Source of the DNA: a virus
IMG/VR virus record: IMGVR_UViG_3300034196_000088
Span: 1-43,440 of that record
Length of the DNA stretch: 43,440 nucleotides
Reading direction: 5' to 3' (one strand)
The notes under the pieces were generated by a model, which ran no database searches, was not told where the DNA came from, and saw nothing but the letters and a program-made list of their open reading frames with translations. Both the position numbers and the translations under genes were made by a program. Shown in pieces: positions 1 through 43,440 of this stretch. Positions within the stretch are counted from its first letter, which is position 1. Each line of letters opens with the position of its first letter.

Positions 1-832
1 CCGTGCGCACCTGCCCCGTCGGCACGCCGTTGCCGTCGAGGATCGCCTCGTCTGCGGCGTTCTCTGCGACCATGCCGTCGATGCTCGGGCTGGCGAACTG
101 CGCCAGGTAGCGCAGGTAGTCCGGCCAGAGCTGCATCTTCGACCACCACGGGTTGTAGGCGGGCCGCAGCACCGTCTCGCCACGCGGGTCGTTGTCGCGC
201 GGGCGGAAGCTGAACACGGCGAACTTGTTGCGGGGCAGCACCTGCGCGATCTGATCGGCGGTGAGCAGCGCGCCGCTGCTGCGCGGCGCGCCCACCTCCT
301 GGCCGAGGAAGCCGATCAGGTTGCCGAAGGGGTCGACGACGAAGGCCAGGTTGCGGCGCGGCTTGACGTTGAGGCGCTGCAAGACGATCTCGGTCTTGCC
401 GGTGTGGGTCGAGTCGTAGCCGTTGACCTTCTCGGCGACGCGGTTGCCCAGGCCGATGGCCAGCAGCATGTCCCAGAGCACGTCGTCTACCGAGGTCTCT
501 AGGTCGCTCAGCTGGCGCTCGCAGAGATCGAGCATGGCCTTGGACTCGTCGTAGCCGTCGGCGTCGCAGTCATCCACGGCGGGGCGCAGCTGCAGCCCAT
601 CCTCAAGGATAGCGGTGCGCAGCACATTGACCGGGGCGCCGCAGCTCGGATCGCGCAGCATCCGCTCGTAGATGTCGTCGCCCAGCTCGGCGGTCAGCGG
701 GTCAATGGGCAGCGGGAGCGCGGTGAGGGCGTCGCGGTAGGCGCCGTACCAGTGCAGGCCGCCGCCCACGACATACTCCTTGGAGATGTCGATCTGGCGC
801 GGGGGCGTGGTTGTGGCGATGTCAGCGGTCAT
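1..832 (-). CDS. Phage portal protein, N-terminal part (runs off the left end)
   Basis: The portal forms the ring at the head vertex through which DNA is packaged and to which the tail joins. An ATG at 832 opens a frame that stays open for 277 codons to base 1. The protein begins MTADIATTTPPRQIDIS, then carries conserved-looking portal stretches such as RRNLAFVVDPFGNLIGF and ETVLRPAYNPWWSKM, which resemble DUF935/Mu gp29-type portals. The C-terminal part of the same kind of protein is at the right end (42889-43440). There is no clear Shine-Dalgarno, because a terminator-like hairpin sits directly upstream. Family identity is by eye; that the two halves are one gene is inference, but a strong one. 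Confidence 0.8.
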   Translation of the reverse strand, partial: MTADIATTTPPRQIDISKEYVVGGGLHWYGAYRDALTALPLPIDPLTAELGDDIYERMLRDPSCGAPVNVLRTAILEDGLQLRPAVDDCDADGYDESKAMLDLCERQLSDLETSVDDVLWDMLLAIGLGNRVAEKVNGYDSTHTGKTEIVLQRLNVKPRRNLAFVVDPFGNLIGFLGQEVGAPRSSGALLTADQIAQVLPRNKFAVFSFRPRDNDPRGETVLRPAYNPWWSKMQLWPDYLRYLAQFASPSIDGMVAENAADEAILDGNGVPTGQVRT

Positions 833-840
833 AAAACGCC

Positions 841-876
841 AAAAAGGCCCACGCCCCGCTGTGGGGGCATGGGCCT
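841..876 (-). terminator. Strong rho-independent terminator directly before portal
   Basis: Arms 845-857 and 864-876 pair over 13 bp (one G-U pair in the minus-strand RNA) around a six-base loop. On the minus strand they are followed by five T (845-841). The portal ATG at 832 lies only nine bases past the T-run, so terminator and start codon are nearly fused. Confidence 0.8.
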
Positions 877-925
877 GTCTTTGCAGATAGGCGGCTTCAG
901 TTAGGCGAAGTGTACCACGCCCGCG

Positions 926-1120
926 CTACTCGCGCAGCCCGCGCCGCTCGGCACGCGTGGGCACCGTCTCGCCTAGCGCCCGGCGCACCCCGGCCAGGGC
1001 CGCGCGTAGCTCGCAGCGCAGCTCCGGGTACGCTTGCACCGCCGCCTCGATCTGTGTGCGCAGCTCGGCCAGGGAGGGCGTGGGCGGGCGCTGGTTCGGT
1101 GGTAGAGAACCCGGGTCCAT
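926..1120 (-). CDS. Small protein downstream of terL, unknown function
   Basis: This frame of 64 residues follows the large terminase. I chose the ATG at 1120 because GAGGTG lies four bases upstream; a GTG at 1126 would give a GTGA overlap with the terL stop. The sequence (ELRTQIEAAVQAYPELRCELRAALAG) is mostly predicted helix with a basic tail. It has no recognisable motif, and no function can be given. Its place between terL and portal suggests a late, packaging-related or regulatory gene. The terminator at 841-876 follows it. Confidence 0.55.
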   Translation of the reverse strand: MDPGSLPPNQRPPTPSLAELRTQIEAAVQAYPELRCELRAALAGVRRALGETVPTRAERRGLRE

Positions 1121-1122
1121 GG

Positions 1123-2538
1123 TCACCTCGGCTGAAACGATGAGGCGGCGGGGCGCGAGCCACCGACGGCGGCGGGGCGGGCGGGGCGGGGGGCGCGCTC
1201 GACGAGGCCCATCCCAAAACCATCATACGGATCGTCGCCGCCATTGCCCTCGGCGTCGGCGTCGGTCTTGAGCACATCCTCGGCGCGGCTTGGGTCAACC
1301 ACCAGGGTCGGGATGGTGGTGATCAGGCGCGGGCAGGTTGTGAACACCTTGAGCGTCGGCGGGAGCGATGCGGCGGGGTTGCCCAGCCGCCGCGCCAGCT
1401 CTGAGGCCCTGGTGATGCGGTCGATCTGCGCCCGGCGGAAGCGCACGCCGAGGGCCTGGTACTGCTGCGCGATCGTCTGCCCCTGCGCATCGCCTTTCTG
1501 CGCAAACACGTCATGGCCCGCGACGATATCCAGTTGCTCCAGGGCCATGTGCGGCGCGACGCGGCCAAGCAGCGCCCGCATGGCGTCGGCGTGCTGCGCC
1601 GGGAGCCAGCGGCAGGCGACGTGCTCCCCGGCGGCGTAGACCATCCCGTCGCCCTCGGCCAGCACGTAGAAGGCGCTGTTGTGGCTGTAGCCGTAGTCGA
1701 AGCCGCCCCAGATGCGCCAGTTGCCGGGGACGGCGAACGGGGCGCAGACGTGCAGGGCCTCATCCCACGCCGTGAAGAACTGGCCCTCGGCGCCCACCCA
1801 GAGCCCGTCCCTGAGCCGCAGCCGCCGCGTGCCGGTGAGCGCGTTGAGCGTGGCCATGGTGCGCTCGCCCTGCGCCGTGATCGCGCCGCGATCATCGTAG
1901 AGGCTCGGGTTATCCCTGTGGGTCGTGGGCAGCAGCCTGAGCGCGCCCGCGTCGCGGCGGCGCAGTATCCAGTGATCGGCGGCGCTGGGGTTGCAGTCGC
2001 CGAACAGCATCGGGGTCGGTGTGACCGCGCCGCGCCCGGTGTTGCGCGTCGTGAGCGTCTCCCAGTCGGCCTGGGTCAGATCCTCGGCCTGGTTCACGTA
2101 GATGAAGTCACGCTCCCCAGACAGAATCTTGCTCGCGTCATCCATCCCGCCGATCCACAGCCGCGCCCCGTTGGGGTAGTCGAACCACTCCGGGGAGTTG
2201 CCGCCGTAGGCCGTCGCGCCGCTGCCTGAGCGGGCGATCACTCGCTTGTAGGTCACGAGCACCGTCGGCGCGATGCTGACTCGCACCTTGCGCACCAGGG
2301 CCGCCTGCGCGCCCGGCGTGTCGCTCAGCAGGCTATCGAGGCGCCAGAGCGTGGCCCACGTTTTCCCGGTCTCTGACGGCCCGGCGCAGATCCACTCCCG
2401 CGCGGTGATGCGCTGGGCGTCGGCGTTCGCGCCGCGAAACGCGGGCACATCGATGCACAGCCCGGCGAGGGCGGGGTTGATCAGTGATCGCCGCGCGATC
2501 TCACTCTGGGCTCGGCGCTGCCAGGCGCTTGAGGTCAT
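1123..2538 (-). CDS. terL: Terminase large subunit
   Basis: This is the ATPase and nuclease motor that cuts and pumps phage DNA into the prohead. The 471-residue frame has a Walker A-like loop GPSETGKTW near the start and a Walker B-like stretch FIYVNQAEDL, in which NQAE matches the usual N-x-A-E signature of phage TerL ATPases. A nuclease-type C-terminal region follows, starting around WGGFDYGY. The open frame extends further upstream, but the ATG at 2538 has AGGAT in front of it and a 38-base overlap with terS, so I prefer it. The C-terminus is proline- and alanine-rich, probably disordered. Confidence 0.9.
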   Translation of the reverse strand: MTSSAWQRRAQSEIARRSLINPALAGLCIDVPAFRGANADAQRITAREWICAGPSETGKTWATLWRLDSLLSDTPGAQAALVRKVRVSIAPTVLVTYKRVIARSGSGATAYGGNSPEWFDYPNGARLWIGGMDDASKILSGERDFIYVNQAEDLTQADWETLTTRNTGRGAVTPTPMLFGDCNPSAADHWILRRRDAGALRLLPTTHRDNPSLYDDRGAITAQGERTMATLNALTGTRRLRLRDGLWVGAEGQFFTAWDEALHVCAPFAVPGNWRIWGGFDYGYSHNSAFYVLAEGDGMVYAAGEHVACRWLPAQHADAMRALLGRVAPHMALEQLDIVAGHDVFAQKGDAQGQTIAQQYQALGVRFRRAQIDRITRASELARRLGNPAASLPPTLKVFTTCPRLITTIPTLVVDPSRAEDVLKTDADAEGNGGDDPYDGFGMGLVERAPRPARPAAVGGSRPAASSFQPR

Positions 2539-3076
2539 CGATTGTGATCCTTCCATCGGCCAGCGCCTCCACAATCGCGGCGGGAACCTTCGACCAGTCG
2601 AAGGCGTTGAGGAGGCCATGCACGCGGGCCAGGGTCGTGAGCGCGGTCTGCTGATCGTGTAACTCCAGCTTCATGCCGTAGCGGTTGGGCGTGAGGCTTT
2701 TAATGAGATGGAGCGGCGCGTCCCGATCTAATCGTATCCCAACGAAGGCGCCCGCCGGCTCGCTTACCGTTCCGTTTGTTTCGGTGCGATCAGTCTCGCG
2801 AAATCGCATCAGATCGCGGATGTCGGCGCGCCCGATGGCAGATAGACGCGCCAGAACCTCATCGGCGGGCATAGATTTCTCGGCTAGGCCGGCTTGTATT
2901 TCTGCATGAATACCAACATTTACCAACATCCTGGGGCCTTGCGTGTTCGGCTCGGCGTAGCCCGCCCGACGCGCCGCCTCGGTTGCGTTGAGGCAATCGA
3001 GGTAGTGCGCCACGAAGAGCCGCTGTCTGGCGGTGAGTTTGGGGGGGGTGGTGGGTGGTAGTGGTTGTGCGTCCAT
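2501..3076 (-). CDS. terS: Terminase small subunit
   Basis: This protein recognises the packaging site and hands the DNA to TerL. It has 191 residues with the Terminase_2-type N-terminus: KLTARQRLFVAHYLDCLNA, then EAARRAGY, which is the helix-turn-helix. The C-terminal half contains HLIKSLTPN and a helical end. It overlaps the 5' end of terL, as is usual for this pair. Length and arrangement fit the family. Confidence 0.88.
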   Translation of the reverse strand: MDAQPLPPTTPPKLTARQRLFVAHYLDCLNATEAARRAGYAEPNTQGPRMLVNVGIHAEIQAGLAEKSMPADEVLARLSAIGRADIRDLMRFRETDRTETNGTVSEPAGAFVGIRLDRDAPLHLIKSLTPNRYGMKLELHDQQTALTTLARVHGLLNAFDWSKVPAAIVEALADGRITIDDLKRLAAPSPE

Positions 3077-3103
3077 CGCGACTCATCGGATCCTCTGCGC
3101 GCC

Positions 3104-3370
3104 CTACGGGCGGGTGGTGGTGGTCTCGTGCGGGCTCATCGGGTCATTGAACACCACGATATCGCTGATATCCTGGCGCCGCTCGATGCGCCGCAGCCGC
3201 GCCGCGCCGCGCAGCAGCGCCGCCGCGTTGCGGGCGTCGAGCCGCTCGACGAGCAGCTCCGCCCAGTCCATCAGCGCCGCCGCAAGCTCAGCGGCGCTCC
3301 CTGAGTCGGCGATGGCGTCGGCGGCGCGCACCAGCGGCAGGCCGAGCAGGGCGGCGCGGTCGGTGGTCAT
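3104..3370 (-). CDS. Small helical protein, unknown
   Basis: This frame of 88 residues is dominated by alanine- and leucine-rich helix (AAELAAALMDWAELLVERLDARN) and ends in a Thr-rich tail. Its start overlaps the stop of the upstream gene as ATGA, so it belongs to the translationally coupled chain between the lysis genes and the terminase. No motif was recognised and I assign no function. Confidence 0.6.
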   Translation of the reverse strand: MTTDRAALLGLPLVRAADAIADSGSAAELAAALMDWAELLVERLDARNAAALLRGAARLRRIERRQDISDIVVFNDPMSPHETTTTRP

Positions 3371-3546
3371 CGTGTCGGCGCCTCCACCGCAGCCGGCCGC
3401 GCCCGGATCGCCTCGGCGCAGCGCTCGCGGTCGATGCGATGCTCCTCCTCGATGGCGACGGCCCGCAGCCGGGCGATGATCGTCTGCCAGTCGGCGTCCT
3501 GTATCCAGCTCGGCCGCTCAAACACGATGGACTCGGCGATGCGCAT
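3367..3546 (-). CDS. Small protein, unknown
   Basis: This coupled gene begins MRIAESIVFERPSW. I placed the start at 3546 because AGAGGAG lies five bases upstream; an ATG at 3561 overlapping the previous stop is the alternative. The 59-residue product contains the stretch DADWQTIIARL and a charged helix. It overlaps the next gene as ATGA. Function is unknown. Confidence 0.55.
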   Translation of the reverse strand: MRIAESIVFERPSWIQDADWQTIIARLRAVAIEEEHRIDRERCAEAIRARPAAVEAPTR

Positions 3547-3557
3547 GGTGGCTCCTC

Positions 3558-3887
3558 TCATCGGCGCTGGGCCGCCTCGATCTGCTCAAGCTGTATCGCC
3601 ATCGCCGCGAGCAGCCGCTCTAGATGCGCCAGCTGCTCGCGGATCAGCGGCACGGCGCCGAGGGTCACCGTGAACGCCTCGATCTGAGCGCGGCGGAACA
3701 GCAGCAGCGCCGCCTCGTATGCCGCCTGCGTGCCGTCGGGGTCGGGGCCGAGCGACGCGCCGCGCGCCCGCTCCGCCTCGGAGATCGCGATCCACGCGGC
3801 GCGCAGCCGGGCGCTGATGTCGGCGATGGCGCCGGCCCCGTGGGCGGCGCTGGCCATCCAGATACGGTCGATGCCGTCGGCGCTCAT
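3558..3887 (-). CDS. Small helical protein, unknown
   Basis: The frame encodes 109 residues, almost entirely predicted helix, with the C-terminal end LIREQLAHLERLLAAMAIQL looking like a coiled coil. GAGGTG lies eight bases before the ATG, and the start overlaps the previous stop as ATGA. It is part of the tightly packed late leader block. Function is unknown. Confidence 0.6.
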   Translation of the reverse strand: MSADGIDRIWMASAAHGAGAIADISARLRAAWIAISEAERARGASLGPDPDGTQAAYEAALLLFRRAQIEAFTVTLGAVPLIREQLAHLERLLAAMAIQLEQIEAAQRR

Positions 3888-4156
3888 CGCAGCGCACCTC
3901 GGCGGCGGTAGGCGACGCGCCGGCGCAGGGCGCAGACCTCGCGGCGCAGCTCGGCGACAGAGCGCCGCAGGGCGCCGAGCTCGGCGAGAGCGATGCCGAT
4001 CTCGGCCCCCTGGTGCGCCGAGTCGGCTGCCAGCCTAGCCTGCTCGGCCTCGATCAGGGCGATGTCGCCGCAGAGCGCCCGCAGCTGCGCCTGGACGTTC
4101 GGCGGCTCTAAGACCTCGGCGGGGGCCACGCCGTAGGGCGTATGGATCGGGTTCAT
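3884..4156 (-). CDS. Small coiled-coil protein, unknown
   Basis: I moved the start to the ATG at 4156 because the strong site GGAGGAG lies directly before it and because it then overlaps the small upstream gene as ATGA. The 90-residue product has a heptad-like middle (LGALRRSVAELRREVCALRR) and a very basic end (RRRVAYRRRGALR). It may bind nucleic acid or pair with a neighbouring coiled-coil protein; this is inference only. Confidence 0.55.
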   Translation of the reverse strand: MNPIHTPYGVAPAEVLEPPNVQAQLRALCGDIALIEAEQARLAADSAHQGAEIGIALAELGALRRSVAELRREVCALRRRVAYRRRGALR

Positions 4157-4320
4157 CTGCTCCTCCACTTCTTCGCCGTGCGATGCGCTGGCGCCGTGTG
4201 CCGCCGATAGCCGCGCCGCAGCGTCCATCCGAGGCTCACGAAGGTGAGGCCCTGGCCACGCAGGTAGCGGCGCTTGATCATAAAGACGGCGATGGATGAG
4301 GCAACAGATGCGACGGTCAT
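4153..4320 (-). CDS. Very small basic protein with hydrophobic N-terminus, unknown
   Basis: An overlooked 55-codon frame begins MTVASVASSIAVFMIKRRY and ends in a basic Arg/Lys tail. Its ATG overlaps the stop of the upstream membrane protein as TGATG, and its stop overlaps the next start as ATGA. Coupling at both ends is the main evidence that it is real. The hydrophobic first 15 residues followed by KRR could be a short membrane anchor. A role beside the lysis genes is possible but unproven. Confidence 0.5.
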   Translation of the reverse strand: MTVASVASSIAVFMIKRRYLRGQGLTFVSLGWTLRRGYRRHTAPAHRTAKKWRSR

Positions 4321-4838
4321 CAGCGACTCCTTACGAGGTAGATCAGCGCGGTCATCGCGGCGACGCCGATGAGGCCGAGGTAGTGCGCGGCCATCGCCAG
4401 CGCCAGCAGCGCGATCGCGGCCAGGATGGCCCAGAGCCAGCGCTGCAGCTGCTGCGCGTCAGCTCGCGTCTCGCCGGCGGCCGTCTCCATGCGGCCGATC
4501 CGCTCGGCCACCGCGTCCAGGCGCCCACGGGTTACGCTGGCGGTCGTCTCCAGGTTGCCGATCTGCTCGGCCACCGCGTCCAGGCGCCGGCGGGTCATGA
4601 TCCACTGCGCCGCCGCCTCGTCTCTGTCGCGCTGCCGCTCGGCCTCGTGCTGCGCCTGCCGCGTCTCCCGGCGCTGGTCATCGTCCCAGGAGTAGCGGAT
4701 CAGGGTCTCAAGTGCGGCAAGCACACGGTTGCCGTCGGCGCCGCTGATCACGTCCCTGCCGGCGGCATCGCGGATGCTCATATCGGCGATCTGGCCGTCG
4801 ATCTTGACCGTCGGCCCGCCGGGGGCGTCGCTCGTCAC
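4320..4838 (-). CDS. Coiled-coil membrane protein, holin-like candidate
   Basis: The 172-residue product starts at GTG 4838 (AAGGTG upstream, GTGA overlap with the endolysin stop). Residues ~1-45 are a small polar domain. Residues ~50-135 form a long charged coiled coil with two similar turns (RRLDAVAEQIGNLETTA and GRLDAVAERIGRMETAA). Residues ~136-170 hold two hydrophobic segments (WAILAAIALLALAMAA and LIGVAAMTALIYLV). Coiled coil plus C-terminal membrane anchor recalls XhlA/haemolysin-type lysis accessory proteins. Its position right after the endolysin supports a holin or endolysin-partner role, which remains inference. Confidence 0.6.
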   Translation of the reverse strand: MTSDAPGGPTVKIDGQIADMSIRDAAGRDVISGADGNRVLAALETLIRYSWDDDQRRETRQAQHEAERQRDRDEAAAQWIMTRRRLDAVAEQIGNLETTASVTRGRLDAVAERIGRMETAAGETRADAQQLQRWLWAILAAIALLALAMAAHYLGLIGVAAMTALIYLVRSR

Positions 4839-5455
4839 CGAAACACCTTCGTGGCATCACTGCCTCTGGCCCAGCAGATCGCGCCGCGGTCGAAGAGCCG
4901 CGCCGCCCCCTGCGCCGTCGGGATCTCATCGGACGTGGCCGCGCCGAGGTCGCCATCCTGCGCCCAGCGGCTCGGGATGGCGAAGCCCCGCTGCTCCTCA
5001 GGCAGCGGGTACTGCGCGCCCCACGCGGCCCACGGCTCGGCCTGCGCCTGCCAGCGCTGCACAGCGACGATCACCGCGTCGGCGTAGACGGGGATGGCGG
5101 CGCGCACGGTCGTGAGGCCGCGGCCGACGTAGGCCCGCATGAGCGCCGCCCAGTCGGCCGCGCCGTCGGGCCAGGAGCTGTACCAGGCCCAGCCCTCGGC
5201 GACGTGGTGTGCGCGGCCCATGCTCTTCCTGAGGTTGCCCCAGTTGCGCGTCTTCGTGGCCACGCCAGCGCAGCCGTAGCCCGACTCGTGGCGGAACATC
5301 GCCAGCCCCACGGCGGGGTCGATGCCCTGCGCCACGATGGCGGCGTAGCAGGCGTCAGCGTAGAGCGCGGCGGGGCTGTGCGCCGCAGTGAGGACCGCGG
5401 CGAAGGCGGGGCGGGCGATACGTGGGGGCGAGAGGAGGGCCAGATCGGGGGCCAT
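4835..5455 (-). CDS. Endolysin, glucosaminidase/lysozyme-like
   Basis: This is probably a cell-wall hydrolase for host lysis. The 206-residue protein (start ATG 5455 with AGGAG upstream; an earlier ATG at 5494 lacks a site) has the lysozyme-fold signature AMFRHESGYG, with a likely catalytic Glu. TKTRNWGNLR follows, as in mannosyl-glycoprotein endo-beta-N-acetylglucosaminidase-type phage lysins. There is no obvious signal peptide or separate wall-binding domain. It is the first gene after the promoter at 5541-5567 and is coupled to the holin-like gene. The exact bond cleaved cannot be read from the sequence. Confidence 0.7.
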   Translation of the reverse strand: MAPDLALLSPPRIARPAFAAVLTAAHSPAALYADACYAAIVAQGIDPAVGLAMFRHESGYGCAGVATKTRNWGNLRKSMGRAHHVAEGWAWYSSWPDGAADWAALMRAYVGRGLTTVRAAIPVYADAVIVAVQRWQAQAEPWAAWGAQYPLPEEQRGFAIPSRWAQDGDLGAATSDEIPTAQGAARLFDRGAICWARGSDATKVFR

Positions 5456-5540
5456 GACGCTGCTCCTGGGTGAGGGCCAGGGCGCGCGGCGCATATCACG
5501 GTACAGGCATCGCTTTCCGCGCGCCCTGTACCGTCTATCG

Positions 5541-5567
5541 AGTATAGCACATGGGATCTGATTACAA
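5541..5567 (-). promoter_or_regulatory. Candidate late promoter for lysis/packaging genes
   Basis: On the minus strand TTGTAA (5567-5562) and an extended -10, TGCTATACT (ending at 5541), stand 15 bp apart. They lie about 85 bases before the endolysin ATG. The -10 with its TG extension is good; the spacer is short. The same TGCTATRCT core recurs at 5943, 7235 and 24981. Confidence 0.5.
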
Positions 5568-5586
5568 CATTACAGCGACATAAAAC

Positions 5587-5613
5587 GCCCCCTGCTACGG
5601 CGTGGCAGGGGGC
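5587..5613 (-). terminator. Terminator-like hairpin upstream of the late promoter
   Basis: A perfect 9-bp stem GCCCCCTGC / GCAGGGGGC with a nine-base loop is followed on the minus strand by GTTTTATG. It would end a transcript from the 5.9 kb region before the late promoter starts. Confidence 0.6.
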
Positions 5614-5670
5614 GCCCGATCGGGCATTGCCGTTGGGCCTGTAGGCGGCCCGTTGGCTTCGGTGGGGGCG

Positions 5671-5705
5671 CCGCTCGTGAGCAGCTTGGTCGCAATCACG
5701 AGCGG
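5671..5705. repeat. 10-bp perfect inverted repeat
   Basis: CCGCTCGTGA (5671-5680) and TCACGAGCGG (5696-5705) are exact inverses with a 15-base spacer. They could be an RNA stem or paired recombinase binding sites, since the recombinase gene ends 370 bases away. Confidence 0.5.
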
Positions 5706-5942
5706 TCTTCTGGTGAGTGCCGGGTTACGTCGTCCGGCTCGCTACGGGCCTATCGGCGATCGGCGCCGCACCCTGTCGCCCTGCGTCGTTCGGCTGCGCT
5801 GTGCTCGGCGGGTCGGTGTTCGGTCCTTGGCCGCAATGGCCGCCCTCCGGCATCCCTCGGATGCGTTCCCGCCCGTTGGGCATTGGCGCCGGCCCTGGTA
5901 GCGACGCACGCCCATGAATCGCCCAGATGCCAGCTAGGCACT

Positions 5943-5952
5943 AGCATAGCAC
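5943..5952 (-). promoter_or_regulatory. Extended -10 promoter motif (weak)
   Basis: The minus-strand GTGCTATGCT is identical to the sequences at 7235-7244 and 24981-24990. No good -35 lies 16-18 bp upstream (AGGCTG at best), so activity would depend on the extended -10 or an activator. Confidence 0.3.
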
Positions 5953-6073
5953 GCCGCGCAAGGCCCAGCCTCGCTGTGCGCCCCGCTGAGCGGCGCCGGG
6001 GCACATCGTAGGCAGAGACGCCGGGGCGGGCCGCCGAGGGCCACGGGGGCGGCGGGGGCGGGGCTAGGCGGGC

Positions 6074-7084
6074 TCAATCCCAGACATCGCTGATCAGCGC
6101 CGCCGCCGCCCTGAGCGCATCGTCGCCCCGGCGGTCGTAGCGGCGCGTCGTCTCAGTGCTGGCGTGGCCGGCCAGCGTAGCCACACGGGCGATATCCACG
6201 TCGGCGGCCAGGAGGCGGCTCACGAAGGTGCGGCGCATGTCGTGCGGCGTGGCCGTCGGGATGCCGGCCTCGATACAGCGGCGCAGCAGGATGGAGCGCA
6301 CCGCCGCCGGCGTGAGGCGCCGGTCGTCGAGGATGCGCCCGGCGCAGGAGATCGCCACGAAGAGCGCCCGGCCCGGCCCGCGCTCGCGCCGCCACTCCTG
6401 GGCCAGCCGTGCCGCCGTGCCACCGACCCACACCGTGCGCGACTTGCCGCCCTTTCCGCAGCGCACGCCCACGGCGATCTGGGCCGCATCGTTGAGGATA
6501 TCGCCGCAGTCGAGGTCGCTCAGCTCGGCCCGCCGTAGCCCGCCGTAGAAGCCCAGGGCGAAGAGCGCAGCGTCCCGGCGCCCGCGCGGGCTGGCATCGG
6601 CGGCGCAGACGGCGAAGAGCGCGGCGTGCTCCTCAGGCGGAAGCATCCGACCGCGCGGGCGCGACGTGCCGCGCACGGGGGATATATCGCAGAGCTGCGC
6701 CTGCTGATCGGCCGAGATCAGCCCGAGCCGCCGACAGGCCAGGAGCACGCCGCGCAGGGCGGCCAGCACGCGGTTACTGGTGGCCGGCGCGTAGTGGGCC
6801 ACCAGGCGCGCCCTGAGCGCCGCGACGTGGGCGTAGCTCAGCCGCTCCCAGGCGCAGGCGTGGATGTCGCCGCTGCCGAGCCACGCGGCCAGGGCCTTGA
6901 GCGCGGCGGCCTGTGTGGCCTGGCTGGATGTCGCCAGCGAGGCGAGGTAGGCGGCGGCTGGCGACGGCTGGGCGAGAGGAAACGGCGACTCGTCGGGTGC
7001 GATGAGGCGCTGGGCGATGCGGGCAGAGAGGGTCAGCGCAGGGGGCATAGGCAATCCGAGGGTGGTACTTCTCAAAATAGACAT
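6074..7084 (-). CDS. Tyrosine recombinase / integrase (first of two)
   Basis: Site-specific DNA recombinase of 336 residues. Residues ~35-140 look like the SAM-like core-binding domain (AAALKALAAWLG ... TSNRVLAALRGVL). The catalytic domain shows Arg in YGGLRRAEL, Lys in CGKGGKSRTVW, HDMRRT (H-x-x-R), GHAS (second His) and the nucleophile in TRRYDRRG, so all key residues are present. ATG 7084 has no strong ribosome site; ATG 7048 is an alternative start. A promoter at 7235-7263 and an excisionase-like gene lie upstream. Since the integrase at 16.2 kb sits beside the tRNA-derived attP, this one may act in excision, dimer resolution or at another site. Confidence 0.88.
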   Translation of the reverse strand: MSILRSTTLGLPMPPALTLSARIAQRLIAPDESPFPLAQPSPAAAYLASLATSSQATQAAALKALAAWLGSGDIHACAWERLSYAHVAALRARLVAHYAPATSNRVLAALRGVLLACRRLGLISADQQAQLCDISPVRGTSRPRGRMLPPEEHAALFAVCAADASPRGRRDAALFALGFYGGLRRAELSDLDCGDILNDAAQIAVGVRCGKGGKSRTVWVGGTAARLAQEWRRERGPGRALFVAISCAGRILDDRRLTPAAVRSILLRRCIEAGIPTATPHDMRRTFVSRLLAADVDIARVATLAGHASTETTRRYDRRGDDALRAAAALISDVWD

Positions 7085-7234
7085 TCGAGTCGCTACTGCA
7101 TCACAGAGCCATGCGTTCGGCGGTTCTCTGGGGGTCTCTGGGGCGCTCCGGGGGTCGCTGGGGCGCTACATCGCCGCGCCTCCAGCGGACGGACGGGCGT
7201 ACAACGTTTCGCAGCGTGGCGCGGCGATGTGCCG

Positions 7235-7263
7235 AGCATAGCACGGGAGTTCGGCGCGATCAA
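7235..7263 (-). promoter_or_regulatory. Promoter for the first tyrosine recombinase
   Basis: Minus-strand TTGATC (7263-7258), a 17-bp spacer and the extended -10 TGCTATGCT lie about 150 bases before the recombinase ATG. The -35 overlaps the last codons of the excisionase-like gene. Confidence 0.5.
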
Positions 7264-7451
7264 TGAGATCCCGGCGCGTCGCCAGCCACAGGGCGAACCA
7301 CCGTGCGATCGAGGTACGCCTGCAGGTCTTCCTCGGCGATGCGCAGCTGCTGGCCGATGCGGTGGGCGATCAGCTCGCCATCCTCGATCAGGCGCCGCAC
7401 CGTCTGCGCCGAGACCCTCAGGCGATCGGCGACTTCCTGCACTGTCAGCAT
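7260..7451 (-). CDS. Excisionase-family DNA-binding protein
   Basis: The 63-residue protein fits the MerR/Xis-type winged helix (HTH_17, excisionase family): MLTVQEVADRLRVSAQTVRR is the helix-turn-helix, and LIEDGELIAHRIGQQLRI followed by AEEDLQAYLDR completes the usual pattern. GGAGG precedes the ATG. Lying next to a tyrosine recombinase, it probably directs excision or represses the operon. The operator-like repeats just upstream (7532-7650) are its natural candidate targets. Confidence 0.8.
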   Translation of the reverse strand: MLTVQEVADRLRVSAQTVRRLIEDGELIAHRIGQQLRIAEEDLQAYLDRTVVRPVAGDAPGSH

Positions 7452-7488
7452 AGAGCCTCCAGGGTGTCAGGCTTGGGTAGCTGTCGCC

Positions 7489-7650
7489 AGTATAGCGCGC
7501 GGGGCGAGATATGACTAGATAGCATCGGATATGTCAGGATAGCATCTTTGATGTACCGTGATACCTGTCAGAATAGGCGGAAAACAATCCTATCCTGACA
7601 TCTTCTGGCCCGATGCCTGACATCAGATTAGGGTATACGCTATCCTGACA
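7489..7650 (-). promoter_or_regulatory. Control region with repeated TGTCAGGATAG operators
   Basis: The 11-mer TGTCAGGATAG occurs at 7532-7542 and, inverted, at 7590-7600 and 7640-7650. A one-mismatch copy is at 7566-7576 (TGTCAGAATAG) and a partial inverted copy near 7615-7622. Unlike its surroundings, the segment is AT-rich. A minus-strand -10 (TATACT at 7494-7489) lies between the array and the excisionase gene. The array probably controls the excisionase/recombinase operon. Confidence 0.6.
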
Positions 7651-7656
7651 CAAGGA

Positions 7657-7681
7657 AACCGCGCCAGATTGTGGCGCGGTT
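7657..7681 (-). terminator. Terminator after the HTH regulator
   Basis: AACCGCGCC / GGCGCGGTT is a perfect 9-bp stem with a seven-base loop, followed on the minus strand by TCCTTG. It closes the leftward operon whose last gene ends at 7710 and sits directly against the operator array. Confidence 0.6.
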
Positions 7682-7709
7682 GTCGGGCGGGCGGCGGCGG
7701 TGGTGGTGG

Positions 7710-8312
7710 CTAGTCCAGGCTGGCCAGCCGCCACTCGTTCGCACGCGACGCCTCACGACGACTCTCGATTTTGCGTTTCTTACGCAGCTGGTTGAGATAA
7801 AACCATGCCCGCTCGGCATCGAAGGCTGCCCGTGTGGCAATGTCGATCGTTGTTCGCCACTCGCCATCCATCGCTGCCAGCACCGCATTTTGGTGCAGCG
7901 GCGGGCGATACCCGCCTAGTCGCTTTTTTCTCGGCGTGAGCCTTCGTGCCTTGTCTACGGTGAGCGGCGGCGCCACCCGGCCCTCGCAGATCAGCTGCGA
8001 GACGCGGGATCGCGACACGCCTATCAGCGCGCCGAACTCATCCTGTGTCAGCTCTACGGCTGGCGCATCGCCCGACAGCAGCCAGTAGTGCGCCGTCCCA
8101 TCGTGGCGCAGGCGCGAGACTCGAAACCCAAGCGCCGAGAGCGCCTTGAGATCGCGGCGAAACCCCCGGCGCGCCGTCTCAGTGTCGGCGTAGTCGCCCG
8201 GCATCGCCGCCGCGATGTCGCCAAATGTGTGCGACCCGCCCTGCGTGAGGAGATCGCGCAGGGCGGCGAGCCTGCGCACGATGTCGTATGGCGCCTGCTC
8301 ACGCTCCGCCAT
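7710..8312 (-). CDS. Two-domain DNA-binding regulator candidate
   Basis: 200 residues. Residues ~8-70 look like a DeoR/WYL-style winged helix (YDIVRRLAALRDLLTQGG ... RRGFRRDLKALSALGFRVSR). Residues ~88-115 contain a second helix-turn-helix (VELTQDEFGALIGVSRSRVS). The C-terminal third is basic (RKKRLGG ... NQLRKKRKIESRREASR). There is no peptidase or oligomerisation domain of the CI type. It is the last gene of the leftward operon and abuts the operator array, so it is a candidate lysogeny or operon regulator. The start overlaps the previous gene by 14 bases, with GGAGG upstream. Confidence 0.65.
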   Translation of the reverse strand: MAEREQAPYDIVRRLAALRDLLTQGGSHTFGDIAAAMPGDYADTETARRGFRRDLKALSALGFRVSRLRHDGTAHYWLLSGDAPAVELTQDEFGALIGVSRSRVSQLICEGRVAPPLTVDKARRLTPRKKRLGGYRPPLHQNAVLAAMDGEWRTTIDIATRAAFDAERAWFYLNQLRKKRKIESRREASRANEWRLASLD

Positions 8313-8538
8313 AGCCCAGATCCTCCAGTAGCTCGCGCTCCTCCGCCGTATCCTCGGCCTCGCTGCGGTCGTAGGCGCGCTGCTCTAGGACTTCCTCGGC
8401 CAGCGATGCGAGGCGGCGGGCGGCGGCGGCGATCTGCGATAGCTCTGCGTCGCTGAGGCGGGCGGCGCGCTCGGTGGACAGCCAGGCGCGCAGCTGGGCA
8501 GCGAGGGCGTCGATCTGCGCGGGCCACCCGATTTCCAT
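8299..8538 (-). CDS. Small acidic helical protein, unknown
   Basis: This frame of 79 residues contains LSDAELSQIAAAARRLASLA followed by a strongly acidic end (SEAEDTAEERELLEDLGYGG). It overlaps the downstream regulator gene. The acidic tail could suit a partner or anti-regulator of the basic DNA-binding protein encoded next, but nothing in the sequence proves this. Confidence 0.55.
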   Translation of the reverse strand: MEIGWPAQIDALAAQLRAWLSTERAARLSDAELSQIAAAARRLASLAEEVLEQRAYDRSEAEDTAEERELLEDLGYGGA

Positions 8539-8540
8539 GA

Positions 8541-8855
8541 TTAGTTTTCCTCTTTGTATACGCGACGATTGATGACGTTGTTGATCGTTGCGTAGCTCAC
8601 GCCATATTCAATGGCGAGTTCGCGATACGTTATGCCACCAGCTGCATATTTTGCGCGTATCTCGCGCGCAATCTCGCTGTTTAGTGCCGAATGTCCCACC
8701 ATGTGCGCCGTCGGCGTATCTGTGTACGCACGATTGTACTCACGATTGTATTCGTGATGCCGCTCATTCTTTCGCTTGGATTTCTTTTTGTGCTCCGCTG
8801 CCGAAGCGGGGTCGCTCCAGTCGATCCCGCTGCGATTTGGCCGTCCTCGTGGCAT
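8541..8855 (-). CDS. Basic HTH protein with NREYNR-type linker
   Basis: The 104-residue protein has a basic His/Lys-rich N-terminal half (HKKKSKRKNERHHEYNREYN). The C-terminal helix-turn-helix is EIRAKYAAGGITYRELAIEY followed by GVSYATINNVINRR, as in the DNA-binding tails of HNH and resolvase-like phage proteins. No nuclease motif is present. The GC content is clearly lower than in the flanking genes, which hints at separate acquisition. GGAGGGGG precedes the start. Probably a sequence-specific DNA-binding protein. Confidence 0.65.
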   Translation of the reverse strand: MPRGRPNRSGIDWSDPASAAEHKKKSKRKNERHHEYNREYNRAYTDTPTAHMVGHSALNSEIAREIRAKYAAGGITYRELAIEYGVSYATINNVINRRVYKEEN

Positions 8856-8860
8856 CGCCG

Positions 8861-9301
8861 CTACCCCCTCCGCACCAGCCCGACGGCGACAAGGCGCTCG
8901 CCGGTCGAGTCGACGTGTCCGACCTCCCAGAACCGCTCCACGGCATCACAGACCGCCAAGCGCTGGCCGAGGTTCCACGCTGAAATCTTCGCCACCAGGG
9001 CCGGGCCGTCAACGTCCCACTTCTCGGCCGTGCCGTCGGGCAGCGAGTCCTCAACCTCGGCCGCCAGCATCTGGGCGGTGGTGAGGTCGATCACCGTCCC
9101 GTTGAGGACATCGACCAGCAGCCCGGCCTGGCCTGCGCTGAGATCGACGCTGGCCAGGGCCAGGGCGAGCATATCGTAGTAGCGGCCGAGATCGCGCACG
9201 GCGAGATCACTGGCGGCGACGTTGGTATCGCCCCCGCGCGCAGCGATCTGCGTGGCGAGCTGAGCGGGGCCAGGGCGAAACTGCACTTTCTCGGCGGGCA
9301 T
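8861..9301 (-). CDS. Hypothetical protein, unknown
   Basis: This 146-residue mixed-composition protein contains DLGRYYDMLALALASVDLSA and VLNGTVIDLTTAQMLAAEVE, with no recognised motif, no membrane segment and no cysteine cluster. GAGGAG stands before the ATG and a strong hairpin terminator lies directly upstream (9316-9351), so it may be partly insulated from the preceding gene. Confidence 0.6.
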   Translation of the reverse strand: MPAEKVQFRPGPAQLATQIAARGGDTNVAASDLAVRDLGRYYDMLALALASVDLSAGQAGLLVDVLNGTVIDLTTAQMLAAEVEDSLPDGTAEKWDVDGPALVAKISAWNLGQRLAVCDAVERFWEVGHVDSTGERLVAVGLVRRG

Positions 9302-9315
9302 GGCGGGCTCCTCAC

Positions 9316-9351
9316 AAAAGGCCAGGCCGGGGCACGGCGCCCCGGCCTGGC
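9316..9351 (-). terminator. Perfect 13-bp terminator hairpin before the 8861-9301 gene
   Basis: GCCAGGCCGGGGC (9321-9333) pairs exactly with 9339-9351 around ACGGC. The minus-strand continuation is TTTTGTGAGGAG, so the T-run passes straight into the Shine-Dalgarno of the next gene. Confidence 0.75.
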
Positions 9352-9358
9352 TGGCGAA

Positions 9359-10414
9359 TCAGAACTGCTTGATCAGGTCGTACTTTCCGAGGTACTGGCG
9401 GATGACCACCGCCTCGGCGCCGTCGCTCTCCCCGCCTCGGCGCTCGACTGGCTCATTGTTTTCGTCAGTCGTGAGCCATACGACTTCGCCGCCGGCGGAG
9501 AGAGCCTCGGCCAGGGCGGCGGCGCCGGGGCAGCTGCGATCGCGCCACGCGGCGTTGTCGCTGAAATCCACGGCGTAGCCGGGGTGCTCCAGCGCCGCGC
9601 GCTCGCTCACGTATTTGCGCTGACAGTCGTAGCCTGCGCCGAAGGCGGCCTTGAGATGATCGCTGCCGTGCGCAGCGATCCATGCCGCCTTGTCGGCCTT
9701 GCGTGCGGCCTTCGCCTGCTCGGCAGCCAGCGCCTCGGCGGATTCCAGCGCCGCAATGTGCGCGCGGGCCTGGGCGCATACCGCCTCGGTGGACGGGCCG
9801 TCGGTGTGGGCGAGCTGCTCTCTGCTCAGCTGGTAGTCGCTGGCGCGCAGGCTCTGCGCGGACGTGGCGGCCAGCACGCGCTCGGCGCGCATGCGGAGCA
9901 CGCCCAGCCTCTCGCCTATGTCGCGGTCGATCACCGCCGCGATCAGGCGGCGGGCCTCATCGGCCAGAGGGCGGCTCGCGAGCGCACTGAACAGCTGCGG
10001 CGTCGTATCGTGCGCCGGGTCGTAGGGCCGCTCCAGCCGCTCGCGCAGGATGTTGATCAGCACCACCAGGCGCTCATCGAGCGCGGCGTCGATCCAGAGA
10101 TTCGCCGCGTCGCGGGCTACGGCGTGCTCGGCGAGCAGGGCGGCGATCTCGGCGGGCGTCGGCGGCACGAGGTAGCGCTCGCTCTCGTAGAGTTTCGAGC
10201 TCAGGCCGTTCGGGAACATGTTCGCGCTGAACGTCGGGACGCGCAGCTCGGGCCGCGCGATCAGCTCGGGGTTCGCCGCCAGTAGCAGCGCGCGGGCCTC
10301 GGCGCTCAGAGACTCGCCATCGATGGCGATGCACTGCCGGGCCGGCACCTCACGCCCGGTTACTAGGAAGGCCCGCTTGCGGGCCTCTGCGGTCAGCTCG
10401 TATACGATTTCCAT
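9359..10414 (-). CDS. Hypothetical protein, 351 residues
   Basis: The start was set at ATG 10414 (MEIVYELTAEARKRAFLVTG) because AAGGAG lies before it, itself preceded by a tight hairpin; the open frame continues upstream without such a site. The protein has an N-terminal alpha/beta-looking part, a long helical middle with alanine-rich coiled coil (ESAEALAAEQAKAARKADKA) and a C-terminal part with two Cys residues (GYDCQRKY, RSCPGAA) ending in IRQYLGKYDLIKQF. I do not recognise the family. It sits in the leftward early operon. Confidence 0.7.
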   Translation of the reverse strand: MEIVYELTAEARKRAFLVTGREVPARQCIAIDGESLSAEARALLLAANPELIARPELRVPTFSANMFPNGLSSKLYESERYLVPPTPAEIAALLAEHAVARDAANLWIDAALDERLVVLINILRERLERPYDPAHDTTPQLFSALASRPLADEARRLIAAVIDRDIGERLGVLRMRAERVLAATSAQSLRASDYQLSREQLAHTDGPSTEAVCAQARAHIAALESAEALAAEQAKAARKADKAAWIAAHGSDHLKAAFGAGYDCQRKYVSERAALEHPGYAVDFSDNAAWRDRSCPGAAALAEALSAGGEVVWLTTDENNEPVERRGGESDGAEAVVIRQYLGKYDLIKQF

Positions 10415-10419
10415 CTCAG

Positions 10420-10445
10420 CTCCTTGCCGCCACTTGGCGGCGATA
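10420..10445 (-). promoter_or_regulatory. Hairpin-plus-SD translation element, copy 1
   Basis: The minus-strand RNA reads GCCGCCAAGTGGCGGC (10441-10426) followed at once by AAGGAG and the start codon. The near-identical element at 42022-42050 precedes an internal GTG in the head protease gene. It probably tunes ribosome access. Confidence 0.5.
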
Positions 10446-10531
10446 CTCCACGCCCACCCCGGCACGCGCCGAGGGCCAGGGACGTAACCCTGGTGGGCGG
10501 CCACGGGCGCCGCCCCGCACGACTGGAGTTA

Positions 10532-10816
10532 TTAGGCGGCGACGCGGCTCAGCGCGGCCTCGGCCTCGGCCACGAGCTGCTCAAACAGCGCGGGGTTCGC
10601 GGTCGCAAGGCCCTTGACGTGCTTGAGCGTGCGGGCGCCGGTGAGGTAGCTGTAGGGCCATGCCTTGCTGGGGGTGCGCAGGCTGCCAGCGTAGCCGTCG
10701 GCGTTCTCCGCGTCGCTCGGGTACCAGCGGCCCTGCTTGTCGAAGTTCCCGCGAGGGTGGACTAGGCGGTCGCGGCGGGCGGCGTACACGGCGTTGATCT
10801 GCTGCTTGGTAAACAT
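10532..10816 (-). CDS. Hypothetical protein, 94 residues
   Basis: It begins MFTKQQINAVYAARR and contains FDKQGRWYPSDAENADGYAG and TLKHVKGLATANPALFEQL. The Trp/Tyr-rich centre and conserved-looking blocks suggest a folded domain, but I cannot name it. It is the first gene after a near-consensus promoter (10887-10915), with a hairpin (10830-10843) and AAAGGA directly in front of the ATG. This suggests high, controlled early expression. Confidence 0.7.
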   Translation of the reverse strand: MFTKQQINAVYAARRDRLVHPRGNFDKQGRWYPSDAENADGYAGSLRTPSKAWPYSYLTGARTLKHVKGLATANPALFEQLVAEAEAALSRVAA

Positions 10817-10829
10817 CGTCTTGTCCTTT

Positions 10830-10843
10830 CCGGCACTTGCCGG
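10830..10843 (-). promoter_or_regulatory. 5' UTR hairpin before the Shine-Dalgarno
   Basis: CCGGCAAGTGCCGG forms a 6-bp stem with an AG loop and is followed immediately by AAAGGA. Its layout and loop resemble the hairpin at 10426-10441. Confidence 0.45.
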
Positions 10844-10877
10844 GGTTCTCGTAAGCTTCGCACTTGCGTTGCTCTTC

Positions 10878-10915
10878 TGTATCCACATTGTATACGATGT
10901 GTATCCACCTGTCAA
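10878..10915 (-). promoter_or_regulatory. Consensus promoter with direct-repeat operator
   Basis: TTGACA (10915-10910), a 17-bp spacer and TACAAT (10892-10887) form a near-perfect sigma-70 promoter on the minus strand. The 9-mer TGTATCCAC (plus strand) occurs at 10878-10886 and 10900-10908, 22 bp apart (about two helical turns). The two copies flank the -10 and lie in the spacer, so a bound repressor would block it. Confidence 0.75.
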
Positions 10916-10941
10916 GGGTTCTATCGTAGAATCACGATGAA

Positions 10942-10968
10942 GCCCCGCGCCGCATCGCGGATCGGGGC
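10942..10968 (-). terminator. Terminator-like hairpin after the 11014-11319 gene
   Basis: GCCCCG / CGGGGC closes an interrupted stem that also pairs CGC with GCG. The minus strand continues TTCATCG. It separates the upstream gene group from the promoter at 10887-10915. Confidence 0.45.
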
Positions 10969-10990
10969 ATCGCCTTGCGCCAGCCGTGGC

Positions 10991-11012
10991 GCGAGTTTGT
11001 CGCGAGTTTGTC
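10991..11012. repeat. Two tandem copies of an 11-mer
   Basis: GCGAGTTTGTC is repeated exactly twice, ending one base before the stop codon of the 11014-11319 gene. Function is unknown; it may be a slippage duplication. Confidence 0.6.
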
Positions 11013-11013
11013 G

Positions 11014-11319
11014 CTAGATTGGCAGCGCCTCCTGCGGCGCCTCCCACCGCAGCGCGACGTAGTGCCAGCCGCTCGGGGCTGCGTAGTCGCGCCGCTCGGC
11101 ATCGTCGGGGACATTGGCGTCCCGGCGGAACGTCGCGATCTCGGTTTCGCCGACGGGGGCGCCCCGCCGGCCGAGGATGATCTGACGGCGCTGGTCCATC
11201 ACCCGCACGCGGATGTCGGCGCCGCCGCGCAGGGCCTTGTAGGCATCGCCGTAGACGCCGCCGCGCTGGCGGGCAGAGGCCTCGGCGAAGAGCGTGGCGA
11301 AGACGCTGCGGAGGGTCAT
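11014..11319 (-). CDS. Hypothetical protein, 101 residues
   Basis: The start was set at ATG 11319 (MTLRSVFATLFAEAS), where it overlaps the stop of the ASCH gene as ATGA. The product has VYGDAYKALRGGADIRVRVM and a C-terminal half with several aromatic residues (GWHYVALRWEAPQ), suggesting a small beta-rich domain. No family was recognised. It is coupled to the ASCH-domain gene, so the two may act together. Confidence 0.6.
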   Translation of the reverse strand: MTLRSVFATLFAEASARQRGGVYGDAYKALRGGADIRVRVMDQRRQIILGRRGAPVGETEIATFRRDANVPDDAERRDYAAPSGWHYVALRWEAPQEALPI

Positions 11320-11885
11320 AGCTGCGCCTGCACCGCCGCCGTCGCGCGCCCGCCCAGCATCCATAGCCCCTGCTTTCCCCGCGCCTCCACCGGCTCGGGG
11401 AGAGCGACGATCTCAGTGAGCCGCCAGATGCGGCGCCCCGGCGTGTAGTCGCCGAACGATAGCTCGGGCTGGGGGACGTTCTCGATCTTCCCGTCGGGCC
11501 AGCGCACGGCGGGCACCTGGCGCAGGCCGTCGTAGCCCCAGCAGGCGCGGCCCACGTCGGCCAGCGTGGCCACGGCGACGATGCGGCCGAGGGGCAGCCG
11601 GGCAACGTCCCACGTCGGGTAGGCGTTGTCCTGTGCATCCCGCCGCTCTTCGTAGAGCGCAGAGTCGAGCGCCGCCCGGAACGGCTCATCGGCGCAGATG
11701 CCCTGAAGGCCGAGCTTCCCGCCCACCGGCCCCAGGTTCTTGCCCTGGTGGACGGCGAAGCGCAGCGGCCCGCGCAGGTTTCGCGGCGCCCAGCTGCGCG
11801 TCTCCCAGTGCTTGCCGAGCGTCGGATGCGTGGCCGCTACGGCGATCAGCGTGCCCCACGGGGCGGTCAGTGTTAGGCCGTACAT
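11316..11885 (-). CDS. ASCH/PUA-like domain protein
   Basis: The 189-residue protein has the ASCH layout. An N-terminal strand MYGLTLTAPWGTLIAV leads to KHWETRSW, like the family's K-x-x-E-x-R region, then RGPLRFAVHQGK, and later LPLGRIVAVATLADVGRA. ASCH proteins are RNA- or modified-nucleoside-binding folds found in many phages. A loop of ~45 residues separates the two halves. It overlaps the upstream NUMOD3 gene by 13 bases. Substrate and partners are unknown. Confidence 0.7.
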   Translation of the reverse strand: MYGLTLTAPWGTLIAVAATHPTLGKHWETRSWAPRNLRGPLRFAVHQGKNLGPVGGKLGLQGICADEPFRAALDSALYEERRDAQDNAYPTWDVARLPLGRIVAVATLADVGRACWGYDGLRQVPAVRWPDGKIENVPQPELSFGDYTPGRRIWRLTEIVALPEPVEARGKQGLWMLGGRATAAVQAQL

Positions 11886-12373
11886 GGCGACTCCTCTGAG
11901 CGTGTTCGACGCGGTCGCCCTTTATTCGCCGCGCTGATTTTAGCGCGCGTCTCTGCTGATTGCGTTCGGCGCGGCCGTCCCGTCATGGCCGCACTGATTT
12001 TGGCGCGGTGCTCTGCCGAGATTGTTCGACCCTTCTGCGCCGCGCTCATTTTGGCGCGCGCCTCTGTCGAGCGAGTTTTGCCTTTATTCGCCGCGCTGAT
12101 TTTAGCGCGGTGCTCTGCTGATAGCGGTCGGCCTAGCTGTTTTGGCCGACCCTTCTGCGCCGCGCTCATTTTGGCGCGCGTCTCTGCCGAGATTGTTCGA
12201 CCCTTATTCGCCGCACTGATTTTGGCGCGCGTCTCTGCCGAGAATGTTCGCCCCGCCATGGTCGCACTGATTTTGGCGCGCGTCTCTGCCGAGATTGTCC
12301 GACCCTTCTGCGCCGCGCTCATTTTGGCGCGCGTCTCTGCTGATCGGATTCTGTGCTTAGCGTCGGGATTCAT
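11873..12373 (-). CDS. Protein made only of NUMOD3 DNA-binding repeats
   Basis: From ATG 12373 (ATGA overlap upstream) the 166-residue product is a short lead (MNPDAKHRIR) followed by eight tandem repeats of the type SAETRAKISAANKGRTI, with small linkers (PKQLGRPL, PRRTQ), then a remnant SEESPCTA. This is the NUMOD3 motif, known from the DNA-contacting tails of GIY-YIG and HNH homing endonucleases. No catalytic domain is present in this gene or coupled to it. A stand-alone multi-repeat DNA-binding protein is the best reading: a remnant of a homing enzyme, a DNA-coating protein or a regulator. Confidence 0.75.
   Translation of the reverse strand: MNPDAKHRIRSAETRAKMSAAQKGRTISAETRAKISATMAGRTFSAETRAKISAANKGRTISAETRAKMSAAQKGRPKQLGRPLSAEHRAKISAANKGKTRSTEARAKMSAAQKGRTISAEHRAKISAAMTGRPRRTQSAETRAKISAANKGRPRRTRSEESPCTA
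11900..12345. repeat. 48-bp tandem coding repeats (NUMOD3 array)
   Basis: The plus strand shows the recurring block ATTTTGGCGCGCGTCTCTGC, with variants, every 48 bp or a little more. These are the DNA copies of the eight protein repeats. Near-identity between some copies implies recent duplication or recombination. Confidence 0.75.
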
Positions 12374-12723
12374 GCCGCCGCCTCCCCCGGCCACTCGTAG
12401 GCCAGGAACTCAGCGACTTCCTCGGCGGTCTGCGCCGGCGCGTCGATCACCCAGCCTTCAGGGATGTCGGCGGCCGGCGCCGGCGCCCCAGCCCGCCGCG
12501 CATCCACAGCGGCGCACAGGGCGTCGAGGGATTCGTCGATAGCGTCAGCAGAGATCGCCTCTTCGGTCTCGCATGCGGCGCGCTGATGCCATGCGCAGGC
12601 GCTATAGATATCCTCGGCGGCGGCGATGACCGGGGCGGCGGCGGCGATCTCGGTGCGCAGGGCGTCGATCTCGGCGCGGGCGGCGGCGAGTCTGCTGCGC
12701 AGGCGCTGCTTTGACATAGACAT
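12370..12723 (-). CDS. Small coiled-coil protein, unknown
   Basis: The start was set at ATG 12723 (MSMSKQRLRSRLAAARAEID), with AAGGAG seven bases upstream. Residues ~5-45 are a heptad-like helix. The rest is acidic and contains ACAWHQRAACETEEAI and a C-terminal EEVAEFLAYEWPGE. It is coupled to the NUMOD3-repeat gene by ATGA and may pair with it. No known family was recognised. Confidence 0.6.
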   Translation of the reverse strand: MSMSKQRLRSRLAAARAEIDALRTEIAAAAPVIAAAEDIYSACAWHQRAACETEEAISADAIDESLDALCAAVDARRAGAPAPAADIPEGWVIDAPAQTAEEVAEFLAYEWPGEAAA

Positions 12724-12750
12724 CAGCGATCTCCTTGTTGCTACGGCGAC

Positions 12751-12775
12751 GCCCCCGGCCACAGCGACCGGGGGC
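12751..12775 (-). other. Intergenic hairpin before the 12370-12723 gene
   Basis: GCCCCCGGCC and GACCGGGGGC pair over ten positions (one G-U or C-A pair depending on strand) around ACAGC. It lies between a stop codon and the next Shine-Dalgarno and has no T-run, so it is either a processing/stability element or a weak terminator. Confidence 0.45.
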
Positions 12776-12787
12776 AGGGCGGGCGGG

Positions 12788-13708
12788 CTACGGCGTGCGG
12801 CGCCGGTGCTGCGGGACGCCGCTGGCCATGGCCTCATCGGCGGTCTGGCGGCGCTGCGGCGCGTCGATCATCGGCGCCGGCTCGGGCTGCGGCGCGAACG
12901 ACGCCGGCTCGGGATCGTCGGGCGGCGGCGGGGTGCGGTCGCTGGACTCGTCGGCGTCGGCATACTCGGCGGCCCACGCCTGCGTGGCGCCCCACGCCTG
13001 CTCTGCGGCGCTGTGGACACCGTCCGGCCGCCAGACGGTGCGCAGGTAGGCGGCGTCGATCTCGGCGGGGTGCAGGCTCTTGAAGGGCACGACCGTCGCC
13101 GTGTCGCCCTTGCCCCACTCCTGCTCTTCGGCGGGGCCGAGGGGCAGCGCGACTTCGTGGAAGGTCACCAGGGCCGGGTGCTTTGCCCGGTCAATCAGCG
13201 AGTCCGCGGACTCCAGCACCCGTGCGTGATCGATGAGGGCGCCCAGCAGGACGCCGGTCATCCGTGATCGCACCGACAGCTGAACCAGGGGCAGCTCGGC
13301 GCCGATATCGAGGTACCCGCGCACCGCCATCTTGGAGCGCTCATTGGCGCCCCAGCGCAGGCCAATGCCGGCCTCGGCGGTCAGCTGCGCGTTGCGCCCG
13401 GCCAGCGATGCCGCCACCGTCGGCGCGACAGGGCCGCTGGTGACCACGTAGAGCCGCACCGACTCGCCGATGAACCAGTGTCGCACGATCTCGGCGCCGC
13501 CGCTGCGCTGGTGCTTGATCTCGATCTGCGCCGTCTTGGCGTCGAACATCGCCCGGTCGAAGTCCTCATCCCTGCCCACTTCGACGTGAAACCCGACAAG
13601 CGGGGCGAAGCGCCCGCTGCCGAGGGTCTGGCGGGCGACGCTCTTGCCATTGGCGTATTGGAGCGTGGCGGCGTCCTGGACTGCCTGTACCTTGTTCCTG
13701 CCGATCAT
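12788..13708 (-). CDS. Hypothetical early protein, 306 residues
   Basis: The start was set at ATG 13708 (MIGRNKVQAVQDAATLQYAN), with AAAGG upstream. Residues ~30-215 look like one folded domain, rich in beta strand, with blocks FAPLVGFHVEVGRDEDFDRA, QIEIKHQRSGG and MAVRGYLDIGAELPLVQLSV. The C-terminal ~90 residues are proline-rich and acidic, probably disordered (RTPPPPDDPEPASFAPQ). A folded domain plus acidic disordered tail is a shape seen in single-strand DNA-binding and recombination proteins, but no motif proves this. It lies in the middle of the leftward early operon. Confidence 0.65.
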   Translation of the reverse strand: MIGRNKVQAVQDAATLQYANGKSVARQTLGSGRFAPLVGFHVEVGRDEDFDRAMFDAKTAQIEIKHQRSGGAEIVRHWFIGESVRLYVVTSGPVAPTVAASLAGRNAQLTAEAGIGLRWGANERSKMAVRGYLDIGAELPLVQLSVRSRMTGVLLGALIDHARVLESADSLIDRAKHPALVTFHEVALPLGPAEEQEWGKGDTATVVPFKSLHPAEIDAAYLRTVWRPDGVHSAAEQAWGATQAWAAEYADADESSDRTPPPPDDPEPASFAPQPEPAPMIDAPQRRQTADEAMASGVPQHRRRTP

Positions 13709-13908
13709 CTCAGTGCCTTTCGTTGCGTTGCGTTGCGGTTCGTGGCGCCGTTCGTGCGGCCGGCGCCTGCCGGCTATTCGGGTGTGGTGGTGGTGGTGGT
13801 AGCAGGGCGGCCGCCCGTGGGCGGTGCCTCGGCCTGTCGAGTGTCGGTGGGTCTCGACTGGGGCGGGTTGGTGCCCTGGCCCGCGCTCCCTGGCCCGTGG
13901 CGTGTCGT

Positions 13909-14088
13909 CTAGCCCTTCGGCGGCGGGTTGCGGGCCAGCCACGCCTGCCCGCGTGCGATCCGCTCCTCTACATCGCGTCGATCCTGGCCTGTGAGCGTCG
14001 CCAGCAGCCGGGCGAAGGCCCCCGGCGTCTGCTTGGCATGCTGAGCCAGCGCCGCATCGTTGCGGGCCTGGTGGTCATCGCCGCTCAC
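13909..14088 (-). CDS. Small protein, unknown (GTG start)
   Basis: An overlooked 59-codon frame starts at GTG 14088, overlapping the previous stop as GTGA. The product, beginning MSGDDHQARNDAALAQHAKQ, is a charged helical protein with LLATLTGQDRRDVEERIARG and a NPPPKG end. Coupling and codon use support it. Function is unknown. The 200 bases between it and the next gene hold a GTG-trinucleotide run (~13779-13801) and no convincing frame or promoter. Confidence 0.5.
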   Translation of the reverse strand: MSGDDHQARNDAALAQHAKQTPGAFARLLATLTGQDRRDVEERIARGQAWLARNPPPKG

Positions 14089-14291
14089 TGGCCCGCCTCG
14101 TCGAGCGGCGTCGCGTTGCGGTTGCCGGCGGCGTCGTACCAGATGCGCCAGCGCATCCCGTCGATAATCACGACCTCCTCACCGTCGGGGCGGATCTCCT
14201 GCACCCGCTCGACGCGGGCCGACTCGCGGTTGACGATCGCCGTCCGCATGCCCCAGATCGCCTGTCCCATCAGCCAGTTGAGTTCCTTCAC
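14085..14291 (-). CDS. Small protein, unknown
   Basis: I chose the GTG at 14291 (VKELNWLMGQAIWGM) because GAGGAT precedes it; the open frame extends to 14369 through a hairpin-rich leader. The 68-residue product contains VNRESARVERVQEIRPDGEE and RWRIWYDAAGNRNATPL, which looks like a small beta-sheet domain. It is coupled to the next gene by GTGA. Function is unknown. Confidence 0.5.
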   Translation of the reverse strand: MKELNWLMGQAIWGMRTAIVNRESARVERVQEIRPDGEEVVIIDGMRWRIWYDAAGNRNATPLDEAGQ

Positions 14292-14356
14292 TGTGGTATC
14301 ATCCTCGCTGCCGGGGCGGGCGTAGGGTGCAATCTGGCACCCGCCCCGGCGTGTGG

Positions 14357-14379
14357 GGGCGCTCCGCATTGGAGCGCCC
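14357..14379 (-). terminator. Hairpin after the 14386-14625 gene
   Basis: GGGCGCTCC / GGAGCGCCC is a perfect 9-bp stem with a five-base loop, seven bases past the stop codon. There is no T-run. A second hairpin follows at about 14310-14350. Confidence 0.5.
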
Positions 14380-14385
14380 TCGCTG

Positions 14386-14625
14386 TTAGCTCAGCTCCAG
14401 TGCCTTGCGCTCCAACATCGCGCCCATCGCCGCCAGCGGCTCTGCGAGGCCGTAGAACGCATCGAACAGCGCATCGGCGGCATCGTCACCGCAGGGCCAG
14501 CGGGCGCCGAGGATCGGCGCGACGGCGGCGCTGAACAGCTCGGACAGGCCCAGCATCTCATCGCGCAGGGCGCGGCGGGCGTCGGTGTTGGCGTGCATCT
14601 CCATCGGGGTGATCGTTAGCTGCAT
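14386..14625 (-). CDS. Small protein, unknown
   Basis: The 79-residue product begins MQLTITPMEMHANTDARRAL and is otherwise predicted helix (LSELFSAAVAPILG, LFDAFYGLAEPLAAMGAML). GAGGAG lies about 11 bases before the ATG. It is the second gene of the leftward early operon. No family was recognised. Confidence 0.6.
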   Translation of the reverse strand: MQLTITPMEMHANTDARRALRDEMLGLSELFSAAVAPILGARWPCGDDAADALFDAFYGLAEPLAAMGAMLERKALELS

Positions 14626-14659
14626 GGTCGTCTTCGCTCCTCTGTGCTACTTCGTCGCC

Positions 14660-15301
14660 CTACGCCGCGTGGCCCCAGCCGCCGTAGCCGGGCGTGCCGT
14701 CGGGCCGGCTCGGGCCGTAGACCGCCTCGTGCGCCGCCGTGTACGCCTCGGCCTGCGCCGTCGCGTGCTTGCAGTGGCCGTGGTAGCGGTAGCCAGGGCA
14801 CGTGCAGCGGCTGCCATCCTCGGCCACCTGGTAGACCACGCCGGGCCGCGTCTGCGACTCGACGCTAATCACGGCGCGGGCGTCGGCCTCAGGCTCCCGG
14901 CCCTCATCCTCGTGCCCGCCGTCGTCGTCGAAGGCTCCCTGCTCGGCCAGCGCCAGCAGCGACTCGGCCTCGGCGGCGCGCTCGGCCAGCTTGCGCGTCC
15001 AGCACCCCAGGATGGCGCCCCAGCGCTTCTCGATGCCCTGGGTCTCCAGGTACATCGCGTAGTCAATCGCCTCGATCACCAGCTGCCGCTCCGTCAGGCC
15101 AGCCAGGAGGCCCCACGCCCGCCACGGGCACTCGGCGAACATCGCCGCCAGCTGCGCCGGCTCGATGGCCGCCACGCCCTGCGCCGTGCGCTCGGCCTGC
15201 GCTGCGATCAGCGCCGCCTGCGCCAGACGCTGGCGATCGCCGTCGAACGATGCTTCGAGGTTGGCGATGGTGCGGGCGGTGCGGTAGCTGCGAGTGTTCA
15301 T
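14660..15301 (-). CDS. SWIM zinc-finger protein
   Basis: 213 residues. The N-terminal ~130 are helical. Residues ~150-182 form a SWIM-type zinc finger: a strand VVYQVAEDGSRCTCPGYRYH, then GHCKHA, giving C-x-C ... C-x-H. SWIM fingers bind DNA or protein and are common in early phage and mobile-element proteins. The C-terminus is Gly-rich. It is the first gene of the leftward operon, driven by the perfect-consensus promoter at 15348-15376, so it should be made very early. Confidence 0.75.
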   Translation of the reverse strand: MNTRSYRTARTIANLEASFDGDRQRLAQAALIAAQAERTAQGVAAIEPAQLAAMFAECPWRAWGLLAGLTERQLVIEAIDYAMYLETQGIEKRWGAILGCWTRKLAERAAEAESLLALAEQGAFDDDGGHEDEGREPEADARAVISVESQTRPGVVYQVAEDGSRCTCPGYRYHGHCKHATAQAEAYTAAHEAVYGPSRPDGTPGYGGWGHAA

Positions 15302-15347
15302 CGGTGGGGGCTCCTGTGGTGCGATGCGTGCTTTCGTTACTTCTGTT

Positions 15348-15376
15348 ATTATACACTACGGACTGCCTAATGTCAA
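15348..15376 (-). promoter_or_regulatory. Leftward early promoter, perfect consensus
   Basis: TTGACA (15376-15371), exactly 17 bp, then TATAAT (15353-15348) on the minus strand, about 47 bases before the SWIM gene. It is back-to-back with the rightward promoter at 15392-15420. Confidence 0.88.
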
Positions 15377-15391
15377 CCGCTACTTTCGATA

Positions 15392-15420
15392 TTGACACAT
15401 CTTGATCATGATGCTATGAT
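15392..15420 (+). promoter_or_regulatory. Rightward promoter, near-perfect consensus
   Basis: TTGACA, 17 bp, TATGAT with a TG extension, 35 bases before the HTH gene at 15456. Its spacer holds TGATCA and ATCATGAT palindromes, which are possible operator sites. The -35 boxes of the two divergent promoters are only 15 bp apart. Confidence 0.85.
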
Positions 15421-15455
15421 CGCGCTGTTCGTAGTTTTGAAGGGAGGTGAATGCT

Positions 15456-15743
15456 ATGCAGATGATCTTCGTTTCCCCCGAGGAGGCCGCGATCATATTC
15501 GGCACAACTGCGGTGACAATCCGCACGTGGGTTCGCGAGGGGAAGCTGAAGGTAGCGCCGCGCATGGGGCGAAGGCACCGGATCTACATCGAGAGTATCG
15601 TAGAGAATTCGGGGTTGTCGCTAGAGCAGGTACAGGGGATGATCACATCTGTGCGGGCGCAATCAGGGATTGCATCGCAGGATATAAATAAATCAGGGGC
15701 TACTAGCGGCGTGAGGTTAGTTGCCTCCGCTAGTAGCCCCTGA
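15456..15743 (+). CDS. Small HTH regulator of the divergent switch
   Basis: The start was set at ATG 15456 with GGGAGGTGA upstream; a GTG at 15447 is the alternative. The 95-residue protein has an excisionase/MerR-type helix-turn-helix (VSPEEAAIIFGTTAVTIRTW, VREGKLKVAPR, then RIYIESIVENS). The C-terminal ~45 residues are Ser/Ala-rich, and their last codons are encoded inside a 20-bp inverted repeat. As the only gene directly under the rightward promoter and facing the leftward one, it is the best candidate for the lysis-lysogeny or excision-control regulator. Confidence 0.75.
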   Translation: MQMIFVSPEEAAIIFGTTAVTIRTWVREGKLKVAPRMGRRHRIYIESIVENSGLSLEQVQGMITSVRAQSGIASQDINKSGATSGVRLVASASSP

Positions 15744-15746
15744 TTT
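15690..15746. terminator. 20-bp perfect inverted repeat, bidirectional terminator
   Basis: Arms 15690-15709 and 15727-15746 are exact inverses with a 17-base loop. The stop codon of the HTH gene lies in the second arm. An A-rich left flank and a TTT right flank allow termination in either direction. Confidence 0.7.
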
Positions 15747-15795
15747 GGTGTGGTGCGCTGCCAGCCTCGACAGTCGCCAGCGCCGCCACTATGAC

Positions 15796-15906
15796 AAGCT
15801 CCGCAATCACTGCGAAGCGAAGGCCCGATGAATATCCTAGCCGATCATCGTGATCTGGCGATGATCGCAGTGTGAAGCTCCGCAGCCATTGCGAGAGCGA
15901 AGGCCC
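15796..15906. repeat. Arm-site-like direct and inverted repeats near attP
   Basis: Two similar ~31-base blocks, both AAGCTCCGCA ... GCGAAGGCCC, stand at 15796-15826 and 15875-15906. Between them is an inverted pair, CGATCATCG (15842-15850) and CGATGATCG (15859-15867). They lie 220-330 bases from the tRNA-derived attP core, where arm-type integrase or excisionase sites are expected. The interval 15747-16085 holds no plausible gene. Confidence 0.5.
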
Positions 15907-16085
15907 TAGGAAAAACGAACGTTAACAGTTCAACGGCCCGCGTGCTGCGCGGTGTCAGCCCGGCGCGTCTCACAGGATGAGATACGGCCCAGCTGCTGCC
16001 GCTCCCGGCGCGACGCCGACAGTGTGCGAGTGCGTGGGGGTTCGCCGGAACGCGGCCCGCTGGGCACTCGCTGGATAACAGAGAC

Positions 16086-16117
16086 AACAAAGGCCGCTTC
16101 GACAGGCGACGCGGCCT
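16086..16117 (-). terminator. Terminator behind the tRNA fragment
   Basis: AGGCCGC / GCGGCCT encloses a 13-base loop, and the minus strand continues TTGTTGTCTC. Together with the tRNA 3' part it would restore a complete host tRNA end after integration. Confidence 0.55.
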
Positions 16118-16128
16118 CCAGATCCGGG

Positions 16129-16194
16129 TGGTGGGCGATAGTGGACTCGAACCACCGACCTCATCCGTGTGAAGGATGCGCTCTAACCAACTGA
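16129..16194 (-). other. attP: attP: 3' part of a tRNA-Val(CAC) gene
   Basis: The minus strand carries 66 bases of a tRNA from the D-arm (TCAGTTGGTTAGAGC) through the anticodon arm (stem CATCC/GGATG, loop TTCACAC, anticodon CAC), a T-arm (GGTGG TTCGAGT CCACT) and the 3' acceptor strand ATCGCCC-A-CCA. The 5' acceptor strand GGGCGAT is absent: the flanking sequence is TTAAAAACGAG, so it is not a functional tRNA. Such a fragment next to an integrase gene is the usual attP core, and crossover here would rebuild the host tRNA-Val gene. Confidence 0.85.
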
Positions 16195-16218
16195 CTCGTT
16201 TTTAATCGTACGCCTGGA

Positions 16219-17169
16219 TCACGCCGCCACTGCGATCCCGGCCTTGGTCATCAGCGCCGAGATCGGGCTCGCGCCCGCGTGCAGCTCCTCTAGCTCATCC
16301 GGGTCTAGCTCCGTGTAGATCTGCGTGGTGGCTAGGCTCTCGTGCCGCATGAACTGGCGGATCGTCAGGTCTGGCACGCCGGCCTTGAGCCACTGGCGGG
16401 CGGCGAAGTGGCGGAAGGCGTGGACGGGCCGCTCAGGCAGCGTCACCCCGGCCCGCCTGGCCAGTCGCTGCACAATCCCGCGTATCCCGCGAGTCGTGCA
16501 GCGCCGGTTGTTGTAGTCCCTGAACAGCGGCGCATCGTCGGGCCTGTCGCCGGCCAGCGTCCGCAGCTCCGCCCGCGTGGCCGCCGAGACATAGGCCACA
16601 TCCCAGTGGCCGCCCTTCCCCTTGATCAGCAGCCGCGGCGCCCGCACCTGGCCGCAGCTGAGGCCGGCCGCCTCGGCTGCCCGGAGCGCCGAGTCCACCA
16701 GGAGGCACACCAGGGCGATCCCCTGCTGGGCCTCGCGCTCCATTGGCCCGTCGGCAGTCCACTGCTGCCGAGTGGTGCGCCGCTCCCCGCGCTTCCACTG
16801 CGTCGGCTCGGCCGCGCGCAGCAGCGCCACAATGTCCGCCTGGCTCCACACCGTGCGGCGCGGCCGCTTCTTGGCGGGCATCTTCACCCGGCCCCGGCCC
16901 GTAAACGGGCTGGCGTCGATCCTCTCCATCTCTAGCGCCCAGTTGCACAGCATGCGCAGGTAGCGCGCCCGGTTGCACAGGGTGGCGTTGCGATCTGCGG
17001 CGCGACAGACGGCGATGTAGGCCCGGATCGTCGCCGCCTCGAATGGCTCCCCCTCCTGATCGGCGGCCCAGCGTGCGTAGGCCCCCAGGTACGCCCGATA
17101 GGTCGCACGCGAGTTCTCCTGGCACGTGTCCACGCGCGATGCCAGGAAGTCACTGATCAACTCATCCAC
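16219..17169 (-). CDS. int: Phage integrase (tyrosine recombinase) next to attP
   Basis: 316 residues. The N-terminal SAM-like core-binding domain covers ~1-95 (DFLASRVDTCQENSRATYRA). The catalytic domain shows Arg in DSALRAAEAAGL, Lys in IKGKGGHWD, HAFRHF (H-x-x-R), RHES and the nucleophile in TTQIYTELD, so the R-K-H-R-H-Y set is complete. The first Arg is followed by AAEAAGL rather than the common ISEL, a small variation. The gene ends 25 bases from the tRNA-Val attP, which identifies it as the integrase for that site. Its start region faces the rightward operon. Confidence 0.92.
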   Translation of the reverse strand: MDELISDFLASRVDTCQENSRATYRAYLGAYARWAADQEGEPFEAATIRAYIAVCRAADRNATLCNRARYLRMLCNWALEMERIDASPFTGRGRVKMPAKKRPRRTVWSQADIVALLRAAEPTQWKRGERRTTRQQWTADGPMEREAQQGIALVCLLVDSALRAAEAAGLSCGQVRAPRLLIKGKGGHWDVAYVSAATRAELRTLAGDRPDDAPLFRDYNNRRCTTRGIRGIVQRLARRAGVTLPERPVHAFRHFAARQWLKAGVPDLTIRQFMRHESLATTQIYTELDPDELEELHAGASPISALMTKAGIAVAA

Positions 17170-17366
17170 AGAAATCCCCTTGCCGCTGCCGGCTACGCGC
17201 TGTAGCCAGCCTCGGGAATTTCATGGTAAAGGCAGATCGACGCCCCGCACAGCCGCCGCGCACAGCGCCGCCCCGATGAGTGCTCTGCCGAGAGTCATCA
17301 GGGCGGCGATGCGATCCCCGTGGATCGTGCTGTTGTTCGCTCATCGTATACCTGGGAGGCGATTCT

Positions 17367-17708
17367 GTGATCTCATGTCACCCGGCCATTGCTGGCGCGG
17401 CGGCCGGCATCGCTCTCGTGGCGCTCGACGAGCGCTACGGCGAGTCCGCGGATCGCGCCGACGTGGCCTCGGCCACGCTGATCGTCGTCGGCACGGCGCT
17501 CGCAGTGAGCGCCGTTGGGCAGGGCGAGTCGGCCCGGCAGGCCGTCGCCGTGTACTGGATTATCGTCGTCGTCGCCGCGCTGCCGCTGAGCGTGGACGCG
17601 TGGCGCGAGCGCCGACGGCAGAGGGATGCGCTCCGCATCATGGCGGAGCGTCTAGCTGGGAGAGACTACCGTGGGGAGAAAAAAGCGCCTCCCGCTTGCG
17701 AGCATTGA
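17367..17708 (+). CDS. Small membrane protein, unknown
   Basis: The start was set at GTG 17367 (VISCHPAIAGAAAGIALVAL), with GGGAGG upstream. The 113-residue product has about three hydrophobic segments (IAGAAAGIALVAL, ATLIVVGTALAVSAVG, VAVYWIIVVVAALPL) followed by a basic cytoplasmic tail (WRERRRQRDALRIMAERLAG). It is the first gene of the rightward operon, and its end overlaps the next gene by 38 bases. Superinfection exclusion is a possible role for such a protein, but that is a guess. Confidence 0.6.
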   Translation: MISCHPAIAGAAAGIALVALDERYGESADRADVASATLIVVGTALAVSAVGQGESARQAVAVYWIIVVVAALPLSVDAWRERRRQRDALRIMAERLAGRDYRGEKKAPPACEH

Positions 17709-17925
17709 GGCGCTAGAGGAGATACTGGCGGCGCTCGACGCGGCCGATGAGGCGGCCCGCGTCCTGGCGCTACGGGCCTGGAATCGCCCTGACGACCTGA
17801 TCGAGGCCGACACGATCAGGGTCAAGCTCGGCCTGATTTGGAAGATCGTCCACCGCGAGCGCCAGAGCTATGAGAGCCCGGCGAAGGGTAAGAAGAAGGG
17901 AGATCGTGATGCCGCAGACGAGTGA
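17671..17925 (+). CDS. Small helical protein, unknown
   Basis: GTG start at 17671 with GGGAGAG upstream. The 84-residue product has a basic N-terminus (MGRKKRLPL), a helix IEALEEILAALDAADEAARV and a Lys-rich end (PAKGKKKGDRD). It overlaps both neighbours and is therefore part of the coupled rightward operon. No function can be assigned. Confidence 0.55.
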   Translation: MGRKKRLPLASIEALEEILAALDAADEAARVLALRAWNRPDDLIEADTIRVKLGLIWKIVHRERQSYESPAKGKKKGDRDAADE

Positions 17926-18115
17926 CTTCTGGCGCCGCACGGTGTGGGCGCCCGGATGGTACGACGAAGCCCGCCGCCGGCGCAAGGCGGCCACGGCGAT
18001 CCTCTCTGACGAGGCGCTGCGGGCGCTGATGGCGCCGGACACGCCGAGCCCCCAGCCGCTGGAGGCGACGGGGGGCGAAGAAGACCAGGACCAACAAGGG
18101 ATTGCCCAGCAATGA
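17909..18115 (+). CDS. Small protein, unknown
   Basis: ATG 17909 has AAGGGAG upstream. The 68-residue product begins MPQTSDFWRRTVWAPGWYDE, followed by a basic helix (RRRRKAATAILSDEALRALM) and an acidic, Gln-rich end. The aromatic N-terminus suggests a short interaction motif. It lies directly upstream of the replication-initiator candidate. Confidence 0.55.
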   Translation: MPQTSDFWRRTVWAPGWYDEARRRRKAATAILSDEALRALMAPDTPSPQPLEATGGEEDQDQQGIAQQ

Positions 18116-18158
18116 TACCACAGGCAATGTGTCAGCCAATGTCACAACGGGGGATGCC

Positions 18159-19487
18159 ATGACCGCGCAGATCTACCAGCGACCGACCCCGCTCGACTAC
18201 GACGGGGTGAAACACGGACGAGTCACCCGCAAGATGACCCAGGCCCGCATCCCGGCCACGGCCCGCGTGATTATGGCCGAGGTCTTCCGCGACATCCCGG
18301 TGGGCACGTGGGGGCGAGTCCCCCACCGCACCCTGGCCCGGCGCCTCGACTTCAGCGAGTCGACGGTCAGCCGGGGCATGGATCTCCTGGTTGACTTCGG
18401 CTTCGTGGATCGTCGCCCGCGCGCAGACGGCCCGGGCTACGAGGTATGCCCGCTGCCGCCGCCCGAGCTAAGGCCAAAACTACGCCCGCCGATGCCGCAG
18501 CCCGCCGCCGCCGAATCCCCCGCCGAGATGCCGCCGGGGGCCTCTTTTTACCCCCGCACAGTCGATCATTATGAGTCGATCCCCCTAGAGGGCGTTGAGA
18601 CGCCAAAAAACGACCCTCAGCTACCAGTATCCGTGGATGGGCCTATCTTCTATGATCATACATGCAGCAGCAGCATGCATGGCGCTCATGCGCCGAATAC
18701 GAAACCGGATAGCCCGCCGCAGCCGAGCGAGCCGCCCACACCGCCCGCCGGAAACAACCTTCCGCCGGCGCCGCCGCCCGCGCTGGCCGGCTACTTCCTC
18801 TCGCACCAGTGGCGACAGCTCTGCAAGGTTGCGCCGGCGCGCTACGGCGTCAGCGATCTTGCCGCCGACGTGCTGAAGCTCAAGACGCGCCCCGATCTCA
18901 AGTGGCCCTGGAAGGTGCTGGCCGCCGCCCTGGAGCGTGGCGAGCCGATCTACACCCAGGCCGAGATCGACGCCCGCGACGCCGAACTGCGCGCCCTGGC
19001 TGGCGCGGCGCCGCCGGCGGCGCCGAGACCTGCCCGCGCACAGGGCCGCAGCGACCGCCGCTACCCGGCGGTGATCGACCCTGAGGCATACCGCAACGAT
19101 CCTCTGTATCGCCTCGGCAGCGACACGGATGGCCTCGAAGACGGCGACGAAGAGAGCGAGGAGGAACTGCTGGCCCAGGCCGACGCCGCCCGCGCCGCGC
19201 CCGACGAGGCCCCCGAACTGCTCGACGAGCCAGGGCTACCCGACGAGTCCGACGATGTGCCTTCGCCGCCCGTAGTGCCCCCACCGGCGGCGCCCGGCGA
19301 CGACCCGCTGGCGCTGGCGGTTGCCGCCGTCGAAGGCGCGCCGCCGGATCGACTGGAGCAACATATGCTGCGCGAGCGGCTCAAGGCTGGCGACAGCCCA
19401 GGACAGGCGGCGCAGGCGGTGGCTGCCCGCCGCGAGCGCGCGGACTGGCAGCGCCGGCGCAGGGAGATCCTGAGAGGAGCAACGTGA
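18159..19487 (+). CDS. Replication initiator candidate (winged helix, lambda O-like layout)
   Basis: The start was set at ATG 18159, with GGGGGA upstream. Residues ~15-95 form a winged helix: RKMTQARIPATARVIMAEVF, then VPHRTLARRLDFSESTVSRG and LVDFGFVDRR. A Pro-rich linker (~95-215) follows, then a conserved-looking helical segment (FLSHQWRQLCKVAPARYGVS ... DLKWPWKVLAAALERGEPI), then an acidic disordered part and a basic end. An N-terminal DNA-binding domain, a flexible linker and a C-terminal partner-binding part is the plan of phage O/RepA-type initiators. The linker DNA is rich in repeats (see the origin candidate). Confidence 0.55.
   Translation: MTAQIYQRPTPLDYDGVKHGRVTRKMTQARIPATARVIMAEVFRDIPVGTWGRVPHRTLARRLDFSESTVSRGMDLLVDFGFVDRRPRADGPGYEVCPLPPPELRPKLRPPMPQPAAAESPAEMPPGASFYPRTVDHYESIPLEGVETPKNDPQLPVSVDGPIFYDHTCSSSMHGAHAPNTKPDSPPQPSEPPTPPAGNNLPPAPPPALAGYFLSHQWRQLCKVAPARYGVSDLAADVLKLKTRPDLKWPWKVLAAALERGEPIYTQAEIDARDAELRALAGAAPPAAPRPARAQGRSDRRYPAVIDPEAYRNDPLYRLGSDTDGLEDGDEESEEELLAQADAARAAPDEAPELLDEPGLPDESDDVPSPPVVPPPAAPGDDPLALAVAAVEGAPPDRLEQHMLRERLKAGDSPGQAAQAVAARRERADWQRRRREILRGAT
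18555..18680. other. Candidate replication origin inside the initiator gene
   Basis: This AT-richer island codes the linker of the initiator candidate. It packs GTCGATC twice (18561 and 18575), GGCGT-TGAG-ACGCC (18591-18604) followed by six A, GATCAT motifs, CATGCA-N9-TGCATG (18661-18681) and GGCGC-TCAT-GCGCC just beyond. The placement matches oriLambda inside gene O. It is not proven to be an origin. Confidence 0.4.
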
Positions 19488-19696
19488 TGCCCACAACCCC
19501 GGCCATATCCCCGATCCTTGAGCTAGAGCCGGCCCTGCAGGACGCCTGGCGTCGCCGTGACCGCATCGCCGCCGCGGATCTCAGGGCGCGCCTGGCGACG
19601 CTCTGGGCGCAGCGCCGCGAAGAGCTTGCGGCGCTGTCAAAGCGCACGCCGAGCCGCTGGGACGCGATGCCGTGCAGCGTGCGGAGGCAGGCATGA
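19487..19696 (+). CDS. Small helical protein, unknown
   Basis: ATG 19487 overlaps the initiator stop and has AGGAG upstream. The 69-residue product is one predicted long helix (LELEPALQDAWRRRDRIAAA, LRARLATLWAQRREELAAL). Its position directly after the initiator suggests it might aid replication, but no motif supports this. Confidence 0.55.
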   Translation: MPTTPAISPILELEPALQDAWRRRDRIAAADLRARLATLWAQRREELAALSKRTPSRWDAMPCSVRRQA

Positions 19697-20268
19697 CTAA
19701 GCCAAAGGCGCCGTGGCGCTGCCAGCGCTGCACGATCCTCGACGGCCCGATCCCCCGCGCACATCCGCAATCGAAGCTGTGCGCCGCCTGCGTGGCCGAG
19801 CTACGACGGCGCAACGAGCGCTGGTGCAGCGCCTGTCGCGCGGGCAAGCCCGCCGCCGAGTTCAGCGACTCGCGTGGGGAGCGCAGGAGCTACGTCTGCC
19901 GCGCCTGCCAGAGCGAGCGCAACCGCGCCCGGCGGGCGGCGCACCGCGAGGAGCTGATCGCCTACAGCCGGGCCTACAACGCGGCGCACCGCGAGGAGAT
20001 GGTCGTGCGCAGCCGGGCCTACTACGCGGCGCACAGGGATGAGATCCTGGCCCAGAAGCGGGCCTACTACCGAGCCAACCGCGATCGCATCCGGGCCGCG
20101 AACCGGGCCTATCGCAGCCGTCGCCCGCCGGCCTCGCTGCTCAGGGAGCGCACCCGCCAGACGGAGCGCAGGCCCGCGTACAAGCAGGCCGAGCGCTACG
20201 CCCGCGCCCGCCGGCTGCTGCGCCTGCTGCGCGGCGAAGGAGCGTCCCATGCGCCGCCTGCCAACTGA
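19693..20268 (+). CDS. Zinc-finger protein with 15-residue basic repeats
   Basis: Starts at ATG 19693 (ATGA overlap), 191 residues. The N-terminal ~75 hold four Cys pairs (WRCQRC, LCAAC, WCSACRAGKPAAEF, YVCRAC). Residues ~80-140 are four tandem 15-residue units of the type AAHREEMVVRSRAYY (45-bp DNA repeats), then a basic end. Cys pairs plus RAYNAAHRE repeats are typical of phage proteins often annotated endonuclease VII/HNH-like, but the nuclease part is not visible here. A paralogue is encoded at 23577-23969. DNA or RNA binding is likely. Confidence 0.65.
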   Translation: MTKPKAPWRCQRCTILDGPIPRAHPQSKLCAACVAELRRRNERWCSACRAGKPAAEFSDSRGERRSYVCRACQSERNRARRAAHREELIAYSRAYNAAHREEMVVRSRAYYAAHRDEILAQKRAYYRANRDRIRAANRAYRSRRPPASLLRERTRQTERRPAYKQAERYARARRLLRLLRGEGASHAPPAN

Positions 20269-20353
20269 CCTGGTGCTGATTCTGACCGCCGCCACCGCCA
20301 CGCTGATCGCCGCCGTCCTGGTGCTGGCGGCGCTGCTCACAGGGGCGCTATGA
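20249..20353 (+). CDS. 34-residue single-span membrane peptide
   Basis: ATG 20249 has a strong GAAGGAG upstream, and its stop overlaps the next ATG (ATGA). The product is MRRLPTDLVLILTAATATLI followed by AAVLVLAALLTGAL: a two-Arg cap and one hydrophobic span. It could be a holin-like or regulatory membrane peptide. Coupling at the 3' end and the good ribosome site are the evidence. Confidence 0.55.
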   Translation: MRRLPTDLVLILTAATATLIAAVLVLAALLTGAL

Positions 20354-20568
20354 ACGTCACCGAGCCGTACATCGATGCGCTCGACGACCTGCTGCTCACG
20401 ACCACGGCGATCCGCCCCGGCTGCGGCCTCGGCCCGCCGCTGTCCGACCTGGCCGAGGCCGTGGCCGCCACGGTGCGCGCGACGCTCCCCGTCGCCCGGC
20501 GCGCGGCGGTGACGTGGATGTGGCGCAGGCAGCATCGGCAGGCGCTGAGACGCCTAGAGAGGAACTGA
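20350..20568 (+). CDS. Small protein, unknown
   Basis: This frame of 72 residues is coupled to the membrane peptide. It begins MNVTEPYIDALDDLLLTTTA, continues with a helix LSDLAEAVAATVRATLPVAR and ends basic (RRQHRQALRRLERN). No motif was recognised. Confidence 0.55.
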   Translation: MNVTEPYIDALDDLLLTTTAIRPGCGLGPPLSDLAEAVAATVRATLPVARRAAVTWMWRRQHRQALRRLERN

Positions 20569-20570
20569 CC

Positions 20571-22544
20571 ATGACCCTACGCAAAGCCATCACCCAGCGC
20601 ACGCAGCCGCCGCCCGTCCCTGACGACCTCAGCGGCTGGCGATGGATCAGGCACGAGGGCAGCGCCGAGATCGCGCTGCAATCGCCCGACGGGAAGTATG
20701 CGACCAAGTGGTACCTCAGGGACTTCGACCGCGCAGCGAGCGAGGCGCGGGCGTGGATGGCGGGGCAGGGCGCGCTGGCCGCAACCGCAGCCAAGCTGCT
20801 CGACGGCAGCCTGCCGCTGCCTGACGATCTCGCCGGCTGGGTCTGGGACGCGGGCGATCAGGGCGTGCGACTGGTCAGCGTCGCCCGCCGCGTGTCTACG
20901 CCCTGGGCCGCCCCGGCGAATGCGGCGCGCCTGATCGGCGACGCGCGCGGGATCATCGCCGCCGAGGATGCGGCGCCCACTGAGGAGGCGAAGGCGCACA
21001 CGCTGCTCATCTCCGATATCCGCCGGGACGGCGGCACGCAGGCCCGAGTCGGCAACAATGAGGAGACGGTCGAGTCCTACGCCGAGGCGATGCGCGACGG
21101 GCGCTGGGCGTGGGGATCGAGCAACGCCGTGATCGTCTACGTCGATGCCGAGTGGGTGTACTGGCTGGCCGACGGCTTCCATCGGGTAGAGGCAGCCCAG
21201 CGCGCCGGCCTCGCCACGGTGCTGGCCGACGTGCGGGAGGGCACGCGCCGGGACGCGGTGCTGTATGCCGCCGGGGCCAATGCTGAGCATGGCCTGCGTA
21301 GGACGCGCGCCGATATTCGACAGGCCATTGCGGTCCTGCTGAGGGATGAAGAGTGGCGCCAGTGGAGCGACCGCGAGATTGCGAAGCACTCCCGATGCGA
21401 TCACAAGACAGTCGGATCTGTACGAACGGACTTGATCGCGACTGGGGAAATTCCCCAGTCAACCACGCGGATCGGGGCCGATGGCCGAACGACCACTCCC
21501 CCGTCCTACTCCGAGGTGGCACGCCAGCGCCAGCAGCGGCAGGCGATCAGAGATGCCCGCTTCGACGCCGTTCCGCCGCCCGCATCGGCCCCCGCCGACG
21601 TGGAGATCCGCCAGGAGATCGCCGCCCTGGAGGCCCGGCAGTCCGCCGGGATGTTCAGCGCGGCCGACGCCGCAGCGCTGGCGAAGCTCGATGACGCCCT
21701 GGAGGCGCTGGCCGAGGATCTCGACGATGCCGAGTATGAGTCCCTGGCCCGGCGTATCAGCGACCTGGCCGAGGATGCGCCGACGGCCTACGTCTGCCCG
21801 GTGTGCGGAGAGGACGCGCCCGCGCCGACGGGCGACGCGGATATGTGCGACCGCTGCGCTGGCATGGCGGTACCCGCCGCCCCGGCCGCCTTCCCGCCCG
21901 GCAACGTGGAGGCCGGCATCGGCGCCATCCAGGCCCGCCTGAGCGACGGTGAGCATGAGCTACCCGGCGATCTGGACTGGGCGCGCACGCTGCGTGCGCA
22001 ACTCGACGCCGCACGCGACGGCATGGAGCCCGCCGCCTACCAGCGCTGGTCAGAGCGGCTCGACGTAGCCACCGAGTCCCTGGTGCGGCTGTCGCCGCCG
22101 GACGATGCCCGCCCCGCGCCCGCCGAGGCCCCCGCCCGCACCACCGACTACCACGCCGCGCTGAAGGTCGCAGGCTACGATGTGCCGTCCCTGACGGCGC
22201 TGCGGGCGCTGATCGCCGAGGACTCATCGCTCGACGACACGATGCGCGGGCCGTTCGTGAGCGCGATCAACTGGCGGATACAGCAGATGAGGCCGAGGGT
22301 TGAGGCGGTCGAAGAGGCCGAGGTGATCGAAGAGATCACTGAAGAGGCCAAGAAAGCCGAGGATGATGCCTACGATATCGTCTGGAGCTTGACCTACGAG
22401 CGCCGCCGCAAGCTACTGCGTGCGATGGGAGGGCGCCCCGACGGCGCCGACGATCAGACGGTCACTGACGACCTGGTGGTGCGGATTGAGGAAGGTCTGC
22501 GGCGGGCCGAGGCGCTTGATACGCACTTTGGAAAGGCCGCGTGA
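20571..22544 (+). CDS. ParB/Srx-fold protein with HTH and zinc motif
   Basis: 657 residues from ATG 20571. The first ~130 hold two similar units (DDLSGWRWIRHEG and DDLAGWVWDAGDQ). Residues ~145-230 are ParB N-terminal-like (LLISDIRRDGGTQAR ... WLADGFHRVEAAQRAGL, the G-F-H-R box). Residues ~245-285 carry an HTH (DEEWRQWSDREIAKHSRCDH). After a linker a zinc-ribbon-like C-P-V-C ... C-D-R-C follows near residue 405, then helical parts. ParB-like phage proteins act in DNA binding, partition or regulation. No ParA partner is visible, so plasmid-type partition is uncertain. Confidence 0.75.
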   Translation: MTLRKAITQRTQPPPVPDDLSGWRWIRHEGSAEIALQSPDGKYATKWYLRDFDRAASEARAWMAGQGALAATAAKLLDGSLPLPDDLAGWVWDAGDQGVRLVSVARRVSTPWAAPANAARLIGDARGIIAAEDAAPTEEAKAHTLLISDIRRDGGTQARVGNNEETVESYAEAMRDGRWAWGSSNAVIVYVDAEWVYWLADGFHRVEAAQRAGLATVLADVREGTRRDAVLYAAGANAEHGLRRTRADIRQAIAVLLRDEEWRQWSDREIAKHSRCDHKTVGSVRTDLIATGEIPQSTTRIGADGRTTTPPSYSEVARQRQQRQAIRDARFDAVPPPASAPADVEIRQEIAALEARQSAGMFSAADAAALAKLDDALEALAEDLDDAEYESLARRISDLAEDAPTAYVCPVCGEDAPAPTGDADMCDRCAGMAVPAAPAAFPPGNVEAGIGAIQARLSDGEHELPGDLDWARTLRAQLDAARDGMEPAAYQRWSERLDVATESLVRLSPPDDARPAPAEAPARTTDYHAALKVAGYDVPSLTALRALIAEDSSLDDTMRGPFVSAINWRIQQMRPRVEAVEEAEVIEEITEEAKKAEDDAYDIVWSLTYERRRKLLRAMGGRPDGADDQTVTDDLVVRIEEGLRRAEALDTHFGKAA

Positions 22545-22807
22545 TGTGCGCCCACCCGCTGGCCCTACCCCCCCCCGCTACCCACATCGCCCGCCAGTGC
22601 CCGCGCTGCGGCGGCCCGGTGGCGCTCTGGGGCACGGTGCGCCCCCGGCTGTACTGCAAGGATCGGCGCTGCGGCTGGCGCGGGCCGCCGCCCGTCGACG
22701 CGCTGCTCAGGCGGCAGGGCATGGCGATGCTGCCAGGATTGGAGATTGAAGAGGAGGAATCGATTGAAGGGCGAGCTACGGACATTCCAGGGCATCCTAA
22801 GCCCTGA
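22544..22807 (+). CDS. Zinc-ribbon protein
   Basis: 87 residues from ATG 22544, which overlaps the previous stop. It has a two-pair ribbon, QCPRCGGPVALW and YCKDRRCGWRG, as in small nucleic-acid-binding phage proteins. The C-terminus is acidic (LEIEEEESIEG). A nine-C homopolymer near 22567 could cause sequencing or slippage errors. It overlaps the next gene. Confidence 0.6.
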   Translation: MCAHPLALPPPATHIARQCPRCGGPVALWGTVRPRLYCKDRRCGWRGPPPVDALLRRQGMAMLPGLEIEEEESIEGRATDIPGHPKP

Positions 22808-23099
22808 GTATCTTGGAATATTCGACGGCTTCAATACGGAGCCTGACGGGGAGGCAGTGCGCCGCTACTGGCGCGACAGCGGCCCGGCCTGGTGCCTGAT
22901 CGGGCGCTGCCGCCGCTGCGGATGCACGGATCGCCGTGGCTGCCTCGGCGAATGTCACTGGACAGAGCCGACGCTGTGCAGCCGCTGTGCGCGCTTCCCT
23001 GAGCGGCGGCGCTTTCGGCCGAGCAGGGCCTCGGCGGCGATTATGCCGCTTTTCCTCTATGGCGAGTGGGCGCGACACGTAGATCGGAGTCGAGGATGA
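22764..23099 (+). CDS. Cys-rich zinc-binding protein
   Basis: The start was set at TTG 22764 with AGGAGG six bases upstream; TTG 22746 is the alternative. The 111-residue product has a cluster C-R-R-C-G-C-T-D-R-R-G-C ... C-H-W-T-E-P-T-L-C-S-R-C, a pattern common in small phage zinc proteins of unknown role, then a basic end. It is coupled to the next gene by ATGA. Confidence 0.6.
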   Translation: MKGELRTFQGILSPEYLGIFDGFNTEPDGEAVRRYWRDSGPAWCLIGRCRRCGCTDRRGCLGECHWTEPTLCSRCARFPERRRFRPSRASAAIMPLFLYGEWARHVDRSRG

Positions 23100-23587
23100 G
23101 CGATCACGGCTACGACCCCGCCGTCGCCCGCGCCGTCGCTGCGGTGCGCCGCCTCGACACGGCAGAGATCCGCCTATCGATGGAGAAGACACGGGCGGAA
23201 CTGACCCAGCCCGGCGTCCGCTGCCCGAAGCGCATAGGGATATCGCTGATAAGCATCATCGGACATCTGTGCAACTCCCTCGATCAGGCCAGGGTTGAGC
23301 TACGCCAGACGGCGCACTACCAGTATCTCTACGGCGCCCTCGTCACCGACTACAACGGCCTCATCGAGACGCTGCGCAGCCTCGGCATTGAGATCTCCCA
23401 GCCCAGCGGCTCCGAGCGCTGGCACTGGAGCTACGGCCCGCAGACAGGCGCCGCGCCGACGGTGGCAGGGGCGGCTGCGCAGGCGCTCAGGGCGTGCGGC
23501 GCTATCCCCTGGCACGATGAGGCGGCCTACGCTGACGAGGCGGCGCAGCGGGCCGCGCAGAGAGCCGAGGATGCCAATGGGAGCTGA
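23096..23587 (+). CDS. Hypothetical protein, 163 residues
   Basis: ATG 23096 overlaps the previous stop. The product begins MSDHGYDPAVARAVAAVRRL, has a helical core with HLCNSLDQARVELRQTAHYQ and LVTDYNGLIETLRSLGIEI, and ends in an Ala-rich helix. It seems to be an all-helical protein. No family was recognised. Confidence 0.6.
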   Translation: MSDHGYDPAVARAVAAVRRLDTAEIRLSMEKTRAELTQPGVRCPKRIGISLISIIGHLCNSLDQARVELRQTAHYQYLYGALVTDYNGLIETLRSLGIEISQPSGSERWHWSYGPQTGAAPTVAGAAAQALRACGAIPWHDEAAYADEAAQRAAQRAEDANGS

Positions 23588-23969
23588 GTGGCGCTGCCAG
23601 CGCTGCCTGCGCTGCCCGCCGTACGTCGTGAGGCACGGCGTGCGGCCGACGTGCAACCGCTGCCATGCGGAGCTTGCGGCGAAGGGCCTGAAGTGGTGCG
23701 GGGCGTGCGACAAGGCCCTGCCGCTGGCATCGTTCGCCGCAGCCGGCGGAAAGGGCGACGGCAGGCGCGGCACCTGCAGGGCCTGCTACGCACCCCAGCG
23801 CCGCAAGATCGCCACCGCGTCGGTGCGGCGCTGGCGCGAGCGCAACCGCGATCACGTCCGCGCCTACAACCGAGCCTACAAGGCGGCGCGCCGAGAGACC
23901 ACGCGCCGCCAGCGCCGGCTCTGCTACATCCGCTGGAAGCTGCGCATTTTGACCAGAGAGGAGCCCTGA
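23577..23969 (+). CDS. Zinc-finger protein, paralogue of 19693-20268
   Basis: 130 residues; ATG 23577 with GAGG upstream (ATG 23571 possible). Cys pairs occur as WRCQRCLRC, TCNRC, WCGACDKALPLASF and TCRAC, followed by a basic helix (RERNRDHVRAYNRAYKAARR). Order and spacing match the protein at 19693, but here the 15-residue unit is barely repeated. The two paralogues in one operon suggest a duplicated nucleic-acid-binding module. Confidence 0.65.
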   Translation: MGAEWRCQRCLRCPPYVVRHGVRPTCNRCHAELAAKGLKWCGACDKALPLASFAAAGGKGDGRRGTCRACYAPQRRKIATASVRRWRERNRDHVRAYNRAYKAARRETTRRQRRLCYIRWKLRILTREEP

Positions 23970-23971
23970 CC

Positions 23972-24202
23972 TTGCACCCCTATCACTACCAGATCGACTC
24001 GTCCCGCGCCGCCACCCTCGGCCCGGCGCCCGCAGACCGCCGCCGCGCCGCCCGGCGCCTGCTCGGCCTCGGCCGCGCCACGCTGGCCGCCGTGGCCGCC
24101 GCCTGGTACGGCGGCGACGACCGCGCCGCCCGCCGCGAGATCTACGCCGGCAGCGTCGGCTCGCAGATCGCCATGATGCCCGTGGCGGCGGTGCGGCCGT
24201 GA
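23972..24202 (+). CDS. Small protein, unknown (TTG start)
   Basis: TTG 23972 has GAGGAG upstream, and the stop overlaps the next GTG. The 76-residue product begins MHPYHYQIDSSRAATLGPAP and is then Ala/Arg-rich helix (RRRAARRLLGLGRATLAAVA). The coupled layout is the main support. Function is unknown. Confidence 0.5.
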   Translation: MHPYHYQIDSSRAATLGPAPADRRRAARRLLGLGRATLAAVAAAWYGGDDRAARREIYAGSVGSQIAMMPVAAVRP

Positions 24203-24441
24203 GCGCCGCAGATCCCGCTGAGACAGCCCTGGAGCTGCTGATCGCCTACATCCGGTCGAACTACGCGCCGGCCTCCCCCACGCGCCGCCTGCTGACCGCC
24301 TACGAGGCGCAGCAGGCCGAGCTATCGCAGCTGCGCGCCGAGGTCGCATCGCTGCGCCAGTGTCTCGCGCTGAGCAACGCAGAGCCGACGGCGGCGCAGG
24401 TCGAAGGCTGGCGCGCCGCCGCAGACGAGGAGAGGCATTGA
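24199..24441 (+). CDS. Small coiled-coil protein, unknown
   Basis: GTG 24199 gives a GTGA overlap. The 80-residue product has LELLIAYIRSNYAPASPTRR and a heptad helix (YEAQQAELSQLRAEVASLRQ). It overlaps the next gene as TTGA. This layout is typical of small early phage proteins with no known role. Confidence 0.55.
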   Translation: MSAADPAETALELLIAYIRSNYAPASPTRRLLTAYEAQQAELSQLRAEVASLRQCLALSNAEPTAAQVEGWRAAADEERH

Positions 24442-24914
24442 GCAACGCATCGAAGACACGAGGCCGCGCCGTGCGCAACGATCGGCGCGTGATCAAGCCC
24501 CCGGCCGAGTGGGGGCCGTGGGTGTACCGCCCGACGACGGCGGGGAAGACGCTCCCGAACGGGATGCCGACCCCTCCCGAGCTGCGCGACTGGGCAAGGG
24601 GGCTGCTCTGGGCTGCGTACAACCACGTGTACACGGTGCAGGCACGGATCATCGCCGGCGCGTGGGGCGATATCGAGCACCTCGTGATACGCACAAACGA
24701 CCGTAGCCCCGCCGTCGCCCGCGCCGTGCCGTGGTGGCACTACCAGCTGATCAAACAGCTCTGCGCGCACGGCGATCAGCGCTGGGCGGTCGAAGTGTTC
24801 CCGCCGAACACTGAGATCGTCGACGCCGAGGATCTGTACCACCTGTGGGTGTTTCCGCTGGGCTTCGCGCCGCCGTTCAACCTGTTTCATGGCGATGTAG
24901 ACGCCGAGACATAG
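24438..24914 (+). CDS. Hypothetical protein, DUF7694-like
   Basis: The start was set at TTG 24438, with GAGGAG upstream. The 158-residue product has a basic lead, then WGPWVYRPTTAGKTLPNGMP, HLVIRTNDRSPAVARAVPWW, KQLCAHGDQRWAVEVFPPN and YHLWVFPLGFAPPF. The pattern of a basic start, an E-V-F-P-P strand and the H-L-W-V end resembles the small DUF7694 family of phage and plasmid proteins, role unknown. It closes the long rightward operon. Confidence 0.6.
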   Translation: MSNASKTRGRAVRNDRRVIKPPAEWGPWVYRPTTAGKTLPNGMPTPPELRDWARGLLWAAYNHVYTVQARIIAGAWGDIEHLVIRTNDRSPAVARAVPWWHYQLIKQLCAHGDQRWAVEVFPPNTEIVDAEDLYHLWVFPLGFAPPFNLFHGDVDAET

Positions 24915-24917
24915 CAA

Positions 24918-24943
24918 GGCCCCGGCCATTGCTGGCCGAGGCC
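24918..24943 (+). terminator. Hairpin closing the rightward operon
   Basis: GGCCCCGGCCA and TGGCCGAGGCC pair over ten of eleven positions around TTGC. It has no T-run. A second small stem (GTAGG/CCTAC, A-rich loop) follows at 24954-24974. Confidence 0.5.
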
Positions 24944-24980
24944 CAATCCCAATGTAGGCCCGGAAAAAACCTACGCATAT

Positions 24981-25010
24981 AGCATAGCACGCGACGGCGG
25001 GCGCTGTCAG
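24981..25010 (-). promoter_or_regulatory. Antisense promoter candidate
   Basis: Minus-strand CTGACA (25010-25005), 18 bp, and the extended -10 TGCTATGCT. It points back into the end of the rightward operon, so it would make an antisense or counter-transcript. The -10 block is identical to those at 5943 and 7235. Confidence 0.4.
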
Positions 25011-25077
25011 TAGCAGCGCCCGCCCAGCGGCCGGGAGCGTCTCGGCCACTGTAGCGCCCAGTATACAGGAGCGAACC

Positions 25078-25818
25078 ATGAGGCCCACACACGACCCGAA
25101 CGAGTCCGACGTGATGACCCAGGCCAAGGCCCGCCGCGCCGCCGCAGACGACCCGCGCCCGCGCCCCGGCCCCATCGCCGGGCCGAGGCCCGCGCCGATG
25201 CTGCCCCGCGTGGCGCAGTCCCCGGCGATCCTCGTGATCGTCGCCATCCTGGCCAGCATTGCCGGCTGCGCCATGCTTGGCCCGCCCGCCGCGCTCACGA
25301 CCGGCGCCCCCGCCGCCACCGCCCAGCCGGCCGCCGCCACGACAGAGCCGACAGAGCCGACGGCCGGGCCTTCGCCGACGGCCGCGACGCCGCGCGCCAT
25401 GCCCGCCTGGTGGAGCCCCGGCGATCTCGACGAGATGACCGTGATCATCACGGACTACCCCACGCTGCTGGCGCAGTGCGCGAGCCACCCAGACATCGTG
25501 TACATCCAGATCCCAGGCGGCGGGCGGGTCTGGGTGCGCGCCGGGGACATTGACCGCCCCAGCGTGTCCCTGCTGCCCTACGCGCCGGGCGACTGCCAGC
25601 CCCCGGCCGCCCCGCAGCCGCCCGCCGCACCCGCCGCGCCGGCGCCGCCGATCTACGTCGCCCCGGCGTCGCAGGTTGACGCGCCGCCAGAGCCGAGCAG
25701 CACGGCGGTGCCCGAGGTGACCGCCGCGCCCGCGCCGACGGCCGCGCCCGCCGGGGACTGCCCGCCGCCGTTCAGCGCCGGCGGATGCCGCAACTACGTG
25801 GCCGTGCCGCAGGGCTAG
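25078..25818 (+). CDS. Secreted/lipoprotein-like Pro-Ala-Thr-rich protein
   Basis: 246 residues, AGGAG before ATG 25078. A long polar N-terminus leads to a hydrophobic segment ILVIVAILASIAGC, ending in a lipobox-like I-A-G-C. Next comes a low-complexity Pro/Ala/Thr region, a small domain (TVIITDYPTLLAQCASHPDI ... GGRVWVRAGDIDR), another Pro-rich linker and a Cys-containing end (DCPPPFSAGGCRNYVAVPQG). Probably anchored at the outer face of the membrane. It is separated from the early operon by hairpins, so it may be a lysogenic-conversion or exclusion gene. Confidence 0.6.
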   Translation: MRPTHDPNESDVMTQAKARRAAADDPRPRPGPIAGPRPAPMLPRVAQSPAILVIVAILASIAGCAMLGPPAALTTGAPAATAQPAAATTEPTEPTAGPSPTAATPRAMPAWWSPGDLDEMTVIITDYPTLLAQCASHPDIVYIQIPGGGRVWVRAGDIDRPSVSLLPYAPGDCQPPAAPQPPAAPAAPAPPIYVAPASQVDAPPEPSSTAVPEVTAAPAPTAAPAGDCPPPFSAGGCRNYVAVPQG

Positions 25819-25833
25819 CCGACGATTGACGAT

Positions 25834-25860
25834 GCGCCCCGGTGGGTGTCGCCGGGGCGC
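25834..25860 (+). terminator. Hairpin between cassette genes
   Basis: GCGCCCCGG / CCGGGGCGC, a perfect 9-bp stem with a nine-base loop and no T-run, lies 20 bases before the next ATG. Confidence 0.4.
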
Positions 25861-25880
25861 GATGAAGAGAAAGCAGAGCG

Positions 25881-26726
25881 ATGACCACCTTCGCACTTCG
25901 ACCGCGGACATTTCGCGACGCGATGATCCGCGAGCCTATCCAGCTCGCCATCTCGCAGCCGCACCAGGTGCTGATCAGCTCGATCAGCGTCTCGCTGATG
26001 GCGATCTTCTTCGCCTCGTCGGGCGCCGTGCCCGCCGCCGCCGCGTGGGCGGGCGCCGTGGGCGTCGAGTACGCCTACCTCAAGGGCCTCAGCGATGCGG
26101 CCTACACCCGCAGCGAGTGGGGCATGCGGCTGGTGTGGGGGGCCTTCGCAATCATCGTGATCGCCGGCATCAGCGTGCTGCTGCGCGACGCCTACCACAT
26201 GCCGTGGATGGTCAGCCCTCCGGCGCCGCTGGCCGTGCTACTGGCCGTGCTGCACATCCTCCCCCTCGCATTCATCGGCCTGTGCAGCGCGAACCTGCAC
26301 ATGGAGGCCGAGGGCCAGCGCGTGGCGGCTGACCGGGCGGTGATCGACCGGGCCAAGGACATGGAGCAGGAGGAGCAGGAGTACCAGCGCGAGCGCGAGC
26401 GGCGGCGAAAACAGTTTACGGACGATCTGGAGGTGGAGCGCGCGCGGAAGGCGCTCGACATCGAGTCCTATGAGGCCGCGACGCTGGCGAAGCAGCGGCT
26501 GCGCGCGGCGGCGAACACCGCTGCCGCGAACACCGCGAACACTGGCCCGCATGACGCATCAGGAACGGGAACGAACAGTGTTCGCGAACAGCAGCGGGCG
26601 CACGTCGTGCGAACACTCCGCGAACACCCTGACACGAACAAGACACAGCTCGCAAAAGAGCTGCAGATCGGGCGCACATTGCTCTACGCACTTATCGCCG
26701 AGGCGAAGGATCGCGGCGAATTGTAA
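25881..26726 (+). CDS. Membrane protein with coiled coil and C-terminal HTH
   Basis: 281 residues. Three to four hydrophobic segments lie between ~30 and 145 (VLISSISVSLMAIFFASSG, LVWGAFAIIVIAGISVLL, PLAVLLAVLHILPLAFIGLC). A highly charged coiled coil covers ~150-205 (EQEEQEYQRERERRRKQFTD), then an Ala/Asn/Thr linker, then a helix-turn-helix ~235-281 (TLREHPDTNKTQLAKELQIG, RTLLYALIAEAK). So it seems to tether a DNA-binding domain to the membrane. The linker DNA holds eight CGAACA repeats. A loose likeness to membrane proteins of mobile plasmids (DUF2637 type) is possible. Confidence 0.65.
   Translation: MTTFALRPRTFRDAMIREPIQLAISQPHQVLISSISVSLMAIFFASSGAVPAAAAWAGAVGVEYAYLKGLSDAAYTRSEWGMRLVWGAFAIIVIAGISVLLRDAYHMPWMVSPPAPLAVLLAVLHILPLAFIGLCSANLHMEAEGQRVAADRAVIDRAKDMEQEEQEYQRERERRRKQFTDDLEVERARKALDIESYEAATLAKQRLRAAANTAAANTANTGPHDASGTGTNSVREQQRAHVVRTLREHPDTNKTQLAKELQIGRTLLYALIAEAKDRGEL
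26512..26640. repeat. Eight CGAACA repeats (iteron-like)
   Basis: CGAACA starts at 26512, 26527, 26536, 26572, 26585, 26610, 26621 and 26635, with an inverted TGTTCG at 26579. All are inside the linker and HTH coding part of the membrane protein gene. They may be binding sites or a by-product of an Ala-Asn-Thr-rich linker. Confidence 0.55.
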
Positions 26727-26777
26727 GGAATTCGACGATAACCGTTTGTGCTGCGCGGCGCGGACAAACCAGGCGCC

Positions 26778-26921
26778 GTGAGTCGTGAGGAGCTAGTAGA
26801 TCGCGTGCGGGCCGCATACGCCGCAGATGCGGCCTTCAGCCGTGCGGATATGGCCCGCACAACGGGGTGGTCAGAGGCCCTGGTGCGCAAGGTGATCAAA
26901 GAGATTCAGGGGGTTCAGTGA
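26778..26921 (+). CDS. 47-residue HTH protein
   Basis: An overlooked small frame starts at GTG 26778 with AGG upstream; its TGA overlaps the next ATG (TGATG). The product begins MSREELVDRVRAAYAADAAF and has a helix-turn-helix FSRADMARTTGWSEALVRKV, ending IKEIQGVQ. Probably a minimal DNA-binding protein between two membrane-protein genes. Confidence 0.55.
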   Translation: MSREELVDRVRAAYAADAAFSRADMARTTGWSEALVRKVIKEIQGVQ

Positions 26922-27517
26922 TGCAGGCCTACGACGTAGACGAGAAGGGCCGCCGCACGCAGGCGAAGGCGCAGGGTGTGGCGAAGTCGCAGGGCGCAGC
27001 GCCGGCGGAAGACGAGGCGCCGCCGAGGGTGTGGGCGAAGCCACACGAGACAGGGGTTATCGAGGTTGATCTGGTGGCGCGGAGCGCCGTGCCGCTCGTG
27101 CAGCTGATCGCGGTTGTGCTCTGGGTGCTCTCGCTCATCGGCACGTATGTGCCCTTCGCGGGCGGGTGGGATGTGGTGCTGGTGAAGCTGTGGCCGCCAT
27201 TATCGGCGGCGCTGTGGCTGGCGCTGGGCACGCAGATCCCGCTGAGCCTGGGGCAGTGGGCGTTTAAATCCAGGGCGATCCTGTGGTGGCGAAACCGTGA
27301 TCGCTACGGGGTGATCGCGGTGCAGACCTCGCTGGGATGGTGGGCGGCCTATGCGGTGGCGCTCGTGCTCTCGGCGGCGTTCTCCGCCGTCACCTACGGG
27401 CAGTGGATCGTGCCGCTCCTCACCGGCCTTGGGCCGGCGTGGGCGGCGTGGATCATCATCGGGATCGCTGCTATACTGGGCGATATGCTGCCAGAGTGGA
27501 TCATGATCAGGGACTAG
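26921..27517 (+). CDS. Multi-span membrane protein, unknown
   Basis: 198 residues from ATG 26921, coupled to the small HTH gene. A polar N-terminal ~50 residues are followed by about four spans (VPLVQLIAVVLWVLSLIGTY, LWPPLSAALWLALGTQIPL, LGWWAAYAVALVLSAAFSAV, AAWIIIGIAAILGDM). There is no transporter or enzyme motif. It is flanked on both sides by genes for membrane-tethered DNA-binding-like proteins, so the group may form one complex. Confidence 0.6.
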   Translation: MQAYDVDEKGRRTQAKAQGVAKSQGAAPAEDEAPPRVWAKPHETGVIEVDLVARSAVPLVQLIAVVLWVLSLIGTYVPFAGGWDVVLVKLWPPLSAALWLALGTQIPLSLGQWAFKSRAILWWRNRDRYGVIAVQTSLGWWAAYAVALVLSAAFSAVTYGQWIVPLLTGLGPAWAAWIIIGIAAILGDMLPEWIMIRD

Positions 27518-27526
27518 GAGGCGGGG

Positions 27527-28132
27527 ATGGGCGCGACACCAGGAAGCACGGCGGGCGGGATATTCGTCCTGGCAATCATGATCTTGATCATCATCGGCGG
27601 GGCGCTGAAAGTCTATCTCACGTGGTTCTTCCCGCGCCACTTTTCCTTTGGCCCTGTCAACCCTTCCGGCCTCGATTATGACAAGAAGCCGACGAAGGAC
27701 GCCGGTGATGATCGCGATTTCCGCGCTTCCCGCCAGGAAGCGGAAGCGGAAGCGCGCCCGGAAGCGGCGCGCGGAAGCGCGGGCGGCATCGTCAGCTTTA
27801 CCGAAAAGGCCTTACAGTCGCGGGATGCGGATCGCGACGCCGCAACCTACGAGCGCGCCGCCGTCGAGGTGTTTGCGGCGCTGCTCAAGGCCGGCTACCT
27901 GGAGTCGGCCGTGAGTTCGAGGAAGATCGGCGCGGCGAAGCAGCTGATCTTCGGGGTCAGCGGCGGGCGCAAGCTCCAGGCCCTCAACGATGCGATCGAC
28001 GCGGTTGATGTGCCGACGTCCCCCGAGCCCGCCCCGCCCGCCGCGCCCCCCGAGCCGCCCCGCGTGGTCAAGGTGAACGCTGGCCGCCCCGATGAGCGCG
28101 AGGTGCCCCTCCAGATGGAGCCCGCCCCCTAG
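27527..28132 (+). CDS. Membrane-anchored protein with winged-helix-like domain
   Basis: 201 residues, AGGAGG before ATG 27527. There is one N-terminal span (GIFVLAIMILIIIGGALKV), then an acidic Glu/Ala linker encoded by GGAAGC repeats. The domain at ~105-165 (ERAAVEVFAALLKAGYLESA, IGAAKQLIFGVSGGRKLQAL) recalls FtsK-gamma-like winged helices, in which a G-V-S-G-G-R-K turn is typical. The tail is Pro-rich. It is the last gene of the cassette before a strong terminator. Confidence 0.55.
   Translation: MGATPGSTAGGIFVLAIMILIIIGGALKVYLTWFFPRHFSFGPVNPSGLDYDKKPTKDAGDDRDFRASRQEAEAEARPEAARGSAGGIVSFTEKALQSRDADRDAATYERAAVEVFAALLKAGYLESAVSSRKIGAAKQLIFGVSGGRKLQALNDAIDAVDVPTSPEPAPPAAPPEPPRVVKVNAGRPDEREVPLQMEPAP
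27736..27778. repeat. Five GGAAGC repeats
   Basis: Copies start at 27736, 27742, 27748, 27760 and 27773, with an inverted GCTTCC at 27725. They encode the Glu-Ala linker and could also form a hairpin. Confidence 0.5.
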
Positions 28133-28153
28133 CCCCGCCCTTCGCCGAACGCA

Positions 28154-28190
28154 GCGCCGCCCCGATCCTCACTGAGGATCGGGGCGGCGC
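28154..28190 (+). terminator. 17-bp perfect terminator between convergent modules
   Basis: GCGCCGCCCCGATCCTC pairs exactly with 28174-28190 around ACT, followed by TCTTTGATT on the plus strand. It separates the rightward cassette from the leftward structural operon. Confidence 0.85.
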
Positions 28191-28207
28191 TCTTTGATTC
28201 TCGGCGG

Positions 28208-28591
28208 TCAGCCCAGCCGATACACCGCCTGGCGCACGGTGATCCCCGTGCTGCCCAGATACGAGTCGATGTAGGCCAGGTAGCTGGTGATCAGGTCGAT
28301 CCCCATCAGCACCGCCTCCCTGGTCATCCCCGTGTTGCCCACGAGCGCGCCGGGCTCGGCGGCCCGCGCCGCTGAGGCCACCTGCGGGTTAGCATCGAGC
28401 AGATCCTGCACCTCGGTCACCTGGCGGATCAGCGCCTGCGCCGAGGCGCGCACCGCGCCGCGCAGCGCCTCGAACTCCTGGATCGCCGTGGTTGTCTCTG
28501 CCATGCGCGCCTCGCTTTCGGTGTTAAAAAAGTGCTTCGTCACGCCGTCGAACCAGATCCAGCGGCCGTCGGCTGATTGGTAGATGCTCAC
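28208..28591 (-). CDS. Tail-appendage-associated protein, unknown
   Basis: The 127-residue product is the last gene of the structural operon. It begins MSIYQSADGRWIWFDGVTKH, then has a helical centre (ALIRQVTEVQDLLDANPQVA) and ends with two helices (GIDLITSYLAYIDSYLG). It is coupled by ATGA to the fibre gene, suggesting a fibre chaperone or tail-tip component; no family was recognised. Confidence 0.6.
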   Translation of the reverse strand: MSIYQSADGRWIWFDGVTKHFFNTESEARMAETTTAIQEFEALRGAVRASAQALIRQVTEVQDLLDANPQVASAARAAEPGALVGNTGMTREAVLMGIDLITSYLAYIDSYLGSTGITVRQAVYRLG

Positions 28592-29490
28592 GGCTGGATC
28601 GCGATCTGGACTGCGGCGCCCGTATTAAATTTGACCATGAGCCTGGTCTTCCCTGCGCCGTTGTCTTCCACGTACAGCCGCGCCGTGTTCGCTGCGCCCG
28701 CTGCCGGCGCGGACATCTCACTGATCTCGACGAAGCCGGCGCCGAGCCGAGAGTTGCCGCCGTCTGAGTAGATCTGCCAGTTCGCGCCGCCCGCCGTCTG
28801 CTGCTCCAGATAGAGCCCGGCGGCCGTCGCGATCGTGCCGCCGCCGCTGTTGACGATGGCGTTGATTAAAAATCCCGCCATCCGCGTGACGATGCCCGCC
28901 GCGAGGTTGCGCACGTCGAGCCGGCCGCCCTGGACGCGCGCCGTGGTGCCCGTATTGGTGTTGAACACGGACAGAACGATGCCGCTCTGTCCCTTGGCCT
29001 CCGACGACGATGCAGATCCCCGGTAGCGATTTATCGCGAACAGCGATCCTGTCTGCGCCGCCGTATCGCTGCTGTTTGTCGTGTCCACCTCGATGATGGC
29101 GCCGGCCTCCAGTGTCGCCGGGCTCGCCGGCGCCCGGTAGGCGTAGAGCGCGGCGTAGCTCAGCGCCGCCGCCCCGATCCCCTGGCCCACGCTGAACTGG
29201 TTCGCCACGTTGAGCAGCGGCACGTTGCTCGACAGCCGCGCGTCGTCGAGCGTGCCGATCCAGGAGCGCACGCCGGCGGTTGTGGAGCTCAGCACGTAGC
29301 CGTTGCTGGCGGGGTTGCCCAGCGCCGGCTCTACGTTGTCCAGGTCGACGACCCCCGGCGACCCGTTGGAGGCCGGCGCCACCTGCGTGCCAGGGAGCTG
29401 ATCGATGATGCAGGAGGCCGGCACGCGGTAGTTGGCTAGCCGCGCCTCATCGGCGCGCTTGATCGCGGCGCTGAATCGCTTGTTGCTCAT
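28588..29490 (-). CDS. Tail fibre / receptor-binding protein candidate
   Basis: 300 residues, start ATG 29490 (ATGA overlap with the hub gene). A short helical attachment part (MSNKRFSAAIKRADEARLAN) is followed by a long beta-rich, Asn/Ser/Thr/Gly-rich shaft (PLLNVANQFSVGQGIGAA, IIEVDTTNSSDTAAQTGSL). The C-terminal strand pair LYVEDNGAGKTRLMVKFNTG and AVQIAIQP is typical of phage tail-spike and fibre ends. It probably sets host recognition. Confidence 0.7.
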   Translation of the reverse strand: MSNKRFSAAIKRADEARLANYRVPASCIIDQLPGTQVAPASNGSPGVVDLDNVEPALGNPASNGYVLSSTTAGVRSWIGTLDDARLSSNVPLLNVANQFSVGQGIGAAALSYAALYAYRAPASPATLEAGAIIEVDTTNSSDTAAQTGSLFAINRYRGSASSSEAKGQSGIVLSVFNTNTGTTARVQGGRLDVRNLAAGIVTRMAGFLINAIVNSGGGTIATAAGLYLEQQTAGGANWQIYSDGGNSRLGAGFVEISEMSAPAAGAANTARLYVEDNGAGKTRLMVKFNTGAAVQIAIQP

Positions 29491-32400
29491 GAGGCCACCA
29501 CCTCCACCCAGTCGGCCAGCGTGACGCCGGGGGGCGTGCCGGTCGTCTGCCATGCGCCGTCACCGACGCGATAGGCGATCATGGCCGCCACGGTGCTCAG
29601 CGCCGCCACGGCGGTATTCGTCGCCGAGTCCGCGGCCACGGCGGCGACGCCAGAGCCAGGAAGCGCCACCACCGACGCCGACGGCGTGCCGCTGAGGCCG
29701 GCCACCTCGGTGACGCCCGCCGCGCCGCCCACATAGGCGGCGTCGCCCACGATGCCCACGCCGCGCCCGCCGAGGGCCGAGGCCAGCAGCGCCGGGGCGC
29801 TGGCGGCGCGGTAGTCGGCGACGCAGTAGAGGTCGGCGCCGACGAAGCCGACGATCGTGCGCGTCCCCGGCGCCCGGGCGATCCACGTCCACTCGGCGGG
29901 CGCCGCGCTGCCGAGCACGAGCGACCCGTCAGCGCGCACGCAGTCCACAGCGCGGGCCGACGTGCCGCCGCTGTAGGTCGTGGTCACCAGGTCGTTATCC
30001 GTGCCGGCGCAGCTGTAGTAGTGGTTGCGGGTGGCGCTGATCAGCGTGGCCGCGCCGCTCGGGCTGTCGGCCGAGAGCCGCCAGAGGTACGAGCCCGCGT
30101 CGGGCGACGTCTGCCCGATGACCACGAAGGCCCCGCCGGTCGTCGCGCCCCAGATCGGCGCGATGTCGGGGTGCTGGCCGGCGGGGAAGCCGCCGAGGGT
30201 GACGCTGACCCACGTCGCCCCGCCGTCGGTGGACACGTAGAGCGGCGACGCGCTGCCGTCGTCGCTCTTGACCACGCCGCCCACGACGCTGTGACGCCCG
30301 ATGCTGATCGTATTCCCGGCCAGCAGCAGATGCTGGGGGTTGGCCGGCGATACCAGCAGGAAGCGCCAGTACCAGGCGGCGTGGGGCGGCGTGATCTTGG
30401 ACCAGGCCCCGGCGGCGTTGCGCCAGATGCCGTCGCCCGCGCCGCTCACGCCGGAGCTGAGCACGTAGAGGATGGCGTTGTGCAGCCCCGTGGTGCCCAG
30501 CCCAACGCGGTGCGCCTGCTGCCCAGCGGCGGGTCGGTAGAAGAGTCCGAGGCTATCACTCAGCGGCCAGTACTTCTTGACATCGCCCTGCGCCGCGCCG
30601 AACGTGGCCAGGTAGACGATGGGATCATCGGGGTCGCCGAGGGCGTGCATCGCCGTCTCGCCGGCCGCCAGCGACCCGCCGTTGGCCACGGCGATCCCCG
30701 TGGTCGAGTCCACCGTCCACCCCCGGCCCTGCGCGTCCCATGCCCAGACGGTCAGCTCATCGGCGGCCAGCGCCAGCGCCCGGATCTCAGTGACCGCCGG
30801 CGATACCACGGGGAATGTCGCCGTGATCGGCCCCTCGATACGCTGGAGCGGGGAGCCGATGAATGAGCCGGTGTAGCAGACCCAGGTTGTGGCCCCAGAC
30901 TGCCCGCGTGCCATCTGGCGCGCCGTCGCCCCCGCCGGGCCAGCGTAGAGCACATCCGTGCCGTGGTAGACGTTGGCCCCGGCCAGGCAGAACACCGAGT
31001 CGATCACGGCGGGGTCTTCGAGCACGCCGATCACGCTGGCCGGCAGCGTGGCCCACGCCGCGAACGTCGCCCCGCCATCAATCGAGCGCTCTAGCGCCGT
31101 GCCCACGGCGGCCCAGACGCGCAGCGGGAGGCCCTCAGTCACGCTGAGCGCGGTGATCGTGCCGGCGAATGAGTTGATCGGCGTGGAGGCCGTGGCCAGC
31201 GCGTCCGAGGTGCCCCGCAGATAGCTGCTCCCTGCCCCATTCGTCGCCAGCAGCTGCGGCCCGCCGATCTCAGGCACCAGCGTACAGTCGCCCGTCGCCT
31301 CCACGCCCCACGTCGCCCCGCCGTCGGAGGTCACCGCCCACGCCGAGCCGAGGGCCACGCTGATCACGCGCTTGTTGACCGCCGTGGTCGCATCGCCGGC
31401 CAGCGTGACATCCTGGGTGATGCTGCCAGTTTTGCTGCTGGTATCGGTGACCGTCAGGGTGATCGACGCCGTCGCCGTGGCCGCCGAGTAGATGAACATC
31501 GCCTTGGCGCCGGTTGCCGTGTCCGCCGTGCCGGCCAGGACGGCGGTCGACGTCGTCCAAGCCCACGCGACGATCTCACCGTCGCCGAGGCTGTGTGAGC
31601 CGCTGCCATCCAAGAAGACCTCGATCACCGATGTGCCGTTGAGCGTCTCAGCGACCAGGCGCCACGCGAACGATGCCTCAGGCGGGGGGAGCGTCGTGTA
31701 GCCCTGATCGCCCGTGCCGCCGTCGAGAGTCAGCGACTGGGCGAAGTCGCCCTTCTGCAAGTCCATGCTGCTCGACAAGCTATAGATAAAGAAGCTCTTG
31801 GGGGAGCCGTAGCCGATGGGGGCGCACTCGATACCGAGGGTCATGCCGACGGCGATCCGGGGATCGGCCTTCAGCCGGCCGACGCGGATCACGTTGGGCT
31901 GGCGGCTCCAGAGCTTCAGCAGCCGCTTGGCCACGCCGGTCACTGAGGCGTTTCCTGCCTCCGACTCGTTGACGAACTCAATCAGGGCGCTGGAATACTC
32001 TAGGCTGCGATCTGCATCGCCCGTCTGCCACTCATCGTGGATCTGCGCGCCCTGGACTCCCGTGTTCGCGCCTTTGACGACCACCCGGTTTTTGACCTGG
32101 CTGGCGTCGCGCTCCCTGTCGGGCGCCCCGGTCAACAGGAAGTCTTCGCCCCAGCGTAGCGTGCGGAACGGCGAGTCCGAGGGCCGGCGCTCAAGCAGCG
32201 TGGCTTTGACCGTGCCGTCGGCGGTGGCGTAGAGCCAGTAGCCGAGGACGGCGGCGATCTCCTGGCAGGCAGCCAGCGGCGTGGTATTGCTAAATGAGAC
32301 CGGGGTCAGCTGGCCCAGCTTCCACTCCGACCCGCCCCATGCGCTGCCCGACGCGGCCAGCGCTGGGATGCTCAGGCGGGTCAGTCCGGCCGCGCCGAGG

Positions 32401-32780
32401 AACTGCGTGATCGCGGCGCTCGCGGCCACATCGTTGAGCGGCGACGCGGCCAGATCGCTGCGCCGAATGCCAGCGAGCCAGAGCGGGTCAGCCACCTGCA
32501 GGCGCCACTGGTTTGGGTAGCTCTTCTGGAGGATCTTGGTCACGACGCCGCTGAACCCGCTGACTTCGTGGCCGTCATAGCCCCAGGTCCAACTCACCCG
32601 CGTCTCGCCCTCCACGATCGTCACCGGCGGATTACGCCCGACGACCTCACCGCTACTGGCACCTTGCCCATACGATTGCTCACGGCTAAGGCTGAGCACG
32701 TCGGCCCAGCGCGCCCCGTTGAGGCGCACCGTGGCCGTGGGCTTGCGCGATGTGGCGGCGATGCGGTCTGCGAGTGACAT
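29487..32780 (-). CDS. Tail hub protein fused to PKD-like and Asp-box propeller domains
   Basis: 1097 residues. Residues ~1-370 look like a tail-hub / late control D-type protein (WADVLSLSREQSYGQG, VTIVEGETRVSWTWGYDGHE, LLERRPSDSPFRTLRWGEDF). Residues ~375-470 form a PKD/Ig-like domain (EVFLDGSGSHSLGDGEIVAW, ITLTVTDTSS). The remaining ~600 residues show Asp-box (BNR) repeats (TSDGGATWG, SIDGGATFAAW, STDGGATWVSV) and many short beta blades, as in sialidase-like propellers. The hub threads the DNA, and the propeller may bind or process surface sugars. No complete catalytic set can be read. Confidence 0.7.
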   Translation of the reverse strand: MSLADRIAATSRKPTATVRLNGARWADVLSLSREQSYGQGASSGEVVGRNPPVTIVEGETRVSWTWGYDGHEVSGFSGVVTKILQKSYPNQWRLQVADPLWLAGIRRSDLAASPLNDVAASAAITQFLGAAGLTRLSIPALAASGSAWGGSEWKLGQLTPVSFSNTTPLAACQEIAAVLGYWLYATADGTVKATLLERRPSDSPFRTLRWGEDFLLTGAPDRERDASQVKNRVVVKGANTGVQGAQIHDEWQTGDADRSLEYSSALIEFVNESEAGNASVTGVAKRLLKLWSRQPNVIRVGRLKADPRIAVGMTLGIECAPIGYGSPKSFFIYSLSSSMDLQKGDFAQSLTLDGGTGDQGYTTLPPPEASFAWRLVAETLNGTSVIEVFLDGSGSHSLGDGEIVAWAWTTSTAVLAGTADTATGAKAMFIYSAATATASITLTVTDTSSKTGSITQDVTLAGDATTAVNKRVISVALGSAWAVTSDGGATWGVEATGDCTLVPEIGGPQLLATNGAGSSYLRGTSDALATASTPINSFAGTITALSVTEGLPLRVWAAVGTALERSIDGGATFAAWATLPASVIGVLEDPAVIDSVFCLAGANVYHGTDVLYAGPAGATARQMARGQSGATTWVCYTGSFIGSPLQRIEGPITATFPVVSPAVTEIRALALAADELTVWAWDAQGRGWTVDSTTGIAVANGGSLAAGETAMHALGDPDDPIVYLATFGAAQGDVKKYWPLSDSLGLFYRPAAGQQAHRVGLGTTGLHNAILYVLSSGVSGAGDGIWRNAAGAWSKITPPHAAWYWRFLLVSPANPQHLLLAGNTISIGRHSVVGGVVKSDDGSASPLYVSTDGGATWVSVTLGGFPAGQHPDIAPIWGATTGGAFVVIGQTSPDAGSYLWRLSADSPSGAATLISATRNHYYSCAGTDNDLVTTTYSGGTSARAVDCVRADGSLVLGSAAPAEWTWIARAPGTRTIVGFVGADLYCVADYRAASAPALLASALGGRGVGIVGDAAYVGGAAGVTEVAGLSGTPSASVVALPGSGVAAVAADSATNTAVAALSTVAAMIAYRVGDGAWQTTGTPPGVTLADWVEVVAS

Positions 32781-32782
32781 CG

Positions 32783-33262
32783 TTACTCAACCCACCCAAG
32801 CTCGCGCGCCGTGTTCTCAAGCACCGCGTAGAGCGTCGGGTCTTGCTCAAACCGGCGGCGATTCACATCCAGGCTCTGGCGCATGCCGCCTTCCTTCGTG
32901 CGCTCCCCTGCCGCCTTCCAGTCGCACAGCATCTCGATCAGGCTGAGCAGGCTCATGCCCGCGATGCCGTGATCGTGATGCTCGGGATGGTGGTCATTGG
33001 CCGCGTAATGATGCGTGATCACCGGGCGGGACTCGGCCATGACGGCGCGGTATTCGTCGGTACCGTAGCGCGCATCGGCCAGGCGTAGCTGAAGCGAGGC
33101 ATAGCCGCTGCGCTCGGGCTCTTGCAGCTTGCTCTCATCGTGGTGCGCCGCCCGGATGGTGAGGTTTGAGATCGCCTCACCCATCCGGGCCTGAACCTTG
33201 GCGATGTGATCGAGGCTGTCCAGTCGCGTGCGCTCGATATCCTCGGGAGTTGCAGCAGACAT
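32783..33262 (-). CDS. DUF5662-like His-rich protein
   Basis: 159 residues from MSAATPEDIERTRLDSLDHI. Motifs AAHHDESKLQEPE, VITHHYAANDHHPEHHDHG and SLLSLIEMLCDWKAAGERTK match what I recall of the phage DUF5662 family. The clustered His and Asp suggest a metal-binding, HD-phosphohydrolase-like fold, although the reaction is unknown. It is unusual among structural genes, sitting between a minor tail protein and the hub. It may be a moron. Confidence 0.65.
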   Translation of the reverse strand: MSAATPEDIERTRLDSLDHIAKVQARMGEAISNLTIRAAHHDESKLQEPERSGYASLQLRLADARYGTDEYRAVMAESRPVITHHYAANDHHPEHHDHGIAGMSLLSLIEMLCDWKAAGERTKEGGMRQSLDVNRRRFEQDPTLYAVLENTARELGWVE

Positions 33263-33268
33263 AGCACC

Positions 33269-33622
33269 TCAGCTCAGTAGCTCAAACGTGAGATCGGCCT
33301 CATACGTCCCCGACCCATCGTGCGTGATCGGCGTGGCCTTCTTGAGCAGCGCTTGGTACGACGCGCCGCCGATGGTTTCCAGCGTGCCCGACGTGTAGCG
33401 CAGCGCGCAGAGCGCATCTCTGGCCGCTTGCGTCTCACAGCCGGCGCGGAAGCTCCACGGCTCGTGAACCACGGCGCCGAGATCCACGTAGCGGCGCGGC
33501 ACGGCGGACACGTCCCCGGCGATCACGTCGGTGGTGGTCTGGAGTTCGGCGGGCCACTCGCGCGCCTGCCCGTTCGGCTCCATGCGGTAGAAGTCGGCGC
33601 CACGGAATGACCAGGTGATCAC
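33269..33622 (-). CDS. Minor tail protein, distal-tail position
   Basis: 117 residues, beginning MITWSFRGADFYRMEPNGQA, with VSAVPRRYVDLGAVVHEPWS and GTYEADLTFELLS at the end. It looks beta-rich. Position directly after the tape measure (ATGA overlap) is where distal-tail or minor tail proteins lie. The family is not proven from sequence. Confidence 0.6.
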   Translation of the reverse strand: MITWSFRGADFYRMEPNGQAREWPAELQTTTDVIAGDVSAVPRRYVDLGAVVHEPWSFRAGCETQAARDALCALRYTSGTLETIGGASYQALLKKATPITHDGSGTYEADLTFELLS

Positions 33623-36183
33623 GGTGTGGGCCCTCCGACGCCGGCGCCCTGGCCCCCGCCGGGGGGCGACGTGACCAGGATGGTGGCGATCTCGCCCGCC
33701 AGGAACTCATCGATCCGCGTCTCAATCGCCGGGTAGACCACGTTGGCCAGCGTCTGGCCGTCGGCTACCAGGGAGATCGGCGCGAACTCGATGCGCAGCA
33801 TGCCGCCGCTGGGCCGCTGCCCCGCCGAGGATGCCAGCGCCGCCTCGGCCTGGGCCTGCCGGGCCGCCCCCGCGCCCGCCGCCGCCGCCGCCGCGCCGGC
33901 GTCGCCAGAGAGCGCGACGCCGCCGATCATGCGCTTCCGCTCACGATCATCGGCCTTGAGCCCGGCCTGCTGCTGCGCGTCGGCGATGCTCTGCGCGGCC
34001 TGCTCGGTCTCGCGCTGGCGGCCGCGGGCGTTATCCTCGGCGGCCCGCTTCTGATCGAGCCTAAACTTTTCTTCGAGGAGCTGGGCCTCCTTAATCTGGC
34101 CGTTCGCAAGCAGGCGCTGGCGCTCTAGCTGGTAGTCCTCGGTCTTACGGCTGCTGCTGAGCGTGTAGTCCTCTTCGAGCCGCCGCAGCTTATCGTGGTG
34201 ATCCTGGGTCATGGTCTCGATGCGCCGCATGGCGTCGCGCTGGGCCACGGCCTCGGCGTTGGCCGCGCCGGCCACCTTCGTGGCGGCCTTGTCGGCGCTG
34301 GTTCCCGACTTCGTGCGCTCAGAGGCCAGGGCCTGCTCGGCCTGCTTGATCTTGGTCTGCTGGTCGATATAGGCCGCAGAGCCGCGCGTGAGGTGGGTCA
34401 GCTCGGCGCGCAGCCGGGCGACGCGGGCGGCGCTGGACTCGGTGGCCTCCGTGTAGCGCAGCTGGGCGGCCGCCATGGCGTCGGTCTTCTCCTTGGCGTT
34501 CTTCGTGAGATCGCCGAGGTTGCCCAGCAGGCCCCCGCCGCCCTTCGCGCCCTCGAGCGCCGCCTTCTCGCGCAGCGCGCCGATGATCGCCAGGAGGGCG
34601 GGGTACTGCTTCTCGCCATAGACGGCGGCAAGCTGGGCGGCGGCCCAGCTTGCCGCGTCGCTGCCGGCGGCGGCGCTGCGCACGGCGGCGGCAAGCTCAT
34701 CATTTTTGAGCTTCAGCACGTCGGTCTGGGCGCTGGCCGCCATCTTCGTGATCGCGTCGGCCTGCGATGCGGCGTTGGCTGCGGCGGTGGCGTCAGCTGC
34801 GGCGCGGGCGGCGTTGGCCTCGGCCTGGTAGCTGTTGGCGACTGTGGCCGAGCTGGCCCCGTCCTGCTCTGCGGCTGCGGCGTGGTCAAGCGCCGCGCGG
34901 GTTGCGGCATACTGCGCCGCGCTCAGCTCGAAGAAGCCCTGCCCCCATGGCATGCTCTCATTGGCGACGCGCAGCCGGGCGATGTAGTCCTCGTAGTCCT
35001 TCGCGCCCTGGACAAGCTCATTGGCCTGTGTCTCGCGCGTCGTCTTCGTCTGCCCGTTGCCCGCCTTATCCATGGCCGTGGTCGACGAATCAACCACGTT
35101 CAGCACCATCGTGAGCCCGCGCGCCGCCGGGGTGAAGCCCTTGGCGATCAGATCGCCGATCTTCAGCTTCAGCGAGTCAACCTTCGCCCCGGCCTCGTTG
35201 TAGGCCACGGCCTGGTCAGTGAGCCGCGCCGTCAGCGTCTCGCTGGTCACTCCCTGCTCAGCGAGCAGCCTCGTCAGGCCCGAGAGCCGATCCTGCGCAC
35301 TCACGCCCTCGGCGGCCAAGGCGGCGATGGCTCCCTTGTTGAGATTGAACTGGTCAGCCAGAGACAGCGCCGCCTCTGCGCCCTTGCCGCTGAGGAACTC
35401 GCCGAGGCCGAAGAAGGCGTCGCCCGCCGACTTGCCGGGTGCCTTGGCCAGCAGCAGCTGTGTCACGCCGTTGAGCTGCCCCAGGCTCGCGCCGGTCTGG
35501 TTGGCCAGGGCCAGCACGCCCGTGAGCGGGGCGTAGTTCTCGGCCAGCGACCCGCCGAAGAGCCTCTGGTTCTGCGCCGCGATCTTTGTCAGCTCGTTAT
35601 AGCGCGCCTGCGAGCCGCTGAGCTGGCGCAGCACGGCCTCGGTCTGCCGCACGCCGACGCTGTACTGCCCCGCCGCGATGCCACCCTGTACCAGCGTGTT
35701 GACGCCGAGGCCGATCCCCGCCGCGCCGAGGATGCCCTGGATTCCCTTGACCCCCTCGGCCATCTGGCCGAAGGCGCTCTTGCCCTTGCTGGCCGAGGCG
35801 TTGGCCTTATCCTGCTGCTGGCTGAGGCGCAGGGCGGCGCTGGCGGCCTGGCTCTCGGCGCGCTCCACGTTGGCCAGCTGAATAGCCGTGCGCTGCTCCT
35901 CCGTGGCCAGGCGCTGCGCGGCTAGGGCGGCTTTGTTCTGCTCTGCGGCCAGCTTCGCCGATGCGACCGCCGCCTTGTCGATACCCGGCCCGCTGCCGAC
36001 GTTGATCGCGTTGGGCGCCATGCTCCTGGGCACCACCGTGGATGTGCCGCGCGGCTGCGATGCCTGCTGCGATGCCTGCGCAAGCTCCGCGTAGAGCCGC
36101 TTCGCCTCAAGGACGCTGGCGCGCAGGGGGGAGAGATCTAGTTCGTATGTCGCCTTCGCAGACCCTGCCGAGTAGTCAGCCAT
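33619..36183 (-). CDS. Tape measure protein
   Basis: 854 residues; sets tail length and lines the tail tube. The N-terminal half is coiled coil (RASVLEAKRLYAELAQASQQ, QRLATEEQRTAIQLANVERA). A hydrophobic Gly-rich segment typical of tape measures follows (GILGAAGIGLGVNTLVQGGI), then a long Ala-rich helical body and a second coiled-coil stretch (RRIETMTQDHHDKLRRLEED). Its start overlaps the frameshifted chaperone stop as TGATG. At roughly 1.5 angstrom per residue, the predicted tail is about 1200-1300 angstrom; this estimate is inference. Confidence 0.9.
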   Translation of the reverse strand: MADYSAGSAKATYELDLSPLRASVLEAKRLYAELAQASQQASQPRGTSTVVPRSMAPNAINVGSGPGIDKAAVASAKLAAEQNKAALAAQRLATEEQRTAIQLANVERAESQAASAALRLSQQQDKANASASKGKSAFGQMAEGVKGIQGILGAAGIGLGVNTLVQGGIAAGQYSVGVRQTEAVLRQLSGSQARYNELTKIAAQNQRLFGGSLAENYAPLTGVLALANQTGASLGQLNGVTQLLLAKAPGKSAGDAFFGLGEFLSGKGAEAALSLADQFNLNKGAIAALAAEGVSAQDRLSGLTRLLAEQGVTSETLTARLTDQAVAYNEAGAKVDSLKLKIGDLIAKGFTPAARGLTMVLNVVDSSTTAMDKAGNGQTKTTRETQANELVQGAKDYEDYIARLRVANESMPWGQGFFELSAAQYAATRAALDHAAAAEQDGASSATVANSYQAEANAARAAADATAAANAASQADAITKMAASAQTDVLKLKNDELAAAVRSAAAGSDAASWAAAQLAAVYGEKQYPALLAIIGALREKAALEGAKGGGGLLGNLGDLTKNAKEKTDAMAAAQLRYTEATESSAARVARLRAELTHLTRGSAAYIDQQTKIKQAEQALASERTKSGTSADKAATKVAGAANAEAVAQRDAMRRIETMTQDHHDKLRRLEEDYTLSSSRKTEDYQLERQRLLANGQIKEAQLLEEKFRLDQKRAAEDNARGRQRETEQAAQSIADAQQQAGLKADDRERKRMIGGVALSGDAGAAAAAAGAGAARQAQAEAALASSAGQRPSGGMLRIEFAPISLVADGQTLANVVYPAIETRIDEFLAGEIATILVTSPPGGGQGAGVGGPTP

Positions 36184-36366
36184 CAGCGCGCCTTCTTCTT
36201 GTCGGGTGGGTAGTGCGTGCCTGCCATCAGCACGGCCTGATCGAACACGTATGCGACAAGCGGATCGTCGAGTCCCACGCCGGCGATCTCATGCGGCGGG
36301 CGGTGGTACGTCGCCGCCTGGTGGTGGAGGTTGCGCAGCGCCGTCAGGCTGTGCGGGCGGGGGAGG
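36183..36366 (-). CDS. Tail assembly chaperone GT extension (+1 frameshift product)
   Basis: This is the second frame reached from the chaperone gene. From the C-run at 36359-36366 it encodes RPHSLTALRNLHHQAATYHR, then PPHEIAGVGLDDPLVAYVFD and QAVLMAGTHYPPDKKKAR, and its TGA overlaps the tape-measure ATG. P-P-H-E-I ... DDPLVAYVFDQAV resembles the T part of GT chaperones. No credible independent start precedes it, so I read it as a fusion made by +1 slippage at CCT-CCC-CCG, where a Pro codon CCC can re-pair one base on in CCCCC. Confidence 0.65.
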
Positions 36367-36798
36367 CGGGCCAGACGGCGTGAAACGTCGGGCACGAAAG
36401 TAGCTGTGGTAGATCCACTCCACCTCTGTGAGGCTGATATCCTCCTCCCCGATCTCGCCGGCCTCTCGGTTCGGCGTCTCCGGCGCAAGCACCAGGCGCG
36501 GCGACTCGATGAGTGCCGATGCCAGGGCGTACATGCCCCTGAACTTGTTGCGGATGCGCAGGAACTTCACCTCAGGCGGCAGGAGGTCGAAGATCGTCCC
36601 GTCCTCCTCCAGGAGGTTTAGCACATCGATCATCAGCTGCGATGGCACGCTGCCGACGGTGGCCAGCATCGCGTACAGTGTCGGCCTGCGCAGGCGCACG
36701 GCGATCCCCGTGGCCAGCACGAGCACGGCGTAGGGCGGGGGTAGCACGGCGGGCGGGGCGTCGGCGGGCGCATCGGCGGGCGGAGGAAGCGTTGCCAT
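36289..36798 (-). CDS. Tail assembly chaperone G
   Basis: 169 residues, between the major tail and tape-measure genes, which is the fixed place of this gene in siphophages. A Pro/Ala-rich lead is followed by a helical domain (RRPTLYAMLATVGSVPSQLM, IDVLNLLEEDGTIFDLLPPE, FRGMYALASALIE, DISLTEVEWIYHSYF) and a Pro-rich tail. The chaperone coats the tape measure before tail assembly. The Pro-rich tail contains the slippery run that leads to the GT fusion. Confidence 0.75.
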   Translation of the reverse strand: MATLPPPADAPADAPPAVLPPPYAVLVLATGIAVRLRRPTLYAMLATVGSVPSQLMIDVLNLLEEDGTIFDLLPPEVKFLRIRNKFRGMYALASALIESPRLVLAPETPNREAGEIGEEDISLTEVEWIYHSYFRARRFTPSGPPPPPAQPDGAAQPPPPGGDVPPPAA

Positions 36799-36800
36799 CG

Positions 36801-37382
36801 CTAGGTGATCTCCCCCTCATAGTAGAAGTCCCCGTCGGCGGGCGCGCCGGTGATCGCCGCGCCGATAATGTCCTTGGTGGTGCGGACGGGCACGAAGTTG
36901 TACGAGGTGACGCCCAGCTTCGCGGCGGTGCCCATCTCGCCCGGCTTCAGCGGCGTGATCGTGCCCTGCGGAAACCAGCGGCACCACCGGACGTTGGACT
37001 CCACGCCGTCGGTGACTTTGATCGCCACGCCCTCCAGGCGCACGCCGCACGAGACGCCGCGCGCGTGGCCGCCGCCGCCGAACCCGGTGGCGTTGGTGAT
37101 GCCGCCGGCCAGCGTGCCGGTGATCGCGGCCTTGCCGAAGACCGCCGCGTCCTGGCTGGCGTTCACCGCGTCGAAGTCGAGCTGCACCGACATGCCGGTG
37201 ATCGACTTCTTCACGATCTCCATGTCGCCACCTTCCCACTTCTTCTCGGACACGCTGGCATCCACGCCAGCCTTGTTCGGCATGGCGAACTGATACTCGA
37301 CAATGGCAGGCACCGTCTCGCCATCGCTGATCTGGATCACGGCGTGTGAGAAGCCCTCAGGGCGGTAGTAGACAACTGGCAT
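36801..37382 (-). CDS. Major tail protein
   Basis: 193 residues forming the tail tube. MPVVYYRPEGFSHAVIQISD, IVEYQFAMPNKAGVDASVSE, VQLDFDAVNASQDAAVFGKA and the C-terminal DFYYEGEIT match the beta-sandwich tube-protein pattern. Its position between head-tail joining genes and the chaperone is standard. One copy, normal length. Confidence 0.8.
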   Translation of the reverse strand: MPVVYYRPEGFSHAVIQISDGETVPAIVEYQFAMPNKAGVDASVSEKKWEGGDMEIVKKSITGMSVQLDFDAVNASQDAAVFGKAAITGTLAGGITNATGFGGGGHARGVSCGVRLEGVAIKVTDGVESNVRWCRWFPQGTITPLKPGEMGTAAKLGVTSYNFVPVRTTKDIIGAAITGAPADGDFYYEGEIT

Positions 37383-37386
37383 GGCG

Positions 37387-37803
37387 CTAGGCCCTCCTCA
37401 GATACGTAATTTGGACGGGGCACATCAGCAGCCCGCCCAGCGATGCATCCTCTCCCTGCTGGCCGATCATGGTGACCCTGGTCTCGCCCCACGCCAGCGC
37501 GCCCAGCGGGTACGCCGCCGCTACGAGGTCGATCAGGGCGTCAATGCGGGCGTAGCCCTGCGGTGGATCGTCGTAGATCCACCAGGTGAACACCACGCCG
37601 CGCATGGCGTCCGACTGCCCCGAGATCACCCCGGCCCGCCCAACCAGGAACGGTGTTACGGGCAGCGGCTTGCGCAGCAGGTGCGCCGGGATGACGCCGG
37701 CCGCCGTGCCCGGCCCTGTCGCCGCGCGCACGGCGGCCCCGGCGGCGTCCGACTTCAGCCGGGCGTAGAGCAGGGCGCGGGCGGGGGTGAGGGCGATGGT
37801 CAC
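37387..37803 (-). CDS. Tail terminator/completion protein candidate
   Basis: 138 residues, starting MTIALTPARALLYARLKSDA and ending VTMIGQQGEDASLGGLLMCP, then VQITYLRRA. The helix-plus-strand layout and the place just before the major tail gene fit DUF3168-like tail terminators that cap the finished tube. It is coupled upstream by ATGA. Confidence 0.6.
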   Translation of the reverse strand: MTIALTPARALLYARLKSDAAGAAVRAATGPGTAAGVIPAHLLRKPLPVTPFLVGRAGVISGQSDAMRGVVFTWWIYDDPPQGYARIDALIDLVAAAYPLGALAWGETRVTMIGQQGEDASLGGLLMCPVQITYLRRA

Positions 37804-38051
37804 TGCGCAATCCTCGCATAGCCGATGATGTCAAGGACGGCGCGCAGCTGCGCCTCTGCCGCCGCGAGGGCGCCGGCGATGCCCTCGCCCTCGGCGTAGA
37901 TGCCAACGCCCTTCAGATCGATGCGGGCAAGGACGAGGCCGGACACGACGCCGGCGCCGCTATCCTTGAGGTAGCGCGGCTCCAGGCTCACTGACCCGGC
38001 GTGCTCTTCGACGATAGCCCTGACGATCCGCTGCGCCTGCTCATCGTTCAC
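37800..38051 (-). CDS. Small head-tail joining region protein
   Basis: 83 residues: MNDEQAQRIVRAIVEEHAGS, GVVSGLVLARIDLKGVGIYA and a C-terminal helix LAAAEAQLRAVLDIIGY. It lies between the gp10-like and tail-terminator genes. No family was recognised; a minor neck role is likely from position. Confidence 0.55.
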   Translation of the reverse strand: MNDEQAQRIVRAIVEEHAGSVSLEPRYLKDSGAGVVSGLVLARIDLKGVGIYAEGEGIAGALAAAEAQLRAVLDIIGYARIAQ

Positions 38052-38052
38052 G

Positions 38053-38478
38053 CTATGCCCCCTTCGCCGCCCGTGCGGTCAGCTCATCGCGGAACGCGTC
38101 CAACGTCGGCCCCAAGACCGCCTTGAGCCCGGCGCGCTCCGTCTCCAGCTTCTGCTGGTAGTCGGTCGGACATGTGAAGATGACCCCCAGCGAGTGCGCC
38201 CCCATGCTCCCGTGGCTCACGGCGGCGTGCCCTGGGTTCAGCGCGTCCACCGCAGCGACGGCGCCGAGCAGCTCAGCGGAGCCGGTGCGCCCCGGCCCGA
38301 CGGCGTAGGCGCGGTACCCGGCCCGCGTGGCCCCGGTCTGATCGCCGTGGGCCAGCGTGCTGCGCATCGACTCCTCGGCCTCGGTGGTCACGGCGTCGAG
38401 GCCGCGCAGCGCCTGTGCGATGACAAACGCCTCGTAGGCGTCGAGGCAGGCGTAGATCTCGGTGAGGTCGGTGGTCAT
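38053..38478 (-). CDS. HK97 gp10-like / tail-neck protein candidate
   Basis: 141 residues, start ATG 38478 (ATGA overlap). Helical N-terminus (IYACLDAYEAFVIAQALRGL), then GDQTGATRAGYRAYAVGPG and a C-terminal helix (LKAVLGPTLDAFRDELTARA). The T-G-A-T-R-A-G motif followed by small strands recalls HK97-gp10-type neck proteins, which join tail to head. Confidence 0.6.
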   Translation of the reverse strand: MTTDLTEIYACLDAYEAFVIAQALRGLDAVTTEAEESMRSTLAHGDQTGATRAGYRAYAVGPGRTGSAELLGAVAAVDALNPGHAAVSHGSMGAHSLGVIFTCPTDYQQKLETERAGLKAVLGPTLDAFRDELTARAAKGA

Positions 38479-38876
38479 GGAAGTGGCTCCAGAAGGTAGC
38501 GCACGTAGCCGACGACGCGATCCTGCGCGGCCACGCTGTAGCGCAGTCCGATATCGGACTGACTGGCGATGACATCGCCGATCGCCAGCGTCTGAGGCAT
38601 GGCGGGCGGCGTGGGCAGCACGATCGCCGTGTCGCCGACGGCGTACCACTTCTTCGCGCCGACGGTCGCAGCGGGGGCGGCGCTGCTGAGCGTGGCGGGG
38701 TCTTCCTCGGCGACGTAGCCCGCCCAGACGCCGACGGGCGCCGATGTGACCGGCGCCGAGACGCCGTCCCCCGTCGCCCGCGTCACATTCCACGCGTCGC
38801 CGCCCACGCCCAGCTTGCGGGCGATGGTCAGCTCGGCGCGGGCGATGGCGCGCCACTCGCGGGTGACGGCGCTCAT
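38475..38876 (-). CDS. Head closure / stopper-like protein
   Basis: 133 residues: MSAVTREWRAIARAELTIAR, GVWAGYVAEEDPATLSS, KKWYAVGDTAIVLPTPPAMP, VASQSDIGLRYSVAAQ-like strands and a VGYVRYLLEPLP end. The beta-barrel-looking composition and position after the connector fit stopper proteins that plug the filled head. Coupled both sides by ATGA. Confidence 0.55.
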   Translation of the reverse strand: MSAVTREWRAIARAELTIARKLGVGGDAWNVTRATGDGVSAPVTSAPVGVWAGYVAEEDPATLSSAAPAATVGAKKWYAVGDTAIVLPTPPAMPQTLAIGDVIASQSDIGLRYSVAAQDRVVGYVRYLLEPLP

Positions 38877-39253
38877 CGCAGTCGGCTCGCGGCGTCGCCG
38901 CCGGCGGCGATGAGGCCGATACGCGGTGTGGGCGTCGGCGACGGGCGCTGGCCCTCGGCGGCCAGCAGCTCGCGCAGCGGCTTGGCCAGCTCATCCCACG
39001 CCTTCAGCCAGTTGCTCCAGTCGATGCTCTTGCCCGAGGCCGTGATGCGCGTGGGCTGCTGCGCGAACTCGGCGTAGAACGTCGCCGCCAGCCAGGCCAC
39101 GCCGCGATGCAGGCCCTCGCGATCGAGGATGGCCTGGAAGTCCTCATCGCTGCGCAGCGCGGCCTCTGGGCTCGATACATCGCAGCCGCCGAGCAGCTCC
39201 CTGGCCTTATCGAGGTCGCTGCCGCGGCTGGCGCTGTAGCTGTAGGTTGCCAT
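38873..39253 (-). CDS. Head-tail connector (gp6-like adaptor)
   Basis: 126 residues from ATG 39253 (TGATG overlap): MATYSYSASRGSDLDKAREL, then helical LDREGLHRGVAWLAATFYAE and WSNWLKAWDELAKPLRELLA. The small all-helical adaptor just after the capsid region fits ring proteins that extend the portal. The C-terminus is a Pro/Thr linker with a basic end. Confidence 0.6.
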   Translation of the reverse strand: MATYSYSASRGSDLDKARELLGGCDVSSPEAALRSDEDFQAILDREGLHRGVAWLAATFYAEFAQQPTRITASGKSIDWSNWLKAWDELAKPLRELLAAEGQRPSPTPTPRIGLIAAGGDAASRLR

Positions 39254-39519
39254 CAGGTCGCCTTCCCGCCCTTCGGCGCGGGGGCGGGCGCGGGGGCGGG
39301 CGCGGCCCCTGGCTGCGTGGCCGACAGGGCATCGACCTGGGCCTGCAAGGCGGCGATCTTGGCGTGCAGGGCCTCGGCTGCGTCGGCCTTCTCGGCGTCG
39401 GTGCTGGCCAGCGCGGCCTCCGTGGGGAGCTGTGCGACCGTGCTGAGGATCTGGCCCTGGTGTAGCACGCTGCCGCCGCCGGCGATGATCTTCTCCATCT
39501 GAGCGCGGGTCATGGGCAT
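39253..39519 (-). CDS. Small head-region protein with Pro-Ala tail
   Basis: 88 residues: MPMTRAQMEKIIAGGGSVLH, QGQILSTVAQLPTEAALAST, then a coiled coil (AEALHAKIAALQAQVDAL) and a PAPAPAPAP tail encoded by a 12-bp GC repeat near 39285. Similar small proteins often follow capsid genes; their role is unknown. Coupled to the connector gene. Confidence 0.6.
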   Translation of the reverse strand: MPMTRAQMEKIIAGGGSVLHQGQILSTVAQLPTEAALASTDAEKADAAEALHAKIAALQAQVDALSATQPGAAPAPAPAPAPKGGKAT

Positions 39520-39557
39520 ACGAGCATCCTTTCATCGGGCCTGCTACGGCGTGACAC

Positions 39558-40706
39558 CTAGACCAGCGCCGGCTCTGCGACCGAGATGGCGGTATCGGTG
39601 AACGTGCCAACCGTTAGGCAGGCCCCGCAACTCTTCCGGTGAAGACGCGGGAAGCCGCGAGCCACGCCCCAATACGTTACGCTCGGGCTGTTGAGATCTG
39701 GCGGAATCGTCGCGTAGGCCAGCGGCCCGCGCTGCGGCCCGCCGAGTGACCCGGCCATCGATGTCGTGGCCAGCGATGCCACCACCGACTCGGTGACGAC
39801 GCCGTTCGCAAAGTCGAGACAGCTCGGGTCGTTGTCGTCGTCGGTGGCGCTGAGCACCACCTTGGCCGTGGGGAGGAAGGGCGCCGAGGTGATCGCGCCG
39901 GATGCCGACTGGCTCCAGTAGCGGGAGTCGTAGGTCTCGATCTCCATCCCGAGCACCTTCGAGGCGAGCGCGCTCATCTGATCGAGGTTCTCGGTGCCGA
40001 GGTTGCTGAAGGTGAACCCGATCGGTATCCACGTCTTCGCCTTGGCCTGGAACTCGGCGGTTGCGACCATGTAGATCAGGGCCTGGGTGCTCATCGTGGC
40101 GCGGTTGAACACCTCCCCGTAGCGCACGGCGGCCACGCGCTTGACGGTGAGAAGGTCAGAGACGGGCGTCGCCGTCGCGGGGGTGTCCCAGGTCACTGAG
40201 GGCGTCACGTTGAGGTCGGAGGGCCGGCCCCACGTCACGTTGGTCATCTTGATCCCGAGCCGGTCATAGCTCAGGCTGCCGACCATCATGGCCACGATCA
40301 GGGCCTCCATGCGCTGGCGCACGCCGAGCAGCAGCGCGTCGATCGTGCGGCTTTCCCAGTCGAGGAAGGCCACGCGATCCATCGCGCTGGCCTGGCTCGC
40401 CTGGATGGCGATCATCTGGTTCATCGTCTCTTGCGTGAGGTGGATGCCGAGCTTGAGGTTGGGCACGGCGGTGGTCTCAAACACGAACTTCCCGGCGTTG
40501 TAGGTCAGCGCCTGCGCGTCGTCTGCGACCAAATCAGCGATCTGCGCGTAGCCCTGGTAGCTGGCCATGATCTCGCCATCCGTGGCGGGGATGACCGATG
40601 TGCGATTGAGGAACTTGAGCTGCGCGGGCAGCAGGCGAGTGTCTTGCAGGGCCTGCATGATCGTGTTGATGCGGGCCGCCTGCAGGAGCTGGAGCGATGT
40701 GCTCAT
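39558..40706 (-). CDS. Major capsid protein, lambda gpE-like
   Basis: 382 residues. MSTSLQLLQAARINTIMQAL, TSVIPATDGEIMASYQGYAQ, GIHLTQETMNQMIAIQ, NRATMSTQALIYMVATAEFQ and the end YWGVARGFPRLHRKSCGACL are close to the phage lambda gpE-type capsid family (HK97 fold). Length is normal for the family. It follows the protease/scaffold and decoration genes, giving the lambda order C-Nu3-D-E. Confidence 0.88.
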   Translation of the reverse strand: MSTSLQLLQAARINTIMQALQDTRLLPAQLKFLNRTSVIPATDGEIMASYQGYAQIADLVADDAQALTYNAGKFVFETTAVPNLKLGIHLTQETMNQMIAIQASQASAMDRVAFLDWESRTIDALLLGVRQRMEALIVAMMVGSLSYDRLGIKMTNVTWGRPSDLNVTPSVTWDTPATATPVSDLLTVKRVAAVRYGEVFNRATMSTQALIYMVATAEFQAKAKTWIPIGFTFSNLGTENLDQMSALASKVLGMEIETYDSRYWSQSASGAITSAPFLPTAKVVLSATDDDNDPSCLDFANGVVTESVVASLATTSMAGSLGGPQRGPLAYATIPPDLNSPSVTYWGVARGFPRLHRKSCGACLTVGTFTDTAISVAEPALV

Positions 40707-40764
40707 GATTTATGCTTTCTCGGCGGGGCAGGCCCGCCACGATGGATGATCGGCGGAAGCGGCG

Positions 40765-41526
40765 CTACTGGGCGTAGCGGATGCGCGGGAAGGCGGCCTC
40801 GAACGTGGCCCAGCTGGGCTGGCCCGTGCCGCCGACGCGCAGCCGGGCGCGCCACACCGTGCCGCCCTCAAGCACCCCGGTGATGTCGGTGGCCTGGCCC
40901 GCGAGCCCCGAGTCTTCAAGGATCGACTCGTTGAGGATCACGGCGTTGCCGCGCGCGACGGTGGCCCGCCCGTCGGTGGCGCCGCTGGCGTAGGGCCCCC
41001 AGAGGCCCCCGGCGCTGCCGGCGGTGGTGGTGGCCACCGTGATCGTGGCCGTCGTGCCGCTGGTGAGGTTCGTGGCGTCGCCGGTCATCTGCGCGACGTT
41101 GCCGAGGCTGCGGTCGAAGGTGGCGGTGTACGGCCCGCCCGCCGAGCCGCTCACGACGACCTTGCCCACGCCGACGTTGCTCAGCGCCTCCAGTGCGGCC
41201 TGTACTGCGGCGGCGCTGGCGTCGAAGGCGATGGCGCCCGTCGTCTGACCGCTGAGGCTCAGCGTAAACGTGCCGCCCGTGGCGGCCGCCAGCGTCACCG
41301 TCTGCACCTCGGCGACGCCCTCCCGGCAGAGGATCGTGCCGAAGGGCAGGCCCTTCTTGCCGATCTTCACGATTGTCCCGTCCTCGTAGGTCACATCGGC
41401 CCCGCTCACGGCGGCGACGGTGGACCAGTCCAGGGTGATGCCGATGGAGGCCCACTCGGGCTTGCCGTCGGCCTGAACCTGGATGATGCTGCCGGCCGTG
41501 CCGACAACCTGACGTCCGTATGACAT
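40765..41526 (-). CDS. Head decoration protein with inserted beta domain
   Basis: 253 residues, far longer than a simple gpD-like protein. The two flanks (MSYGRQVVGTAGSIIQVQAD ... GTILCREGVA, and GPYASGATDGRATVARGNAV ... VWRARLRVGG) look like the decoration domain. Between them, residues ~72-170 form a separate beta domain (VQTVTLAAATGGTFTLSLSG, AAVQAALEALSNVGVGKVVV, GGPYTATFDRSLGNVAQMT). This domain is common as a repeat in minor structural proteins of phages from GC-rich hosts. It probably projects from the capsid surface. Confidence 0.7.
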   Translation of the reverse strand: MSYGRQVVGTAGSIIQVQADGKPEWASIGITLDWSTVAAVSGADVTYEDGTIVKIGKKGLPFGTILCREGVAEVQTVTLAAATGGTFTLSLSGQTTGAIAFDASAAAVQAALEALSNVGVGKVVVSGSAGGPYTATFDRSLGNVAQMTGDATNLTSGTTATITVATTTAGSAGGLWGPYASGATDGRATVARGNAVILNESILEDSGLAGQATDITGVLEGGTVWRARLRVGGTGQPSWATFEAAFPRIRYAQ

Positions 41527-41578
41527 AGGAGGCTCCTTTGTGGCGATGCCTTGCGGCGATCGGCGATGGCTGCGGCGG

Positions 41579-42019
41579 CTACTTCGTGCGTGCGCCGTTG
41601 CGCTGCGTGGCGTAGGCGCGGGCGTGGGCGTCGGCCTCCTTGATCAGCGCGGCGCTGTCGCCGGACGCGGGCGTCTCGGTGAGGTTGGGCAGGCCAAGGG
41701 CTGGCCCGTCGGGCGGGGCGGGCGGCGCCACCAGGCCGTGGGCGGGGCGGGCGGCGAAGGCGGCGGCCAGGAGGTCGGTGCGCTTCTCGCCGGCGCGCGG
41801 GCTGGCCACGTCGTCGTCGGCAACGACGGCGTACAGGGCAACCCAGGCGGCGCGCTCGCCGGGCAGCATCTTGCTCGACGTGATCTGGCGCTCGACGAAG
41901 CCCTCGGCCTCGGCGGCGATGCGGCTTGTGCGCTCCGATGCGAGCGCGGCGCGCAGCTGCGCATTCTCAGCGGCGGCCTTCTCGGCCTCGGCGGCGCGCG
42001 TGGGGTCTTCGGTGGTCAC
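41579..42019 (-). CDS. Nested scaffolding protein (internal GTG start)
   Basis: In frame with the protease, GTG 42019 has AAGGAG six to seven bases upstream and, just before it, the hairpin GCCGCCAGTGGCGGC. The same hairpin-SD block starts the gene at 10414. The 146-residue product begins VTTEDPTRAAEAEKAAAENA and is mainly coiled coil with a Pro-rich end. It corresponds to Nu3, the scaffold made from an internal start in lambda gene C. Confidence 0.6.
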   Translation of the reverse strand: MTTEDPTRAAEAEKAAAENAQLRAALASERTSRIAAEAEGFVERQITSSKMLPGERAAWVALYAVVADDDVASPRAGEKRTDLLAAAFAARPAHGLVAPPAPPDGPALGLPNLTETPASGDSAALIKEADAHARAYATQRNGARTK

Positions 42020-42892
42020 AGGCGACTCCTTGCCGCCACTGGCGGCGATAGCGGGCAGGGCGTAGGGGAAGGGGGCGGGGGTAGACAGCGCGGCCAGCGT
42101 GCCCTCGTAGGAGCCCAGCGCGTCGGCCATGCCGGCGGCCACGGCCGCCGCGCCCACCAGGAGCGCGCCGCGGCCGAAGGACTCGGCCACGGTGGCGACG
42201 CTCACGCCCCGGTTGCGGGCCACGTCGGCGATGAAGACCTCGGCCAGCGCGTCCACGCGGGTCTGGATGACGGCGCGCCCGGCGTCGGTCGTCGGGTCGC
42301 TGCGCTTGTGCGGCGACTGGGAGCTGACGAACTCCAGATCGCGGCTGGGCGTCTTGGCGGGATCGCGCATCACGGACACGACGCCGATGCTGCCGAGCAT
42401 GGCGGTGGCGTCGGCGACGACCCGCCCGGCGGCGCTGGCCAGCCAGTAGCCGGCCGAGGCGCCGAGGTGCCCGACGTAGGCCGTGATCGGCTTGGCGTCG
42501 CGGGCCGCGTAGATCATGTCGGCCAGCTCGTGCATGCCGTTGATCTCGCCGCCCGGGCTATCGATGTGCAGCACGATGGACCTCACCGCCGGGTCATCGA
42601 GCGCGGCGGTGAGGTCCTGGGCTAGGGTCTCCACCGTCACGCCGCCTGAGATCATGGTGAAGAAGTCGGCGTAGCGGAAGATCGGCCCGATCACGGGGAT
42701 CGTGGCCACGCCGTCGCGCACGGTTACATCGCGGGCGTTGTTCAGCGGGCGGCCCAGCCGGCGCTCCACCGCCTCGATCGGGTCGCTCTCGCGCAGGGCG
42801 ATGGCGACGAACAGATCGAGGTAGTCCTGGGTCATGGCCCAGTCGAGCGAGGTGATCGTCGTGTAGGCCCTGAGGGCGGGCGATGTGGTCAA
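41579..42892 (-). CDS. Head maturation protease (S49 family) with C-terminal scaffold
   Basis: 437 residues; start overlaps the portal stop as ATGA. Residues ~60-270 are a ClpP/SppA-fold S49 protease: IVLHIDSPGGEINGMHELAD (oxyanion strand and turn), then GHLGASAGYWLASAA with the catalytic Ser, and a downstream helix with QTRVDALAEVFIADVARNRG. Residues ~290-437 are coiled coil and disordered, the scaffold part. The protease degrades the scaffold as the head matures. The order portal-protease-decoration-capsid is lambda-like. Confidence 0.85.
   Translation of the reverse strand: MTTSPALRAYTTITSLDWAMTQDYLDLFVAIALRESDPIEAVERRLGRPLNNARDVTVRDGVATIPVIGPIFRYADFFTMISGGVTVETLAQDLTAALDDPAVRSIVLHIDSPGGEINGMHELADMIYAARDAKPITAYVGHLGASAGYWLASAAGRVVADATAMLGSIGVVSVMRDPAKTPSRDLEFVSSQSPHKRSDPTTDAGRAVIQTRVDALAEVFIADVARNRGVSVATVAESFGRGALLVGAAAVAAGMADALGSYEGTLAALSTPAPFPYALPAIAASGGKESPVTTEDPTRAAEAEKAAAENAQLRAALASERTSRIAAEAEGFVERQITSSKMLPGERAAWVALYAVVADDDVASPRAGEKRTDLLAAAFAARPAHGLVAPPAPPDGPALGLPNLTETPASGDSAALIKEADAHARAYATQRNGARTK
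42022..42050 (-). promoter_or_regulatory. Hairpin-plus-SD translation element, copy 2
   Basis: GCCGCCAGTGGCGGC (42046-42032) then AAGGAG and GTG 42019, inside the protease gene. Apart from one base in the loop it equals the element at 10420-10445. Confidence 0.5.
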
Positions 42893-43440
42893 AGCGGGGC
42901 CTCCTCCTCATCATCCTCTTCGTCGCCGGCGGGCTGCCCTGGCTGGGCAGGCATCGGGGCGGGGTCTGCGGCGGGCGTCGTGGTCGGCTGCATCGTGCCC
43001 GCCACGCCGGCCATGCGCGGCGGCAGGTTGAGCAGCTCATCCACCTCCGGGAGCTGCGACCCGTCGAAGTAGCCGGCCCGCTGAAGCTGCGCCGCCGCCG
43101 CCCACAGCGCCGGCAGGTTCTGCGTCTCGGCGTCGCCCAGCGTGGCGCGTGGGGTGAGCCGGCGCTTATCGGCGCCCGCGTTGGCCTCCACGATGCCGGT
43201 GAGGATGTCGCGGAAGGCCATGCGGCACACGGAGCGCTTGGCCTGTCGCACGATGGTCTCTAGGATCGTCTCATGGATGCTGCCCTGCGCCCGCGTCCCA
43301 AACGACGCCTCCTCCGTGGCCAGGGTCTGGTAGAGGATGCCCTTCGCCGCCTGCTTGTCAAAGAACTCAAAGCCGCTGAGGAAGGCCCCGCCCTCCCCCG
43401 TGCTCCAGAGCATGTTCAGCTCGGAGCCGAACGGGCGGGC
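42889..43440 (-). CDS. Phage portal protein, C-terminal part (enters from the right end)
   Basis: The frame is open to base 43440 and begins ARPFGSELNMLWSTGEGGAF, then FEFFDKQAAKGILYQTLATE, a stretch typical of the portal wing/stem region. KRRLTPRATLG follows, then a linker and an acidic end (QPAGDEEDDEEEAPL). Its first in-window codon is preceded by sequence lost at the window edge; the N-terminal half is at 1-832. Stop overlaps the protease start. Confidence 0.8.
   Translation of the reverse strand, partial: ARPFGSELNMLWSTGEGGAFLSGFEFFDKQAAKGILYQTLATEEASFGTRAQGSIHETILETIVRQAKRSVCRMAFRDILTGIVEANAGADKRRLTPRATLGDAETQNLPALWAAAAQLQRAGYFDGSQLPEVDELLNLPPRMAGVAGTMQPTTTPAADPAPMPAQPGQPAGDEEDDEEEAPL

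Follow-up and report, generated by a model that had tools for sequence, protein, structure and literature searches.

Why a phage should close an operon with a run of small membrane proteins, some of them with apparent DNA-binding domains, is the question raised by this locus. It lies in the virus record IMGVR_UViG_3300034196_000088, whose 43,440 bases are the whole stretch of DNA analysed here (the window). The earlier note had seen in it a five-gene envelope cassette, set off by a hairpin, that ties DNA-binding domains to the membrane. Five consecutive plus-strand open reading frames, P1 to P5, are indeed all present at 25078-28132, with a coding-like third-position GC content of 0.82-0.94 (0.67 in the 47-aa frame), and the hairpin and the membrane spans likewise stand; the lipoprotein label given to P1 does not, and the winged-helix call for P5 is not confirmed. 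The cassette and its surroundings are as follows.

About 18102-28132, plus strand: operon of which the cassette is the final part
Within this operon: replication-initiator-like winged-helix protein (weak matches only)
Within this operon, ahead of the cassette: small genes and DUF7694
20514-22544, plus strand: ParB-like protein, 676 aa (phrog_1033, E 5.7e-17), upstream of the cassette in the same operon
24996-25024, upstream of the cassette: hairpin with 11-bp perfect arms and a 7-nt loop (repeat search)
25078-25818, plus strand: P1, 246 aa, single span, Pro/Ala-rich outer part
25881-26726, plus strand: P2, 281 aa, about four spans, long coiled-coil helix, C-terminal HTH
26778-26921, plus strand: P3, 47-aa HTH protein (57 aa if GTG at 26748 is the start)
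26921-27517, plus strand: P4, 198 aa, four spans
27527-28132, plus strand: P5, 201 aa, N-terminal span, linker, conserved C-terminal domain, no ATPase
28153-28191, 3' of the cassette: terminator-like 19-bp perfect inverted repeat (scored as terminator)

The last of these repeats separates the cassette operon from a converging tail operon, and the terminase, capsid-side and tail protein genes of the window all lie on the minus strand. Contig L003, whose terminase region is 100% identical to that of the window, joins the window ends (1 and 43440) in one run, with window positions 41579-43413 adjoining 897-7084, and the phage genome is therefore circular or circularly permuted. Elsewhere on the minus strand there are two tyrosine recombinases about 9 kb apart (6074-7084 and 16219-17169; Phage_integrase, E 7.5e-23 and 3e-17), one of which may be a resolvase, and a NUMOD3-repeat protein (11873-12394, E 4.2e-29) in which no nuclease domain was seen. 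A likely lysis pair, encoded on the minus strand at 4320-5494, far from the cassette, combines a glucosaminidase-like protein (E 8e-4) with one that carries hydrophobic segments at its C-terminal end. The tail protein at 29487-32780 (minus strand, 1097 aa) carries BNR-like repeats, and its N-terminal 860 residues are 78% identical to a counterpart on contig L002, the C-terminus being divergent.

The five window proteins have no above-cut-off match in Pfam, NCBIfam or PADLOC, and a functional PHROG was found only for the small HTH protein P3 (phrog_7061, E 1.2e-4). P3 also resembles the head of the P2 HTH (BLAST against the P2 homologue of genome G092, E 3.4e-4 in a small set), and the description of it as a 47-residue HTH protein is upheld. 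The case for P2 as a multi-span protein with coiled coil and HTH is likewise good: AF2 without an alignment, which gave a usable helix layout, placed four spans and a confident 106-residue helix, and both termini are predicted to be cytoplasmic by the positive-inside rule (topology calls throughout use hydropathy and charge alone). The C-terminal HTH is weak in the window protein (HTH_7, E 0.023, below Pfam cut-offs), and the full-length homologue in G092 (E 1.6e-28) passes the curated cut-off for HTH_24 (22.6 vs 21.9 bits). A PDB profile search with P2 gave no meaningful match. Assignment of P2 to DUF2637 (PF10935) was considered and rejected, as there was no Pfam match and hhalign against a Chloroflexia DUF2637 protein gave E 0.011 at a probability of 3.7%. 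One genome of that class does encode a DUF2637 protein with an HTH and four spans, next to a TrwB/TraG-like protein (contig L093, 788-3468, minus strand), and this pair is a Spd-like arrangement outside Actinobacteria. A remnant of a P2 gene, with coiled coil, HTH and an internal stop, was also seen in G092 (L077, about 10850-11250), next to a transposase and following a ThiF-like gene that, with its neighbours, may resemble a PRTRC cassette.

P1 has one hydrophobic span (residues 50-68) and an SD-like AGGAG just 5' of its start. The proposal that it is lipoprotein-like finds no support, because 49 residues precede the lipobox-like 'IAGC' and the Cys is missing at this site from the sole positional homologue (n=1), a single-span, Pro-rich protein to which P1 has no significant sequence similarity and whose gene lies 13 bp ahead of that for the P2 homologue in G092 (L076). 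The four hydrophobic segments of P4 were confirmed by hydropathy. P5, which starts 10 bp downstream of P4, has one span (about 11-33) and a C-terminus predicted to be cytoplasmic. Four homologues are 31-45% identical to it, and it contains no Walker A motif; AF2 from the single sequence yielded no usable model (pLDDT 54.7), and a PDB profile search gave no meaningful match. The idea that two membrane proteins with DNA-binding domains are grouped here is thus strengthened by the confident HTH of the P2 homologue and by the standing of P5 as a conserved family behind P4, and is left without its winged helix, which structure prediction did not confirm.

Relatives of the cassette are few. Single-sequence searches with P2, P4, P5 and their homologues against annotated phages, plasmids, IMG/VR and GTDB contigs returned nothing, and P2 and P4 were not seen in the partial records of related phages found through the terminase and tail protein. 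A concatenated query run over 400 Chloroflexota genomes yielded the full-length P2 homologue (G092) and two P5 homologues (G326, G055), with the P4 gene immediately upstream of P5 in G326. Profile searches added P5 loci in G446 and further P4 loci, and a P4 profile run over 400 genomes from the phylum returned only two loci, both already known. When profiles were built without the window, its own P4 and P5 were still recovered from among 657 frames, at E 7.5e-12 and E 1.4e-23 respectively. Among 158 genomes of the inferred class Chloroflexia, P4 occurs in six, P5 in three and P2 in two, leaving out weak matches such as that in G463; those in G246, G424 and G438 were also weak and, on inspection, were rejected as chance.

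In the profile searches, homologues were found only in this class and in mobile-element-like contigs. The relatives (G055, G092, G326, G443, G446, G455, G456 and G277) share one class within the phylum of a Chloroflexota genome, and one of them has chlorophyllide-reductase-like genes; we infer the class name from these observations. Since all relatives fall in one class, Chloroflexia is the likely host group of the phage, which probably infects filamentous members. The neighbours of the relatives include DnaB, DUF927, DUF3854, AAA_25, Replic_Relax and ALP actin, together with a RepA-like ATPase and FtsK-like translocases, and it is from such neighbours that these contigs, which are pieces of draft genomes, are judged to belong to mobile elements. 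The full five-gene set was seen nowhere but in the window, as was the placement of P2 beside P4-P5; P1-P2 recurs once outside it, in G092 (n=1, the families being small). The expectation that the genes would co-occur elsewhere therefore holds by half, failing for the set as a whole but not for the sub-pairs P1-P2 and P4 with its partner.

The second of these sub-pairs is the most informative. In all nine P4 loci read, window included, P4 is followed directly by a gene for a single-span protein, at a spacing of 1-12 nt in most loci and about 110 nt in G277. At four loci (G446:C238, G455, G456 and G277) this partner carries a Walker A ATPase between the membrane helix and a C-terminal tail; at the other five (the window, G326, G055, G446:C397 and G446:C305) there is none. 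The G455 partner matches PF01580 FtsK_SpoIIIE (E 1.1e-13) and, in PDB, FtsK and a conjugative coupling protein, which is also a DNA translocase, and the remaining three ATPase-bearing partners have weak matches to TraD, EccC or HerA-like families. Both kinds of partner are predicted by the positive-inside rule to have a short N-terminus outside and the C-terminus inside. By sequence comparison, then, the P4 family is one that pairs with single-span translocases or with P5, and P4-P5 resembles the pair that P4 forms with an FtsK/TraD/HerA-like membrane DNA translocase, minus the motor.

The C-terminal tails may extend this likeness. That of the motorless P5 at G446:C305 significantly resembles the tails of the G456 and G277 translocases (Z 5.7, with none of 500 shuffles as good), and the window P5 tail is closest to that of G455 (Z 4.15; p 0.004, uncorrected for the 24 P5-translocase comparisons made). 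In hhalign, P5 tails gave no significant match to translocase tails, and the link for the window P5 is only suggestive, as is any likeness to the C-terminal winged-helix (gamma) domain by which FtsK/SpoIIIE-type translocases are recognised. In the P4 tree, motorless pairs fall on two branches, and on one of these they adjoin a motor-bearing locus (UFBoot 96), but most nodes are weak. Four loci of the P4/P5 type lie on separate contigs of G446 (L088, L089, L099 and L108): one bears a motor, two have P4 but no motor, and in the fourth P5 (P5_G446c156) follows a multi-span protein unrelated to P4.

Compared with the FtsK/SpoIIIE- and TraD/TcpA-type translocases of plasmids and ICEs, the window pair is alike in its homologous upstream P4, adjacency, N-terminal span, cytoplasmic body and compact C-terminal tail, but P5 is about half as long and the whole ATPase is missing. 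P5 was accordingly rejected as an FtsK-type translocase: the predicted N-terminal anchor and cytoplasmic C-terminus are in place, but the defining ATPase is not. It may instead act alongside such a translocase or as a substitute for one. Nor was an FtsK-like motor found elsewhere in the window, where the motif G....GK[ST] occurs in the terminase only and a profile of the four translocases finds nothing significant. For the motor-bearing P4 pairs, FtsK/SpoIIIE-type transfer in AICEs would by analogy be the best precedent (PMC3218068).

What, then, might the cassette do? Our best explanation, which we hold tentatively and at somewhat short of an even chance, is that it docks the element's own DNA at the membrane, as the last part of a replication/maintenance operon. 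P2, through its four spans, coiled coil and cytoplasmic HTH, would tie DNA to the cytoplasmic side of the membrane. P5 may do the same through its single span, linker and cytoplasmic C-terminal domain, with P4 as its membrane partner; P1 would extend outside the cell, and P3 would act as a soluble HTH protein, perhaps sharing sites with P2. As P4-P5 matches the P4-translocase pair in gene order and topology but lacks the ATPase, it would be a tether rather than a pump, perhaps passing DNA to a motor encoded elsewhere. Such docking could help the DNA to be replicated, segregated or delivered to that motor. The replication operon around the cassette and the replication and plasmid genes beside its relatives fit such a site, and of the roles suggested by the earlier note, DNA anchoring or prophage maintenance agrees best with the relatives' neighbours, although the tethering and replication or segregation role is itself inferred. 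Against docking, P4 and P5 track each other imperfectly, the tail of the window P5 is only weakly similar to those of translocases, and neither the five-gene set nor P2 next to P4-P5 was seen outside the window.

Membrane proteins that handle DNA are not without precedent in phages and plasmids. The phi29 protein p16.7, marked by its binding of ssDNA or terminal protein at the membrane, consists of a membrane anchor, a coiled coil and a DNA-binding C-terminal domain and is the product of a replication gene; P2 may be likened to it in layout and setting. The phi29 protein, however, has one span to P2's four and belongs to a protein-primed phage, and P2 has no Pfam or PHROG match of this kind. 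With its role at the membrane and in DNA handling, p16.7 would nevertheless offer by analogy the best phage precedent, p1 of phi29 being another (PMC4974454). Among plasmids, the best precedent may be SpdB2 (PMC4170104), one of the Spd proteins of Streptomyces plasmids, in which a DNA-binding membrane protein likewise sits amid small membrane genes on a mobile element, but the cassette has no significant sequence match to them, is set in a phage, and the window has no TraB. DUF2637-like HTH-4TM proteins are possible relatives in this comparison.

The likeness to Spd proteins raises the alternative, which we consider unlikely, that the cassette is a transfer accessory, a Spd-like complex of several proteins that would help the element's DNA pass from one cell of the filament to the next, drawing on an FtsK/TraB-like motor supplied by the host or by a plasmid that it carries. 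The four loci that pair P4 with FtsK/TraD-like translocases, including the one closest in PDB to FtsK and a conjugative coupling protein, would suit this idea, as would the Chloroflexia genome in which a DUF2637 HTH-4TM protein adjoins a TraG-like one, the behaviour of SpdB2 as an oligomeric DNA-binding membrane protein that interacts with TraB (PMC4170104), and the need for a single FtsK/SpoIIIE-like protein in AICE transfer (PMC3218068). Yet the window has no motor, a tailed phage has other means of travel, and the similarity of P2 to DUF2637 is not significant. Phage exclusion, also raised by the earlier note, gains nothing from the defence library, as PADLOC matched none of the five proteins. 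It is likewise unlikely that a motorless P4-P5 mixes into and blocks the translocase complexes of incoming or resident elements, or that the cassette blocks the replication of other phages at the membrane, even if the P4 tree has motorless partners on two branches or more (with low support) and membrane-anchored nucleic-acid binding can serve defence, as in the lactococcal abortive infection protein AbiP and PdpSau of a staphylococcal prophage (PMC10127798). These differ from the cassette in being single genes with an OB-like or charged C-terminal domain that target other phages, and no match to them was found; moreover, most motorless pairs lie near replication genes, no repressor or lysis gene is seen adjoining the window cassette, and five genes are a large set for exclusion.

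The HTH of P2, the stand-alone HTH protein P3 and the parts of P1 and P2 outside the cell would also be consistent with membrane-tethered, one-component transcription regulators, in which P2 and P5 respond to a signal from the envelope by controlling phage genes, with P3 as a small co-regulator. We regard this as improbable, as it would not predict the conserved pairing of P4 with translocase-type partners, and two tethered binding proteins would share one operon. Least probable of all is a chance gathering of unrelated small membrane genes at the operon end: that the full set is seen nowhere else, and that P1 is not significantly similar to its positional homologue, would be expected by chance, but the repeated adjacency of P4 with its partner and of P1 with P2 in other elements would not.

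A broader speculation can be added, which we put forward as rather doubtful. Perhaps mobile elements of Chloroflexia, phages among them, carry a family of motorless P4-P5 modules with several separate origins in P4-translocase pairs. Acting in trans in multicellular filaments, these modules would either bring an element's DNA to the membrane or septum, where a borrowed motor takes over, or poison the motor of a rival. P4-P5 offers a defined and testable pair, found in phage and chromosomal elements, in which a DNA pump would have lost its motor and retained the parts that sit in the membrane and touch DNA. If this interpretation of the pair is correct, it would show how the elements of filamentous bacteria position DNA at the membrane, and would open a way to study how DNA is inherited and transferred in a phylum where little work has been done on either.
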